The notes under the pieces were generated by a model. That model was given only the letters and a program-made list of their open reading frames with translations, had not been told where the DNA came from and made no database searches. A program made the translations under genes and the position numbers. A stretch of 64,000 nucleotides of DNA from Mya arenaria. Lineage: Eukaryota > Mollusca > Bivalvia > Myida > Myidae. Within the stretch, counting starts at the first letter, position 1. The number at the start of each line of letters is the position of its first letter. The stretch is from assembly GCF_026914265.1 (NCBI RefSeq), contig NC_069138.1, positions 31,174,262-31,238,261 of the forward strand, given 5' to 3'. Shown here one piece after another: positions 1 to 64,000 of the stretch.

Positions 1-239
1 AAAAACTCCCTTTGGCGTACTCTATTTCAATGACACACATTTTGTCTACTAAGTAACAAAACAATTTATGAAATTTTATTTAATCTCCTTTTCCTCAAGT
101 TTTAATGTTATGAAATATGCCTGATTCAAGAAAGTTATGACAAAGTGTTATTACGACTTTATAATGCTTTATTTGAAGAAGTCACTACTTGTTTGCCTTG
201 GCTTTATTAATAGTCTAATAATGTATGTTTATTTCAAAG

Positions 240-1493
240 GAGAGTCACTGAGGTATGTGATAGTATCCACGAGACGAGTCCGGAAACTGAGATTGTTTTA
301 TGTTCTATTCTGCCACGAAAAAAGAATGACAGACGAGTATCTTCAACATTAGCGAGAGTCTTCAACAGATGGATCCAGAATGCTAACACCATGCTAATGG
401 ACATTTCAGAGGCCATCCCATACATCAGATTCCTTGGATATGGAGCTCAGGTATAAATCAACAAAATAAGTTTATGCAATACAGAAATAAAAGTTGTAGA
501 TATTTGGCAAATTTAAGATGATCCTTATTTATATAGACAGGTAGAAATATGTAACTGTAATGCATTTTTATGCCTTTGTGGATATGGGTTGTCATAATGA
601 TATTGTTTATTTCATTGGTATACATATATCATTATTATAAGTCACGTGACCTGCCCATGTTAATTTCTCATATTCCCATCATGGGCAATTTCGTACTGTC
701 ACACACTGACAGTATCGTTTTGACCGGTTGACATGATACTGTCACATAGCACGCACGTCTTAAAATAGGCATTTTTTGGTTTCCCAAGTCTGAGGTGGTA
801 AGCGCTTATTAAAATGTATTGTGAATCTGGTTACAACCGTGTTTGCCTTATTTCTAAACAACATTTGCAACAAAATGACAGCTAAAGTAAACAAACAATA
901 ATTACAGAATAAATTGATTAAACTTGAAAGTTGTGTTATTGTAAAAATCTTATATATCATGTATATAAATGTAACTGTGTTCGGTATAATAAAATAAATA
1001 TTGCATGGCTTCCAGTGTGACAGTACATATTGTCAACATTCGGGTAAATACTGTTACCCTCGGCTTCTCCTCGGTAACAGTATTTCCCTCATGTTAACAA
1101 TATGTACTGTCACACTGGAAGGCATGCAATATTTATATAATATTCACCAACTTTTTCAAAAACAGTATATGAGCAATATCATTATTTTTGTTTCTGTATC
1201 TCCGTTAACAAGATAGTATATTGAAGATAGCAAAGATGAAGACTTAATATTCCAATGATTGAAAAGTTTGTTAAACCATGCATTCTGTTTTTATATACAA
1301 TTAAGGAATGTGCTGATGTGTTGGGTCGTGATGGACTTCATCTGAGTCGTGTTGGTGGTAGACATTGTAGTCAGGTGATTGAGGAGGATGTGTATTCCTG
1401 GAGTGAAATAGCCTATCAGCAGGATGTACATTGGAATGAAGACATACGCCAACCACATTCAGCAGAGATTGATGCATCAAGCTTTGACCAGTG
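240..1493 (+). CDS. Two exons encoding the C-terminal half of an SGNH-hydrolase-like domain
   Basis: Exon 240-450 (acceptor after 'tttcaaag', donor 'cag|gtataa') reads through 'EIVLCSILPRKK' and ends 'RFLGYGAQ'. Exon 1306-1493 continues in phase with 'GRDGLHLSRVGGRHCS'. The D-x-x-H followed by a small loop and Gly is what the last catalytic block of SGNH/GDSL esterases looks like (catalytic Asp and His), and the preceding beta-strand plus 'ILPR' is typical of SGNH domains found in invertebrate repeat-related and zinc-finger proteins. The nucleophile Ser block would lie upstream of the window, so I cannot tell whether the fold is catalytic. Assignment to SGNH is inference from these motifs only. 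Confidence 0.5.
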
Positions 1494-4400
1494 GTATTTG
1501 TTTCAAATATATTACAATTCAGCTGAGTTAATTAGTTTTTTGCCTGTGTAAAATATCCGAATATTGTCATTACCTCAGTGTTGTTTAAGGGTATAAGATG
1601 AACATGTCGTGTTGATGAATTAACATGAAATATTTTACAATGATAAGAATTATATTAAATGTTGGCATTGTTCGATACTGTCTCACTTAATTGCTTGTTG
1701 TATGATGCAAGGTTAAGTATGACTCTTGTTCGGTTTGTAATATGTTAGTCAGTTAAAAGAAGGATGTCCATTTAATTATAGTTCATATGGTGTTCCTAAC
1801 TCCCTACGTCTGAGATATTAAAAACAATATTTTCCTGGTGCCTTATTTTTAGCTCTGACTATTTTCAAAGCCTGGCAGCTGCTGTTGAACCAGTCAGTGA
1901 CCAGAATGTCCAGGCCAGCAAGCAGCCTCTGTACTCGGAAATAGTCCGTTTGGTAATACAACACTTGCTCTAAATGGATGTCATTTGCTAGATGAATAGT
2001 TATAATTTATCAAAAGCATTGAATTCTCTGATAAGATGCTTGTGTTGGTTGGTAGATATAGGATGTTCATTCATAAGTTACCATTAACAGGTAATTCAAA
2101 CAATTATGAACCTTTTCTAATTTGATATTCGTAACATTTGGTCAGTCATCAAGTTAGTCTTTCGGATGAACAAGCCCGAATTCATGTATAAATGCTTGGC
2201 ATTTGATTTTTTTAACAAGCCCTGCAGTATAAAACCCAGAAATTGAGGAAGCCAAAACACATTTTACCAGTGCAGGGATGGGGCTTGTGCTAATATATAT
2301 TTTATCTATTTTGTGTCGAAAGTAAATTAACACTTATTTACTAAGGCAAAAGTGGTCAATGTCAAGTGTTTTAACCTTAGCATGGAAGAATCAAATATGT
2401 TGTGTGTTTTTTGCCTTAATTCCTATTTTGTACCACTGTTCTTTTTATTTTGAAAATGCCTCTATTCAGAGGAGATAACAAAGGTTATTCTTAATTATAG
2501 TGACTTCATAAAACAGATGAACTGAACTTCATATTATGACCGCAAAAGGAACATTTGTTTTATTCTTACAGCCAGCAGCTGAAGTTCCAGATGTTACCTC
2601 AGTGCAGCATAATGTGAAGTTACCAAGGCGCAATGTATTGAAGGTCTCTGTTATGTTTGTTTTGTACTTAAAATATATATTATAACATAATTATTTAATA
2701 AATATAGGTAATAGTGCAAAAAAAACTTATGTCAATCTGAGATTCCTGTGCTGGTGTTCTTTTTGAAAGCCTGTTAAGCTGTTTCAGATGGGCAATGCAA
2801 CAATTTTAATAAAATTTAATGAGCATTTACATAACTAAACTTAAATACATTCATTGATGAAAACATTTAAAGCATGTCTGTTTCTTGTCTACCTTTGGTA
2901 GGGACAAGGGTTAAACAACCTGAAACATTTCCATATTTTGCTATATTTTTATATATCCTGATTGACTTATACCCAGAAGGTAGCCAACGTTTTTTGTCAT
3001 TAATATTTAGGTTGATGAATGTGCTAGATCAGCCAGACCATGTAACCACAGATCAAACAAACATCGAAGGGCAAGGCGAAGAAAATTTACGCAACACAGA
3101 CAGCTGAAAGTTCAAAGGTAAATGAAATATATTTGCTGATGTTAAAGCTTCTGTTTAATTTACTTGTCAAATCAATTAATTGATGTTACAATTATGTTTC
3201 CACATGTATATTTGTAGATCTGAGCAGTATAAAGATCACGTTGAAATTCTGTTGACATCTGATGTAACGGTAAAGGTGAAGGCAGACAATGTACATAGCA
3301 TCTGGATGGTAAGTTACAATATTCCTGTAGTGATGTAGTTTCTTCAAAGAAGATTAAAATCAACATAACTATCAAAGTTAATCCTAATCATTTTCTGAGC
3401 CATAACAATGTCCTAGTGTTCTGATGTGTTCTTGAAATAGAGAGAAGAAACACTTTTGATGGTGGTTATGGATAATAAATGCTTTGATATCTTGCATATT
3501 TAGTGCCCGAAAGAAGACGCCATTACCACAAAGAAGCGCCTACCTGTCTGCTCTACAATGACTGGAGTTAAGAAGATAAACAAGGTAAGAACATGCTACA
3601 TGAAATTGCAATTTGTAACAAATTGCAGCATCATTTAAATTAAATACAATTCAGTTTTCCAATAATTTAATAAAAAAAGGGTAGGCAAATGCAAAACCAA
3701 TGCCTTTGTTAATCTATGAGGATTTCATTCCCAGCTTCATTTAGTAAAACCAGAGTTATAGCCCTTGAGTTTGCATTATTATTATTATCATATTTTTTTT
3801 TTATTTATTTCTAAGAATGTTTTGGTGTATTGCTTTGATGCTTTCTGTTGAAATGTTTTAACGTGCAATATTACGAAAAGTGTCGAAGTGAATTGTAAAA
3901 ACCTCATTTTATAACTTGAAGCAAGAAATATTGAATGCATTGTGTCCGTTAACTGTAGCAGACATGGTTTGACTGCCCCCTTTGCCCAGTGAAGTGTTCT
4001 AGAGAAGATTTCCTACTGGACCATTTCTGTCGACGCCATGTACCTGGAGGGACCAAATACAAGAAGAACACTGACAATTCTTTCTGTCATCGGTATGTTA
4101 GATATTTACTGAGTAGTACGGTAAACAAGTTTTTTTTATATCAGTGAATGAGTTTTACCTCTTAGTTTATAATTATACATTTTATAATAAATTTTTCATA
4201 GTCCTTGGCATCTTCATTTCTTACATGACTACTTTGTAAGTTTTAATAAGTCGCTATGATTAAATTGGTATATTTTGATCCCCCACCCCCTTTTCAAATT
4301 TCCCCCTGGCCCCTTAAATTTATTGACTGATATAAAAATGCTCAACACGGGTCTAACCGTCTTGCATATTTGTCAGGCATTGGAAACAGCTTAAATTGAT

Positions 4401-7400
4401 ACCAGCTGGTGTTGATGTAAACATTTACATGTAAAAAGGGAGGATTGTTACATTGTGTTATGCAATAAGACAGAGCATGAACACATATCCAAATGTGATA
4501 CAGTCATTTATAAAAAACACACAACCCAAACCACTATTTAAAACAAGAATTTGATGAAAATGTGGCAATAAATTTATATTGGCGTAAGATACATTGGATT
4601 GTCTACTTTCTCTATGTGACATTCCCCCATCCCCAGTGAAAGATATGTTTATAATTGTATATATGCATTAGTTTTGTTTATTTACTGAATCTTAATGCTC
4701 ATTAGATAATCAATGATTCTTGCTTGTCAATAATTGTCAATTCATTGTAATGTTAATCAAATTTAATTGAATTAATGCCAAAAATGACAGATTAATATGT
4801 AATATTCATTATGTGCTTTCTGTCTAATAAAAGAAATTTATCAGTAAAACAAAATGGTTATTTACACTGTTCTGAATTTTAGTCAGTTTTAATGTCAAAA
4901 CCATACTTTAGTGCAAACAGGGTCCAGGAACTCAAATTATAAATTTATGATATCCTTTCTGAAATGACATTTATCTTGCTCGTTCAGTGAAATAAATTAC
5001 AATATTACATTGAAAAACAAAACAAGCATCATCTATATATAATGAACTTTCCATTAGGGTAATTTTAATGTTAAAATAATAAAAATGGATATTAATGTTT
5101 AATGAAATTATTTTATTACAATTTACGAACAAGAAATCAACGAAGAGCAGCAGAAGTCAGCCAAACTCGAAGAGCACCATTTCAACATCCAGCCTGAACC
5201 CTGTAGAAAAAACTTCACCTCCCCATCAAGGTTTAATTTCTTTCTTGGGTACTAAATCAAACATTGTTTATATAATTTTTTCATGTTATTCATGCTTCTT
5301 TTTGTCAACACTTACTTATCAACTTAATATCTGTGTAAAAATAAAAGTTATTAAGGCTCAAGTGTACATGAATTCAGAAATTTGTGATTTTCTTACAGAT
5401 GAATTGGATATCGCAGATCACGCCGATTTCTCCAAATTAAAATTACTTTTATCAAATGATGTTGAGCAAAATCCTGGACCTGTGAGTTATAAAATATGTT
5501 AACATGAAAATAACGAAGAGATCAAAATTTATGAAATATAAAGTTACTATTATTAAGTTAAGTGCCAACCTTCATCTTCTGCATGTTATCCTAAAGTTTG
5601 TTTATGACATTTAAAAAAATAAAACAGTTTAAACTGGTCTTGCTTTAATGACTAATATTAAGAAACATGCAATATAACAGATTTGTAATAAAAATTTTGC
5701 ATTTTCTATGGTCTGAATGAAGGTAATAATTCAGAAAAATATTAAATGATTTATTTACCATATAAACAAATTTCTTCTGTTTTTGTCCCCAAGACCTATC
5801 ACTGTGAATGGAATAATTGTGGATTCATCGGGCTAACAACAACCAGAATGGGACAACACCTGCGACAACATGGACGAGAAGAGGAATGCAAATGGGCGCA
5901 ATGCAATGGATTTCAGCGAACGAGCTACGAAGACCTGGAGTTACACATTATACACGACCACTTCTTTGATGTATGGTGCAAAAAATTTTTTTGTAATGTT
6001 TGACTTTTTTGCATGTTTATAACACTAAATAGAAAATTAAAAATGTAATGACAGGGTTTATCAATAGCCATGATGATCTCCTTAACCTACTGAGCAATAA
6101 ATAATTAGCTGTTTCATTCCCTTGTGTTCATGTATGACACTGTTAGACATCTTTCTGTCAATTTTATTTCCCAAATGATTTTTTATTTAGGACAGAATCA
6201 CCTTTCCTTCCCTAGATGATTGGCTGGAATATCTCCCAGAAAAAAGAATCGACCCAGAAACCACTGATTTACGCTTCTGTCCAAAACACCTGGTAAGACC
6301 TTTTCAATAGTTTCCATATTTGAACTCAATGTGGAAATAAAGGAGTCTTTTTCAGCAATATTTCACTCACAAATATGAGAAATATTCAATGTCTTTTACA
6401 GAGAAGCAAGCTGAAGTTGTTACTGTTTGATGAGGACTACCTGGACATGCCGACAAACAAATCATACACAATGAGCGACCACCTGTGTACACTGGATTTT
6501 GAAAGTAATCATTATACTAAAAATTTCTTAAATATTGAGAAAATATTTATTGAAAAAAGACTTTTGTTAGGTGAAGACTGGTCAGATTATAATGGTAAAT
6601 TTGAGGAAAATGACACTGATTCACTTTTAAGTCCAGATCCAAAAGTCCGCAAGCACAGGCAGTTCCATGGTGGAAAATATCAATTCCACTTTGTCCAAAC
6701 TTCACGTCCTGAATTAAGTTCAAATTCTCATTCTGGAACTAAGTTAAAGCCTGTAAAAAGAAAAGCTTCCTGTACATTTCCAAATGAATGGTCAAGTATC
6801 TTGCTGACAAATTTACGATTTTGTTCTCATGCCATAACTATGCAGAACTTATTTCTGAATTTGATTTTAGACGAAGGAATTGTTGATTGCAAAAAACTAA
6901 GTTTTCTTAAGTTAGAATATGACACTGCTCTATTAGCATCAGCCAAAACCTGCACCAAAGGTGTTTTTGTTTGTCATGTATTTAAAATCATTGTAGACAA
7001 TGCTGAATATCTGTACATCCGCTATGTTGAGTCTGGAGTGTATGCTGGCCTAATGGAACAGAAATATTTGCAAGAAATCAAAGATACATTTCATTACACT
7101 GACAATAATATGTTTTTGCATAATACATTAACAGTGGAAGATATACAGAACATGGAATCTGATCATATAAAAGATAAAAAGGAAAAGCCGAATACATATA
7201 AGCCCAGCAGCAGACTTAATGATTTCTTTAAGCAAAAATTCATTCCAGGTATTGCTGATACAAGACAAATGAAGGACACTGATAATATTAATTGTTTATC
7301 CTTTGCAGTATCAATTTTGCCCTTTTCTTCAACCTCAACTGCCAAGTTTATGGATGCTTGTACTGCAGGAAAGGAAGACCGTCTTCAAGCTTTGCTTTTA

Positions 7401-8441
7401 GATTTTAGGCACTCAAAATTGGAACAGGTTCCTCGAAACTCGAGGGAAATATTTCAGCAGCAATATGAAGGAGAAGAAACCCTTTTAAGTCAGTCAAAGG
7501 CATTAAATTGTTTACCAGGTGATGTCAAAAGAAAAACCGAACTATTCAAAGGTGATCCAAAATTTGCATCCAACTTCATAAACAAGAAAAAACCTCAACT
7601 CAGAACATCACTTAGATATCTTACTTTCAGTCTCTTTCTGCAGAATGAAATTAATACAATTTTCACTAAGTATAGAACATATTACCCAGATTTAAATGCG
7701 GTTCAATGTGAGGTTTTAGAAATTCCTGCACTAGAGAGGCCATCTAAGAAGAGGAAAAGCACAGCCTCTGTGAAGGTGACAAAAGATGTGGAGCCATTGA
7801 GTGTTATGCAGGAATCAAAAAAATCTATGTATGAACAATTTTCTATTGATTTAATAGAGGATGGAAAGATATATATTCAGGTAGCTGAGGAAGACACCAT
7901 GATATGTTGTATGAATGATTATAATGATTCTGGTTCTTTAAGAAAAGAAGTGTATGTTTATACCACTTGGCTAAAGCAAGAATCTGGAGACTACTTCCAT
8001 TGTACCTGCAGTATATATAGAACTTTATTTGATAAAGCTCATAGCCAAACTCTAAATTATTCAAACAGGAATAGCTGCATGCACTGTACATTCCTTAAGT
8101 GTATTGTTCTTCCAAATCTACATATAGATGAAAGGGCTACAGAAACCAAAACCCGTAAATTTGTTCAGGAGGGAAAGCAGTGTGCTGGCAAGGATTTGAT
8201 TGAATTAAGTGACTTTAATGGTACACGGAAATTTTCAGTTTTGGCAGAAGGAGAGACTAAACCTGTTTTTTTATCACTGAGTCACAACAAGGCCAAAGCA
8301 AATTATACTGTGACCTGTCACAATGGCGAGTGTCAATCAAAGAAGGGACACAAACGATATTTAAATAACTTGAATTCTTCCAATCTTTGCAGACATTTAT
8401 TTGTGCTGAAACATAATCCAGAATCCTGGATTGATTGTTAA
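240..8441 (+). CDS. Multi-domain SGNH-like / C2H2 / 2A / SWIM-like protein, 5'-truncated by the window
   Basis: I do not recognise this gene as a named family. Thirteen exons chain with matching splice phases: 240-450, 1306-1493, 1853-1952, 2572-2643, 3011-3117, 3218-3308, 3504-3584, 3962-4092, about 5154-5230, 5399-5481, 5794-5970, 6191-6292 and 6402-8441, giving roughly 1,150 codons. In order they show the end of an SGNH-hydrolase-like fold, an Arg/Lys-rich stretch (exon 3011-3117) that could be a nuclear signal, a C2H2 finger, a Ser-rich linker, a 2A peptide, two C-x4-C fingers and a long region with SWIM-like clusters. The first exon lies outside the window. The acceptor near 5154 is the least certain: another at 5134 would bring a stop into frame. 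The combination suggests nucleic-acid binding with co-translational separation of two products. A domesticated or active DNA-transposon protein (KDZ-type transposases carry CxC/SWIM-like motifs) is an alternative. Confidence 0.65.
996..1134. repeat. Near-perfect inverted repeat (hairpin) in an intron
   Basis: The arms at about 996-1058 and 1073-1134 are reverse complements apart from a handful of mismatches. Both contain the unit 'cagtgtgacagtacatattg', and only about 14 bases ('ctcggcttctcct') separate them. It sits in the intron between exons 240-450 and 1306-1493. Related short palindromes ('tactgtcacacactgacagta', split near 695-715, and 'gatactgtcac' near 734) lie about 300 bp upstream, which suggests a fold-back element larger than the hairpin itself. 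Confidence 0.8.
3962..4092 (+). CDS. C2H2 zinc-finger exon
   Basis: The exon translates to 'TWFDCPLCPVKC...HFCRRHV'. The spacing C-x2-C, then His-x4-His, is a C2H2 zinc finger that binds zinc and usually nucleic acid. The acceptor is 'tgtagcag' and the donor 'cg|gtatgt' (phase 2). The preceding exon 3504-3584 is Lys-rich and joins in phase 0. The finger lies upstream of the 2A peptide, so it would end up in the N-terminal product if skipping occurs. Confidence 0.65.
4093..5153 (+). other. Intron with no recognisable feature
   Basis: This stretch is AT-rich intronic DNA between the C2H2 exon and the Ser-rich linker exon. I see no coding exon, tandem array or terminal inverted repeat in it. 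A small exon could hide here, because the phase of the linker-exon acceptor is not fully settled. Confidence 0.5.
5399..5481 (+). CDS. Exon encoding a 2A-like ribosome-skipping peptide
   Basis: The exon (acceptor 'ttcttacag', donor 'cct|gtgagt') encodes 28 residues that end in 'LKLLLSNDVEQNPGP', an exact match to the 2A consensus D-(V/I)-E-x-N-P-G-P with the usual Leu-rich run before it. In 2A peptides the ribosome releases the chain at the final Gly and restarts at Pro, so one mRNA yields two proteins. Here the skip would separate about 380 residues (SGNH-like part, first finger, linker) from about 770 residues (two fingers, SWIM-like region). The exon stops exactly after the final Pro codon, so the 2A is a discrete cassette exon in phase 1-0. 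Reading past the donor gives only five more codons before a stop. 2A peptides are known in picornavirus-like viruses, in some invertebrate non-LTR retrotransposons and in sea-urchin NLR proteins. The peptide is very clear; its use in this gene is inferred from splice-phase agreement on both sides. Confidence 0.85.
5794..5970 (+). CDS. Exon with two C2H2-like zinc fingers
   Basis: A strong polypyrimidine acceptor ('tttttgtccccaag') opens the exon and 'gat|gtatgg' closes it. Finger 1 reads C-E-W-N-N-C...H-L-R-Q-H (C-x4-C-x12-H-x3-H) and finger 2 reads C-K-W-A-Q-C...H-I-I-H. The C-x-W-x2-C form resembles the first fingers of GLI/ZIC-type proteins, although I do not claim that family. The exon directly follows the 2A exon, so the new polypeptide would begin with the 2A proline and then this pair of fingers. 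Confidence 0.75.
6191..6292 (+). CDS. Exon linking the zinc fingers to the terminal region
   Basis: The exon runs in phase 0 from acceptor 'atttag' to donor 'ctg|gtaaga' and encodes 'DRITFPSLDDWLEYLPEKR' followed by a Cys/His-containing end. It connects the zinc-finger exon with the long terminal exon without a frame change. I recognise no motif in it. Confidence 0.65.
6402..8441 (+). CDS. Long terminal exon with SWIM-like zinc clusters
   Basis: After acceptor 'tcttttacag' the frame stays open for 679 codons up to TAA. No repeats, signal peptide or membrane segment are visible. Two Cys/His clusters near the C-terminus look SWIM-like: 'FHCTCSIYRTL' followed about 27 residues later by 'SCMHCTF' (CxC...CxH), and 'TCHNGEC' followed by 'LCRHLF'. 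Lys-rich patches ('PSKKRKS', 'KKKPQLR') could be nuclear signals. SWIM zinc fingers occur in MULE and KDZ-type transposases and in host proteins such as ZSWIM. I see no DDE/D catalytic domain, so a transposase is not supported. It could equally be a mollusc-specific gene. Confidence 0.6.
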   Translation, partial: RSKLKLLLFDEDYLDMPTNKSYTMSDHLCTLDFESNHYTKNFLNIEKIFIEKRLLLGEDWSDYNGKFEENDTDSLLSPDPKVRKHRQFHGGKYQFHFVQTSRPELSSNSHSGTKLKPVKRKASCTFPNEWSSILLTNLRFCSHAITMQNLFLNLILDEGIVDCKKLSFLKLEYDTALLASAKTCTKGVFVCHVFKIIVDNAEYLYIRYVESGVYAGLMEQKYLQEIKDTFHYTDNNMFLHNTLTVEDIQNMESDHIKDKKEKPNTYKPSSRLNDFFKQKFIPGIADTRQMKDTDNINCLSFAVSILPFSSTSTAKFMDACTAGKEDRLQALLLDFRHSKLEQVPRNSREIFQQQYEGEETLLSQSKALNCLPGDVKRKTELFKGDPKFASNFINKKKPQLRTSLRYLTFSLFLQNEINTIFTKYRTYYPDLNAVQCEVLEIPALERPSKKRKSTASVKVTKDVEPLSVMQESKKSMYEQFSIDLIEDGKIYIQVAEEDTMICCMNDYNDSGSLRKEVYVYTTWLKQESGDYFHCTCSIYRTLFDKAHSQTLNYSNRNSCMHCTFLKCIVLPNLHIDERATETKTRKFVQEGKQCAGKDLIELSDFNGTRKFSVLAEGETKPVFLSLSHNKAKANYTVTCHNGECQSKKGHKRYLNNLNSSNLCRHLFVLKHNPESWIDC

Positions 8442-8589
8442 TAATTATTTACATGGTTGTAAACTAAAAGTTCAAAGCATAAATATCTTATATATATAAT
8501 TACATAAAGAAAAATGTTGATTGTTTATAAAGCTATGAATTAATATGTTTGTTATAGAAATTCATATCCCTCTTTCAGGTTTGAGGCAG

Positions 8590-8669
8590 ATTTTCCACAG
8601 CGTCTTCATCCAATCTACTTGTGTCGGCATGTGCAACTACTTAATCTGAAGGCTTGGAGGGAATTGTAG
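8590..8669 (+). CDS. Alternative short last exon
   Basis: If the terminal exon is cut at the good donor 'gaaa|gtaatc' (exon end 6504) and joined to acceptor 'tttgaggcag' (exon start 8590), the frame continues as 'NFPQRLHPIYLCRHVQLL' and ends with TAG at 8667-8669. Phase agrees. A second acceptor, 'cctctttcag', lies ten bases upstream. The short peptide contains 'LCRH', echoing the 'LCRH' of the long isoform. This makes 6505-8589 a coding intron that may be retained or removed. Confidence 0.45.
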
Positions 8670-9077
8670 CTCAGTGCTTCATCCTTTATGTGGATAAACA
8701 AAAGGGAACCAGAAGGATCGATCTAAAGACATTCTTTTCATAAATCTGTTGGTGTCAAACAATATAATTTTGATTGATCAGTCTTCTTAGTGCCTGTAGT
8801 GAACAGTATGTATTGCATTATATGTAGTATAATAATCAATTAAGTATTGATAAATGTCTTACAATTATCGTATAACCCTTTATATCAAGTTTTGTTATTT
8901 AATTGTAGAACAGCAAAAGAAACATTTGTGGATTTTAAAAGATAAGGCAGAGACTATGTTAACACTGTAAATGTTCAACTGGTGAATTCCATTATTTGTT
9001 GCAATATCTAGATTTTGATAATGTAAGGAATGATTTCTGATTAAAGTATTACAATAGGAATCCAATCTCTGTTATGC
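8670..9077. other. 3' flank of the 2A gene
   Basis: AT-rich non-coding sequence holding the likely 3' UTR of the short isoform. I see no other element here. Confidence 0.4.
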
Positions 9078-9402
9078 TTAAAGATGCACTTTTACTCCCA
9101 AATTAGATATTCCACAGTTTATATGATTGTTTTTTATATAAAAAAATAAGATTCTTATGAAGGATACAGAGTTGAATTTGAAAGAAGGTTGCAGGAAACA
9201 TAAAGATCATAATCAATCTTTTAGCACTCACCAATCATTTAATATTTTTAATTTTAGGAATTAAATACACAGTTACAATATTGTTATCAGGAATCAATAT
9301 TTTCCATAAATGCATTATTTAGTAAGTAGTTAAAGGTTTATCAGTCGAAATGTATGTTTCATACATGTGTATATTTTGATTTTGAATAAGAGTCACTTGA
9401 AA
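9078..9402 (+). mobile_element. MITE family 1, copy 1 (TTAA-flanked)
   Basis: The left end 'ttaaagatgcacttttactc' and the right end '...tttgaataagagtcact' form imperfect terminal inverted repeats. The interior is shared with 13521-13898 and, reversed, with 21321-21618, for example 'aagtagttaaaggtttatca' in the first two. The element is non-coding and about 325 bp long, and it probably inserts at TTAA. This copy has a damaged right end. Confidence 0.7.
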
Positions 9403-12400
9403 GATTTAGCTAAAAATGTTAGAAGAAGAAACTGAAATTGCCCAATTCTGTACAAATAATTAAGGTCATACATTCGCTTATACACATTTTATCAATGTGG
9501 AATGTTAACTTAAATTGTTTCTTAAGTATGATATAACAATCTATATTGCATAAGTAATTGAAGATATTGTTAAATACCACTTGTATGTGTACATGCTGGG
9601 TACCCCTTGCACATAATGAAAGCTAGGTATGAATAATATACGATTTTAAAATAATTGCAGTAAAAGACGGCAGTAAACTGAATGGAAGCTGTACACACAC
9701 TTATAAGTACACATTCACGTGCTGTTTCACAACATCTCATGTAACTACTGAGAACACATGTTTACAGTACATATATTACACTGTTTTATTTGGACTCATT
9801 TTATAAAAAAAACCCATTTAATTCCTGTTTTGTTATTATTTGTTATAAATCAAATGCTTGAAGTCATGTTTTATGATCTTATAATAAAATTTTATTACGG
9901 GTCTAGTTGTTCGTTGTAGCATTGTTGAGTGAACGTCTCTGATTTTGCCTCATAATTAATGAATTTCACACGAACATGTGTATGGAACCTTCTGTAATGT
10001 TTGTGATGTATGAGATTTGCTGTTTGGAGACTTTCAGACGGAATTCTTTCCTTAGAATTAGAATGTACCATTGTTTATTATCGCAATGTCTGTTAACATT
10101 GCCAGCAAAGCACAATAGTAGAATATGGAGTCTGCAAAGAAACTGGAGCAAGTAAATGAAATGCTAATTATTACAAACTTTCAGTCGTTTATGGAACAAA
10201 ATGTAATAAATGCCTCATTGGCCAAAGTCAAAAGCTAATACACAAAAAGGTAAAAGGTAAGCCTGATAGATACTTTTTATTCCTCCATGAAATGAAGAGC
10301 AAAACATTGATATATATACTAATAATGACACATATTATGAATTACATTTAACACAATAATATTCAAACAATACGAGTAAACCAAACATGCATATTATGTA
10401 CACAAGTAGACAAACAGAATAAAATATCAAGTACTCTCGAAAGATAACAAAATTAAGCATTGGTAAGAAATATTTAGATTTAGAGCAGCCCTCTAATCCT
10501 AGGTATAATTACACACATGAATGCAAAGCTAGTACGAAAAACGAAATAACTAGGAAAGCAAAGTGTGATTTTACAATATACCTAATTCTGGATCAACTTA
10601 ATTCAACAAGTTATTGACACAAGCTACATATGATTTTAGCAAGGTACAAATTCTGAAAATTGATATCCCAATGTCCGTTTTGATCAGTCTGGTCCCTCGA
10701 GAGATTGTTTTGAAACTTACCATAGGGAGGTAGATCTAGGGTTTCTCGACCCTTAAAGTCACGCAAATCACTTCGATCCGAGTAAACTTCCCGCTTTGTG
10801 GTAGATTTGTCATATTTGACTAACTCCTTTTTTATTAAACTAGACCCTCGATCAGATAAAGTAATGGCTGTGGTCATGCTTGAAGGTCAATATAACTTGA
10901 CCATGACAACATTCGTGACCTTGACCAACTTCCATATTTATGTTAAATATCCCACGTTAAAAAAAAATCAGACTTCGATCCAAGTGTATATTTTGTACTA
11001 ACTAAATTCTGCTGGTTGGAAATGTGTTCACCTATAAGGTTTGCACTGTTCAAATATGGCCATTTTGATCTCAAGACTTGTGGACGGACGCACACTCTTG
11101 ATCCGTGTCATCTCAGGTGCCGCCGCTTTAAAATATTGAGAAAAAGGTGTTTTTTACGTCTTGTGTCGGTATAATTGACATACACGGCAAAGTCCCGATA
11201 ACGGTTTTTAACTTTTATGGCCAATTTGAGGGATAAGCACACGAATTAAATGGGCTAAAGTATGGTCTTACAAGAATGCTTCGAATGGTAGATTGCTAAA
11301 AGTCGTGAACACCCGGATCGTGCAGAAAAGGTTCAAGAGCGGGTTCTAAAACCTGGCCAATAAACGGGGGAATGGGCATTTTGGAAATGTATCGTTTAAC
11401 TCATAAAGAAGTTTAAGGCTAATCAGTCATATGCTATCGGAATGGTTACAGCAATAACAACTGAGTGAGGGCTATCCGCTTTTCCTAGGCACCAGCTAAA
11501 GAGTAGAAACGGTTTAAACCGATGTACCATCTCGGTGCGTATTCAAGAGCGGTTAAGAACACATTGGACAAAAGATGAAAGCCCAAATAGCCTTAAATGC
11601 TATAATATTTGGCATTTTCTCTGAGAAAAAACAACATCATGTTACAAAAACGTTCATGTCTGCTTAATTGAAGTGCGGTCGTCCGTCTGTACGAGTAAAA
11701 TAGGCTTTCAACGCTGACTGCGGCTGGTGAAAACCCTTTTTTGTAATATTATTCACTATTTTACACCTGGATTTGGACAAACTGCCAGGTCTTAATAGAT
11801 AGTTTTTACCATGAATGCCACTTTCTCTTGGAGTAACAACTGCTACCGGGAACCGGGTTATACACATTTACCGGAAATTCTCTGTATTTTTCGGTGTCAA
11901 AAAAAATCATGAAAATCTGTTTTATTCTGTTCTGCTGGAAATTTCAATGAAAAAGGCTGTGGTCGGTCAAGCAAAGATTATACAAAGTATAATTCCACGT
12001 TAGATCGACCCTCAGCGTACTCGCATGATGAATTGGCCGACAGAATTATAAAATGAGGTTCTGTATACACAACTTTTCACAAAGTTACATTACATTACCT
12101 TATTTTTTAAATAAAATATTCTATTAGTCTATGATTTGCAAATTGTTATTTGTCAGTCAAATTTGTACCTATAAGTAAAAACGTTCGACTGCCAAATTCA
12201 TGTAGCCATAGGTACAATATTGTTTTCTTACATTGAAACGGGGGTTTAAGTTGAATGCCATTTAATCACTTTTATATATAAAGGCAGCAATTCGTATGCA
12301 GAAACTGTAGTGTCATTTCAGAAATTATGTCATCGACATTGTGTTTAAGCTCTGTGCTTACCTCTCTTCTTCTTTCAATAAAGTGTGTCACCAATTAATA

Positions 12401-13105
12401 GGTATCACTGCACTGTTTAATTGTCACTGAGGGGATTGAATTTCATAAAAATGGAAATATTTTTTTGATATTGTCACTTTCTCAAACAATGAAATATCAT
12501 ATTCAAATGATATTCTCAAAATTCACTTCTTTCACAAGGTGAAACATCATGCAACATGATATTGAAATAAACATTTTTCTTTTACTATATCCACAAAAAG
12601 ATGGCTATAAAATGACTTAATGTACATTCTATATGAAAGTGAATTTATTAAGGATATTGCACCGATGATATTGTGTCCCAGCCCTGTACATACTAAAGTT
12701 CAATATAATGCGAGAACAGGAAAATTTTCGAAAAATTATCTTTTATATGTGCACTGTTTGAGATGATCAGATATCTGTTTTATTTCATGGAAATATCTTT
12801 TTAAAGCATTGGAAAGCACTCGCTGTTATATACAATGTAGATATGAAAAAACCTCATGGTATACCTTTTCAGGTTCAGTGGGAATCTAAATATGTCTATA
12901 AAAATCCCTCAACTACTCAATGATCAGCCAAATTCAAACATACCGTAACATGTTCAGTATTTTATTCAATAATATAACATAGTACATTATAATAATTTTT
13001 CACAGGTCTATCTATGGCACAATGATGGTTAATGATTACAGAATAACCTAGAACTTAAAAAGATCATATAAAACAAGTTTGATGCTAAAATCACTAATGT
13101 TTCTC
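9403..13105. other. Intergenic region without a supportable gene
   Basis: I find no exon chain, tRNA, tandem array or clear transposon. The part at 10.7-12.0 kb is somewhat less AT-rich and has short open frames on both strands, none recognisable. A TATA-like 'ttttatatataaag' near 12271 is followed about 110 bp later by 'caataaag', which could be a tiny transcription unit, but this is weak. Confidence 0.4.
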
Positions 13106-13345
13106 TTAAAGCTACACTCTCACAGATTTAATGTTTTTACAACTTAATGAAAGTTTCAAGTTACATAAAACATGAAAATCGATAGGAGATAAATGCAGTA
13201 CTATAAATAAAATATGTATTAAAAATAATACATATTTTTAATACAAAGACACAAATTAAAGAAAGCAGACTGTCAGGCCATGATAAAGATTTGTGGAGAC
13301 ATAACCTCAAAGGCATACAAAGACATAAGACTGTGAGATGCCTTG
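13106..13345 (+). mobile_element. MITE family 2, degraded copy
   Basis: The left end 'ttaaagctacactctcacag' matches the family-2 terminus seen at 23295, 47600 and 62994. The right end ('ctgtgagatgccttg') is only partly conserved, so this is an old copy. Confidence 0.45.
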
Positions 13346-13520
13346 TTAGTACATTTCAATGATTAAGAATGGATCATTAGTTCCACTAACTCTGACAGAA
13401 TTTACTTCATATCATCTAACTACTACATAAAATATCAGAGGTCAAATTCTTAGGCAATACTAGCAAGTGCATACGTGCAAAGACACATAGATCATAATAT
13501 ATCCACATTAAACACATTTT

Positions 13521-13898
13521 TTAAAGATGCACTCTTACTCCCAAAAAGGTTTACCACTACTAATACTATTGTTTTAATATTGTGAAAAGAATAAATGAAT
13601 GTTGAAAGCAATGGTTCTCATGAAGGATACCGATTTTGATTTGAAAGAAATGTGCATAAAACATGGTGTATCTACCTTATGAGACTATTAAAGTAGATCA
13701 CAGTAAATCTTTTAGCATTCATCAATCATTAAATATTTTTGCGTTTTCTGTTATTAAATACAGGGTTACAAACTTGCTACCAGTAATAAATATGTTCCAT
13801 CAATGCATTATTTAGTAAGTAGTTAAAGGTTTATCACTCAAAACATATGTTTGTTATACATATGTATGCATTGATTTTGAATAAGAGTGTCACTTTAA
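13521..13898 (+). mobile_element. MITE family 1, copy 2 (TTAA-flanked)
   Basis: This is the best-preserved copy. The left end is 'ttaaagatgcactcttactc' and the right end 'gaataagagtgtcactttaa', so TTAA flanks both sides. The interior is non-coding and alignable with 9078-9402. A lone terminus of the same family ('gtgacactcttattcaaat') occurs near 14145. Confidence 0.8.
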
Positions 13899-14289
13899 CA
13901 ATTAATTTGATTTAAAAATTACCTGACAAGAATTAGGAGCTTAAGAATATGGAATTTAAAAAAATAATAAAGCAATACTTTTCATAAAATTAAAAGGCAG
14001 CAACAACAGTCACAGTATGTTTTAGCATATGCTATTTAAAACAATCTCTCAATATGGTCCAACTCGTACCCTACACATAAAAAGTACAAGTTGTATTTAA
14101 AGATAAATTCATGGTAAGTAAACAGCTACAAATTTAAAAGAAGTGACACTCTTATTCAAATTAACATTTTCTGTTTTTTTTTTTAACAATGTATCTTCTT
14201 ACATTATGATGTAATATGTGCTTGTCAAAAGCAATAGAAAAATCAATTTAAAAAGTAAACAAGAATCGTGATGTGACAATAATTGTTTT

Positions 14290-14650
14290 GTTAAGGATTG
14301 GCAGAAGAAGTTCAGTTTCAACTGCTGTCTTCTATTTTTATAACAGTGACCTAGATCCTATGCGCCCAAAACACAATCTCATGAAAGTTCTCAATAAACT
14401 CTTCCTATATATCAAGTTTGGTCACAGTATATCAACCATAACTTATGGTATTCAGTACCAAAAAGTAATATTTTTTTAGTAACAGTGACATTGACCCTAA
14501 GGGGCCCAAGGCATTCGAATGAAAGCTCTCCATTAACTTGTCATATATACCAAGTTTGGTCACACATTGTCACCCCTTACTTATTCAGTACAAACTATAA
14601 TTGTACTTTTCAGCAATACTGACTTTGACCTAGATCATAACCCAAAACAC
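14290..14650 (+). repeat. Older diverged tandem repeat, left part
   Basis: Units of roughly 160-170 bp begin near 'taacagtgac' and carry 'cccaaaacacaatctcatga' and 'aagtttggtcac'. The same units resume at 16124-16350, so a single older repeat was split by the 181-bp-array element between them. Confidence 0.65.
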
Positions 14651-16123
14651 AATAAACAAGAGCTGTCACAGTATGTGACGAATGCCCCCGAATGTGACAT
14701 TGACCTACGAACAAGGCCAGTACATGAAAAGTTGATCTTGCCTTTATGTGTCAAATACATATGGCAAGTTATTTTAAATTTCCTCTGAACATAAAAAAAT
14801 ACCACCCATACTTGACAACCTACACTGTTATGTCCTTATATTCAGAATTCCCTTGTGAATAAACACTTAGTGTATCTTTCACCTTAGAGGTAGGGACATG
14901 GGTCTTGCACAGGACACGTCGTCTTCGTATGTGGAACACATGTAGCAAGTTATTTTAAAATCTGTCTTTACAAGGGAAAGTTACAGCCCGGACACGACAA
15001 CCTATACCCTATGTCCTTGTATGCAGCACTCCATTGTAAATAAACACTAAGTGTGACCTTGACCTTTGAGGTAGGGACACGGGTATTGCACGCGACACAT
15101 CGTCTTGGTATGTGGAACACGTGTGGCAAGTTATTTTAAAATCTGTCCATACAAGAGAAAGTAACAGCCCGGACACGACAACCTATACTCTATGTCCTTA
15201 TATGCAGCACTCCATTGTGAATAAACACTAAGTGTGACCTTGACCTTTGAGGTAGGGACACGGGTTTTGCACGCGACACGTCGTCTTGGTATGTGGAACA
15301 CATTTGGCAAGTTATTTTAAAATCTATCCATACAAGGGAAAGTTACAGCCCGGACACAACAACCTATACTCTATGTCCTTATATGCAGCACTCCATTGTG
15401 AATAAACACTAAGTGTGACCTTGACCTTTGAGGTAGGGACACGGGTCTTGCACGCGACACGTCGTCTTGGTATGTGGTACACATGTGGCAAGTTATTTTA
15501 AAATCTGTCCATACAAGGGAAAGTTACAGCCCGGACACGACAACCTATACTCTATGCTTATATGCAGCACTCTATGGTGAATAAACACTAAGTGTGACCT
15601 TGTCCTTTGAGGTAGGGACACGGGTTTTGCACGCGACACGTCGTCTTGGTATGTGGTACACATGTGGCAAGTTATTTTAAAATCTGTCCATACAAGGGAA
15701 AGTTACAGCCCGGACACGACAACCTATACTCTATGCTTATATGCAGCACTCTATGGTGAATAAACACTAAGTGTGACCTTGTCCTTTGAGGTAGGGACAC
15801 GGGTTTTGCACGCGACACGTCGTCTTGGTATGTGGTACACATGTGGCAAGTTATTTTAAAATCTGTCCATACAAGAGAAAGTTACAGCCCGGACACGACA
15901 ACCTATACTCTATGTCCTTATATGCAGCACTCCATTGTGAATAAACACTAAGTGTGACCTTGACCTTTGAGGTAGGGACACGGGTCTTGCACGCCACACG
16001 TCGTCTTGGTATGTGGAACACATTTGGCAAGTTATTTTAAAATCTGTCCATACAAGGGAAAGTTACAGAGCCGGACGGACGGACGGTGCAATTTTAATAT
16101 GCCCACCTTCGGGGGCATAAAAA
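14651..16123 (+). mobile_element. Non-autonomous repeat element carrying a ~181-bp satellite array
   Basis: The element runs from 'caagagctgtcacagtatg' to 'cttcgggggcataaaa'. Subterminal 'tgcccccga' and 'tcgggggca' are inverted copies of each other. Inside are about seven units of 180-181 bp, marked by 'ggtagggacacgggt' near 14890, 15070, 15251, 15432, 15611, 15790 and 15971. Most units are nearly identical, so the array is young or homogenised. The tail has 'ggacggacggacgg'. It is inserted in the older repeat described on both sides. No protein is encoded. Tandem-array-bearing elements with this tail are common in bivalves; I do not assign a superfamily. Confidence 0.75.
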
Positions 16124-16350
16124 GTCTGTATGAACTTTCATATAAACCAAGTTTGGTCACAATATGTCGACCTTTAAGTTAATCAATACCAGTTCTTTTG
16201 CTTTTAATAGTAACTTTGACCTTTATATTGATCCCAGAAGCCTAAAACGCAATCTCATGAAAGGTCTTCATAAAGGCTTCCTACATACGAAGTTTGGTCA
16301 CTATATGTCAAACCTAGCTAAAATTATTTTACACATAAGGTGACTTTGAA
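16124..16350 (+). repeat. Older diverged tandem repeat, right part
   Basis: Continuation of the repeat at 14290-14650, with 'aaaccaagtttggtcac' and 'gcctaaaacgcaatctcatg'. It confirms that the satellite-bearing element inserted into a pre-existing array. Confidence 0.6.
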
Positions 16351-17260
16351 GACCCTTCCACCAGCCCGCCCAAACAATTAGCTTTCAAAAACCCTGTTAA
16401 GAATATATAAATGTGCCTGACATAAGAAATAAAAATGAAAAAAGGGCAATAATTTGTATTTAGTTAAAATGGAGTTATGTCACCTTATTGTAAGATGTTC
16501 ATCATTAATTGTGCAAGGTATTAAGTCCATTGAATGAAGGCTATTGAAGTATTAACCTCATTATGTAATGACCCTGAACAACTGTATTGAGTATTAAGTG
16601 ACTTTAATGAAGGGTTTTGCAGTTATGAGTGAAAATCCCTATGAGTGAAAATCCCAACTTGGTCTTAAACTTTAACCGGACGCTAAAGCCAAAGCAGATG
16701 CTGAGGCGAGTGGTATAACCCTCCTTATTATTCAAATAGTCCAGCTAAAAATGTTGATAAGGTACATACCAGTTTGATATTTTGTCCATTTAAAAATATA
16801 ACCACTGGAGGGAAGGCATTTATTAAGTTTTTATGCCAACCCCATACAAAAGCAAATGTGCCTTTTGGGGTGCAAATTAGCAAAAAAGCCCAACCATATA
16901 TTATTAAAAATCTGCCAAACCCGGTGGTTATATGTTTTAGGAGAATAGCCCTAAGTGTTAATTACACTAAATATCGCCTTATTACAGCTTTGTTATTGAC
17001 TTAAGACATGAGATGTTTATAATGTGTATTAGAGAGGTCCAATATCTATCGTTGTTGTTTAAGTTTAAGTCCCAGTCTAATCAAGATATCAAACTGGTAT
17101 GTACCGGTACTCCCATATTTTATTGAAATGATTCCAATAACACCCTTATCTCTGTTACTTAAAAATACAGTTGTCATAACAGAGCCCGTCCTCTTTAAGT
17201 CCACATTGGCAGTGAGATTAAATTAAAATGTGATTCTGTTCATTCTTCTTCAAACAGCAT
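16351..17260. other. Non-coding stretch
   Basis: No gene or clear repeat. A short direct repeat ('tgagtgaaaatccc' twice near 16626 and 16641) is present. Confidence 0.4.
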
Positions 17261-18637
17261 TCATCGTGAATCTCGGACATCTTTAATCTATTGGAAATAG
17301 AAAGAAGACCTTCATAGAAATTATTTCCATTTTCAGTTTTATGTATTTCATCATTATGGCAATTAAATAATAGTACAAATAATATCAAATTATTATAAAG
17401 ATGATTTTGACTTCTGTCATCTTCATTGCATCTAATCCATCTACATTATACTATCCTTTTACAATTGACATCTTTTTTAAATATATATATATATATATAT
17501 AAATACTGAATGTCTAATAAACATTACCTGTAAAAGTGTCATGACTTGCACCCATATCTGTTTTAACTGAGTCTGTATCTGAAAAGAGTGCATAAAATCA
17601 AAGCTTCACATACAAATTAGCTTCATGTAATAAAGAAATATATAATGATGCTATGAAGACAAACATGCACTTATAATAAACTAGAGGCCTATGTTCTACT
17701 GGCTGGGTTTGTGTGGTCAACATCACTGTTTTCGAAAAGAACCAACCCCTTATGGATTCTGAATACTCATTTTTTCATAAAGGCCCATAATCTTATCATT
17801 TCAAGGTTTTTTTAAAGGAACCAAGCTCTAATGGATATCAAAATACTGTACAAGTTTCATCAAGATACAATCAAAACTGAAGACTGTATCTTGTTAACCA
17901 GCAACTGCTTACTGACACACTGATTTTTTTACTATCAAGGCCCATAATCTAGGCATGCATGGGCGGATCTGGCTGGTTTTCAAAAGGAACCAAGCTCTTA
18001 TGGATATGTAGATACTGTTCAAGTTCCATCGAGATACAATCAAAACTGAAGGCTGTATCATGTTAACGAGCAACTGCTTACTGACACACTGATTTTTTAT
18101 ACTATCAAGGCCCATAATCTAGGCATGCATGGGCGGATCTGGCTGGTTTTCAAAAGGAACTGAGCTCTTATGGATATGTAAATACTGTACAAGTTTCATC
18201 AAGATACAATCAAAACTGAAGGCTGTATCATGTTAAAGAGGAATTGTTTACGGACGCACGGAGGCACATACTACGTACACACTACCATCGCATAAGACTA
18301 AATGACTAAACAATAAACCAGTCCATTAGTTGAATAATTAAATTATATGATTTGTAATGTTCAGTCAACATTTAATGTATTGCACAAGCTCATGGTTGTT
18401 TAACATGTTAAACTTGTTAGGAATTAAATATCCAGTTAATAAACATATTATTCTTTGGGTTTAATTGCTGTAACGTTTGTTATTCAAATTAAATGACGCA
18501 ACATGTTCAAATGGTCAATTCAGCCCATTTCTAAATTTACCATTACCTGGTATGTTTGAATTGTGTTGACCAGGTGGATGAGGTTAATGGAGCAATGGAT
18601 GATAAAGCGGCTGACTGCGAGTGCTGACATCTCTAGG
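17261..18637 (-). CDS. Candidate small minus-strand gene, last three exons; product unknown
   Basis: Three minus-strand exons chain in phase 0: 18637-18547 (ends 'IHLVNTIQTYQ', donor cag|gtaatg), 17578-17528 (acceptor 'actcttttcag', 'IQTQLKQIWVQVMTLLQ', donor cag|gtaatg) and 17287-17261 (acceptor 'tctatttccaatag', 'IKDVRDSR' then TGA). The middle exon has near-ideal splice sites and an amphipathic, helix-like sequence. The first exon could start at an internal ATG ('MSALAVSRF') or continue from an upstream exon. In another frame the 18.6-kb exon reads 'FLKPRDVSTRSQPLYHPLLH' and stops, so its assignment is open. No family recognised. Confidence 0.4.
17480..17501. repeat. (TA)n microsatellite
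   Basis: About ten TA dinucleotides lie in the minus-strand intron between the exons at 17261-17287 and 17528-17578. Confidence 0.9.
17690..18300 (-). repeat. ~170-bp tandem repeat, three units
   Basis: Units are marked by 'ggcccataatct' (near 17783, 17939 and 18109), 'agatacaatcaaaactgaa' and 'ctgtatc.tgttaa'. The second and third units share 'aggcatgcatgggcggatc'. The block ends in 'cggacgcacggaggcac', a bivalve-type repeat tail. Short open frames here are by-products of the array. Confidence 0.75.
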
Positions 18638-19777
18638 CTTCAGGAACTGATTCAGAAAATTAATTGAAATTAATTCTTCTTGTATATTTATGTTTTTTCC
18701 CATTAATGATTTTAAAAAAAAACATAATTTCATTGCTTTTAAAGTATAAGCATGACAGCAAAAACAAATACTATAAATAAGCATATATATGAGAGACTGT
18801 CCAAATTTCATTAATCTGCACATTTGTAGAATTCATCATGAAAAATGGGCACATAATATTTGTTCTTTCTGAAGTTAACTGTATTACAAAAATTGTAATC
18901 AGATTTTGACTAGATTATGTACTGAACACATATGCCATGTAATAAAATAAAACTATGCCCTACATTCCTGTTTCAGTTCTTGTTTGGAGCACACCCAATA
19001 TCAATGCAAAAGGTGCATCGCACATTTTTGTTCAAGATACATGTTTACAAGCGGCGCCATGTATAAGGCATTTTGAATAAAAAAAAATTTCCTTTTGTAA
19101 GTAAATGATTGAACACATCAATGAAATGACATACAGAATTATCATATCAACATTACAACAAGTTTATAATACTACTTGTTTTCCTACCACAGATTCTTCA
19201 TGTTCTTTATGAAAAAGAAATTAAGAAAGTAGTGTTCATACATTTTGAATTTTTAATCCAGTGTTCTTTCTTACAATGAATGTAGTCAAATTATGTAGGG
19301 TTGAAGTATGTAGTTGCATTGAAAACATGAGAAAAGTAATGGGACATAAATCATTCAAAAAATTGTGTGCCTATGACAATCCTTTAAAAGAAAGAAGTTT
19401 GGAAGAAATTTATATACATAGAAAAAACATGATTATTTCATTTGTAGTACCGGTAATTCTTTTGCAAGGCCCAGAATCACGCAATGCATATCATTTGGTA
19501 AACAACACATTTTTCAGGCATGTGGGAAAAGGCTGTGACCTGTACTTTTGTTTTTAAACTAATATACGATACATTTAAGGAGGTTGCAATTATAAGTAAC
19601 TTCTACTTCAATGAAATCGGCTCGGGTTCATATAAATCAGAAAAAGAAAGATACAGAAATCGAAATGTTATATACTTAATACTCTGTGTACAGCACTGAT
19701 GATGATTGAATAACTGGTTATATACAAAACATTCCATATAATTTACATTGCATCAGGGACCCACCATCATCTTCAGT

Positions 19778-22571
19778 TTAAGGGGTTTCATGCGCTGCAG
19801 ATCCTTGACGTGTGCAAGCTGCTATTGCCCTTCTCTCCATTTCTATCTCATTGGCTGCAGGCTGAAATTTTTTAGTCTGCTTAGCACATCATAGCCACTT
19901 GGCAGAAGGTGGAATGAATTAATATTAACTTCAGTTATTATTATATGCAGTTATGACAGTATACTATCCAATGTTCTTCTATTACTTTTGATGAAAGGTT
20001 CTCTTCAAAGGACAAAAATGATAATCACAATTCTAATTGAAAAATATTTGTAAGTCATTACATGTATGTGTACCTTTTTTTCTCACAACAAGAAGTCTGC
20101 ACAGTTCAAACATTTATACGTTCTTAATGTTGTTACTTGGGATGCCTCCTAGGATGGCTCAAGGCACCTGCAGAGAAACAATACTTGTCAGATAGAATAT
20201 GCATTCATATAAAACATTGGTTTATACACTCTTTTTTATCTCACTATTTGGACCAGATATAATACCATAGTTTTATGATAAACATTAGGTTTATCTTTAA
20301 AGATCTTCCAACATATATTTATCCATATAAAGCACATAAACAAGGCAACCTGAAACTTAAGGATTTGATAAGAAATCCTCAAGTTTGTAAGCAGACAAAG
20401 TTAATTTGGCAATATTTGGACACATTGGTTAGAGTCTCATTGTCAATTAATGAAATAAACAAATGTATGGAATAAAAATACTCTGTCAATCAGACAACAG
20501 GTGGGATTTTTCTTGTTGCTTGTGAAAAAATACAAAGTACTTAACTGTTGTTTAATGAAATACCTTCTTTTTCATCAGAGGATTGATAATTATAAATCTA
20601 AGACAATGTTAAACATTGCATTATCACTAGTGTACGAGAATGATAAAATATATGCTATATTTCAAGCAACTCCAGTTATACCCCATCCCCTAAAGATCAG
20701 CCAGTGTTATATACTAGTACCTCTGCTTGACTTTAAGCTGAGAACAGTCATTAACTTTTTTTTCCTTTTCTTCTTTATGCAACAAAGTTTAAAATAAAAT
20801 TAAGTGCACATTACACATCATTACAAAATATTTGAATTAGCTTGACACATCTACTCTAGCTGTTAAATAGATACATGTGGTTTACTTGTAACATTTTTGC
20901 TACCAGTAATAATCAAATATATTATCAGCTTTGACAGGTTATAATTTTCACCTACTGTAAAACCATTTTCAATTTTGTGTGGTATGAATCTCATTCATAA
21001 TCCCTTGTATTTCCCACGTTTTTACAAATGCATCTAAATCCCATCGGAAAACATCCTCTTGTATACATTGATCGTATACTGAGGGCAATATACCAGTACT
21101 ATTTTGCAAATATGTTGGTCAGTCAATAACAGTTGATTTGCACTACATCTGAGTGCAATTATTGTTTGTATCAGAATTTTAGGTTTTTATTTTTGTCTTC
21201 TTTGATCCAACAATCTGATCAATTCATCAAAAAATGAAAAAAGAAAGATTGAATTAATGCAAGCCATTTAAGTTCAAATTCTATGGAGATTAATTCTGTT
21301 ACTACTATATATTTTAATGTTTAAAGTAACACTCTTATTCAAAATCAATACAAACGCATGTATAAACAAAAATAAAGTCTAAGTGATAAATCTTTATCTT
21401 CTTTCTAAATAATGCATTTATGGTGAGTGCTAAAGATTAACTGTGATCTACTATGGTCTCATTGAAATACTGTGATTTCTGCACCTTTCTGTTAATTAAA
21501 CTTGGTACTTTATACATGAAAACCATAGATTTAAACATTTTTTCATACATTTGGTATATAAAAACAATTGTACCAATTGTGATAAATCTTATTCGGGAGA
21601 AAGAGTGTGCCTAGTTTATCATGCAGATTTTTTTTCAAAAGTTTACAAGCAAACTTAAGAGAAAAACATACAAGTACTTTACATAAATGATAAGCATTCT
21701 TAGGATAGCAGTAAGCCAGTTACTATCCTCACAAGAGACAATGCTCATCAAGGAATATAAATGCATAGGAGTGATTCAATAAAGTTAGCAACCATCTTTG
21801 ATTTTGTCAAATCAAATATAGAAATCTCACTTTCAGATAGCTTTGAACATAACTGTAAACGAGAAGTTGAGCTAGACACAGGAAAGGACAGTGCGATTTT
21901 AAATTTTTTCACTCTCGGGGGCATAAAAAATACACCTCAGAAATCAGTGAGATAAATTGGTTTTACTTTAACTTACCCATAAGAACTCGATCAGGCCAAA
22001 GAACATTTGGATTCCTCTTCACAAAGAATGGTGGGAATGAAAGATGGTGTGTACTGTCCCTTCTGATGCACTGTATACAGGAATGATACATGTCTATTAA
22101 TCATTGTTATCACTAACTACATGAAACATGGCTTGAAACGGGCCAATTTCAGCACAATTAAGAGAAAATAAATAATATTTATATGACCATAGAAAAATTG
22201 TTTGTATTTTGAAAGTCATTTTGAAACTCATATTCTTCACAAAATTGCAGTGTCCATTCATTTTCACTTAAGGCTTGATGGGATAAAATAGTTTTGAAAC
22301 TATACCATTGAATTGCTTTCAATATTTTGGCTTTCCATGTCAAATATTTATTGTTATCATAGATGCAAATAAGTCATTGCCTTAACACAAAAGTAAGTAC
22401 CTAAACAAGTAAATAATCAATTGAAAAGAACTCATATTGATAATTGGCTCCAAATGTAATCTTCTGTAAAAATCAACCTTGCCTTTGTGAGCATATCCCT
22501 GGATCTTTCCTGTGATGTTCCATCCTGAACATACTTTGGCTTTCACCATTCTGGAAATGCGGACAATGGGC
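19778..22571 (-). CDS. Candidate minus-strand gene, three 3' exons; product unknown
   Basis: Exon 22571-22401 follows a strong acceptor ('ttttgaattgttacag') and reads 'VRISRMVKAKVCSGWNIT' and then 'GKIQGYAHKGKVDFYRRL'. Exon 22062-21977 reads 'RDSTHHLSFPPFFVKRNPN' and 'VLWPDRVLM', donor 'atgg|gtaagt'. Exon 19854-19778 reads 'ANEIEMERRAIAACTRQ' and ends with TAA. All phases agree. The basic, aromatic character without signal peptide or membrane segment suggests a small soluble intracellular protein. The 3' end of the first exon is uncertain because its last ten codons look intronic. 5' exons are missing or unseen. I do not recognise the family. Confidence 0.45.
19855..21320. other. Intron-like AT-rich stretch
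   Basis: This lies between two candidate minus-strand exons. One acceptor-like site ('tgtttctctgcag' on the minus strand near 20165) is present without a convincing open frame behind it. Nothing else is supportable. Confidence 0.4.
21321..21618 (-). mobile_element. MITE family 1, copy 3, reversed
   Basis: It begins 'ttaaagtaacactcttattc' and ends near 'gggagaaagagtgtgcc', which is the reverse orientation of 13521-13898. It lies inside the large intron of the candidate minus-strand gene. Confidence 0.65.
21840..21935 (+). repeat. 3'-end fragment of the satellite-bearing element
   Basis: The stretch ending 'ctcgggggcataaaaaa', preceded by 'ggacagtgcgattttaaa', matches the 3' end of the element at 14651-16123. 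The satellite array is absent, so this is a truncated copy. Confidence 0.5.
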
Positions 22572-22639
22572 CTGTAACAATTCAAAACAAAATTTTACAA
22601 CTATAATATTAAATTGGGGTGGGGCATCATTTCAAGATC

Positions 22640-23200
22640 TGTTCAAAGACACAATTAAATCAGTGCCTGAATGTACAACAAGGCAATCCAAAGGACAGCT
22701 ATATCCCCTGCAAATAACATTCTCGGATATCTGAACATAACGATATTTGTTATTCATATTGTGTGTACTAAGTGTAGGACCTTTAAATGTTAGATGTGAC
22801 CTTGACCATTGAGTTATGGACACAGGTCAAGGTCACTGCAAATCATCCCAATGAGGACACATTTCTACCAGGTAATATGGTAATCCATTCCTGCAAGTTA
22901 TACTCCAGACACGAGCATGTGTACTATGGCCTTTAAATGTCAGATGTGACCTTGAACATTGAGGTTTGGACCTGGGTCAAGGTCACTCCACATCATCTCA
23001 ATGACAACATTTGTAAAAAGTTATATGGTACCCATCAATGCATTTGAAATATGGACCCGGATCAAGTTCACTGCACATCGTCTCAATAAGGACAACATTT
23101 GTACAAAGGAAAATGGTAATCCATTAATGCATAAGTAAGTTAAAGCCCGGACACGAAATGTTATGGACAGACAGACGAAATGCATTCCTATAATCCTCTC
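22640..23200 (+). repeat. ~130-bp tandem repeat
   Basis: Three diverged units carry 'aggtcaaggtcact' or 'gggtcaaggtcact' followed by 'atcatc.caatgaggaca' and 'tatggtaatcc'. The block ends in 'ggacagacagacga', a tail like that of other bivalve arrays here. It abuts the upstream side of the minus-strand exon at 22571. Confidence 0.6.
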
Positions 23201-23294
23201 CCCACTCTGTTGCAGGGGAATAAAATCAGAAACTTTTTAACAATCATCATTCAATGTCCGTGGACTGGAGTTACAAATTCAAAAATATTACAAC

Positions 23295-23645
23295 TTAAAG
23301 CTGCACTCTCACAAATTTACCGTTTTTACAACTTTTTTATTATTTGTCTTGGAATTAGCAAACTTTTGTGTTAATATCTGCAAACCAGTGATGAAAGACC
23401 GTTGGCAAAATGTCACATCGCAGATTTTCATATTTCCATTCCAAATTTAATGTTTTATGGCTTAGACGATTTAAAAAAAATGCATAAACATCAATTTTGG
23501 AGAGGAAATATGAAAATCTGCCATCTGATCTTTTGTCATCAGTCTTTTATTACTGGTTTTCTGATATTTACGCCAAAAACTGCTCGTTCCAAGACAAAAA
23601 TAAAAAAGTTGTCAAAACGTTCAATCTGTGAGAGTGCAGCTTTAA
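23295..23645 (+). mobile_element. MITE family 2, copy with long terminal inverted repeats
   Basis: The left end 'ttaaagctgcactctcac' and the right end 'gtgagagtgcagctttaa' are exact inverses flanked by TTAA. The inverted homology extends inward over 'acaacttttttatta' and 'ttgtcttgga'. It is non-coding, 351 bp. Open frames across it are artefacts of the inverted arms. Confidence 0.85.
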
Positions 23646-23689
23646 GTCAATTTACAAACTATCAAGGTACTGAGTATCAGTGAAAGTGG

Positions 23690-23805
23690 CTTAAGCTTTG
23701 GCTTTCAAGGGGCTTTCTCACGTAAGAAAAGTAAGATGCTGGGTTTCAAATTTGGCCACGCGGGTTTGAACCCAGTCTCCGACACATTTTTTTTTATATC
23801 AAAGC
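23690..23805 (+). ncRNA. Possible tRNA-derived SINE head
   Basis: 'gtggcttaagctttggc' resembles a pol III A box, and 'cgggtttgaacccag' is a B-box-like T arm about 65 bp downstream. A T8 run that could terminate pol III follows. No intact cloverleaf can be drawn, so this is a SINE fragment or chance resemblance. Confidence 0.3.
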
Positions 23806-24207
23806 GTTACACATTCTATTCGATAATTGTCCAGACATCAGATGGTCAAAAAACCCAGTAACTTCTCAAAAACAGCATAGAAATTTCCTTGTGAGCTACC
23901 ATGATGCAGATCATTTATAATGAAGATAAACCCAACAATTATGTCACATCACTGACATAAGCACAGTTTACCTGTTTAGAAATAGCACATAATGGGTTCC
24001 CAGTTAAAAAAAAGCATGGAATGATATGACCTTGCAAGTCATGTGATCATTTCATATCTTAAACTCAACTTTAAAGCATTGTAGCAATACATATAGCCCG
24101 GAATTAACATAACTGAGTTTTCCCATGCCGGTACAAATAAAAGGTGAATTTCAAGCTATTGAAATGCATGTAACAGTCCAATGACTCTATTGTTTCCAAA
24201 GTAACGT

Positions 24208-24388
24208 ATATAATTTTCTACGTTTGATTGAAAAGAATTAGGAGAAAATTGTTTCCCCTTGTATCGTTCCGAAACGATACGCCTGGGGGCACTATGTTTT
24301 CGCGCTCTATCGAGCACGTGTTTACTGTGCAATATTGATTGATTTATTCAGCGCATGGTCATCAAGCTGTGTACAAGCATCTCCGACG
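24208..24388 (+). repeat. Ngaro-type repeat A1
   Basis: This copy is matched almost base for base by A2 (29411-29591), from 'tataattttctacgtttg' to 'caagcat.tccgacg'. It contains a short palindrome ('gtatcgttccgaaacgatac'). It lies immediately upstream of, and slightly overlaps, the gag-like region. Confidence 0.85.
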
Positions 24389-25134
24389 ATAATTCTTATT
24401 CCGACAATACAATTGCCATGCAGTTGCGTGATATTTCAAATAAACTTTCGCAACAAAGTGACGAAGTATCTGCTTTGCGTGAGGAATTTAGGGGAAACAG
24501 TGTTTCTATTGGAAAGGAAGTTAAGAAATTGAAAACGGACATAGACGTGCAGTGGAAGAGGCAAGGTAACAAAGTTCAATACACATTCAACGCGGAGATT
24601 ATTGACTTTATGAGTCAAGTTTGTTGGGCTTTGGAAAACGACAAAGTATCCTACTGCAAAGATGTTCTCTCTGAAGGAATAGATAAACTGAAACACAGGC
24701 AAAAGTTAATTCGTATTGCTGATAGCTCAGAGGGTGGATGGGACAGCGTGAATTGTTACGAATCCAATCCACTAGCCAGTGACTCTGATGATGAAACTAA
24801 GTTACGTAAGGCCGAAACGCAAGCTCTGAAGAAGCGAAAAAAAAACAAGAGCGTCAAGTGTCTTCAGTCAGCACGCAAGACGCCTTCTGCAACCGTTACT
24901 TCCGGCGCTTTGTATGGGTATCCTGCTTACCGTGGTTTTCAACCAGACGCATACAGGCAGCAGGCTCCAAGAGGCAGGGTGTTTTTTCGTGGCTTCTACG
25001 GCAACGCTCCCAGACCCAGTCTCCCGTTCGGTTCCTGTTACTCCTGTGGGGAATACGACCACTTCCGGCGACAATGTCCGTACACCACCGGTGCCGCCGT
25101 CTTCAAGGCCGACGCCTCAGCCGCCAAGAAATGA
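24355..25134 (+). other. Gag-like region of the Ngaro-type element
   Basis: A coiled, charged N-terminal part and a Gly/Arg/Pro-rich stretch are followed by a CCHC zinc knuckle, 'CYSCGEYDHFRRQC' (C-x2-C-x4-H-x4-C), as in Gag-like ORF1 proteins that bind element RNA. The region is fossil material belonging to the retroelement, not a host gene. Confidence 0.75.
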
Positions 25135-27170
25135 CGTGGCACAGGGCACCAGCACCGTGGAAGATGAGTATATTTCATATTTGTCAGAACATTGTGAAGA
25201 ACAGGAACATTCACACAATTTGACTACTGATTATTTTGAGTATGAATCCGGGCAAAAAGACATTATAGTTCGTGGTAGGCTTAGAGAACATTTAGATTTT
25301 TGGAAACGAATTTGTACAAATGATTTCATAATAGACACAATAGAAAACGGTTATAAAATCCCTTTTTATTCTTTACCAGCATCTTGTTGTTTAAGGAATA
25401 ATAATTCTGCTTTAGATAATTCTGAATTTGTTTCTGAAGCCATAAATGATTTGTTAATAAGAAATTTAATTCAAGTTTGTGAGTCTAGGCCTCATGTAGT
25501 TAGCCCACTCACTGTCAGTGTCAGGAGCAATCAAAAGAAACGTTTAATTTTGGATTTAAGAGTCGTTAATCGACATTTATGGAAACAATATTTTAAGTAT
25601 GATGACATCAAAACTGCATTAGTCTTTTTTGAACAAGATTGTTGGATGATAAAATTTGGCATACACTCAGCATATCATTTTATAGAAATCTACTCGCTTC
25701 ATACTGAGTTTCTAGGATTCTCTTGGGTAAACAGCCTCGGTGAAACTGTTTTTTATAAATTTTTAGTCTTGCCATTCGGTTTAAGCAGCAGTGCTTTTTA
25801 TTTATAGTAAAGTTACTAGGCCCTTGGTAGCTAAATGGAGGGGTGAAGGCTTTAGAGTTATGATGTTTCTAGACGATGGTTTAGGTTCAAGCCGGACTTA
25901 CGATAGTACTGTAGATCTAAGCGCTGTAGTAAAGCAAGATTTGATCTCCTCGGGGTTCGTTCCAAAAGCTGAAAAATGCATTTGGGTACCAGTTCAAAAC
26001 ATGCAATTTCTTGGAAATGATATAGATTCAAAAACAGGATCTTTGTCTATACCTCATGCTAGGCTTGAAAAATGTAAGGACACTCTTCAAGGTCTTGTTA
26101 ACAGTGTACGAAGTCACAGTAGGGTGAACGTTAGAAAGCTAGCAAGTTTTACAGGTCAAATTATGTCCATGTCAATTGTTATAGGTAACGTTGCTCAGAT
26201 TATGACACGTTATTTAAGTATGGACATTATTCAGGCCCCTCACTGGGATTTCTATGTGTATTTAAGCACACAAAGTAAGGACCAATTTCGTTTCTGGGAA
26301 AATGAGTTGCCTTCGTTAAATTGTAGAAGACTCTTTGAAAGTCATTCTTGTTCAAAGATAGTTTACACTGATGCTTCGTCGTACGCGTACGGTGGTTACG
26401 AGGTTAGTACACTTAACGTAGTAGCACACGGTGTTTGGTCACCTGACGAAATGTTGAAGTCCTCCACGTGGAGGGAGTTAATGGCTGTGTATAGAGTCCT
26501 GTTGTCATTGGTTCAAAATTTGAGGTTTCAGAGGGTAAAATGGTTTACGGACAACCAATCCGTTTCAAAAAATGTAGCTAATGGTTCAATGGTACCTGAA
26601 TTACAAGAAACCGCTTTAGATATTTATAGATATTGCGCGTCAAATTCTATTATCGTAGAAATGGAATGGATTCCAAGGTCCGAAAACGACAAAGCTGATT
26701 ATTTGTCAAAAATCGTAGATTACGACGATTGGGGTGTTTCGCAAGCAATAGTAGATATGGTTCAGAATAAATGGGGGAATCTTGAAGTAGATTGGTTTGC
26801 GTCTGATTTCAATACAAAATTGCCTTGCTTCTATACAAGATTTTGGAACAAAGGTTCCAGTGGCATAGATGCATTTACTGAGAATTGGTCTGGTAAATTT
26901 GGACTGTTCGTGCCACCAATTTGTATCCTTCCGAGAGTTATCAGGAAAATGATTACTGACTATGTGTTTGGAGTTTTGATAGTTCCGTACTGGCCGTCTT
27001 TAAGCTTTTGGCCTTTATTATGTCCACTTGGGACTTTTACAGATGCAGTGTTAGACTGGATGTATTTACCAACATCAAAGAGTTTTTACACAATTTGCAA
27101 AAACGGAAAAGGGTTGTTTGGAAATAAGGATTTAAATTTCCAAATGTTGGCACTATTGGTTAAATTTTGA
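25135..27170 (+). other. Reverse transcriptase / RNase H region of the Ngaro-type element
   Basis: Recognisable blocks are a palm-type RT region with the 'FLDDGLG' catalytic motif, an RNase H with 'YTDASSYAYGGYE' and 'WFTDNQSV', and a downstream 'VDWFAS' block that commonly follows RNase H in DIRS-order elements. It starts in a frame overlapping the gag-like region, as is common in this family. It is fossil and broken. Confidence 0.8.
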
Positions 27171-27719
27171 TAGAAGGGAGTTAAATCATGTACTGATTTA
27201 GAGCAATTACAGTGCTTTATTATCTCCCTTTGCTCCACACAGCTGCACGTAAAACATAATTACGTTAATTGCGTTACAACATGCTCTCAAATTGTGGCAT
27301 TTCCATTTTTAACCAGTCAATTTTGTTTGGCATTATATGATAATCACGAGTTTTTAATTCCTACAGCATATTATATATAGCCTTAGGGCATATTTGTACG
27401 TTTGTACGCTGATCAATGACAAATATAAAATGCTTGATAGTACATTTATTCGCTTTAAATGTTTTCAGTAGCCAGAAATTACTCTTTTGAAGTTTTAGAA
27501 GCAAATATTGTAAAATTTACACGTGAATTTAGGCAAACGTAACGCAATGTTTTGCGTGCGTTATAGGTCGAGCGCTTTTTACAATAGTCTGTGAGACATA
27601 TGCACAGTTATAGAACATTTAGTTCTCACTATAGTACCTAAAGTACATAAATTTCAGATAATGGTCTTGTAGACATACTTATTGCAATGAAGTAATGCAT
27701 TTTCATATATGTAGGATTG

Positions 27720-28005
27720 ACAGCCATTAGAATAGTCAGCGAAAGAAACGCACGCATTTATATATACAGGCTCGGCGGACATTAGAATAGCCAGTTAAAG
27801 TGATGTACGCATATATACGAAGGCCCGGCGGCCATTAGAATAGCCAGTTTTAGTTATGTGCTCATATAAATATGCAGGCCCGGCGGCCATTAGAATAGCC
27901 AGTTATGTGTTCATATAAATATGCAGGCCCGGCGGCCATTAGAATAGCCAGGAAAAGTTATGTACCCACATACATATGCAGGCCAGGCAGCCTTGAGAAT
28001 AGTCT
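27720..28005 (+). repeat. ~53-bp tandem array inside the retroelement
   Basis: Six units are marked by 'gccattagaatagccag' or close variants, at about 27723, 27778, 27831, 27886, 27935 and 27990, with 'aggcccggcg' just before. It lies between the RNase H and recombinase regions and is unusually GC-rich for this window. Confidence 0.8.
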
Positions 28006-28199
28006 TAGAATTTACGAAAAACTCCATGTGTTGTACTTATGTACTACGTTCATGTTTTATGATTATGCAACAAAGGTTGAAAGCGTTCAAATAGCTTTAA
28101 TAACTAGTTATATTCACAAGATATAAGTTTTGTTGTTTAATAGATTTAATAGTATCATTATAAAGTTAACATGTTTATATGTTCATTTTGCAAATAAAA

Positions 28200-29231
28200 G
28201 ATACATTTAATTTAAAAAGATTTTTACATCTATTTTTCCAGATTCACAAACACGAGATAGACGAGCTGCCGGAGGTCTTGGCGGACAAGGTGGCCCTTCT
28301 CCCTCAGATACTGCAAAAGTCAAGAGCCGACAGCACGTGCAAGAACTATAAACAGTCGTTTCAAAGGTGGAAAGTTTGGGCTCTTTCAAACGGTTTCGGG
28401 ATTAGGGACATCTTGCCCGCTAGGGCTTTTCCGGTGGCTATCTATCTAATTTCGTTAATACAGACTGCTTCTACAGCAAAACCTATTATATCAGCTTTCT
28501 ATAGTTTAAAATGGATGCACGAAATTAATGGTTTTGTTTCCCCTACTGATTCAAAACTTGTTATTAATGTGTTAGAATCAGCAAAACGTATAAATTCTAG
28601 GTCTACGATTAAGAAGGAACCTATAACTGTTAGTATCCTACAAAAAATGTATGATAGTCTTTATGGTGAATGTAACCTAATGTCACAGAGAATGATTTGT
28701 GCATGTTTAATAGCCTTTTCTGTTTTTTTAAGAAGTGCTGAACTGTTAAAGATAAAGAGAAGTGATATCATTATAAGTACAGCATATATGGAAATATTTA
28801 TAGAATCTAGTAAAACTGATCAATATAGAGACGGCGCACGGATAGTTATAGCGCGAACTGGAACTTTGTTGTGCCCTGTTAAGAATTTGGAAAAGTATAT
28901 TCAATGGGCTGGATTTTCTGATGAATCATACATATTTTGTAACTTGAGTGCTACTAAAACAGGATTTAAAGTCAGAAGTGTTAACAAGCCTATGTCTTAT
29001 TCAACTCTTAGAGATTTGTTCATAAAAACTTTCAAACCTTTAGTTACAGACGTTCGTAAATATGGCTTTCATTCACTTCTTTCTGGCGGGGCTACGGCTG
29101 CCGCAAACAAAGGTGTAAAAGACCGAATGCTTAAGAGACATGGACGTTTGGCGAGTGAAAAAGCGAAAGACGGTTACGTAAAAGATAGTTTAGAACAACG
29201 TTTGGTTGTTTCACAGTGCTTGGGTTTATAA
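28200..29231 (+). other. Tyrosine recombinase region of the Ngaro-type element
   Basis: An N-terminal SAM-like helical part ('STCKNYKQSFQRWKVWA') is followed by a catalytic-type domain with 'FHSLLSGGATAAANKGV' and 'KRHGRLASEKAKDGY', the signature stretch of DIRS/Ngaro recombinases. This enzyme replaces the integrase of LTR elements. Treated as part of the fossil element. Confidence 0.8.
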
Positions 29232-29289
29232 ATGATGAGTTCCGAATTAGTTTTGTTTTTTATAAAGTCGCTTTCCCGTTCTTTATAAT

Positions 29290-29939
29290 TCAGTTGATTG
29301 GCTATGACGCTTACAACAAATTAAACATTTGTATACTATACATGTTGTTTTTCGTCTTAGTACAAGATCGAATTAGGAAGATAGAGTGAGTAAGGATTGA
29401 TTCTAGGGGAATATAATTTTCTACGTTTGATTGAAAAGAATTAGGAGAAAATTGTTTCCCCTTGTATCGTTCCGAAACGATACGCCTGGGGGCACTATGT
29501 TTTCGCGCTCTATCGAGCACGTGTTTACTGTGCAATATTGATTGATTTATTCAGCGCATGGTCATCAAGCTGTGTACAAGCATGTCCGACGTTTTTTTAT
29601 TTCAAAAAAACTTAACGGGTTCATTCATATCAAACATCGGAACTCATCATTATATTCTTGAAATCAGTATACATTATGATATACAAAATTTTGTCTTTAT
29701 GTTTTACAAAAGTTGTGTTGTTACATAGATATATCAATGCTTTTTGAATAATTTCATTGAAAATGTGTTGTTTATTATGATCGTATATGTTGAAATATGT
29801 GAAAATGTTTGTGTATGTACAGTTGATTGGCCATGACGCTTACAACAAATTAAACATTTGTATACTATACATGTTGTTTTTCGTCTTAGTACAAGATCGA
29901 ATTAGTAAGATAGAGTGAGTAAGGATTGATTCTAGGGGA
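29290..29939 (+). repeat. Ngaro-type 3' repeats B1, A2 and B2
   Basis: B1 (29290-29410) and B2 (29820-29939) share 'cagttgattgg' through 'gattctagggga'. A2 (29411-29591) duplicates A1. About 230 bp of unique DNA lies between A2 and B2, which is longer than in the simplest A1-B1-A2-B2 scheme. Confidence 0.8.
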
Positions 29940-30126
29940 GTATATATTACAACGGTTTAATTTTGTTTGTACCGGAGGATTAGGTTGGGTAAACCAGAAT
30001 AGCTATAATTCCGGGCTACAACTATTTGCTGTGACTTTCAGCAGAGTTGACCTTCACTGTGTCTATGTCGTGACTAGCCTTTCAGTATACTAACCAAATC
30101 TGTGATATTTATATATATAATATATG

Positions 30127-30266
30127 CAAATTATATAGATGAAAAGCATTCCTTTTGCTGCCATTTTAGAGCACCTGCTGACACTGTATAGAAATATGCA
30201 AATTATATAGATGAAAAGCATTCCTTTGGCTGCCATTTTAGAGCACCTGCTGACACTGTATAGAAA
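30127..30266. repeat. Tandem duplication, ~70 bp x 2
   Basis: 'atgcaaattatatagatgaa' through 'ctgacactgtatagaaa' occurs twice in direct orientation with one or two differences. The two small minus-strand open frames over it merely mirror the repeat. Confidence 0.85.
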
Positions 30267-31074
30267 CACCAAACCTAATTGTACCCAAAGACAAAGCAAT
30301 AATAGTTCCCATAATTGGGTATTGGAACCATGAGTTCACTGGACCACTTTATTGACTTTTACAGCAGGGTATGTATTGATCTGTAATTCATTTTTTTTCA
30401 CAACAATATATAAAAGTTATGTAAATTCTAGACAATATTTTTAATTGTGTGCAATTGTATTATGCGGTGTCCCTTTAAAAGATTAATAGTTTCATATCTA
30501 AATCATGCTCCAGTAAGAGTACTTAATTCTTTTAGGTATTGGATTTGTATCAACGCTGTTAATAAAACAGTACTGTCATATAATGAATACCACTGACACC
30601 AAAATGTGTGATTTAGGTGTATAAAATAGTGTTTTTGTTTACTAAATATGTGTCTGTTTTGATGGATTTCTCCAACTGTTTGAACAAACTAGTTTGGTCG
30701 TTAGCTAGTGAAAAGGAGTATAAACATTGTTTCACTAAAAGCAATATATAGGTACCCTATGACTTGATATCAATATTATTCATGTTTGAAGTGTGTGTGG
30801 ACATTTTTTTTTAAAAAGAAAAGATTACTATTACTATCTTTTGACTTTTCAATGTTATAACCCTAGAGGGTATTTAGCCTTTCTCGTATGCAAGGCTCAC
30901 GCCTGTCATTTTTCGGCTGTGAATTTTAACAAATTCACAGACAGGCTGAAAAACAGACATTTTTTTCAAGTATTCTGTTTGTCATGTATAGTATACTATG
31001 AGAAATTCGTCCCTCAAACTGTCTGAAGAGTGACAATATTAAATTTTTGAAAAAGATGATCACACAAGTTAAAT
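30267..31074. other. Non-coding stretch
   Basis: Nothing supportable beyond a short inverted pair near 30910-30950 ('ctgtgaattttaac' / 'aaattcacag'). Confidence 0.4.
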
Positions 31075-31135
31075 TGCACCAGTCAATTGTAACAACAAAT
31101 TCCCAGGTCTGGGGGGGAAACCAATAACTGGTGCA
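31075..31135 (+). mobile_element. 61-bp remnant of the GC-rich MITE family
   Basis: It has the family termini 'tgcaccagtcaattgtaac' and '...aactggtgca' with almost no interior left, an internal-deletion relic of the elements at 32017-32308 and 32576-32879. Confidence 0.65.
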
Positions 31136-32016
31136 TTGCATGCCACTTCCATGAGACAGAATTGTCATATTCGGAGGCAATTGTGCAGAGACCATGAAAA
31201 ATACCGTCATGTTTACATGTTGAAATTAGACTTGGAAGATAAACAACCCTGAATGCTTTATTTAACATGAACACCTTGAGACAACCACCTTATAAAATAG
31301 AAAAAAATAGAAAAAGATGTAGCAAAAGGCAGATGTGGTAAACAAGAGTCCAGGTGCAATACCCTAGCTCTTTTACAAAGAGACCCCTTAGTTCCTTCAC
31401 GGGCTAGGTGTGAAGCACTGATACACAGGGTGCAACTTACCTAGACTAAACCAGTACTGAATACACTACTTTTTCAAGCACTACACTGCCAGGCACCAGA
31501 CAAGGGAGCTACATGTACTTGTACCAACTTTTAAAGTATTTCAGTAAGAAGTGGCTTGGGAGTTTGAACCCTGACCTCCAACTCCTTAGGCGGACAACTT
31601 TACAACTGGGCATCGGAGACAGTTATAGATATCTACCGGCAGTATTTATTTACTGTGACAATTCACAAACATGTCTTTTTCATTTCTTAACTCCTGTGTA
31701 CATGGTTGTAAACATCAGTTTTTTGGAGCATTTTAAATGTTTGACAACTATTTCCTCATGATAAATTTTATTTTGTCCCATTACATGACAAGCAACCAAC
31801 AATGTGGCTCTTACTTCTAAATAGAAGATTCTGATGTTGGTGATGAAATTCACATACCGTGACGTCAACTTTCATATAACCTGTTCTAATAGCCCCACAA
31901 TAACTTACTGAGATGAAAAGAATTCAAACAGAAATTATAGCAGGGCAGCTTAAAGAATAATTATGACATTACTGGTTGACCATACGTGGTATATTTCCAA
32001 ACAGGGCACAAATACT

Positions 32017-32308
32017 GATCACCTACTAATTGTAACCAGCCCCCCCCCCCCCCCAGGTCTGACTTTCGGTCCAGCCAACCCCGGGTAAAATCCCCGCCCT
32101 GCGGGGACAAACTGATGTTTAAACCCCCGCCAAATGCCCCCGCACCCCAGAGACTCTAAATAACGCCCAATCTCGGCTTAATATGGCCCTATGACAAAAC
32201 CACCACGGTCACCTGGCCCTGCGGGGTCACCTGGAAAGTAAAAACACGGCCCTTTTCCCCGGTATACCCAAAGACCTGGGGGAACCGTGGTTACAATTGA
32301 CTGGTGCA
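32017..32308 (+). mobile_element. GC-rich MITE, copy 1
   Basis: The right terminus 'ggttacaattgactggtgca' is intact, and the left one is degraded ('cacctactaattgtaacc'). Behind the left end is a C15-like run, then 'ccagccaacccc', 'aaaatccccgccctgcgggg'. It contrasts sharply with the AT-rich flanks. No coding potential. Confidence 0.75.
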
Positions 32309-32575
32309 TTATTTGATGAATACAGTTCATTAATTTCATCTTGTTTGTTGAGTACTTTTTAAAAAAAAAAATGCCATTTAATGTAAATACGCTTAAAAAT
32401 CATAATGTAGCACACGCGGGAATGACCTCAGAAGATTCATGTGCATTTTTGAGGTTTTGTGGTTATGTTAACTTCAAGATATTTATAAATATAAATAATC
32501 TTAACATTTGAATTGCAATTGTTCCAAAAAACATTTGAAACAATAAATAACTTGAGTGAGGCTTATGCACCAGTC

Positions 32576-32879
32576 AATTGTAACCATGCCCCCCCCCTCC
32601 CTTTCTGGGGGATAGCGGGGATTTTGACTTTCAGCCCAGCCAACCCCAGCTAAAATCCCCGCCCTGCGGGCACAAACAGATGGTAAGATCCCCGCCAAAT
32701 GCCCCTGTCCGCCAGGGACCCTAGGTATATTTAAAGCGAAGACAAAACCACCTCATTCACCCGGCACTGTGGGGCCACCTGAAAGGTAAAAACACGGCCC
32801 ACTTCCCCAGCTATCCCTGGTATATACCCCACCCACACCCCCGGACCTAGGGGGGCCGTGGTTACAATTGACTGGTGCA
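32576..32879 (+). mobile_element. GC-rich MITE, copy 2, with TTA target duplications
   Basis: The termini 'tgcaccagtcaattgtaacc' and 'ggttacaattgactggtgca' are exact inverses. TTA lies at 32573-32575 and again at 32880-32882. The interior is C/G-rich ('ccccccccctccc', 'aaaatccccgccctgcggg'). A 3-bp TWA duplication is the hallmark of PIF/Harbinger elements; assignment to that superfamily is inference. Confidence 0.8.
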
Positions 32880-32882
32880 TTA

Positions 32883-33380
32883 CAGTAGTGTTTATTCAAA
32901 ATAGCATCGGTATGATTTATAATTGTATTACCATGCAAGGAAACAGTATATGTGCCCTCCATAGCATAATTTTAATGGTGTTTTTCTTTCCATAATATGA
33001 ACGATTTTTTTACATAAAAAAATATTAGGACGGGAATCTGTTGTCACATTAACCAAAGATGTTTCATACGAAATTTTAACTTACAACAAAAAAGATAAGT
33101 GTGAAAAAACACTTAAAAAGTGTACGGATTTGTATCCTTAGCCTATATGTAGTCAAAGTAAAAACATAAAAAGAACTAACAAATATTGAAATAAAAAACA
33201 TCAATTATTATTTTGGAATTGGATCGATGCCATTTTCACCGTTGGCTACGACGCTAAACTCAATTGAACAAAGTATTTAAATTACACACATTTAACACCA
33301 CTTATCTTCTCATGATTTCATACAAACATGCAACCAAGTATGCGTAAGTCTCGTTACCGGCAACACATTTCCTTCTTCTA
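32883..33380. other. Non-coding stretch
   Basis: AT-rich flank between the MITE and the DUF4773-like cluster. I see no feature. Confidence 0.4.
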
Positions 33381-33499
33381 GGCAGCCATTTTTGTTACAG
33401 TCAGCATCACGGTAGTGTAGCACCGCGCATGCCCACACCACGTGACTATTTTAATATTCCATATATGGTAAAAACCGAAAAACTTACCACAGCCTAGTG

Positions 33500-33624
33500 A
33501 TATATATACGGTATGAGGATGCTGTGTTTTGTGACAAAGTGTTAAGAACGTGATTAAAGAAGTCACTTACAGAAAATAGTGTAACTTGATTTTTAATAGT
33601 ATAAGAAAGTGATAGTATATCGAT
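33500..33624 (+). promoter_or_regulatory. Core promoter and 5' UTR of copy a
   Basis: A TATA-like 'tatatata' (about 33500-33508) precedes a segment ('gtatgaggatgctgtgtt') conserved with the region upstream of copy c (42387 on). Conservation of this block between the two paralogs, while flanks diverge, supports a promoter and 5' UTR running to the ATG at 33625. Confidence 0.55.
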
Positions 33625-36600
33625 ATGCAGTGCGGACAGAGTTTCGTGTTCCACATGTTGGTGTTGTTGACCATCGCCACTGTAGGTAAGCTTGCTTTTG
33701 TCCATATTTTTACAAAACATTCGGTTCGGCAGTTTATATCTAAAAAGAGAAAAAGTTTCCGTTATTTAAAAAAACAACAACATGTGTTTATATTGTTCTC
33801 ATCAACGATGACAAATTGAAGAATTATGGAAGAGATATATGAAAACATGAAACTTTGGTTAAAGCTGCACTCTTATAGGTTGACAGTTCTTCTTTTTTGT
33901 CTCAGAATCAGCTGATTTTGGCATCAATGCCTTCAATTCAGTCCTTTAAAATGACTCACAAAAGAACAGATCTCAATTGTTCGAAAGAATGGTCGAACAT
34001 TTCATTTTTCTTTAAGCCTTAGTAACGCTTTTGGCCATAAAACAAATTTTCGACCATAAACTTGAAACAATGCGATATATTCTTTAATCAGCCTTCTTAT
34101 GACTGGTTTCCAGACATTTACGCTAAAGTTGGCATATTCCAAAACAAAAAAATAAAAAAGTTGTCAAAACGTTATCTGTGAGACTGTCGCTTTAAAAAGT
34201 AATAGGTTTTTCCTTCGTGACCTAACAGAAACCCTTTCTCTTGACATCTAAATCAGACCATAGGGGCTGTGTGTCCAGTACATTGATCTGAGAGTTTTTC
34301 AGTTCGACCAATAGTGCCTAAACAGAAAAAGTATTACTTTAAAGTTTACTGACTCGCAGTGGGAAAAAGGGGACTTACATATTATATTTTTTAGGAATCA
34401 TGTCTTTTAACTCCGCTCGGATTCACAAACGCCCCACTTTGACGCAATTGGGGAGATACACTCCTAAACGAAGCCCGCACGGGCTGGGAAGCTGGCACTT
34501 ATCTGGTTCCAAAACGACAAGGACTACAGGTAATACATTTCGGTCGAAGCGATGTGTAGTGGTCCTTTACCAAGATTGCCTAAATCCTGTCCCTTTGGTC
34601 AACATTGGCCCCTGTGGTCATTTGTTTTACATAGTCTAATATACGGAAAATCTTCTCTAAAACAGCAATGCAAAGAGCTAAGTTATTTAATTGGCATGTA
34701 GCATTGTTTTGTTGGTCCTCAACAAAATATGTTCAAATTGTGCCACTGTGGTCATAATTGGCCCCACCCCGGGAAAATAGACGTATTTAATCATAACTTC
34801 CCTTAGGCTAGCATTCACCACTTTCTCTATCAAACACCGATCTCATTAGCAACCACAAATTTCAATTTTCTTTCTTAGCAATCTTGTCTTCCTTTAACAA
34901 TTATGGGTCTCCTTAGCAATCATCAACTTCCTTAGCAACCAATTTTCTTTCGTAGTAACCTATGACAACCTCGGCAATGGCTTGCTTCCATATAAACCAT
35001 AACATTTCCTAGCAATCATGGACCTCCTAAACAACCACTACCTTTATTAGCAACCACCTTTCAACCTCAGTATCCAATTATTTCCTTGGCAACAGCTTGC
35101 TTCCTCAGTACCATTAACCACGGCCTCCTAAGCAACCATCGACTGCCTTAGCAACCATATTTTTCTTAGAAACCAATGTCTACCTCAACTTTGGCTTGCT
35201 TCCCTATTAACCATCACATTCCCTAGCAACCATGAATCTCCTTAGCAACAATTTACTTCCTTCGCAATAATATTTTGTCGTAGAAGTCAATTTCTCCCTT
35301 GTCAATAGCTTCTTCCGTAGTTTGACCAGGTTCTCAACATTCGGAACTCCTCGGCCATTTTTTCAAAAACAACCTCGGATGTATGCCGGTACATCTGTTG
35401 AAGTAGTCCGTATTATTTTGAATAAACGCATTAATTAAATGTAGTGTTTAAGAGTTGTATTCATTGCTCTCAGTTTAATTTGATTGCCAGTGAAGTGTAT
35501 TATTGCAAACATAATTACGATTCCCAAGAGTTAAGTCATAAATTTTAACTACTAAATAAGATTACTACACGATCTATTTGCAGCGGACTTAAACGTACCA
35601 CTTTTTAAGTATGTAAACCGTCCATATACATCCGAGGTTGTTTTTGAAAAAATGGCCGAGGAGTTCCGAATGGGTTCTCAAGTGAAATATGTATTACTCA
35701 TGGGCTGTAAGCCTATAGTGAATAAACTATTGGGATGGATACTGTGCATGTATTATAAATGTATAGCACGTTGAAAACAACATGTACCGTAACATTTAAA
35801 TGGTGTTCATTTCATATTTAATTTTAAACTAAAGTAACATGTACAAAATAAAAAAGGTTCTTTCTTTGCTTTTTTGTCACGATAGTTGATGTACATCTTA
35901 AACGCTCTAACTGTTGGTGTACATTTGCCAGTCCAATCAAGCCAATGCGATTTTTTTAGAAATATTGAGATTATTAATAAAAGGTTAAAACAATTAGATG
36001 AGTTCATATCTTATAAAAAAATTAACAATTTTTGGAAGCTAATCATAATTCGTGGAATTCGAAATTGCGTTGTTCGTAAGAACACACTTAAAGGATGAGT
36101 TCAAGGATGTGAAACTAGTACGTTATTCACATTCAAGTGTCCCTCTTATAAGTTCATGCACCTGATTGATGTTATCGACAAGGGCAGACCAAGTCCTATT
36201 GCATTTAATCAATAAGGAAAATAAATGTTTCTAATTTTCACATTGGCTGGCACGTTTCCGTTACGACAAAATAATATTTCTATTGTTCTGATCAAAGATA
36301 GTTTTATTTGGTGTTTAAATGAGATATTAACAATCATGTATATAATCTCCTTAACATAAAGTATTGTTAAAGACATTTAGGTAAACATGAAACTTTGTTT
36401 AAGAATTAGAGGTTTTGACTGCGAGACCTAACAGAAACTCATTCGGCCATTTTTATCGAAAATAACATTTGGAACTCCTTGGCCATTTTTATCGAAAACA
36501 TCTTCGGATGTATGCCGGTACATCAGTATAAAAGTTGTTCGTTTTTATTTTATTTATATCATTAATTAAATGTTTTAGTTTGTATTTATTGATCTAAGTT

Positions 36601-38447
36601 TAAATTGATTGCCAGTGAAGGGTATTATTGCAAACATAATAACGATTCCCAAGAGTTACGTCCCATTAAGTTTAACTACTAAATTAAATTACTACGTGAT
36701 CTGCATGCAGCGAACTTAAAACATACCGATTTCTGAGTATGTAAACCGTCCATATACAACTGAGGTTGTTCTCGATAAAAATGTCCGAGGAGCTCCCATT
36801 GAACAGAAACTCTTTCTCTGGACAAACAGAACACATGTATCGCTTTATACCCAGGTCATTGGTCCGAGAGTGATTCAGTTCGACCTATAGTCAGCGGGGA
36901 AAAGGGGGCTTACGTATACATCTTTCAGGAATCGAGACTTATACCCCTGCTCGGACTCATCACCGTCCCACAAGGGTGCAAGGTGCTAAAGGAAACCCAC
37001 ACGCCCCCGGAAATTGGCAGCCCGTGTCCTGGTGCCAGTGTGGCCACACCGGATGTGCCTGCTGCGAGGACAGTTTGGCCAGCCTCAAAAATAAAAAGTT
37101 TCATCTAAACGGTGGGTTTTCGCTTAAATGTTTACAGTGAAAGATAACTTGGGCTATTTACAGTGAAATAACGTTAAGAAGCATCAACGATTAACACTGG
37201 AAATATATAGCAGTGCCTTTCACCCAATTATCGCCCAGTAATTTAAAGCTTCGTATATCTAAAACGTCTTAAAATATGCATTGGCAACGAAATATAATAT
37301 ATATATAGTTCCATAGTTGTAACTAAATTATAAGGTATTTCATTTTTTTGCAGCTTGTATTACTGTGGATTGGAATTCGGCCACAGATGCATACTCTGTT
37401 GTTCTCTCCGTCAATGGCCGGACGCTGTACCACACCATTACCAATAGTACGTGAGGTGCATTGGGTATACATGTAGATCCGGTATCAAATGAGCTTAAAA
37501 ATCCGAAAAAGCAAACTGATCATAATTTTGCTTTGATTGATCTTTCAAACACCATAAACACTACTAAAAGTGTCTGATTTATCTACACTGCAACACATGC
37601 TTTGATACTAGGATAGATTTCGGGTCGCACTGCTCATTAGAGATAATGCGAAACATTACTTTACGAGTACACACACGAGTGAGCTACTTTGTGTGCACTA
37701 CGTCATCAAGTTATGTGTACATTGTTCAAGTTTAATTCGAATCTTCAGAGATGTTGCGAAACACTACTAGTACGGGGACCTGTACGAGTGAGCTTCTTTG
37801 TGTACACTACGTCATGAAATCCATGCATTTTTACTACTGTTTGCAAACTAACTTAATATTAACATATTTTGCAGCCAAGCCTACCAAATCATTTTTTTCA
37901 AACGTGCTCAAAAATCAGTTAAACAGAACGCGACTGCAATTCAACTTTGCACCGAAAAGGCAGCCAATTCTAATGTCCGAAGCCACCGTTGAGGCGATAC
38001 AAATTGGCTGCCTTTTCGGTACAAAGTTGAATTGCAGTCGCGTTCTGTTTAACTGATTTTTGAGCACGTTTGGCTGAGTTTATTTGATAAGCAGTTGTAC
38101 ATTGTGAAAAATTGTGAACCTGAATGACATGCTCGATAGCACGATGGAAGTGATTTATTCAAGTATAAGCAAACCTACAATATCAAGTTATTAGTGGCAT
38201 TTTGCAAACGATTTCAAACTCAACCATAGCATGTATACGAAGCTAAACATACATTTACAAGCACACGTCGTGTGTCGCAACAGGTTTATCCCCCCTCTTT
38301 TCAGTGCCTTCGAGCACCATGGAAACATGTGTGCCAGCGACCCGCATGGATGTGAAGGGAGAGATCTGCTTTCGTTTCTATAACTTCGATCAAGGGACGG
38401 GGAACTTGTGCGCCTCATTGGAGGCGGAAATAGAGATAGAGGTCTGA
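33625..38447 (+). CDS. DUF4773-like secreted protein, composite of copies a and b
   Basis: Exon 1 (33625-33685) is a signal peptide ('MQCGQSFVFHMLVLLTIATVG', split phase 1). Exons 36929-37111, 37354-37446 and 38305-38447 encode the mature protein in matching phases: 'WCQCGHTGCACCED', then 'ITVDWNSATDAYSVVLSVNG', then 'METC...EICFRFYNFDQGTG...NLCASLEAE' to TGA. Spliced together they give 159 residues. The pattern CxCx4CxCC, a beta-rich 'LSVNG' strand, 'CFRFYNF' and a final Cys before an acidic end resembles the DUF4773 family of small secreted arthropod and mollusc proteins; function is unknown. Comparison with copy c shows that exon 1 and exons 2-4 come from two adjacent paralogs. Confidence 0.6.
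33859..34195 (+). mobile_element. MITE family 2 copy in intron 1 of copy a
   Basis: TTAA plus 'agctgcactcttat' on the left and 'ctgtgagactgtcgctttaa' on the right, with the inner arm 'aaaaagttgtcaaaacgtt' as in 23295-23645. Copies b and c show no insertion here. Confidence 0.75.
34395..34529 (+). pseudogene. Diverged exon 2 of copy a (exon 2a), lacking the cysteine cluster
   Basis: Splice sites are intact ('tttttag|ga', 'acag|gtaata'), and the length (135 nt) keeps the phase. The first half aligns with exon 2 of copies b and c ('PHGLGSW' against 'PHGLGKW'), but the CxC...CxCC core is replaced by a Lys/Thr tail. Spliced between exon 1 and exon 2b it would add 45 residues without a frameshift (204-residue product). 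It may be a decayed exon or an optional cassette. Confidence 0.5.
34800..35330 (+). repeat. Degenerate 'CTTAGCAACCA' repeat tract
   Basis: Irregular 20-30-bp units of the type 'ccttagcaaccat' with higher-order structure ('ttggcaacagcttgcttcc'). The same tract occurs upstream of copy c (41516-41760), marking the 5' boundary of the duplicated unit. Confidence 0.7.
35338..35672 (+). mobile_element. MULE-like MITE with 9-bp target duplication
   Basis: The terminal inverted repeats are perfect over 47 bp, starting 'cattcggaactcctcggcc'. Direct repeats 'ggttctcaa' at 35329-35337 and 35673-35681 flank it. The equivalent site near copy c ('ggtactcaagtgag', about 41751) is empty. Long TIRs and a 9-bp duplication are the Mutator-superfamily pattern. 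No protein coding. Confidence 0.85.
35682..36300. other. Remnant of the 5' region of copy b, promoter and exon 1 missing
   Basis: 'cattcaagtgtccctctta' (36130) aligns with 42303 upstream of copy c, and the text from about 36300 aligns with intron 1 of copy c (42835). The roughly 450 bp between, which in copy c hold the TATA box and exon 1, are absent here. Confidence 0.6.
36441..36801 (+). mobile_element. Second MULE-like MITE, flanked by 'aacagaaactc'
   Basis: It is related to 35338-35672 ('catttggaactccttggcc' and '...gtccgaggagctcccattg'), with an extra partial end copy on the left. Direct repeats of 11 bp lie at 36430-36440 and 36802-36812. Copies a (34225) and c (42950) lack the insert. 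Confidence 0.75.
36929..38447 (+). CDS. Copy b: exons 2-4 of the DUF4773-like gene
   Basis: All splice sites match those of copy c: 'ctttcag|ga...aac g|gtgggt', 'ttttgcag|ct...aata|gtacgt' and 'cttttcag|tg...gtc tga'. Nine cysteines of the mature protein are conserved (five in exon 2, one in exon 3, three in exon 4). Without its own exon 1 this unit has no start or signal peptide and depends on exon 1 of copy a. Confidence 0.65.
37899..38072. repeat. 71-bp near-perfect palindrome in intron 3 of copy b
   Basis: Arms 37899-37969 and 38002-38072 are reverse complements with about one mismatch and a 32-base spacer ('ctaatgtccgaagccacc...'). Copy c keeps only the right arm (about 44047-44120); its left side has unrelated sequence ('aagtgcgacatcat'). 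Confidence 0.9.
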
Positions 38448-38987
38448 GGCGATTGAATTTCTTTAATGATACATTTTCCCCATGAATGACTATGACACGT
38501 ACTGCGGGAGTTCAAATAATGCATTTGTAAATTTGATCAACACTAGTTCCAATAGTAAAAATAGTTGGCTTGAAAACGTTTTATGCAATTATCTGAATGA
38601 TGTTTTTTTTTTAATTTCTAGCGTACAGAATTTATTACGACTGGAGTTAAAACATACATATTCCAGTGAAAGTTTTAACTTCATTTTTTTTAAATTCATT
38701 CTGCAGTTACAGTATAAATAATTACCATATATGACTGTTGTTGTTTTCTTCAGGATCTAAAGGAAATCATTGCGATAAATTACGGCTGTTTTCGGATTGG
38801 AACACGGCCTGAGTTAACACAAAACAGATCCGAATAGAATCACGTGCATGGAGTACGGATTTTCGTGCAATATAGAAACGACGACAGATAGAAAATCATC
38901 TTTTTTATGAGATATTTATATTTATATTATTTCTATGTTTTGTTTTTTTAACACTTCGGCACAACGGTTGCTACTGACCAACACCGG
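38448..38987. other. 3' flank of copy b
   Basis: It aligns with 44476-45050 downstream of copy c, including 'ggaaatcatt.cgataaatta' and 'gaatagaatcacgtg'. It probably contains the 3' UTR. No separate gene seen. Confidence 0.5.
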
Positions 38988-39411
38988 GACCCAATATATC
39001 ACGAAAATACTTAAGTCAAAACTCAAACTCAATCTCAACTCATTTTACCATATAACATCAAAATGTATTGAGAAAAATATATGTTTTTACACATTTTAAA
39101 GCCGCATTCTCTCATTGAATATGTTGATTGAAACCTTGTGTCTTGATACCAATGGAAAAATATTCTACCGCCAAAAATGTACTTGAGTACAAATCAGTGT
39201 CATTTGACATTTACTCAAGTAAAGTTTTTGCTATAGAATAAGTTTTCATTTGAATATTGTCAAAATCTTTCAATAACACATTCAATGAGAAAATGCGTTT
39301 TCAAAAAGTATAAAAAACATGCAATATTTTAAAGGATATTATGTTTTATATGGTGAAATGAGTTGAGACTGAGTTTGAGATTTGACTTTAGTATTTTCAT
39401 GATATTGGGTC
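38988..39411. mobile_element. Fold-back element with long inverted repeats and an empty paralogous site
   Basis: The ends 'gacccaatatatcacgaaaa' and '...ttttcatgatattgggtc' pair, and the inverted homology continues over 'actcaatctcaactcattt' for about 70 bp. CGG at 38985-38987 and 39412-39414 may be a 3-bp target duplication. The same position after copy c (45045-45052, 'cccgggactttta') is uninterrupted. An interior inverted pair ('ccgcattctctcattgaat' and its mate) nests inside. Confidence 0.8.
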
Positions 39412-39732
39412 CGGAACTTTTATTGAAACACCTGATATATCTAATTTCCATGTTTAAACGGATATACTCTCCGCTTTTCAACAGTTGAAAATCTTACATA
39501 AACTAAAGATTGTTCACGATTTCAATAAAACTTCCAACATACTATATCGATGTTATTTTAAAAAATCGTATTTTGATATCACTGCAAATGTTTTTATCGC
39601 GTCTATATTAGTAAGAATAGTGTACGGGTGTGCAAATATAAAATGTACGTTATAAATGTGAAACTCTACTACACCTATTACATCTAAGGGTCCTTCAATA
39701 TTCATTCCACAGTGAAATGAATACTCAAACGT

Positions 39733-41395
39733 CAGTTGAAAAACGGTCAAATGTGGTCATCAAACATGAGAAACTTAGTGGAATCAAACAACCAATTAAC
39801 TGTACTCGAGGTTTATAAGTGTCTACCCTCACCTCGTTTGGCTCTACAGACATCCATGCCAGACATTGGCCTGAGTCTTCGCTCACCGATGAACTACATA
39901 ACATTCTCAGAGGAAGGTGTTCGAAAACACGTATCAGATCTAAAACCACACCATCCTGTAGCACCATACAAACTACGTAATTTTCAGGCTTCGCTAACTA
40001 ATTGCATAATACCAACCGTTCTAAATTCAGCCAATGGCATAAAAATATTTTGTTATCAAATTAAACCTGAAAACTGCCATCCCGTTACCCTCACTTTCGC
40101 CACATGCAATACATAAGAGTAGATAGGTAGCAGCTAAATTATGAAAAACATAGACCGTCACCAAATCCTCACAGATGCCCAGCATGGCTTTTGTACAAGA
40201 AGATCAGGTGATACATAGCTTTTACTTACCATCCAGGACCTAGCCAACGCTATTGACAACATGGGTCAGTCACATGTTATCTTGTTGGATGTTTCCAAGA
40301 CTTTCGATGATGAGACCCACCAACGCCTCTTTTTCAAGTTTTTAAATAGTAGGTAACAACTTACCCAGTTGGATCAGCAGCTTCCCCAAGGTCTCAATCA
40401 ACAAGTGTGTCTACAGGGGAATACGTCTACACAATCGCCATCATGAATGACCAGCTAGGCTCTTCACCGAAGAATGTTTGCTCTATCGCTAGAAGATAAT
40501 TATGCAGCAAGACCTTGATGGCTTCCAAAGATGGGAGAAGGATGGGATTATGGAATTATATCTCCTGATTTGCCTGTTCATGCATGTAACGAACAAACAC
40601 GGACATACACTAAAAGACGTCGAAACAGCAAAAGATTCAGGCCTCCGAATAGCCACAAACCTTTTAATTAAGCCATACTATTACTGTCACCTGAAAAGCC
40701 AACAAAACCCGATTCAACCTTCAACGTAATACTCAATCGAAGACCAAGGGGCTCTGCTATACCCTGATGTTGCAACTCATCTGGGGCCGTATTCAATAAG
40801 CATCTTAGTGAATATTTTCATCTTAGTGAATATTTTGTAATTTTTGACAATAATTATTTTTAATACCCTCTACCTTTATATTGCTAAGACCATTTTCTTG
40901 CTTATTTTCATATTTTTGGTGGATAAACATTGTCCATTTTCTAAAAAACCAAATTAGAAAAAATGACAATTTGTTATTTAGATAAAAATTGTTACTAAGG
41001 TGCTTATTGAATACGGCCCCTGGGACCCTTTAACGAATACCAACATTTGGAAGCGAGTTGAGGTGCAGCGTAAATCTGCAAGAATGGTATTCTCTGGCTA
41101 CAAACGAATCAGAGCATCTCATTCATCCTTTTATGCAGCAACTCCAGTGACCGACCCCTCAGGACATGAGCGAAGAGCGAAGGGCGACGGTAACGACGAT
41201 GTGTCGCATAGTGTACAATACGGTTGATGTCCCCATAAATAATTTAATACCTATCAACACTGTTCGAGACCACGGACTTGCCTGTTTGGCCCCATTCGCA
41301 AGAACAATGTGCTATCAGAAGTCATCCTTCCCAGAAACATTCCGAGTAAAAGCTGTCCCACCATCGACAGCTTTTATAGGGAAGTACTGACTGTC
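39733..41395 (+). mobile_element. Degraded LINE (CR1/L2-like) fragment 1
   Basis: Translated pieces include 'VRKHVSDLKPHHPVAP', 'HQILTDAQHGFCTRRSGDT', 'LANAIDNMGQSHVILLDVSK' and 'DLDGFQRWEKDGIME', typical of the reverse transcriptase and thumb of CR1/L2-type non-LTR retrotransposons. Many stops and frameshifts, no 5' part, no poly(A) or simple-repeat tail seen. It is interrupted by a MITE at 40784-41019. It lies directly downstream of copy b; its counterpart follows copy c. Confidence 0.75.
40784..41019. mobile_element. 236-bp MITE inserted in the LINE
   Basis: The termini 'gggccgtattcaataagc' and 'gcttattgaatacggccc' are exact inverses. CTG at 40781-40783 and 41020-41022 is duplicated. Removing one copy restores the LINE text 'atc tgg gac cct' (I-W-D-P), the expected RT sequence, so the boundaries are firm. 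Interior AT-rich, non-coding. Confidence 0.9.
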
Positions 41396-41515
41396 AACTT
41401 TCGCTAGACTTAATATAAGCGTTATTGCCAACATAATTATTACATACTGAATATTTTTTTATTTATTTCTTTACTAAATAAATTATAAAAAACTGGAAAA
41501 TATGAATCAATAACC

Positions 41516-41760
41516 ACAAGTTTCTTAAGCAACCACCTTTTGTCACAGTATGCAATGATAAACTTGGAAATAGCCTTCTTCCTTAGTTCCCTTAACAACC
41601 ATCAACTGCCTAAGCAACCATATGTTTTCTAAGTAACCAAAACCTACTTCAACTATGGATATGCATTTCCTTAGCACTTCCTTCGCAACGACATTTTGTC
41701 TTAGCAGCCAATTTCTTCCTTGACAATAGCTTGTTTTTGTAGTTTGACTAGGTACTCAAG
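41516..41760 (+). repeat. Degenerate 'CTTAGCAACCA' repeat tract upstream of copy c
   Basis: Paralogous to 34800-35330 ('aacaaccatcaactgcctaa', 'agcaaccatat'), and shorter. Confidence 0.65.
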
Positions 41761-42374
41761 TGAGCGGTATATAGTGCCATTTAGGTCCTCTTGCTATTTG
41801 ATTAGCACAATTTTGCAGATGTGAAACACATTCTTGTTTTTGTATTGTTCTGAGAAAATAGATTTCTATTAGCTTGTCTTTTTAGGAAGGAAATATGTCG
41901 AGATATTGTGCCGGCGGCGTTTTGCAAAAGATGTCATGGCAATAATTGTTGACTGAGACAATACACACATGTGCAGTGAGGCCCGTAATTTTTGCTTTTA
42001 CAATTGTTGAGTTGCCCTTCTTTTTTCAGACCAACGTTGAAATTCTTGTTTGCTCCTCTGCACACATGTTTCCCATCTTATGGTGTAAAGAGCGGACGGT
42101 TCTTATGGCAATATAACACAAGCAAGTGTGAGGACCCTTTTTGTTTAAACATGAACACGTTTTAGTGAGCACCATTTCGTCTTCTCACGGTAGTTGATTA
42201 AGAACGGACTATTTCATGACAGCTCGTGCTATTTGTCAGAAATGTTGAGATTTAAAATGAAAGGTGCAGGATCGTTAGAAGGATGGGCAAATAGTGAGAC
42301 ATTCAAGTGTCCACTTTCATTTTTACGTCACTGATAAAATCGGCCAGGGCGTATATTTTGCATCCTGTTTTAAG

Positions 42375-42492
42375 TTATATATAATGTATGAGGATGCTGT
42401 GTTTGGACAAAGTGATAAGAACGTGATTAAAGACGTCGCTAACGGAAAATAGTGTAACTTGATTTGTTTTAAGAGAGAGATAGTATATCGCA
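42375..42492 (+). promoter_or_regulatory. Core promoter and 5' UTR of copy c
   Basis: A TATA-like 'ttatatataa' (about 42375-42384) is followed by 'gtatgaggatgctgtgttt', which is conserved with copy a, and by a short leader to the ATG at 42493. Conservation between paralogs supports the start choice. Confidence 0.6.
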
Positions 42493-44475
42493 ATGCAGTG
42501 TGGTCAAAGTTTCATGTTTAACATAATTGTGTTGTGGACAACGGCCATAGAAGGTGAGCTTGCGTATATCCATTTTGAGCAAAACTTGACATCCGGTTCG
42601 TCGGTTAATATTTAAAAGTAAAACTGATTATGTTATGTAGAAAATATATAGAGGATATTTGTTTGCTTCAGTGTAAGATCGTAATTTCGAAACAGTCAAA
42701 AATATCAAATATATTTTATATATTATTAGATATTTTCAGTGTTTGAAACAGTGAAATATCCAAAAAATACTGGTAAATGCCTATAAACCACCGGGAGGAA
42801 TATAATGAATGTTTATATGGTTCTTGAACGTGTTTTTATTTGGTGTTGTAATCATGTACATAATCTCCTTAAACTAATGTCTTTCTATGACATTTATGTA
42901 TACATGAAACAAAGTGTAAAAGGAATAGGTTTTTGCTGTGGAACCTAACAGGGGCTCTTTCACAAAACACAAGTACTGGTTTCTACTAAGGACATTGGTC
43001 TGAGACTGATTCAGTTCGCCTCCACAAAAGAGTATAAACTGAACTTAACCGAGAGGAGATGGCTTACATATTATATTTTTCAGGAATCGAGCCTTTTTCC
43101 TCTGTTCGGAATCATCACCGTCAAACTAGGGTGCAATTGAGTTCATGGACTCCAAAAGGAAACCCGCACGGGCTCGGAAAATGGCAGCCCTCGTCCTGGT
43201 GCCAGTGTCACCTCACTGGATGTGCATGCTGCGAGGACAGCCTGGCCAGCCTCAAAAACAGAAAGTTCCATCTCAACGGTGGGTATTCGCTTAAATATTT
43301 ACAGTGAAAGAAAGTTATGAAGCATCAACGATTAACACTGGAAATATGTTGCAGTGCCATTCACCCAATCACCGCCCAATAAAGGTTTACATTTAACGCG
43401 TTTAAAATGTGCCTTCGCATCAAAATAAACGTTCCTTGGTTGTAACTAAATTATAAGGTATGGCATTTCACCTTTTTGCAGCTTGTCTTACTGTGGATTG
43501 GAATTCAGCCACTGATGCGTACTCCGTTGTTCTCTCCGTCAATGGCCGAACGCTGTACCACACCAATACCAAAAGTACGTGAGCTTCATTTTGGGTATAA
43601 AGCAAACTGTTAGGCTATTAATATTGTTTCGAATTGATCCTTTTAACAACAGAAACACTACAAAGAGTTTCTGATTTATCTACACTGCAACACATGCTTT
43701 GATACTAGGATAGAGGTTTGGGTCGCACTGCTCATTAGAGATGTTGCGAAACATTACTTTACGAGTGCACACACGAGTGAGCTACTTTGTGTGCACTACG
43801 TCATCAAGTTATGTGTACATTATTCAAGTTTAATTCGAATCTTCAGAGATGTTATGAAACACTACTAGTACGGGGACCTGTACTAGTGAGCTTATTTGTG
43901 TGCACTACGTCATGAAATCCATGCATTTTTACTAAGTACTGTTTGCAAACTAACTTAATATTTACAAATTTTGCAGCCAAGACTACCAAATCAATTTCAA
44001 AGTGCGACATCATTTTAATGTCCGAAGCCACCGTTAAGGGGATACAAATTGGCTGCCTTTTCGGTGCAAAGTTGAATTGCAGTCGCGTTCTGTTTAACTG
44101 ATTGTTCAGCACGCTTGGCTAAGTTTATTTGATAAACAGTTGAACATTGTAAAAATGACATGCTAGATAGCTCGATGAAAGTGATTTATGCAAGTATCAG
44201 CGAGCCTACAATTACAAGTTTGTGACATTTTGCGAACGATTTTAAACTCAACTATAGCATGTATACGAAGCTACACATACATTTACAAGCACACGTCGTG
44301 TGTCGCAACAGGTTTATCTCTCCTCTTTTCAGTGCCTTCGAGCACCATGGAAACATGTGTGCCAGCGACCCGCATGAATGCGAAGGGAGAGATCTGCTTT
44401 CGTTTTTATAACTTCGATCAAGGGACGGGGAACTTGTGCGCCTCATTGGAGGCGGAAATAGAGATAGAGGTCTGA
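42493..44475 (+). CDS. Copy c: complete DUF4773-like secreted cysteine-rich protein
   Basis: Four exons, 42493-42553, 43084-43278, 43482-43574 and 44333-44475, all in phase 1, give 163 residues. Residues 1-20 form a signal peptide ('MQCGQSFMFNIIVLWTTAIEG'). A basic, His-rich stretch follows, then the cluster 'WCQCHLTGCACCED' near residue 70, a beta-strand region 'VDWNSATDAYSVVLSVNG', and a C-terminal part with three cysteines ('METC', 'EICFRFYNF', 'NLCASLEAE') ending 'IEIEV'. No membrane anchor, so it should be secreted, with nine mature cysteines for disulfides. This resembles DUF4773, a family without known biochemical role. It is the only whole copy in the cluster and has its own TATA-type promoter. 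Confidence 0.7.
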
Positions 44476-45400
44476 GGCGATTGAATTTCTTTAATGAAAC
44501 ATTGACTATGACACAAACTGCGTGAATCCACAAATAATGCATTTGTAAATTTGATCAACAATAGTTCCAATAATAAAATTAAGTTGGCTTCAAAACGTAA
44601 TTAAAAGAGTCAACCATTTTATGCAATTATCTGAATGATGTTTTTTTTTTAATTTCTAGCTTACAGAATGAATAAGGACTGGAGTTAAAAACATATATAT
44701 TTCAGTGGATTTTTTAACTTGTAAGATACTACGTTTGAAGTATTCTATTCGCGAAATTTCTTTTACAGTTACAGTATAAATAATTACCATATATGACTGG
44801 GTTTTTTTCAGAATCTAAAGGAAATCATTTCGATAAATTATGGCTGTTTTCGGATTGGAGCACGACCCAGAGAACAGATCCGAATAGAATCACGTGAATG
44901 GAGTACGGATTTCCGTGCAATTTATGAACGACGACAGATAAAAACCATCGCTGCTAGAAAGGAAGAAAAAAAAATATGAGATAGTAATATCATTTCTATG
45001 TTTTATCTGTTAAACACTAGCGCACGGGAGTCGCTTCATGCCAGCCCGGGACTTTTATTGAAACACCAGATCTCTAATGTCCATGTTTAAACGGATATAG
45101 TCGCCGTTTTCCAACAGTTAAAAATAAAACAAAAACTAAAGCTTGTTTACGATTTCAATAAAACCTTCAAACGAACCATATCGATATCATTTTGTAAAAT
45201 AATAAGAAAATGATTTCAGTGGCTCTCACGCGTTTTGATATCACCGCAAACGATTTTTCAAGAATGTTGTACTTGTTTGCACATATAAATATCAGAAATA
45301 AATGTAAAACTCTACTTCACGTGTTCCATCTAAGCATTCTTGAATATATATTCCTCAATCAAATGAATACGTCGCTTACTCGACCATCAAAGGACTAATG
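44476..45400. other. 3' flank of copy c
   Basis: Alignable with the DNA after copy b, but without the fold-back insertion. No gene; probable 3' UTR near the start. Confidence 0.5.
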
Positions 45401-47370
45401 TTGTCAACAAACACCAGAAATGAAGTCGAATGAAACAACACAATAATTTTACCCGATGTTTGCAATTGTTGGGGTCTATCCTTACCTCAATTGGCTGCAC
45501 CCTAGTGGGGTGGCTTCTTCTGTAGATAACTTATTCGTATTGGATTAACCCGCAGCCACGTTCAACTCATCGACGAGGTTAAAGGTATAAACACTTCACT
45601 GCAGTCAATAACTTACGTTCACTAGAATATGTGTACACATGTTTAGGTATTCTAACATGGTCTCAAATAATTTGTTCAGTATACAGGCAACTGCCTGGGT
45701 TGGTAGTGGGTGTTTGTGTGTGTGTGTGTGTGGGGATGTTTGAATTCATTTTTTTTGCTGTATTGCAAGACGTTCGTGCTCCATCAAAAATTCTTACATT
45801 GATATAAAGAGTAATAATTTAATGAGCACAGAAATAAATTGCTGGGATGGTATACAAGTGTATCTGATTTTGCATAAGAAATACGCGGTACGTTCTTATT
45901 GGGTAACAAATTGCATTTTGTTAAATAAAAACATGCCTTACAGCCCGTGTCTTTCTTACACTTTTATTAACGCACGCACGCTTATTCTGATTCAGCCTCA
46001 CACAAAAACTGCATAAAACTTCCTCGCCCAACATAAAAGGTGTTTAAACATAGAAAAATCGACCGTATAGTGCTCACAGCCAAGTGCACCAACCGTCGAA
46101 AATAAAAAAAATATATATGCAAAAAATTCAATGAAAAATAGCTTAAATAGGTACAAGAAAGGTGCACTTTGACTAAAAAACACAGTTTCAAGTCACGCAA
46201 TTTTCTATTTTCACTTTGTAAACAAGCAATCGTTCAGCTTATACATTCAATAACTTTTTTGTTAATGCCTCTAGAAACATGGAAATATCCTCCCAAAACA
46301 CTAAAATCTCTTCGAACACCGCCAATTTAATCCGCATCACACATTTCCCTCACTTAAAATTCGGAAAACACAAAACACGTTGGACCCCCTGAAAACAGTC
46401 TCACAGGACTACACATTATTTTACACAATGATATTCCAGGTTTTGCTGAAGCAATGCATACTATCAACTGGTCGAAATTCAACCAATGCCATTCAAATCT
46501 TAAAGAAAGGTTGTCAAAGCAAACCTGGAAATACCGTGCCGTATCCCTCACCTCCATCACATGTAACACGTTTAACATATAGACAGCAGAACAATCGTAA
46601 AAAGGCACATGAACCGTCACCCAATCCTCACAGATGCCCAGCATGGCGTTTGGAAATGGAGATCATGTGATGCCCAGCTTATACTTACCAACCAGGTTAT
46701 AGCCAACACCATTGACAACATGGGTCAGACATATCTGATCTTGTTGATTTTTTTTCCAAGGCGTTCGATGAAGTATCCCACCAACGCCTGAGACCTTTCA
46801 AAGTTCTTATGGAGTACGTAACAACTTACAGAATTACAATGTAGATTAGTAGCGTTCATGATGGTCGGATTCAACAAGTGAACATGGATGAGAGAACATA
46901 TCTACCCTGACACCAGTATAAAAAGGTGTCCAACACGCGTCCTAGATTCGTTGCTGTTCCTCCTGTATATTAATGACTTCCCAAACTACACCAAACCTGA
47001 ATAACCAGCTAGATTCTTCACGGATGACTGGGTTTTGAAGCCACATCAAGTCGAAAGAAGATACATGTACCTATGAAACAAGATCTCGATGGCCACCAAC
47101 GCTGGGATAAATACTTGCTTATGGAAATCCACCCCCTGTATTACCACGTAATCGAAATTACTATATTAACTCTGTAACATAGAAAACAAACAACATTCCG
47201 ACCCTGCCGTCAACGTAAAATTCAGTCGAAGACAAAGGGTTTCTGCAAAATAACCCTGCTGAAGCCTCTCATGTAATACGCCAACGTCATCTGAGACGCT
47301 TTCACGGATACAAGATTACATTATGTCATTAAATGGACTACGTACTTCAGTGGGGTCGAGGTGTTAGTAC
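45400..47370 (+). mobile_element. Degraded LINE (CR1/L2-like) fragment 2
   Basis: It matches fragment 1 in order and content: the phrases read as 'aatcctcacagatgcccagc', 'caacaccattgacaacatgg' and 'tcccaccaacgcc' recur. Heavily mutated, with no open frame of any length. A (GT)n run lies near 45714-45737. Its location after copy c mirrors fragment 1 after copy b, so it was duplicated with the gene. Confidence 0.65.
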
Positions 47371-47508
47371 AGTATTGAAAGAAAGAAATGACGGTCGGAT
47401 TCATGCTCATACTGAACATTTCCCTCGTAGGCCGGGTTTGAACACGGAGAAGGTAGTGTTAGCCCGCGAAGGAATGATCTAGCATAGCAAACATTACCGC
47501 CCTGGCCC

Positions 47509-48062
47509 CAATTTCTCGAAACTTCTTAAGTCTCTTATAACAGGATTAAGCTAAACTCACTATCTTTGTTTTTCAATAAGTTGCATTATATTTACTTCTT
47601 TAAAGCTGCACTCTCATAGATTGAACGTTTTGATAACTTTCTTATTTTTTGTCTTGGGACGAGCCAGTTTTTGCGACAATCCATGAAAACCAGTCATATA
47701 AGACTGCTGATTTTTTTTGATCGCACATTTTTATATTTAAGTTCAAAAAATGATGTTTATGCATTTTTCTTAAACCGTTAGTAACGGTTTAAGCCATATA
47801 ACATTATTTTTTAAACGGAAATATGATTTTTGTCAGCAATTTTTTATCATTGATTTGCAGATATTTACGCAAAAATTTGCTCTTTCCAAAACAAAAAATT
47901 AAAAAGTTGTAAAAATGGTATATCTGTGAGAGTGCAGCTTTAAGAGTTTTTATACTTTAGATAGGAATTATCTGTATGTTAATTACATTCAACCATTTTT
48001 AATTAATCAAAATTCAATTAAAGTATGTGTTTTGGCTAATTGAAATAAGAAATTTGGGCCAG
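47509..48062. mobile_element. Older MITE with a family-2 MITE nested inside
   Basis: The outer termini are 'ggccccaatttctcgaaac' (about 47512) and '...aagaaatttgggcca' (about 48050). The inner element, 47600-47943, has TTAA plus 'agctgcactctcat' and 'tgtgagagtgcagctttaa', the ends of family 2. The nesting shows that family 2 was active later than the outer family. Confidence 0.65.
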
Positions 48063-48626
48063 ATGTTCAAAGAGCACATAGTTTACAAGGTTGCACACGA
48101 TAACCCTATCGTCAAGGGAAAGAACCACTACGTATACCGTTAGCAGTCCGTTTAATAGTATAATGTAGTCTTGAAAGCGCCTGTCAAAATCGTAAAGCGT
48201 TTTGTGATACTGATAAAAACTTTACACGACTAAATTATTTATTTTTGCAGTTTCTGTTACATATTTCTTTGTTTTTCACCATATATGAGGTGTCATGCGA
48301 AAGAACACCTCTTTTAACGACCGGGTGACTATAAATCTCGGGTTTGACCCTAGCCGCAGTTTCAGTGAGACTGGGAAAAGCAAGTCTATCACCAGGGTAT
48401 GTCGTTCATGTATTTTGTGCATATGTTTTGATATGTTTATATATGTATTCACCGCTGCAAGATTGTCATGGTAGGGATAGACACCTTCTTTGGCATAGGC
48501 CGAAATTTGGTAATTGGATAAAAGTGATTTTTTTCAAAGTTTTCTATTTTTGTTTTCCCAGACTTCACTCAAAAATTAAATTAAATCATTGTTTATGTTA
48601 TGGGTTTAAATTTCCCATAAGTAAAA

Positions 48627-48962
48627 GGCCATGCCCCAAAATCACAAATGTCAATCTCAATCTCAACTCATTTCACCACATGAAAGGATAGTATGATACA
48701 AACTATTGAATGTTTTTAATACTTAAAAAACTTGTTTTCTCATAGAATATTAATATATTTGAATAATTGTTCAAAACATTGAGCTGTACTCAATCACATT
48801 TTGTTCTTAAGATTTATTTTCTTTGGAATTATAAGCAAAGTTTTTAATCAACATATTTTATTAGAGAATACGTTTTCAATAGGTGAACAAACTTACATGA
48901 TTTTTAAGGTTGTATGCTATGTGGTTAAATTAACATTAATATTTTTGTGATATTAGGGCCAG
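48627..48962. mobile_element. Diverged relative of the fold-back element at 38988-39411
   Basis: It shares 'tctcaatctcaactcattt' and an end '...tgatattagggcc' with the 38988 element. Arms are more diverged, so this insertion is older. Confidence 0.5.
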
Positions 48963-49836
48963 GCCTCCTCTAAAAAAGCCCTGCATGGACATTTATAACC
49001 CCCATACATACTCATTTTCTATAATAACATATTTTAATTGTCATGTTTTGTGATAGCCTTGGTGTCCTCGTCAACATCATTGTTGTTGCAGACTGGGAAC
49101 ACTTCCAACCTTGGCCATAACTTATAAGTATTAAATATGTTAAAATGGAACTTAGTTCACATCATTGTAGAGACAAAACACTCACATGTGTAACAAGAGA
49201 ATGACTAGGATTAATGAAAATTGCTTTGAAATGGATGAGGGATTTTTCTTTCATTTAAGGCTTATTATCCCTCATTCACTAACTTCAAAGTTGAGTTCTT
49301 AATATCACATATATATGATGCTATGAAGATACACATATAAATCGACACGTGTCCCTGTATTTCAGTTGTAGTCTGCGTTTGTCAGAGGACAGCGGTAAAA
49401 TTACCAGCAGAGTTTCACGTGACAAAACACACACATGTGTAACAAGAGAATGACTACATAACTCTTACTCTAATAATTATTGAGTTATTCCCCTTTTCCA
49501 CTGATAAAAGATGGCATCTGCATCCCTTAAACTTGTTTATACTTGGAACAATTTTTTCAGGGATTTTATTAAGTCATGAAAGTGACAGATTGTTTAATTT
49601 TAAATCCATAAAGTATGCCGATCATCCTTTTAGCTTGTTGGGTACATCAAGATATATACACTGTACACATGTAGCTAAAATGTTCCGTTGTGTTCAACTT
49701 TGAGTACACCAGCATGAAAAGAGAAATTTTATAGGTACAGCATTGTTAAAGGATGTATCATCTGTTGTTTCATCAACACTACTCAAAAGGATTACAACAG
49801 CATCCATTTAACTTTTAACCATTATGTATCTTATAG
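48963..49836. other. Upstream flank or intron of MAN1B1
   Basis: The expected 5' exon of MAN1B1 is not recognisable here. A direct repeat ('acatgtgtaacaagagaatg' at about 49183 and 49433) is present. Confidence 0.4.
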
Positions 49837-52800
49837 GCATGGCGAAGGTTATCTAGTCTCCAGAGGACTGTGATCCTGCTGCTGGTGTGTGTGGCATGCA
49901 TGTGTGCAGTATACTACTCACCGGTGTTCCAGATGGAGGTAGGCAGACCACGTGCACAGACCAAAGACCATCCAATCGACATGCTGCCACCAGGTATGAC
50001 AAGGATTTGTTCATACAATTCAACTTCTTAAAAAAAGCGATGATGGAATAGCGAAAGCATAGGTTATTATTGCAGTTGCAAAGGGTTGTCCACATTCATG
50101 TAATATATAAAAATACATCGGCATGTTAGTTTTGGTAGAAATGTAAAAAGTAATATCCTAATGTCGTCAAGAATGAAATGTTTCATTCATAAATTATATT
50201 CATATTCCTGGATGCTAATAAATCTCTGATATTCAGTGCGTATTAGTAATAATACCGGTAAGTTTTTTGGGGGCTACATGAGGACTGTGACATTTTCTGT
50301 TTAAGGTTGGAAGCCACCAGAAGCACCAAGGAATCCTGTAGTGATGAATTCAGGAAACAGAGATGAGGTGTGTATTATTTATACATTATATGATTCATTT
50401 TTTTTTTCAACACAAACAAGGGTCCTTTGTGTTCCTACATGATCATCGAATATTCTGTGAAAGTTTTGTTTTGCATACTGCAGTGCTCCAGCTAAACCTT
50501 TACAGCAGGGTGGGGCATCCTGCTGCCCATTTCCACCATCAACCTGCTACCTTTTACTACATCCTGCTGTGTCATTTTGTTTCACAGAGTCAATTTTCAG
50601 AAATAAGTATAAAATAATAAATATACGTAATTTTGACACTGAAGTAAATATACCAGCTAAGGTATTCATAACAAACTATTAGTATTGAAAGTACATGTAG
50701 TTGCAACACTAAGAATTGAACATTGGCCCTTGCAAGTGCCTAATTAAAGCTCATTCAATCCACATCAAAAGTGCCCTTTCTGGCCTTGCACCCTGCCCTT
50801 TTCAAATCCCGGCTGGAGCACTGTCATACTTTTGGGACAATCATTGTTTCTTTTTGTCTGAAGATAAAAGTTTCTTTCTATAAGACTCCATTCTTATCAT
50901 ATAATGTTTAAAATTGTGTAAGGTCTCTGCAATGATTTCAACTTAATTTCACTTGCTGTTAAATGAGTCTTTTACATTAATTACTGGTACTGAACAACAA
51001 CTTTCACATACCCCTTCAAAATGAAAAAAGCAAAGATATTATATTGAAAACTGAGCTGATCAATAGAATAGGTTAAGGATTGTATAGAATTTCATGTACA
51101 CAATGTCACAGTACCACTTGTATCTTATTCCTTCTGTACCAATGCAGGAAGAGGCTAAGGTGGTAGATTTCCCCCTGAAGGTTGACAAGGAGGAGAAACA
51201 GGAGCAAATTCACAACCCCATGGAGAACAAGCCAGCTGATAAGCCCCTTGCTGACCAGGTATGTGTAATCTTTAAATTAATAGGTAGAATTCACAGTTTC
51301 ATTGCAAGTTTTCTTGTTAACATTTAGTGCATTTAAAGGTTAAAAAAGTTACCTAAATTCAGTCAAGAAATTAAGATGTTCTTGAAGGAGCTTGAATACA
51401 ATTTTATTAATTTAATTATGAGATAAAACAGACAAGCCCAATGATATAAAAATATTACAAATTCCGGATTTTATTTGCAAACTTAGGCTTGATTTGCTGA
51501 TTATTTCCTTAAATCAAGTGCTACATGTACATACAAGTTCAATCTAAGCATGTAGAATGAATGGTTTCAATGCATCACTGACCTATCTTCCATGGTTTCA
51601 ATGCATCACTGACCTATCTTCCATGGTTTCAATGCATCACTGACCTATCTTCCATGGTTTCAATGCATCACTGACCTATCTTCCATGGTTTCAATGCATC
51701 ACTGACCTATCTTCCATGGTTTCAATGCATCACTGACCTATCTTTCATGGTTTCAATGCATCACTGACCTATCTTTCATGGCTTCAATGCATCACTGACC
51801 TATCTTTCATGGCTTCAATGCATCACTGACCTATCTTCCATGGTTTCAATGCATCACTGACCTATCTTCCATGGTTTCAATGCATCACTGACCTATCTTC
51901 CATGGTTTCAATGCATCACTGACCTATCTTCCATGGTTTCAATGCATCACTGACCTATCTTCCATGGTTTCAATGCATCACTGACCTATCTTCCATGGTT
52001 TCAATGCATCACTGACCTATCTTCCATGGTTTCAATGCATCACTGACCTATCTTCCATGGTTTCAATGCATCACTGACCTATCTTCCATGGTTTCAATGC
52101 ATCACTGACCTATCTTCCATGGTTTCAATGCATCACTGACCTATCTTTCATGGTTTCAATGCATCACTGACCTATCTTCCATGGTTTCAATGCATCACTG
52201 ACCTATCTTCCATGGTTTCAATGCATCACTGACCTATCTTTCATGGTTTCAATGCATCACTGACCTATCTTCCATGGTTTCAATGCATCACTGACCTATC
52301 TTCCATGGTTTCAATGCATCACTGACCTATCTTCCATGGTTTCAATGCATCACTGACCTATCTTCCATGGTTTCAATGCATCACTGACCTATCTTCCATG
52401 GTTTCAATGCATCACTGACTTTTCTTGAGTAATCAAAAAGGTAAAAAAACAACAATGGAAAAGAATGCAGCTGATACACCTCTGGCTGACCAGGTGATAT
52501 AATGCAGACAATGATCAACCTATGAAATAGGAATTTGATCTTGGGGCCTGTTTCATACATATCTTAGTCATAAAATGAAATAATCTTATATATTTATATT
52601 CATTATTTTGATATATATTTATAACAAAATAAACTAAAGCTGGTAACATTGCTGAGAAAACAAAAAGAATTACATGTAGCTGGTGTGGTTTGTGACATTG
52701 TATACAGTTTTTAAATTATTAAAGTTGCGACAGATCCTTCATTGAAATTTAAATGGGTCTATAAATGCAGCAAAGCCAAATTTACATGATTTTGTATTTT

Positions 52801-55800
52801 TGTGTTGTCCTTCACAAAGATTTTTTTCAGATAGTGATATTTGATACATTTAAAGCAATTTCAAGGCCTATTATTGATTCTAGAAAGTTTTTAAATCTGA
52901 AAACATGTTATAAAATGACAATTTATAAATAGTGTGTTTGGCGTAACCTACCGACTTACAAAAATAAAAAAAAATTGTAAGCCTTTTCAGTGTTCAAAAT
53001 GTTTGTTTTGTTTCTCACAACGGAATAAAGGGGTTGTTGGAATTTTTTTTTAATAAACATACAAAAAACTACTGACATGTACACAACAAACATGTATATA
53101 ATGGATCAAAGGTGATACTTTACGTTTTTTTACAGCAGGTGGAGGTGGACAAATCTAATGGACCAGGCCGGAGGTTCGAAGCTGTTGTGGAGTATGACTA
53201 CTTCAATAGTGAGTGTACATGTATTAAAGTTGTATAAGCAGTGAGTTTACATGTATTAAAGTTGTATAAGCAGTGAGTTTACATGTATTAAAGTTGTTTA
53301 AGCAGTGAGTTTACATGTACCGTATTAAAGTTGTATAAGCAGTGAGTTTACATGTATTAAAGTTGTTTAAGCAGTGAGTTTACATGTATTGAAGTTGTAT
53401 AAGCAGTGTCAGTTTACATGTTAATTTGTATAAGCATTGAGGAGTTCAAAGCTTATTAAAATTGTATAAGCATTGAGGAGTTCACGTGTATTTAATTGGT
53501 TATGCATTGAGGAGTTATTATCGGCTATTTCATTGGTCAGAAAATTCTATTGAATATTCAAGATTTTTGACATTTCCCTAGCCAATTTGCCCAGGGTATC
53601 ATATAGGTTATGATATGCTGGGGTGCAAAGGATGTTGCTATACAGGCTAAATTCCATTAAGAATTTCAGAATGGCAGTGTTAACATCCTTGCTATCAGTT
53701 TAGGAAGTTTTTCTCTGAAATGTGGAGCTTTAAGTCACTCCACTATTTTTCCACTATTATGTTCAAAACTAAATAACTATAGCTTGCCTAATCCACAAAT
53801 TTATGTTAAATTAATTCATTTTACCTTAAGGCTGATTGAAAATGTGACCATAAAAGTAACATTGACACCAAGTTTGGATATTTGAACTTCCATTAATCTT
53901 CACTTTTGGAAGTTTTCTCCAAGTTTTTGTACTTCCAATGACTCAATTTTTGGAAGTTTTGGCCCATTTTTAGGAAGTAATATACTTGAAAACTGACTTT
54001 TAATATATTAGCCCTGTGTTTAATTTTAGTACACATCCATTTTATTGCCAAAGGCAAAATTTATAAAAGGTAGCATCCTCATTTATGTCTCTCTTGTCAA
54101 TAAACTGACCTAACCCTTCCTGTTTATGTGACATTATCTTTAAACATCTGTCCACTGGCCTATATTTTTTTCAGATATTTTATGTTTCTGGACCATAAAC
54201 ATTTGGGAAGTAAAACCAGAAAGTTTTAAAAAGTTATCTTGTAAAAATAACAGATTACACCACTTTTTAGCACTTATATCCAAATTCAAAGTTGAATTTA
54301 AAGAAAATTAACAATGTTTTAACTTAACAATGTATATTTATAACCATTTAATTTAATAAATTTACCGCTAGGAATCAATATGCATTCTATTCAAGTCAGT
54401 CACAGGAGAAGGCATTCTACAAGTTTTGTTGCCATGGAAACCATATGATATCTTGAACAATGCAATGTTCTACATAAAATTTCCTAATGAAGAAGTTAAT
54501 TGGTGAAATAAATTCTAAAACTACCTCTTGTGATGACAGTATTCTCTTATCTGATATTGTTAGTGACCTTGCACCAAATACAGTTATTTTATTTCAATTG
54601 TTAGAATTGTGGTAAATGAAATATGATTTTTGTGCTGCAGTGTATTTTTTTTTACCTAAGACGAGGTCAGAATTGAGCTCTATTATACAATTCCAAAAAG
54701 AATTAAAAAATGCAGAAGTGGTAGCATAATAAACAAATCTAAGTAATTATATATTTTCACATCATTTTGTCTTTTGGCTATTGGAATTGCTTTGGTCAAA
54801 TTGTTATAAAAGCCATCATTATTAGATAAATATTGACCAATCATTTAGCATTTTGGCTGACTTTATCAAAATTGAAGATTTAACCAGTTTTATACAATTA
54901 GCTACACAACTATAGTATTAAACAATGCAATACATTCTTTCCAGGTAATCGTCAGAACAATGCACAACAGAAAGCAATTATCGAGGCATTCAAGGAGTGC
55001 TGGGAAGCGTACAAAAAACACGCCTGGGGTCATGATGAGTTCCATCCTATATCTAAGAGGTTTTCTGAGTGGTTTGGTGTGGGATTGACCATCATCGACT
55101 CCATAGATACAGCCATTATCATGGGTCTGAAAGATGGTGAGTTTGATTGATAAAAAAATGTTAGGTTTTAGCTGGTCTTGTTTAGTGCAAGCTTTACCTT
55201 GTCCATTACCCCAAAACATATAGAAATATTCAAACAAGACATGGCGCACATGAGGCCAGAGACAATAACCACTGGCTTTAATTCTTGTCGAGTTATGCCC
55301 CTGGTTTTTGCTCCACGGCGCTCTCGTGATTTTCAGTCCTTACATACCAAATAGGCAAATACACCTAAATTAACGATGTAATATTATTGTATTCAAATAG
55401 GCAATTTCTCAGTTAACAATTGTTAGGTCCGCCCGGTTAGCTCAATCGGTAGAGCATTGGACTGTGAATCTGACAACCCGGGCTCGATTCCCGGGCGGAC
55501 CAGGTCACTTCTGTTGTGATTGGTTATGAAATGCTTTCTGCGACCAATCACACTGTACCACTGCCCCTGGCATGTGCAGAAGTAGTCAGTTCCTTGCAGA
55601 AGGGAAGGCACCTAGTACTGGTTCTGCCCAGGATGGGTGTGCGGTGGTTGAACTGTCACTCTGGGACCCTTCAATGTGCTCACACCGGGACCCGGAGTAT
55701 AAACTACTTACACCACCACCTAACAATTGTTAGTCACAAGGAGACCAATAATATAAATAATATATTAAGTGTATTGCATCAGCGTTTCATTTTGAAACCT

Positions 55801-58800
55801 TGACTTACATGGTTGATATTTCCTGATGAATTTGACATGATCATGAATCGCCCATATTATTATATGAATATAAAAGCCATGGAAAACAAATGCATATGGA
55901 AATGCAGTCATTATAAGTCAATTCTTTTGTTTTATGAATATATTAAAAAGTGACAATATTTTTCCTTTTTTGCAGAGTATGAGGAGGCCCGGGAGTTTGT
56001 AGCGAAGGACCTGTCACTGGACCGTGACCAGGACGTGAACTTGTTTGAGATCACAATCAGGGTCCTGGGAGGCATGCTGAGCTCATATCATCTCACTGGG
56101 GATAACCTCTTTAAGGAGAAGGCTGTATGTTGTTTTTTATATTATACAATCTGTCCTGGGGCTGTATTCAAAAACCAACTTCAATCTAACTTAAAGTTAA
56201 TAATAGAATCCAAGTGTTTTGATTGGACTGTTAAATAAATAAACCAATGGACAAAATGGAATCACTGAGGCATTTCTAAGGATAAGGATAATTATTATAT
56301 TGAATACAACTATATCGACTGATATCAAGTTTGATTAAAATAAGCATCTCTGGTAGGCATGCTGAGTGCCTACTATCTCACTGTGGATAACCTAATTGAG
56401 GAAAAAGCAATATGATAGTTGGTTTATCATATATAAAAGATAGGTTATAACTTATGATAATTATATATGTTTAATATCAATTGTTTGGAGGTATGCTGAG
56501 TTCTCATCATTTCCCTTGGGATTACCTCTTCAAAAATGTGGTAATATTATTTTCATTGAAATGTCAGGTTCATAAGAAGCTTGGTGAATGTTTATAACCA
56601 TGTAGTGGACATGTACCGTGTGGAATTGTTTAAAAAAAGGTGATATTGTGTTGTTTTGTATTTAAAGCATATCTAGCCATTCTATGGCAAATTATTAAAC
56701 AAATCTCTTTGAAAACAAACAGAATTGCAAAGGAACATACCACGTAAATAGAAAAACCTATGACTCAGTTGTTAAGTTTAAAATGATGCTTTAACTAGCG
56801 AAGTCAAATTGAAATTTCTTTCTAATTACAGAAAGAGCTGGGTGACCGGTTATTGCCATGTTTCAACTCCCCGTCCCGGGTGCCGTACTCGGACGTGAAC
56901 CTGCGCTCTGGTGTGGCTCATGCACCGCGCTGGGGTCCGGACAGCAGCACCTCCGAGGTTACAACAATACAGCTTGAGTTCAGGGATCTGTCAGCTGTCA
57001 CAGGCGATCCAAAATATAGAGTACGTTTAGATGTTAACATTTATGTGAAATCTGTCTTGTATTGGATAGTGGATAATGTTTGTAATTGGCAATATGCAGC
57101 TTTAAGTTTCCAAACCTCCAGGACAGCAAATTTAATCCATAGTTTTTAGAAACGAGACGAATTGTGGAAAAGATGACAAACAACCTTGTTAAGCTTAAGG
57201 CAAATAATGTCAATCTTATAGTGGATTGTCTGGTAATGTATGTTCATGATGTTTGTATTATATAGAAAATACATGTATATTTCAGTATATTACTATACAA
57301 ATGTGTTGTAGCTTTATGTTCTTTTATCTAGCAAGGATATCTTTAGCACCAATATTTTCTACTCATCTGTATATTTAGGAAGCAGTAGACGAAGTATACA
57401 GCCACGTCCACAGCGAGCCCAAGAAAGACGGGCTGGTGCCAATCTTCATCAACGCCCAGACTGGAAAGCTGCGTAACTCTGCAACCATCAGTGTTGGGGC
57501 ACGCGGAGACAGCTACTACGAATACCTGCTTAAACAGTGGCTTCAGACAGGCAAGACTGAGGACAAGTAAGCAGTTGGTTATTTTTCTTAGTGTTATAAC
57601 AGCTTAAGATTGTACAATCCTTCTATTTTGCAGATCTTTTCTTGTCATTTGTAGTATTGTTACTATCTTAGATATTGCACATACTGTAAAATGCCTCTCT
57701 GGCATAGAGGTTAGGGCATACGCCTAAAGAGTAGGAGGTTAAAGATTCGCTGACCCAGTTTTATAATGCAAAGGGAATTAAGCCCTGTCTGGTGTTATTA
57801 ATCAATTTCTGCATTTATGATCAAGCCAATCATGTATGTAAAATACTTGTATGTTTGCACTTCAATGTGCCGGTACACTTTAACAATCACCACTAAACTT
57901 TATTTAATGTAATCAAGGTGTGCATTACACTGTATAAAATAACAGAAGGGAGAACAATACACTTTAAGTGAAAAAGTTCTCTGTAGCTCTGTAGGACAAT
58001 GAAACTAGCAGATTGTGCTTGACCCCTATCATCTCAATCAACATTTTTTGGTTGAAAAGGTTGACTAAGGACAAGGATCTCCACTATCAGGCTGAAGATA
58101 GCCCCTATTGTATTGGGGGTTAAAGGTCTATGCCACCGTTCAAAGGCCGTATTGTATTTGGGTCAAAGGTCAAGGTCACTATGAAAGGTTTTATGAATAA
58201 CTTGATCCACACAATAACTGGAGAACATTTTGGCAAAAGATCATGTAACTCAATCAATAGGTTGCCCTAGCCCTACAGTTTTGGGGTCAGTAGGTCAAAG
58301 ATCAAGTTTATAGTCATTTTTTTAAAAAATGTATGCCCTTGGAGAGGGGCGACACTATTATAAACAAACACTTATTTATTTTTCTATAAACAAGATGAAG
58401 GGTGGGGTATTGTAGTGATATAGGTGTCTGCCACTCCCTCAAGATGGGTGTGTTCTCCATAAGGGAAAACAAAAAAAATCAGTTTCAGAGTAGTGTCTAG
58501 TTTAAAAATTGTTCAAATTGTGTTGAAAAGGTACCAAAAAGAGCTAAGCCAATACTGACAAATATTTTTTAACAGCTTTAATATCAGGTCGGAGGCCTTG
58601 ATTAGCAAAAAAGAAAACACCTCTTGCTTATGTTATTATTTTCACTTGTCAATAAATATATAACTGTGAAAAGCATCAGTAAGGTATGTATGTTTCCCTC
58701 ACTTCAGGTACAAGTTTGACTACTTGGAGGCTGTGAACGGCATGAAGCAACACCTGTTCAAAAAGTCTGAGCCTTCCAAGCTCACATACCTTGGAGAACT

Positions 58801-61717
58801 GATTGGCGGGCGAAGCTTTGCTCCCAAAATGGTAAAATGTTAATTCAAATGGAACCATGGTTTAAAACATTGATTTTATCTCAGCAATTTTGGGCTTAAC
58901 GTCAGCCCTATTGTCACTGCTGAAACAAATTTTTTCCCGAAAGTGAAACTTAAATTCCAAAGTTCTGTTTCAAAAAATAAATAAAAAAAATATTATCAAA
59001 TTTTCACATTTCAAGCCATTTACTTAGAATAAAACTTTTATCAAATTCTTCTATATTCTTTGTCTATTTTTAAAGCATTTTTGTTTATTCTATGTTAAAT
59101 TAGAATTCCTAATTTACGTCAAAATGACACTTTTTTTCTATATGGACCCATTCTAAAAATGATGTGGGGGGAGGAAGGCTGTCCATTCCCTACTGCCTTA
59201 TGTAAATATACTTAGTGGTGGGGTAACTTAAGGATTGAATATTTTTGCCATATGAATTATTGGGCACCTTAGCACTTCTGAGGAAATTTGCAAAATAAGA
59301 TTTAATCCTGTTCAATCAAATCCTTCAATCAAAAACAAATATAAATTTGTTAACATTATTTAAGGAGAAAATTCTGTCATCAGGTTTTAATTTTTGTGTT
59401 AAGGAATTGCAAACATTTGAAACCTTTGGCTAGGATGTTGTTCTCTATAGAAAATATGATGGCAATTTTAATATCAAATATCTGATGGTTATATGTGCAT
59501 CTGTTACTTTAGTGTTGTTGTTGATGCTTGTTGATTTCGTGACATGGTCGCTTTGATCACTTCCTACAGTTCTTACTCTATTCCCGGTTTAAGAAATTTC
59601 CCATAGGTCCATTTCAAACAGCATTCCCTATTCAAATACCATATTTATTCAATTTCTTACACTTGTACCTATGTAAATTTCCAGGACCATCTTGTGTGCT
59701 TCATGGGCGGAACCCTCGCCCTGGGGCAGGCCAATGGGCTGCCAGACGATCATCTGGATCTGGGCTCAGAGCTCACACGCACATGCTATGAGATGTATGC
59801 CCGCATGCCCACCAAGCTGAGCCCGGAGATTGTTTACTTCAACCAGGCAGAGGGCGCTTCAGAAGACCTCATTGTGAAGGTTAGATATTTTTTATTAGGT
59901 TTTTATATTGTGAAAAAAGTTTGACATTAAGAGGGTGAATATTTATTGAGATTGTCTTTTTCAAAGAACTTGGTCTTAGGGCAAAGACTTTATCTTTGGC
60001 CAATACTCTTAAACTGTTTATAATCATAGAACTTGGTACCCATGCTGTCAGAGGCAATATGTACATGTATAGCAGTGCACATAGTTTGAATAATTATTGA
60101 GTTATGCCCATTGTTAACCAATAAAAAGAAAGAACATTGGTAATCACTCCTCATTGCTCTCGTTTATGTTAAAACTAACAAGCTGTTGCACACATGTAAC
60201 ACTTCTTATTGTTAACTTTAGAGTTTCAATGCCTTTGAAGCAGAATTTTACTGTATTCACTTTTATATTATGAAATATGATACAAATTTATGTTCTGTAG
60301 ATGTTCCAAAGCATGAATATTGAAATTATCGAACTAAGAAAATGTATCATGTTCTCACATAGATTTCTTGAGGATAAGATTATAAGTGGAGTCTGGTGCT
60401 TTAGGTATCTCAGACCGTAAAACTTTGAATGAAAATTTTCAAATCTACCTAATATTTTGAATATTCCGTATTTTCAATCAGATTTTCATATGCCTTTATT
60501 ATCTGGATCTTTTCCATGAATTTTTTTTATATATTTAATATCAAAATTTGATTAATTTTAAAAAATTTCACTAAGATACGTCATGAATATGGCCCCTAGT
60601 GTAACTTTAGAGCTTTTTCAAATAGCCTCACCTAATTATTCCCCCTTTCGAAGAAGAGGGGTATATTGCTTTGCACATGTCGGTCGGTATGTCTGTCGGT
60701 CTGTTGGTAGACCAAAGCTTGTCCGAGTGATAACTCAACAATCCCTCAATGTATAGTCATCAAACTTGACATGAAGGTTGGGCCTGACCAGTAGATGGCC
60801 CCTATTGATTATAGGAGTCATCGGGTTAAAGGTCAAGGTAACAGTGACCTTTAATGGTAAATGGATTTTAAAGCTTGTCCGAGTGATAACTCGAAAATGC
60901 CTGCACCCATGGCCCTCAAACTTGACTTGGGGTTTGGGCCTGACCAGTAGATGACCCCTATTGATTTTGGGGTTCGTCTGGCCACAGGTCAAGGTCACAG
61001 TGACCTTGAATGATAAAAGGTTGTCCGAGTGATAACTCGACAATGCCTGCACCCATGGCCCTCAAACATGATTAAAAACTGTACCTAGTATCCTCACACT
61101 TTTAATGGTCATAAACTTTAAATGCCTCAAAAGCAACCAATGTCAATTACAAATCAGCTGTCATTTCGGTCCATGCATATTTCATTCAATTGTCCAAGTA
61201 TTCCTGACAACATAGCGCTCAGGGGGGGTGGGGGATAATGTTTGACAAACATCTCTTGTTTACACCAGTATTGGTTTCTTCCCGGAAAGTGGACTAAGCA
61301 CAATTTTATAAGCTTTCATCTTCTGTCATAATCCAGCTACGAGAAATAAGTATAAAATTTTGTTTTCTACAGCCTCTCGATTCCCACAACCTTCTGAGAC
61401 CAGAGACTGTGGAGAGCCTGTTTTACCTGTATAGAATCACCCAGGATGAAAAATATCGCGAGTGGGGCTGGAAAATATTCTTGGCATTCAAAAAGTATGC
61501 ACGTGTCGAGGGGTTCGGATACTCTTCCATAAACAATGTGAAAAACGCCGGTGGGAATAATTACAGAGACAAATTAGAGAGCTTTTTCCTCGCAGAGACT
61601 TTGAAGTATTTATATTTATTGTTTAGTGACGATCCAGATTTAATTCCCCTGGACAAATTTGTGATAAACACTGAGGCCCATCCATTGCCTATATACTCGA
61701 AACCTTTCTCGAATTGA
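49837..61717 (+). CDS. MAN1B1: ER mannosyl-oligosaccharide 1,2-alpha-mannosidase (GH47)
   Basis: Eleven exons join in perfect phase to 594 codons plus TGA: 49837-49993, 50306-50367, 51148-51258, 53136-53208, 54945-55136, 55976-56124, 56832-57020, 57379-57566, 58708-58831, 59685-59879, 61373-61717. The enzyme trims one mannose from Man9GlcNAc2 in the ER/Golgi and marks misfolded glycoproteins for ERAD. Visible are a type II signal anchor ('[20 protein letters not shown]', about residues 8-27), an acidic stem and the GH47 domain from about residue 160 to the end. Key GH47 residues are present in this numbering: E223 ('NLFEITIR'), D355 ('ARGDSYYEY'), E463 ('SPEIVYF'), Ca-binding T580 ('NTEAHPLP') and the disulfide pair C420/C449. 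The start codon is on an unseen upstream exon; the first residues ('AWRRLSSLQ') match the segment just before the human anchor. Confidence 0.95.
51561..52420 (+). repeat. 31-bp minisatellite, about 28 copies, in a MAN1B1 intron
   Basis: The unit contains 'atggtttcaatgcatcactg' and 'acctatcttcc'. Units are almost identical; variants are mainly C/T ('cttcc' or 'ctttc', 'ggtttc' or 'ggcttc'), and the two 'ggcttc' units are adjacent. The array ends in a diverged unit. It lies 300 bp after exon 51148-51258. Confidence 0.95.
52453..52493 (+). pseudogene. Duplicated 3' end of MAN1B1 exon 3
   Basis: 'atggaaaagaatgcagctg' to 'gctgaccag|gtgata' parallels the end of exon 51148-51258 ('atggagaacaagccagctga' to 'gctgaccag|gtatgt'). 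The peptides are [13 protein letters not shown] and [16 protein letters not shown] donor is kept but no good acceptor is visible nearby. It lies just past the minisatellite and may be used as a cryptic exon or be a relic. Confidence 0.6.
53207..53480 (+). repeat. ~37-bp minisatellite beginning at a MAN1B1 splice donor
   Basis: Six to seven units of 'gtgagtttacatgtattaaa' plus 'gttgtataagca' follow directly after exon 53136-53208. The first unit supplies the functional donor 'aata|gtgagtg', and every later unit repeats a 'cagtgagttt' donor-like string. Confidence 0.85.
53481..54944. other. MAN1B1 intron, no further features
   Basis: AT-rich, with no exon, tandem array or transposon end that I can support. 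Confidence 0.45.
55240..55340 (+). repeat. Fragment of a dispersed bivalve repeat
   Basis: 'gagttatgcccctg' followed by 'gctccacggcgctctcgt' recurs in diverged form near 60085-60160 and 62845-62930 ('ttgagttatg...', 'actccatggtgttcttg'). Non-coding, low copy detail. Confidence 0.45.
55427..55720 (+). mobile_element. tRNA-derived SINE with 13-bp target-site duplication
   Basis: The 5' head contains an A box 'ttagctcaatcggtagagc' and a B box 'gctcgattcccgg', the internal pol III promoter of a tRNA. The first ten bases 'gtccgcccgg' pair with 'ccgggcggac'. A body of about 220 bp follows. The direct repeat 'taacaattgttag' lies at 55414-55426 and 55721-55733, proving retroposition. The tRNA-like part is folded with a shifted acceptor, so it is not a working tRNA gene. 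Confidence 0.9.
56340..56412 (+). pseudogene. Decayed duplicate of the 3' half of MAN1B1 exon 6, copy 1
   Basis: 'ggcatgctgagtgcctacta' to 'gaggaaaaagca' matches exon 55976-56124 and still reads [18 protein letters not shown] against [18 protein letters not shown]. An AG acceptor ('ctctggtag') precedes it, but the donor has changed from gtatgt to atatga. It lies in the next intron. Confidence 0.7.
56484..56545 (+). pseudogene. Decayed duplicate of the 3' half of MAN1B1 exon 6, copy 2
   Basis: 'ggaggtatgctgagttctca' to 'cctcttcaaaaatgtg|gtaata' is a second, more diverged copy ([17 protein letters not shown]). A GT donor follows; no acceptor is convincing. Two copies plus the true exon imply repeated local duplication. 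Confidence 0.6.
57567..58707. repeat. MAN1B1 intron with relics of a bivalve 'ggtcaaggtcac' repeat
   Basis: 58060-58330 contains 'gggtcaaaggtcaaggtcac' and related phrases, a diverged relative of 60640-61080. Near 57695-57765 'tagaggttagggcatacgcc' looks like a worn tRNA-derived A box. No exon. Confidence 0.5.
58832..59684. other. MAN1B1 intron without features
   Basis: AT-rich; nothing supportable found. Confidence 0.45.
60640..61260 (+). repeat. Bivalve-type dispersed element with ~170-bp tandem units
   Basis: It starts 'cccctttcgaagaagagggg', has 'gtcggtcggtatgtctgtcg', then units with 'gcttgtccgagtgataactc', 'gggcctgaccagtagatg.cccctattgatt' (in two parts) and 'aggtcaaggtcacagtgacc', repeated about two and a half times. 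It ends near 'aacatctcttgttt'. It occupies the last MAN1B1 intron. Non-coding. Confidence 0.7.
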
Positions 61718-62993
61718 TTATCCACCCCTGTTTAACAGGAGCATTGTGTGCTTGTACGTGTTGTGATGGGCTTTTTCATGTGAAATATCGGGAAAGCATA
61801 TAGCTCATTCAAATTTGAATGTCGATTATAGCTTCGCTTTGGGCAGTATTCACGATAGTTTGTAAAACTTGTTTGTTATAGAGATATTAATGAAATATTT
61901 TAAAACGCCATCTCATCGTAAACACATAACTGAAGGTTTAGAAATTTACAGCAGTAGAAATAATCTTGAGCCCTTAACTGGGGCAATATGATAGTATATA
62001 AAATTTGGGGAGAATAGATTGTGCTAACCACTGCGCTAAGTGGACTGGTCCAAGGATTTCTATTGCTGATATTAATTTAAAAAATGACAGAAAATTCTCT
62101 ATTTTGCCAAAGGCTTGAGTAACACCATTAAAAATTGAATTATTTTAGGCTTGCATTTACAATATTCTGCTCAATAAACAAGTTGTTGTTTGGTTTTTGT
62201 TCATAAAAGTAATTAAAATAACTCGATTTCGGCAAAGTTCTTAAATCTTGTTGCCAACTTGAAATCTGTGAGTCCTTTTAAAGCTTTAAAGTACTTTAAT
62301 GTAAGAAGTTAGGCTCATTGGTCCAGAAGTCTTACGTCGATGACGTTTGTCACTATAAAATAAAAAAAAACCTCTTCTTTTGTTACACACCTTCATCACT
62401 GTGACTAAAATCAAATTTTTAATGTTTACTGCAAGTCATTCACAAAATCAACTACATAGTTGAAGTTCCCTATCAGAAACCTTGGCATTGGCTTTTGAAG
62501 TAATTTATTATTTGCAGGCTTTGTGCTTAATGTAACTTGATATTACAGCATTCTTGTGCTATGCCTTCATACTGTGTATTACCAGCATTACTTGAGCGCC
62601 AAAAGAAACTCTGTCACTTTCTGATATTGTCACTTCAATGTTGTACTTGTTAGTTTGTCTGTAAATTGAAGAGAAAAAGTCTGGATATTGTGATAACTTG
62701 GTGTTGTCGGGGGCGACCTCATGATTTGTTATTAACCTTGGCCTTGACTAAATAATGTTCAAAAAATTCAATTGAAACTTGATACAAAATAATGCTGATA
62801 GAGACAATATGCTCATGTATAGCAAGATGCATAACTCTAGCTTTAATTAATATTGAGTTATGACTATTGTTTGACTGAAAAATTACATTCGAGCGTTGGC
62901 ATTCACTCCATGGTGTTCTTGTTTTTGTGTGCTGTCACCCTTTGAGCCAGTTATGCATGGTTTACAATGTGACTGATCCCATTATTTAATCCT
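61718..62993. other. 3' UTR and downstream flank of MAN1B1
   Basis: Candidate poly(A) signals are 'tcaataaaca' (62172) and 'gtataaaatt'-like runs; none is decisive. No other gene. Confidence 0.45.
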
Positions 62994-63319
62994 TTAAAGC
63001 TGCATTCTCACAGATAAACCGGGTTTTTTTTTGTCTTAGAAAGAGCAAATGTTTGCGTAAATATCTGCAAACCGATGATAAAAGATTGCTGTCAAAAGAT
63101 CAGATCGCAGATTTTCATATTTCCTTTCGAAAAATTAATGTTTTATGTTTTAAACCATTATTAAAGGTTTAAGAAAAATACATACACCATCAATTTTTGA
63201 ACTTAAATATAAAAATCTAATTTTTTGTCAGCAGTCTTATATAACTGGTTTCAATGCATTTTCGCAAAAAATTGGTTCGTTCCAAGACAAGAGTTCAATC
63301 TGTGAGAGTGCAGCTTTAA
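62994..63319 (+). mobile_element. MITE family 2 copy downstream of MAN1B1
   Basis: TTAA plus 'agctgcattctcacag' and 'ctgtgagagtgcagctttaa' ends, with inner 'ttccaagacaa' as in 23295-23645. Confidence 0.8.
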
Positions 63320-63839
63320 AAGCAAGATGAAATCAGATCATTCCCTAGGTTTTAAATTCACAATCTTGTCGATAATCGCAAGAACTTGCAAAATTTGCGA
63401 AATTGCAAAAACTTTTACTTGGCAAAATAAAAACCATCCTCAGTCTGTTGGAGTATTTAATGCTTTTACATTTGTAGAAGGTACAGGGCACAACGGGGTC
63501 ACAGGGGGCAGAAGCGAATTATTTTAATCTTATATACTATGTATAAATATATATTCTGTGCATACAGTAAAATAGGCTAAGATTAAATAAAAATAGTTTG
63601 TTTCTGCTCCCTGTGAACGGGGTGATTGAATTACAGCTACTGAAAATGGGCTGCTTTGTTACATTGTAAATTGTTAAAAATAGTTAAATCAACTAGGTTC
63701 AAACTCTTTTAAAATGAGACCAACGTTTTTCTATATTTTGTCCAATTTATAAAATATTAATTTGTAATAGATTTTTTCCTCTGACGTCAGGTATATAATT
63801 TTGTATCTAGGGCATTATGACTTGTTTTTGTTTTTTTAT

Positions 63840-64000
63840 AAAGTTATATATATATATATGTGTATCTCAGAGGTTTGAGTTGTTCTGTAATAACACAAGA
63901 CTTATAAGTTCAAAATTGTTCTATAATAGCATAAGAGATTTCTAAATATGAAATTGTTCTATAAAAGCACAAGACATTTCTAAGGATGAAATTGTTCTAT
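63840..64000 (+). repeat. (TA)n run and start of a ~44-bp tandem repeat
   Basis: After 'tatatatatatatg' come units of 'ttgttctataatagcataag' plus 'atttctaaatatgaaa' that continue to the window end, about three units visible. Confidence 0.7.

Follow-up and report, generated by a model that had tools for sequence, protein, structure and literature searches.

Non-LTR retrotransposons of the APE type that carry a 2A (StopGo) sequence are reportedly described by Odon et al. 2013, and Rao et al. 2025 (Cell Rep 115822) is said to survey the 2A sequences of eukaryotes and viruses. As for SGNH esterases on mobile elements, a platyfish Helitron has reportedly captured an SGNH/GDSL gene, but this is another type of element than the one discussed here.

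According to the available sections of PMC12846837, natural StopGo sequences are largely confined to viruses and are very rare in cellular genes; an L-rich type of lead is described for sequences with D at position p12, and G is strongly preferred before this D. That paper contains no word that starts with "transposon" or "transposase". The hosts of 2A sequences named in the accessible part of PMC11512398 are viruses, non-LTR retrotransposons and NLRs.

The DNA transposons of the KDZ (Kyakuja–Dileera–Zisupton) group are known independently. Zisupton is multi-exonic, and no target duplications were found for nematode Zisuptons, as stated in excerpts of PMC9297572; the target duplications are 8 bp long in Zisupton and 7 bp long in fungal Kyakuja, according to excerpts of PMC12730594. 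The passages on KDZ elements in these two papers do not mention SGNH or 2A modules, and neither "Zisupton" nor "KDZ" occurs in a paper on bivalve transposons (PMC10294476). Some LINE clades also carry an SGNH esterase, which is thought to aid particle assembly and membrane-dependent transport (PMC5408684, in the sections available); the terms "2A-like" and "ribosome skipping" do not occur in PMC5408684. In the literature searched, which was available in part and does not include Rao et al. 2025 or Odon et al. 2013, we found no mention of a 2A sequence in a DNA transposon. KDZ transposons and 2A sequences are both known; relative to this literature, what is new in the element described below is their union, together with a 4-bp target duplication.

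The window analyzed here is the whole 64-kb stretch of Mya arenaria DNA. Exon 10 of a spliced gene on the forward strand (83 nt, 5399..5481) encodes KLKLLLSNDVEQNPGP, with a predicted release between G and P. The 2A core DVEQNPGP is preceded by the Leu-rich lead KLKLLLSN, and the exon stops directly after the proline codon. When the core is widened to (D/G/C/N)(V/I)ExNPGP, DVEQNPGP is the single match in the six frames of the window. The chance expectation of the core D(V/I)ExNPGP is 2.5e-5 in 64 kb, both strands considered, which rules out a chance origin. The exon is flanked by good splice sites, attttcttacag immediately upstream and gtgagtta immediately downstream, and joining exon 9 (5134..5230, forward strand), the 2A exon and exon 11 (5794..5970, forward strand) results in the in-frame reading ...PPHQDELDIADHADFSKLKLLLSNDVEQNPGPTYHCEWNNCGF.

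The same exon 9–2A exon–exon 11 join is found exactly in 6 of the 11 predicted proteins of Mya family 1 (P0001–P0011), which are gene models and not reads: P0001, P0002 (a variant that reads SFDVEQNPGP), P0003, P0006, P0010 and P0011. Regarding the other models, the 2A exon is followed directly by exon 12 in P0008 and is absent from P0004 and P0005, and P0007 and P0009 start downstream of it. What the initial annotation had said of the exon itself, namely a 2A core that is exact and preceded by a Leu-rich run, good splice sites, a phase that fits both neighbors and an end right after the skip-site proline, is thus borne out. The exon also lies, as had been described, between the SGNH/C2H2 part and the C2H2/SWIM-like part of a spliced gene, from which one mRNA could give two proteins.

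The SGNH-like blocks of this gene occur in the order ALVAGDSN and YIHLGSND (upstream of the window, in locus L009), then VLCSILPR and GRDGLHLS in the window. We take ALVAGDSN, YIHLGSND and GRDGLH to be the GDS, G.ND and D..H blocks of SGNH hydrolases. VLCSILPR belongs to exon 1 of the window (240..450, forward strand, with an approximate start, earlier exons being upstream of the window) and GRDGLHLS to an exon at 1306..1492 (forward strand, approximate borders). Exon 8 (3959..4092, forward strand) encodes a first C2H2 finger, WFDCPLCPVKCSREDFLLDHFCRRH; exon 11 (177 nt) encodes a pair of C2H2 fingers; then come exon 12 (6191..6292, forward strand) and the last exon (6402..8441, forward strand), which has a SWIM-like CxC...CxHC pattern and which extends, in other copies, into CxC4-like and KDZ parts. 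In intact copies the order is therefore SGNH esterase-like, C2H2, 2A, C2H2 pair, SWIM-like, CxC4-like and KDZ.

The last exon of the window copy (exon 13) matches no Pfam family, and the nature of the gene became clear from the intact copies. In the copy that we call C11, the last exon consists of 1,354 codons and ends with a KDZ domain (PF18758, 44.6 bits, compared to a Pfam cut-off of 26.6); KDZ is also above the cut-off in P0012, P0014, P0023, P0024, P0027 and P0033. The CxC4 match that precedes it in C11 is below the cut-off (E 2.5e-4, 21.4 bits, compared to 26.9). The SWIM-like pattern is present in all seven proteins checked, without a Pfam match. The last exon is open to its end in two of the five other copies (C11 and C4), and there is an earlier stop in C3, C17b and C10.

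Regarding the esterase, we built a profile from the N-terminal parts of P0025, P0047 and P0014, without any letter of the window. Its best solved match is the ORF1-encoded protein of PDB entry 4c1b (E 1.9e-11), which we take to be the ORF1 protein of zebrafish ZfL2-1. The next solved match is a putative platelet activating factor protein (E 2.6e-5). The matches to the Pfam esterase family are below the cut-off, with E 0.023 for the window piece and E 0.0066 for P0047, and P0014 and P0025 have no match to this family at 0.01.

The gene is not an ordinary host gene, a point missed in the initial annotation: it encodes the transposase of a DNA transposon that is present in multiple copies in Mya arenaria, a repeated element with inverted ends and target duplications. 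In the Mya genome (1.216 Gb, 18 contigs), we found at least 32 matches to the 2A exon, 23 of them at 90% identity or more and the rest at 81–87%, and at least 29 matches to exon 11, of which 27 at 95% or more; together these are at least 61 matches, on 14 of the 18 contigs. Most 2A matches top out at 90%, presumably because three aligned residues extend into the intron. When 12 distinct copies were examined for the 2A exon with its exact ends, 10 matched, nine being identical and one having a silent change, and the pattern had no match in the remaining two (L002 and L003).

The window copy is 36,439 bp long and occupies positions 1..33499 of the window on the forward strand, between sharp homology borders that are common to other copies, with ATAT on both sides. 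Its left end, given by the shared border, is at C17:31171322, 2,940 bases before the first base of the window; the left-end motif has no match within the window. The right end (33475..33499, forward strand) is an imperfect inverted repeat of the left one: the two pair at 20 of 26 positions and have GTAAGTTTTTCGGT in common. The target duplication ATAT follows at 33500..33503 (4 bp), and its partner before the left end is outside the window.

The sharp left border GAGAGGCCTGTTGTAAG is present in all six copies, each with a different flank, and the right end ...CTTACCACAGCCTAGTG in all five copies that were followed (that of the window, C3, C10, C4 and C11). The comparison of the window copy (33499) with C3 defined this right end, which was subsequently located in C10, C4 and C11 as well. 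In each of these five copies, the 4 bp that precede the left end recur directly after the right end, as ATAT, TAAT, CCAG, TTGT and GCAT; the last three duplications, those of C10, C4 and C11, are independent of the choice of the junction. The copies measure 36,439 (window), 24,963 (C3), 32,559 (C10), 33,478 (C4) and 35,705 bp (C11). Most long stretches of C11, C4, C3 and C10 that align with the window copy are more than 99% identical to it (about 94–98.6% in C17b); the spread was thus recent.

The window copy is itself a defective member of this transposon family. At 8436 it lacks 2.33 kb, corresponding to the CxC4-like and KDZ parts, a segment that is present in C11, C4, C17b and C10. Furthermore, the donor site of its exon 8 differs by one base from that of all six other copies, and the phase into exon 9 is shifted. 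Because of the loss of the KDZ part and of the change in the exon 8 donor, the transcript of this particular copy is unlikely to yield the intended products.

The clam element resembles the KDZ transposons by its KDZ domain, its candidate CxC4-like part, its multi-exon gene and its inverted ends. It differs from those described, as far as the excerpts cited above go, by a target duplication of 4 bp instead of 8 or 7 bp and by a length of about 33 kb; by the length of its duplication, it is not a Zisupton in the narrow sense.

With the 2A-bearing non-LTR retrotransposons (L1Tc, APE-type) it has in common that a D(V/I)ExNPGP sequence is carried by a mobile element, but the clam element encodes a transposase and has neither an APE endonuclease nor a reverse transcriptase of its own, and its 2A belongs to a spliced gene, in which it is encoded by an internal exon. 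We considered that it might be one of these retrotransposons and rejected this identity, since the gene ends in KDZ, while the RT-like open reading frames at 24–29 kb belong to a nested insertion that is absent from C3. The likeness to the LINE ORF1 esterase is that 4c1b is the best solved match of the N-terminal profile of the relatives; in the clam element, however, the esterase part is followed by C2H2 fingers, a 2A and a DNA transposase.

The sea urchin NLRs are similar in that the 2A belongs to an animal genome and that fused and separate products are both possible, but there the 2A is N-terminal and has signal-sequence activity (PMC4981915, in the sections available), whereas in the clam it lies inside the chain, where it separates domains encoded by a gene of a transposon. 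Bdelloid LTR elements with an SGNH/GDSL gene, mentioned in the available part of PMC5408684, also carry an esterase on a mobile element, of another type. We incline, with reservations, to the view that a lineage of bivalve cut-and-paste (class II) transposons took up a LINE-type module, in which a 2A sequence follows an SGNH esterase, and works as a 2A polyprotein, a kind of element absent from the literature searched and set apart from the KDZ elements described there by its 4-bp duplication.

With the transposase end as query, relatives were found in Dreissena, Mercenaria, Mactra and others. This query consisted of residues 690–1354 of the last exon, which include neither the 2A nor the fingers, and returned 42 proteins from 4,778 candidates; with another protein search (best 7,999 candidates), the set of relatives amounts to at least 47 proteins. 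An alignment-based protein search (best 7,992 candidates) returned, among the matches listed, only P0014, and not even the members of its own alignment.

The NPGP motif is present in 15 of the 47 relatives: seven belong to Mya family 1 and two (P0020 and P0042) to Mya family 2, two are from Dreissena (P0012 and P0019), and the others are P0014 from Mercenaria, P0025 from Mactra, P0047 from Mytilus californianus and P0023. The 32 proteins without the motif start after the site or omit it in the model, so that its absence from the element is indistinguishable from its absence from the prediction. In all 11 proteins whose match to the finger pair begins within its first three residues (from Mya, Dreissena, Mercenaria and Mytilus californianus, and P0023), DVExNPGP directly precedes the pair. 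P0008 and P0025 have the 2A without the pair, and P0020 and P0042 have it without a match to the pair; P0004 and P0005, which have no 2A, match only beyond the pair, and P0009 starts inside it. The Hydra, Clytia and Lineus relatives have neither a 2A nor a match to the finger pair, the one weak match in Lineus (E 0.026) being elsewhere. In P0023, encoded on a contig of 6,366 bases, the 2A is within an uninterrupted open reading frame of 1,675 aa that spans several Mya exons, as a spliced message would.

When seven of the proteins with a 2A are aligned, the nine invariant columns that come first correspond to seven residues of the 2A core and two leucines of the lead, it being understood that several rows lack the N-terminal part, so that invariance upstream of the 2A is hardly attainable. 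The tree includes 30 of the 47 proteins (those with a DGT..G motif among the chosen rows; P0047 and 16 others are left out). All eight rows with a 2A are inside a clade of 20 (support 100/99). The distribution of the 2A on the tree needs six changes, at least four of which are imposed by branches with good support, and no more changes are needed in 98 of 500 shuffles of the labels, so that the tree does not demonstrate a single origin. Nor are the 12 rows of this clade without a 2A demonstrated losses, because none of them extends over the beginning of this pair of fingers. We also note that a second transposase family of Mya (P0020, P0026 and P0042) has RLLLANDVEQNPGP in P0020 and P0042; this is missing from the P0026 model.

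We propose that the exon is a 2A/StopGo module of a lineage of bivalve KDZ-type DNA transposons, in which skipping splits an esterase/zinc-finger protein from the transposase; judging from sequence comparison, this is probably the case. One spliced mRNA would encode the whole series of domains listed above, from the SGNH esterase-like part, the C2H2 finger and the 2A to the C2H2 pair and the SWIM-like, CxC4-like and KDZ parts. In the NPGP motif, the chain ending in DVEQNPG would be released and the ribosome would continue from the proline. The products would be an accessory protein with esterase and zinc finger, and a separate transposase with finger pair, SWIM-like and KDZ parts. It may be that the esterase has a role like that of the LINE esterase, in particle assembly and membrane-dependent transport. 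Some fused product is perhaps also made, since the Mya leads, which end in SN or AN, do not have the favored G before D. What we observe is the repeated element, with its ends and target duplications, the domain order, the exon in frame and the presence of the 2A at the same position in relatives, whereas the occurrence and frequency of skipping, and the function of the esterase, are inferred. The lead is L-rich, like motifs 2/6 of PMC12846837, and p11 is N in Mya, not G.

The same residue is what speaks for a second possibility, that the motif is kept but that skipping is weak or does not occur, the product being mainly one fused polyprotein. We consider this unlikely, since the core is constant in relatives whose N-terminal residues differ widely, and an idle octapeptide is not expected to stay fixed. 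The residues before D also vary among these relatives: they are SG in Mercenaria and P0023, and CG in Mytilus.

In a third possibility, the 2A would be N-terminal as in the sea urchin NLRs: a transcript would start from intron 9, and a short leader would be trimmed without any division of domains. An in-frame ATG at 5368 is open into the 2A exon (MNSEICDFLTDELD...) and leaves room for a shorter transcript that may have an N-terminal 2A. On the contrary, exon 9 is joined to the 2A exon in six of the seven Mya family 1 models that have a 2A, and in the Mercenaria, Mytilus and Mactra proteins the chain that has the 2A also has SGNH parts before it, which makes this explanation quite improbable.

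The initial annotation also proposed that inclusion or exclusion of the exon could switch between fused and split forms. This part of the proposal fails on the reading frame: the 2A exon is 83 nt long and is not frame-neutral when omitted, since joining exon 9 to exon 11 gives ...HQDLSL followed by a stop; the join of exon 9 to exon 12 is also out of frame. Translation that comes from exon 9 thus arrives at the transposase only through the 2A exon. Omission would preserve the frame in the case of the following exon, exon 11 (177 nt), and indeed the finger pair is missing while the 2A is kept in P0008 and in the Mactra relative P0025. The more general idea of a host gene of the clam in which the 2A exon is a switchable cassette could draw on the multi-exon structure, the good splice sites, and the P0004 and P0005 models, which do not have the exon. 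However, these two models join exon 1 straight to exon 12 and drop much else too, and the repetition, the inverted ends, the target duplications and the KDZ transposase, in addition to the broken frame, leave this explanation with next to no likelihood.

That the exon is a stray fragment of a LINE 2A, inserted by accident and meaningless where it is, is equally implausible: 2A sequences are known in non-LTR retrotransposons (sections of PMC4981915 and PMC11512398), but here the 2A occupies the same place in several genera with differing leads, and an old, retained capture of a LINE 2A is part of the explanation that we favor, not of this one.

If skipping works as we propose for the KDZ-type transposon, then ribosome skipping is retained by a lineage of transposons across several genera of bivalves. 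The relatives would provide diverged natural 2A sequences from animal genomes to test, LINEs and a DNA transposon would have modules in common, and the annotation of such loci as ordinary multi-exon genes would be explained.

Other features of the window deserve mention. A retroelement is nested in the transposon at 24216..29940 (forward strand) and is absent from C3. It has RNase-H-like/RT-like and tyrosine-recombinase-like open reading frames, in which a zinc knuckle is above the Pfam cut-off, RVT_3 just below it, and a phage-integrase-like match below it; two repeats of 181 bp, at 24208–24388 and 29411–29591, are 99.4% alike. Our reading of these features suggests a DIRS-like element. Also inside the transposon, at 14757–16076, are tandem units of about 180 bp that are also present in other copies, where their number differs. 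The 20 kb to the right of the transposase gene contain 149 open reading frames of at least 45 aa, the longest of 112 aa, and a further spliced gene may lie within these 20 kb. Compared to the window copy, C3 has about 2.3 kb inserted near its right end (L027 1-2011 and the end of L019). Last, outside the transposon, there is a minisatellite with units of 31 bp at 51561–52426, and the protein letters at 61298–61717 presumably correspond to the C-terminal part of an alpha-mannosidase, which they resemble.
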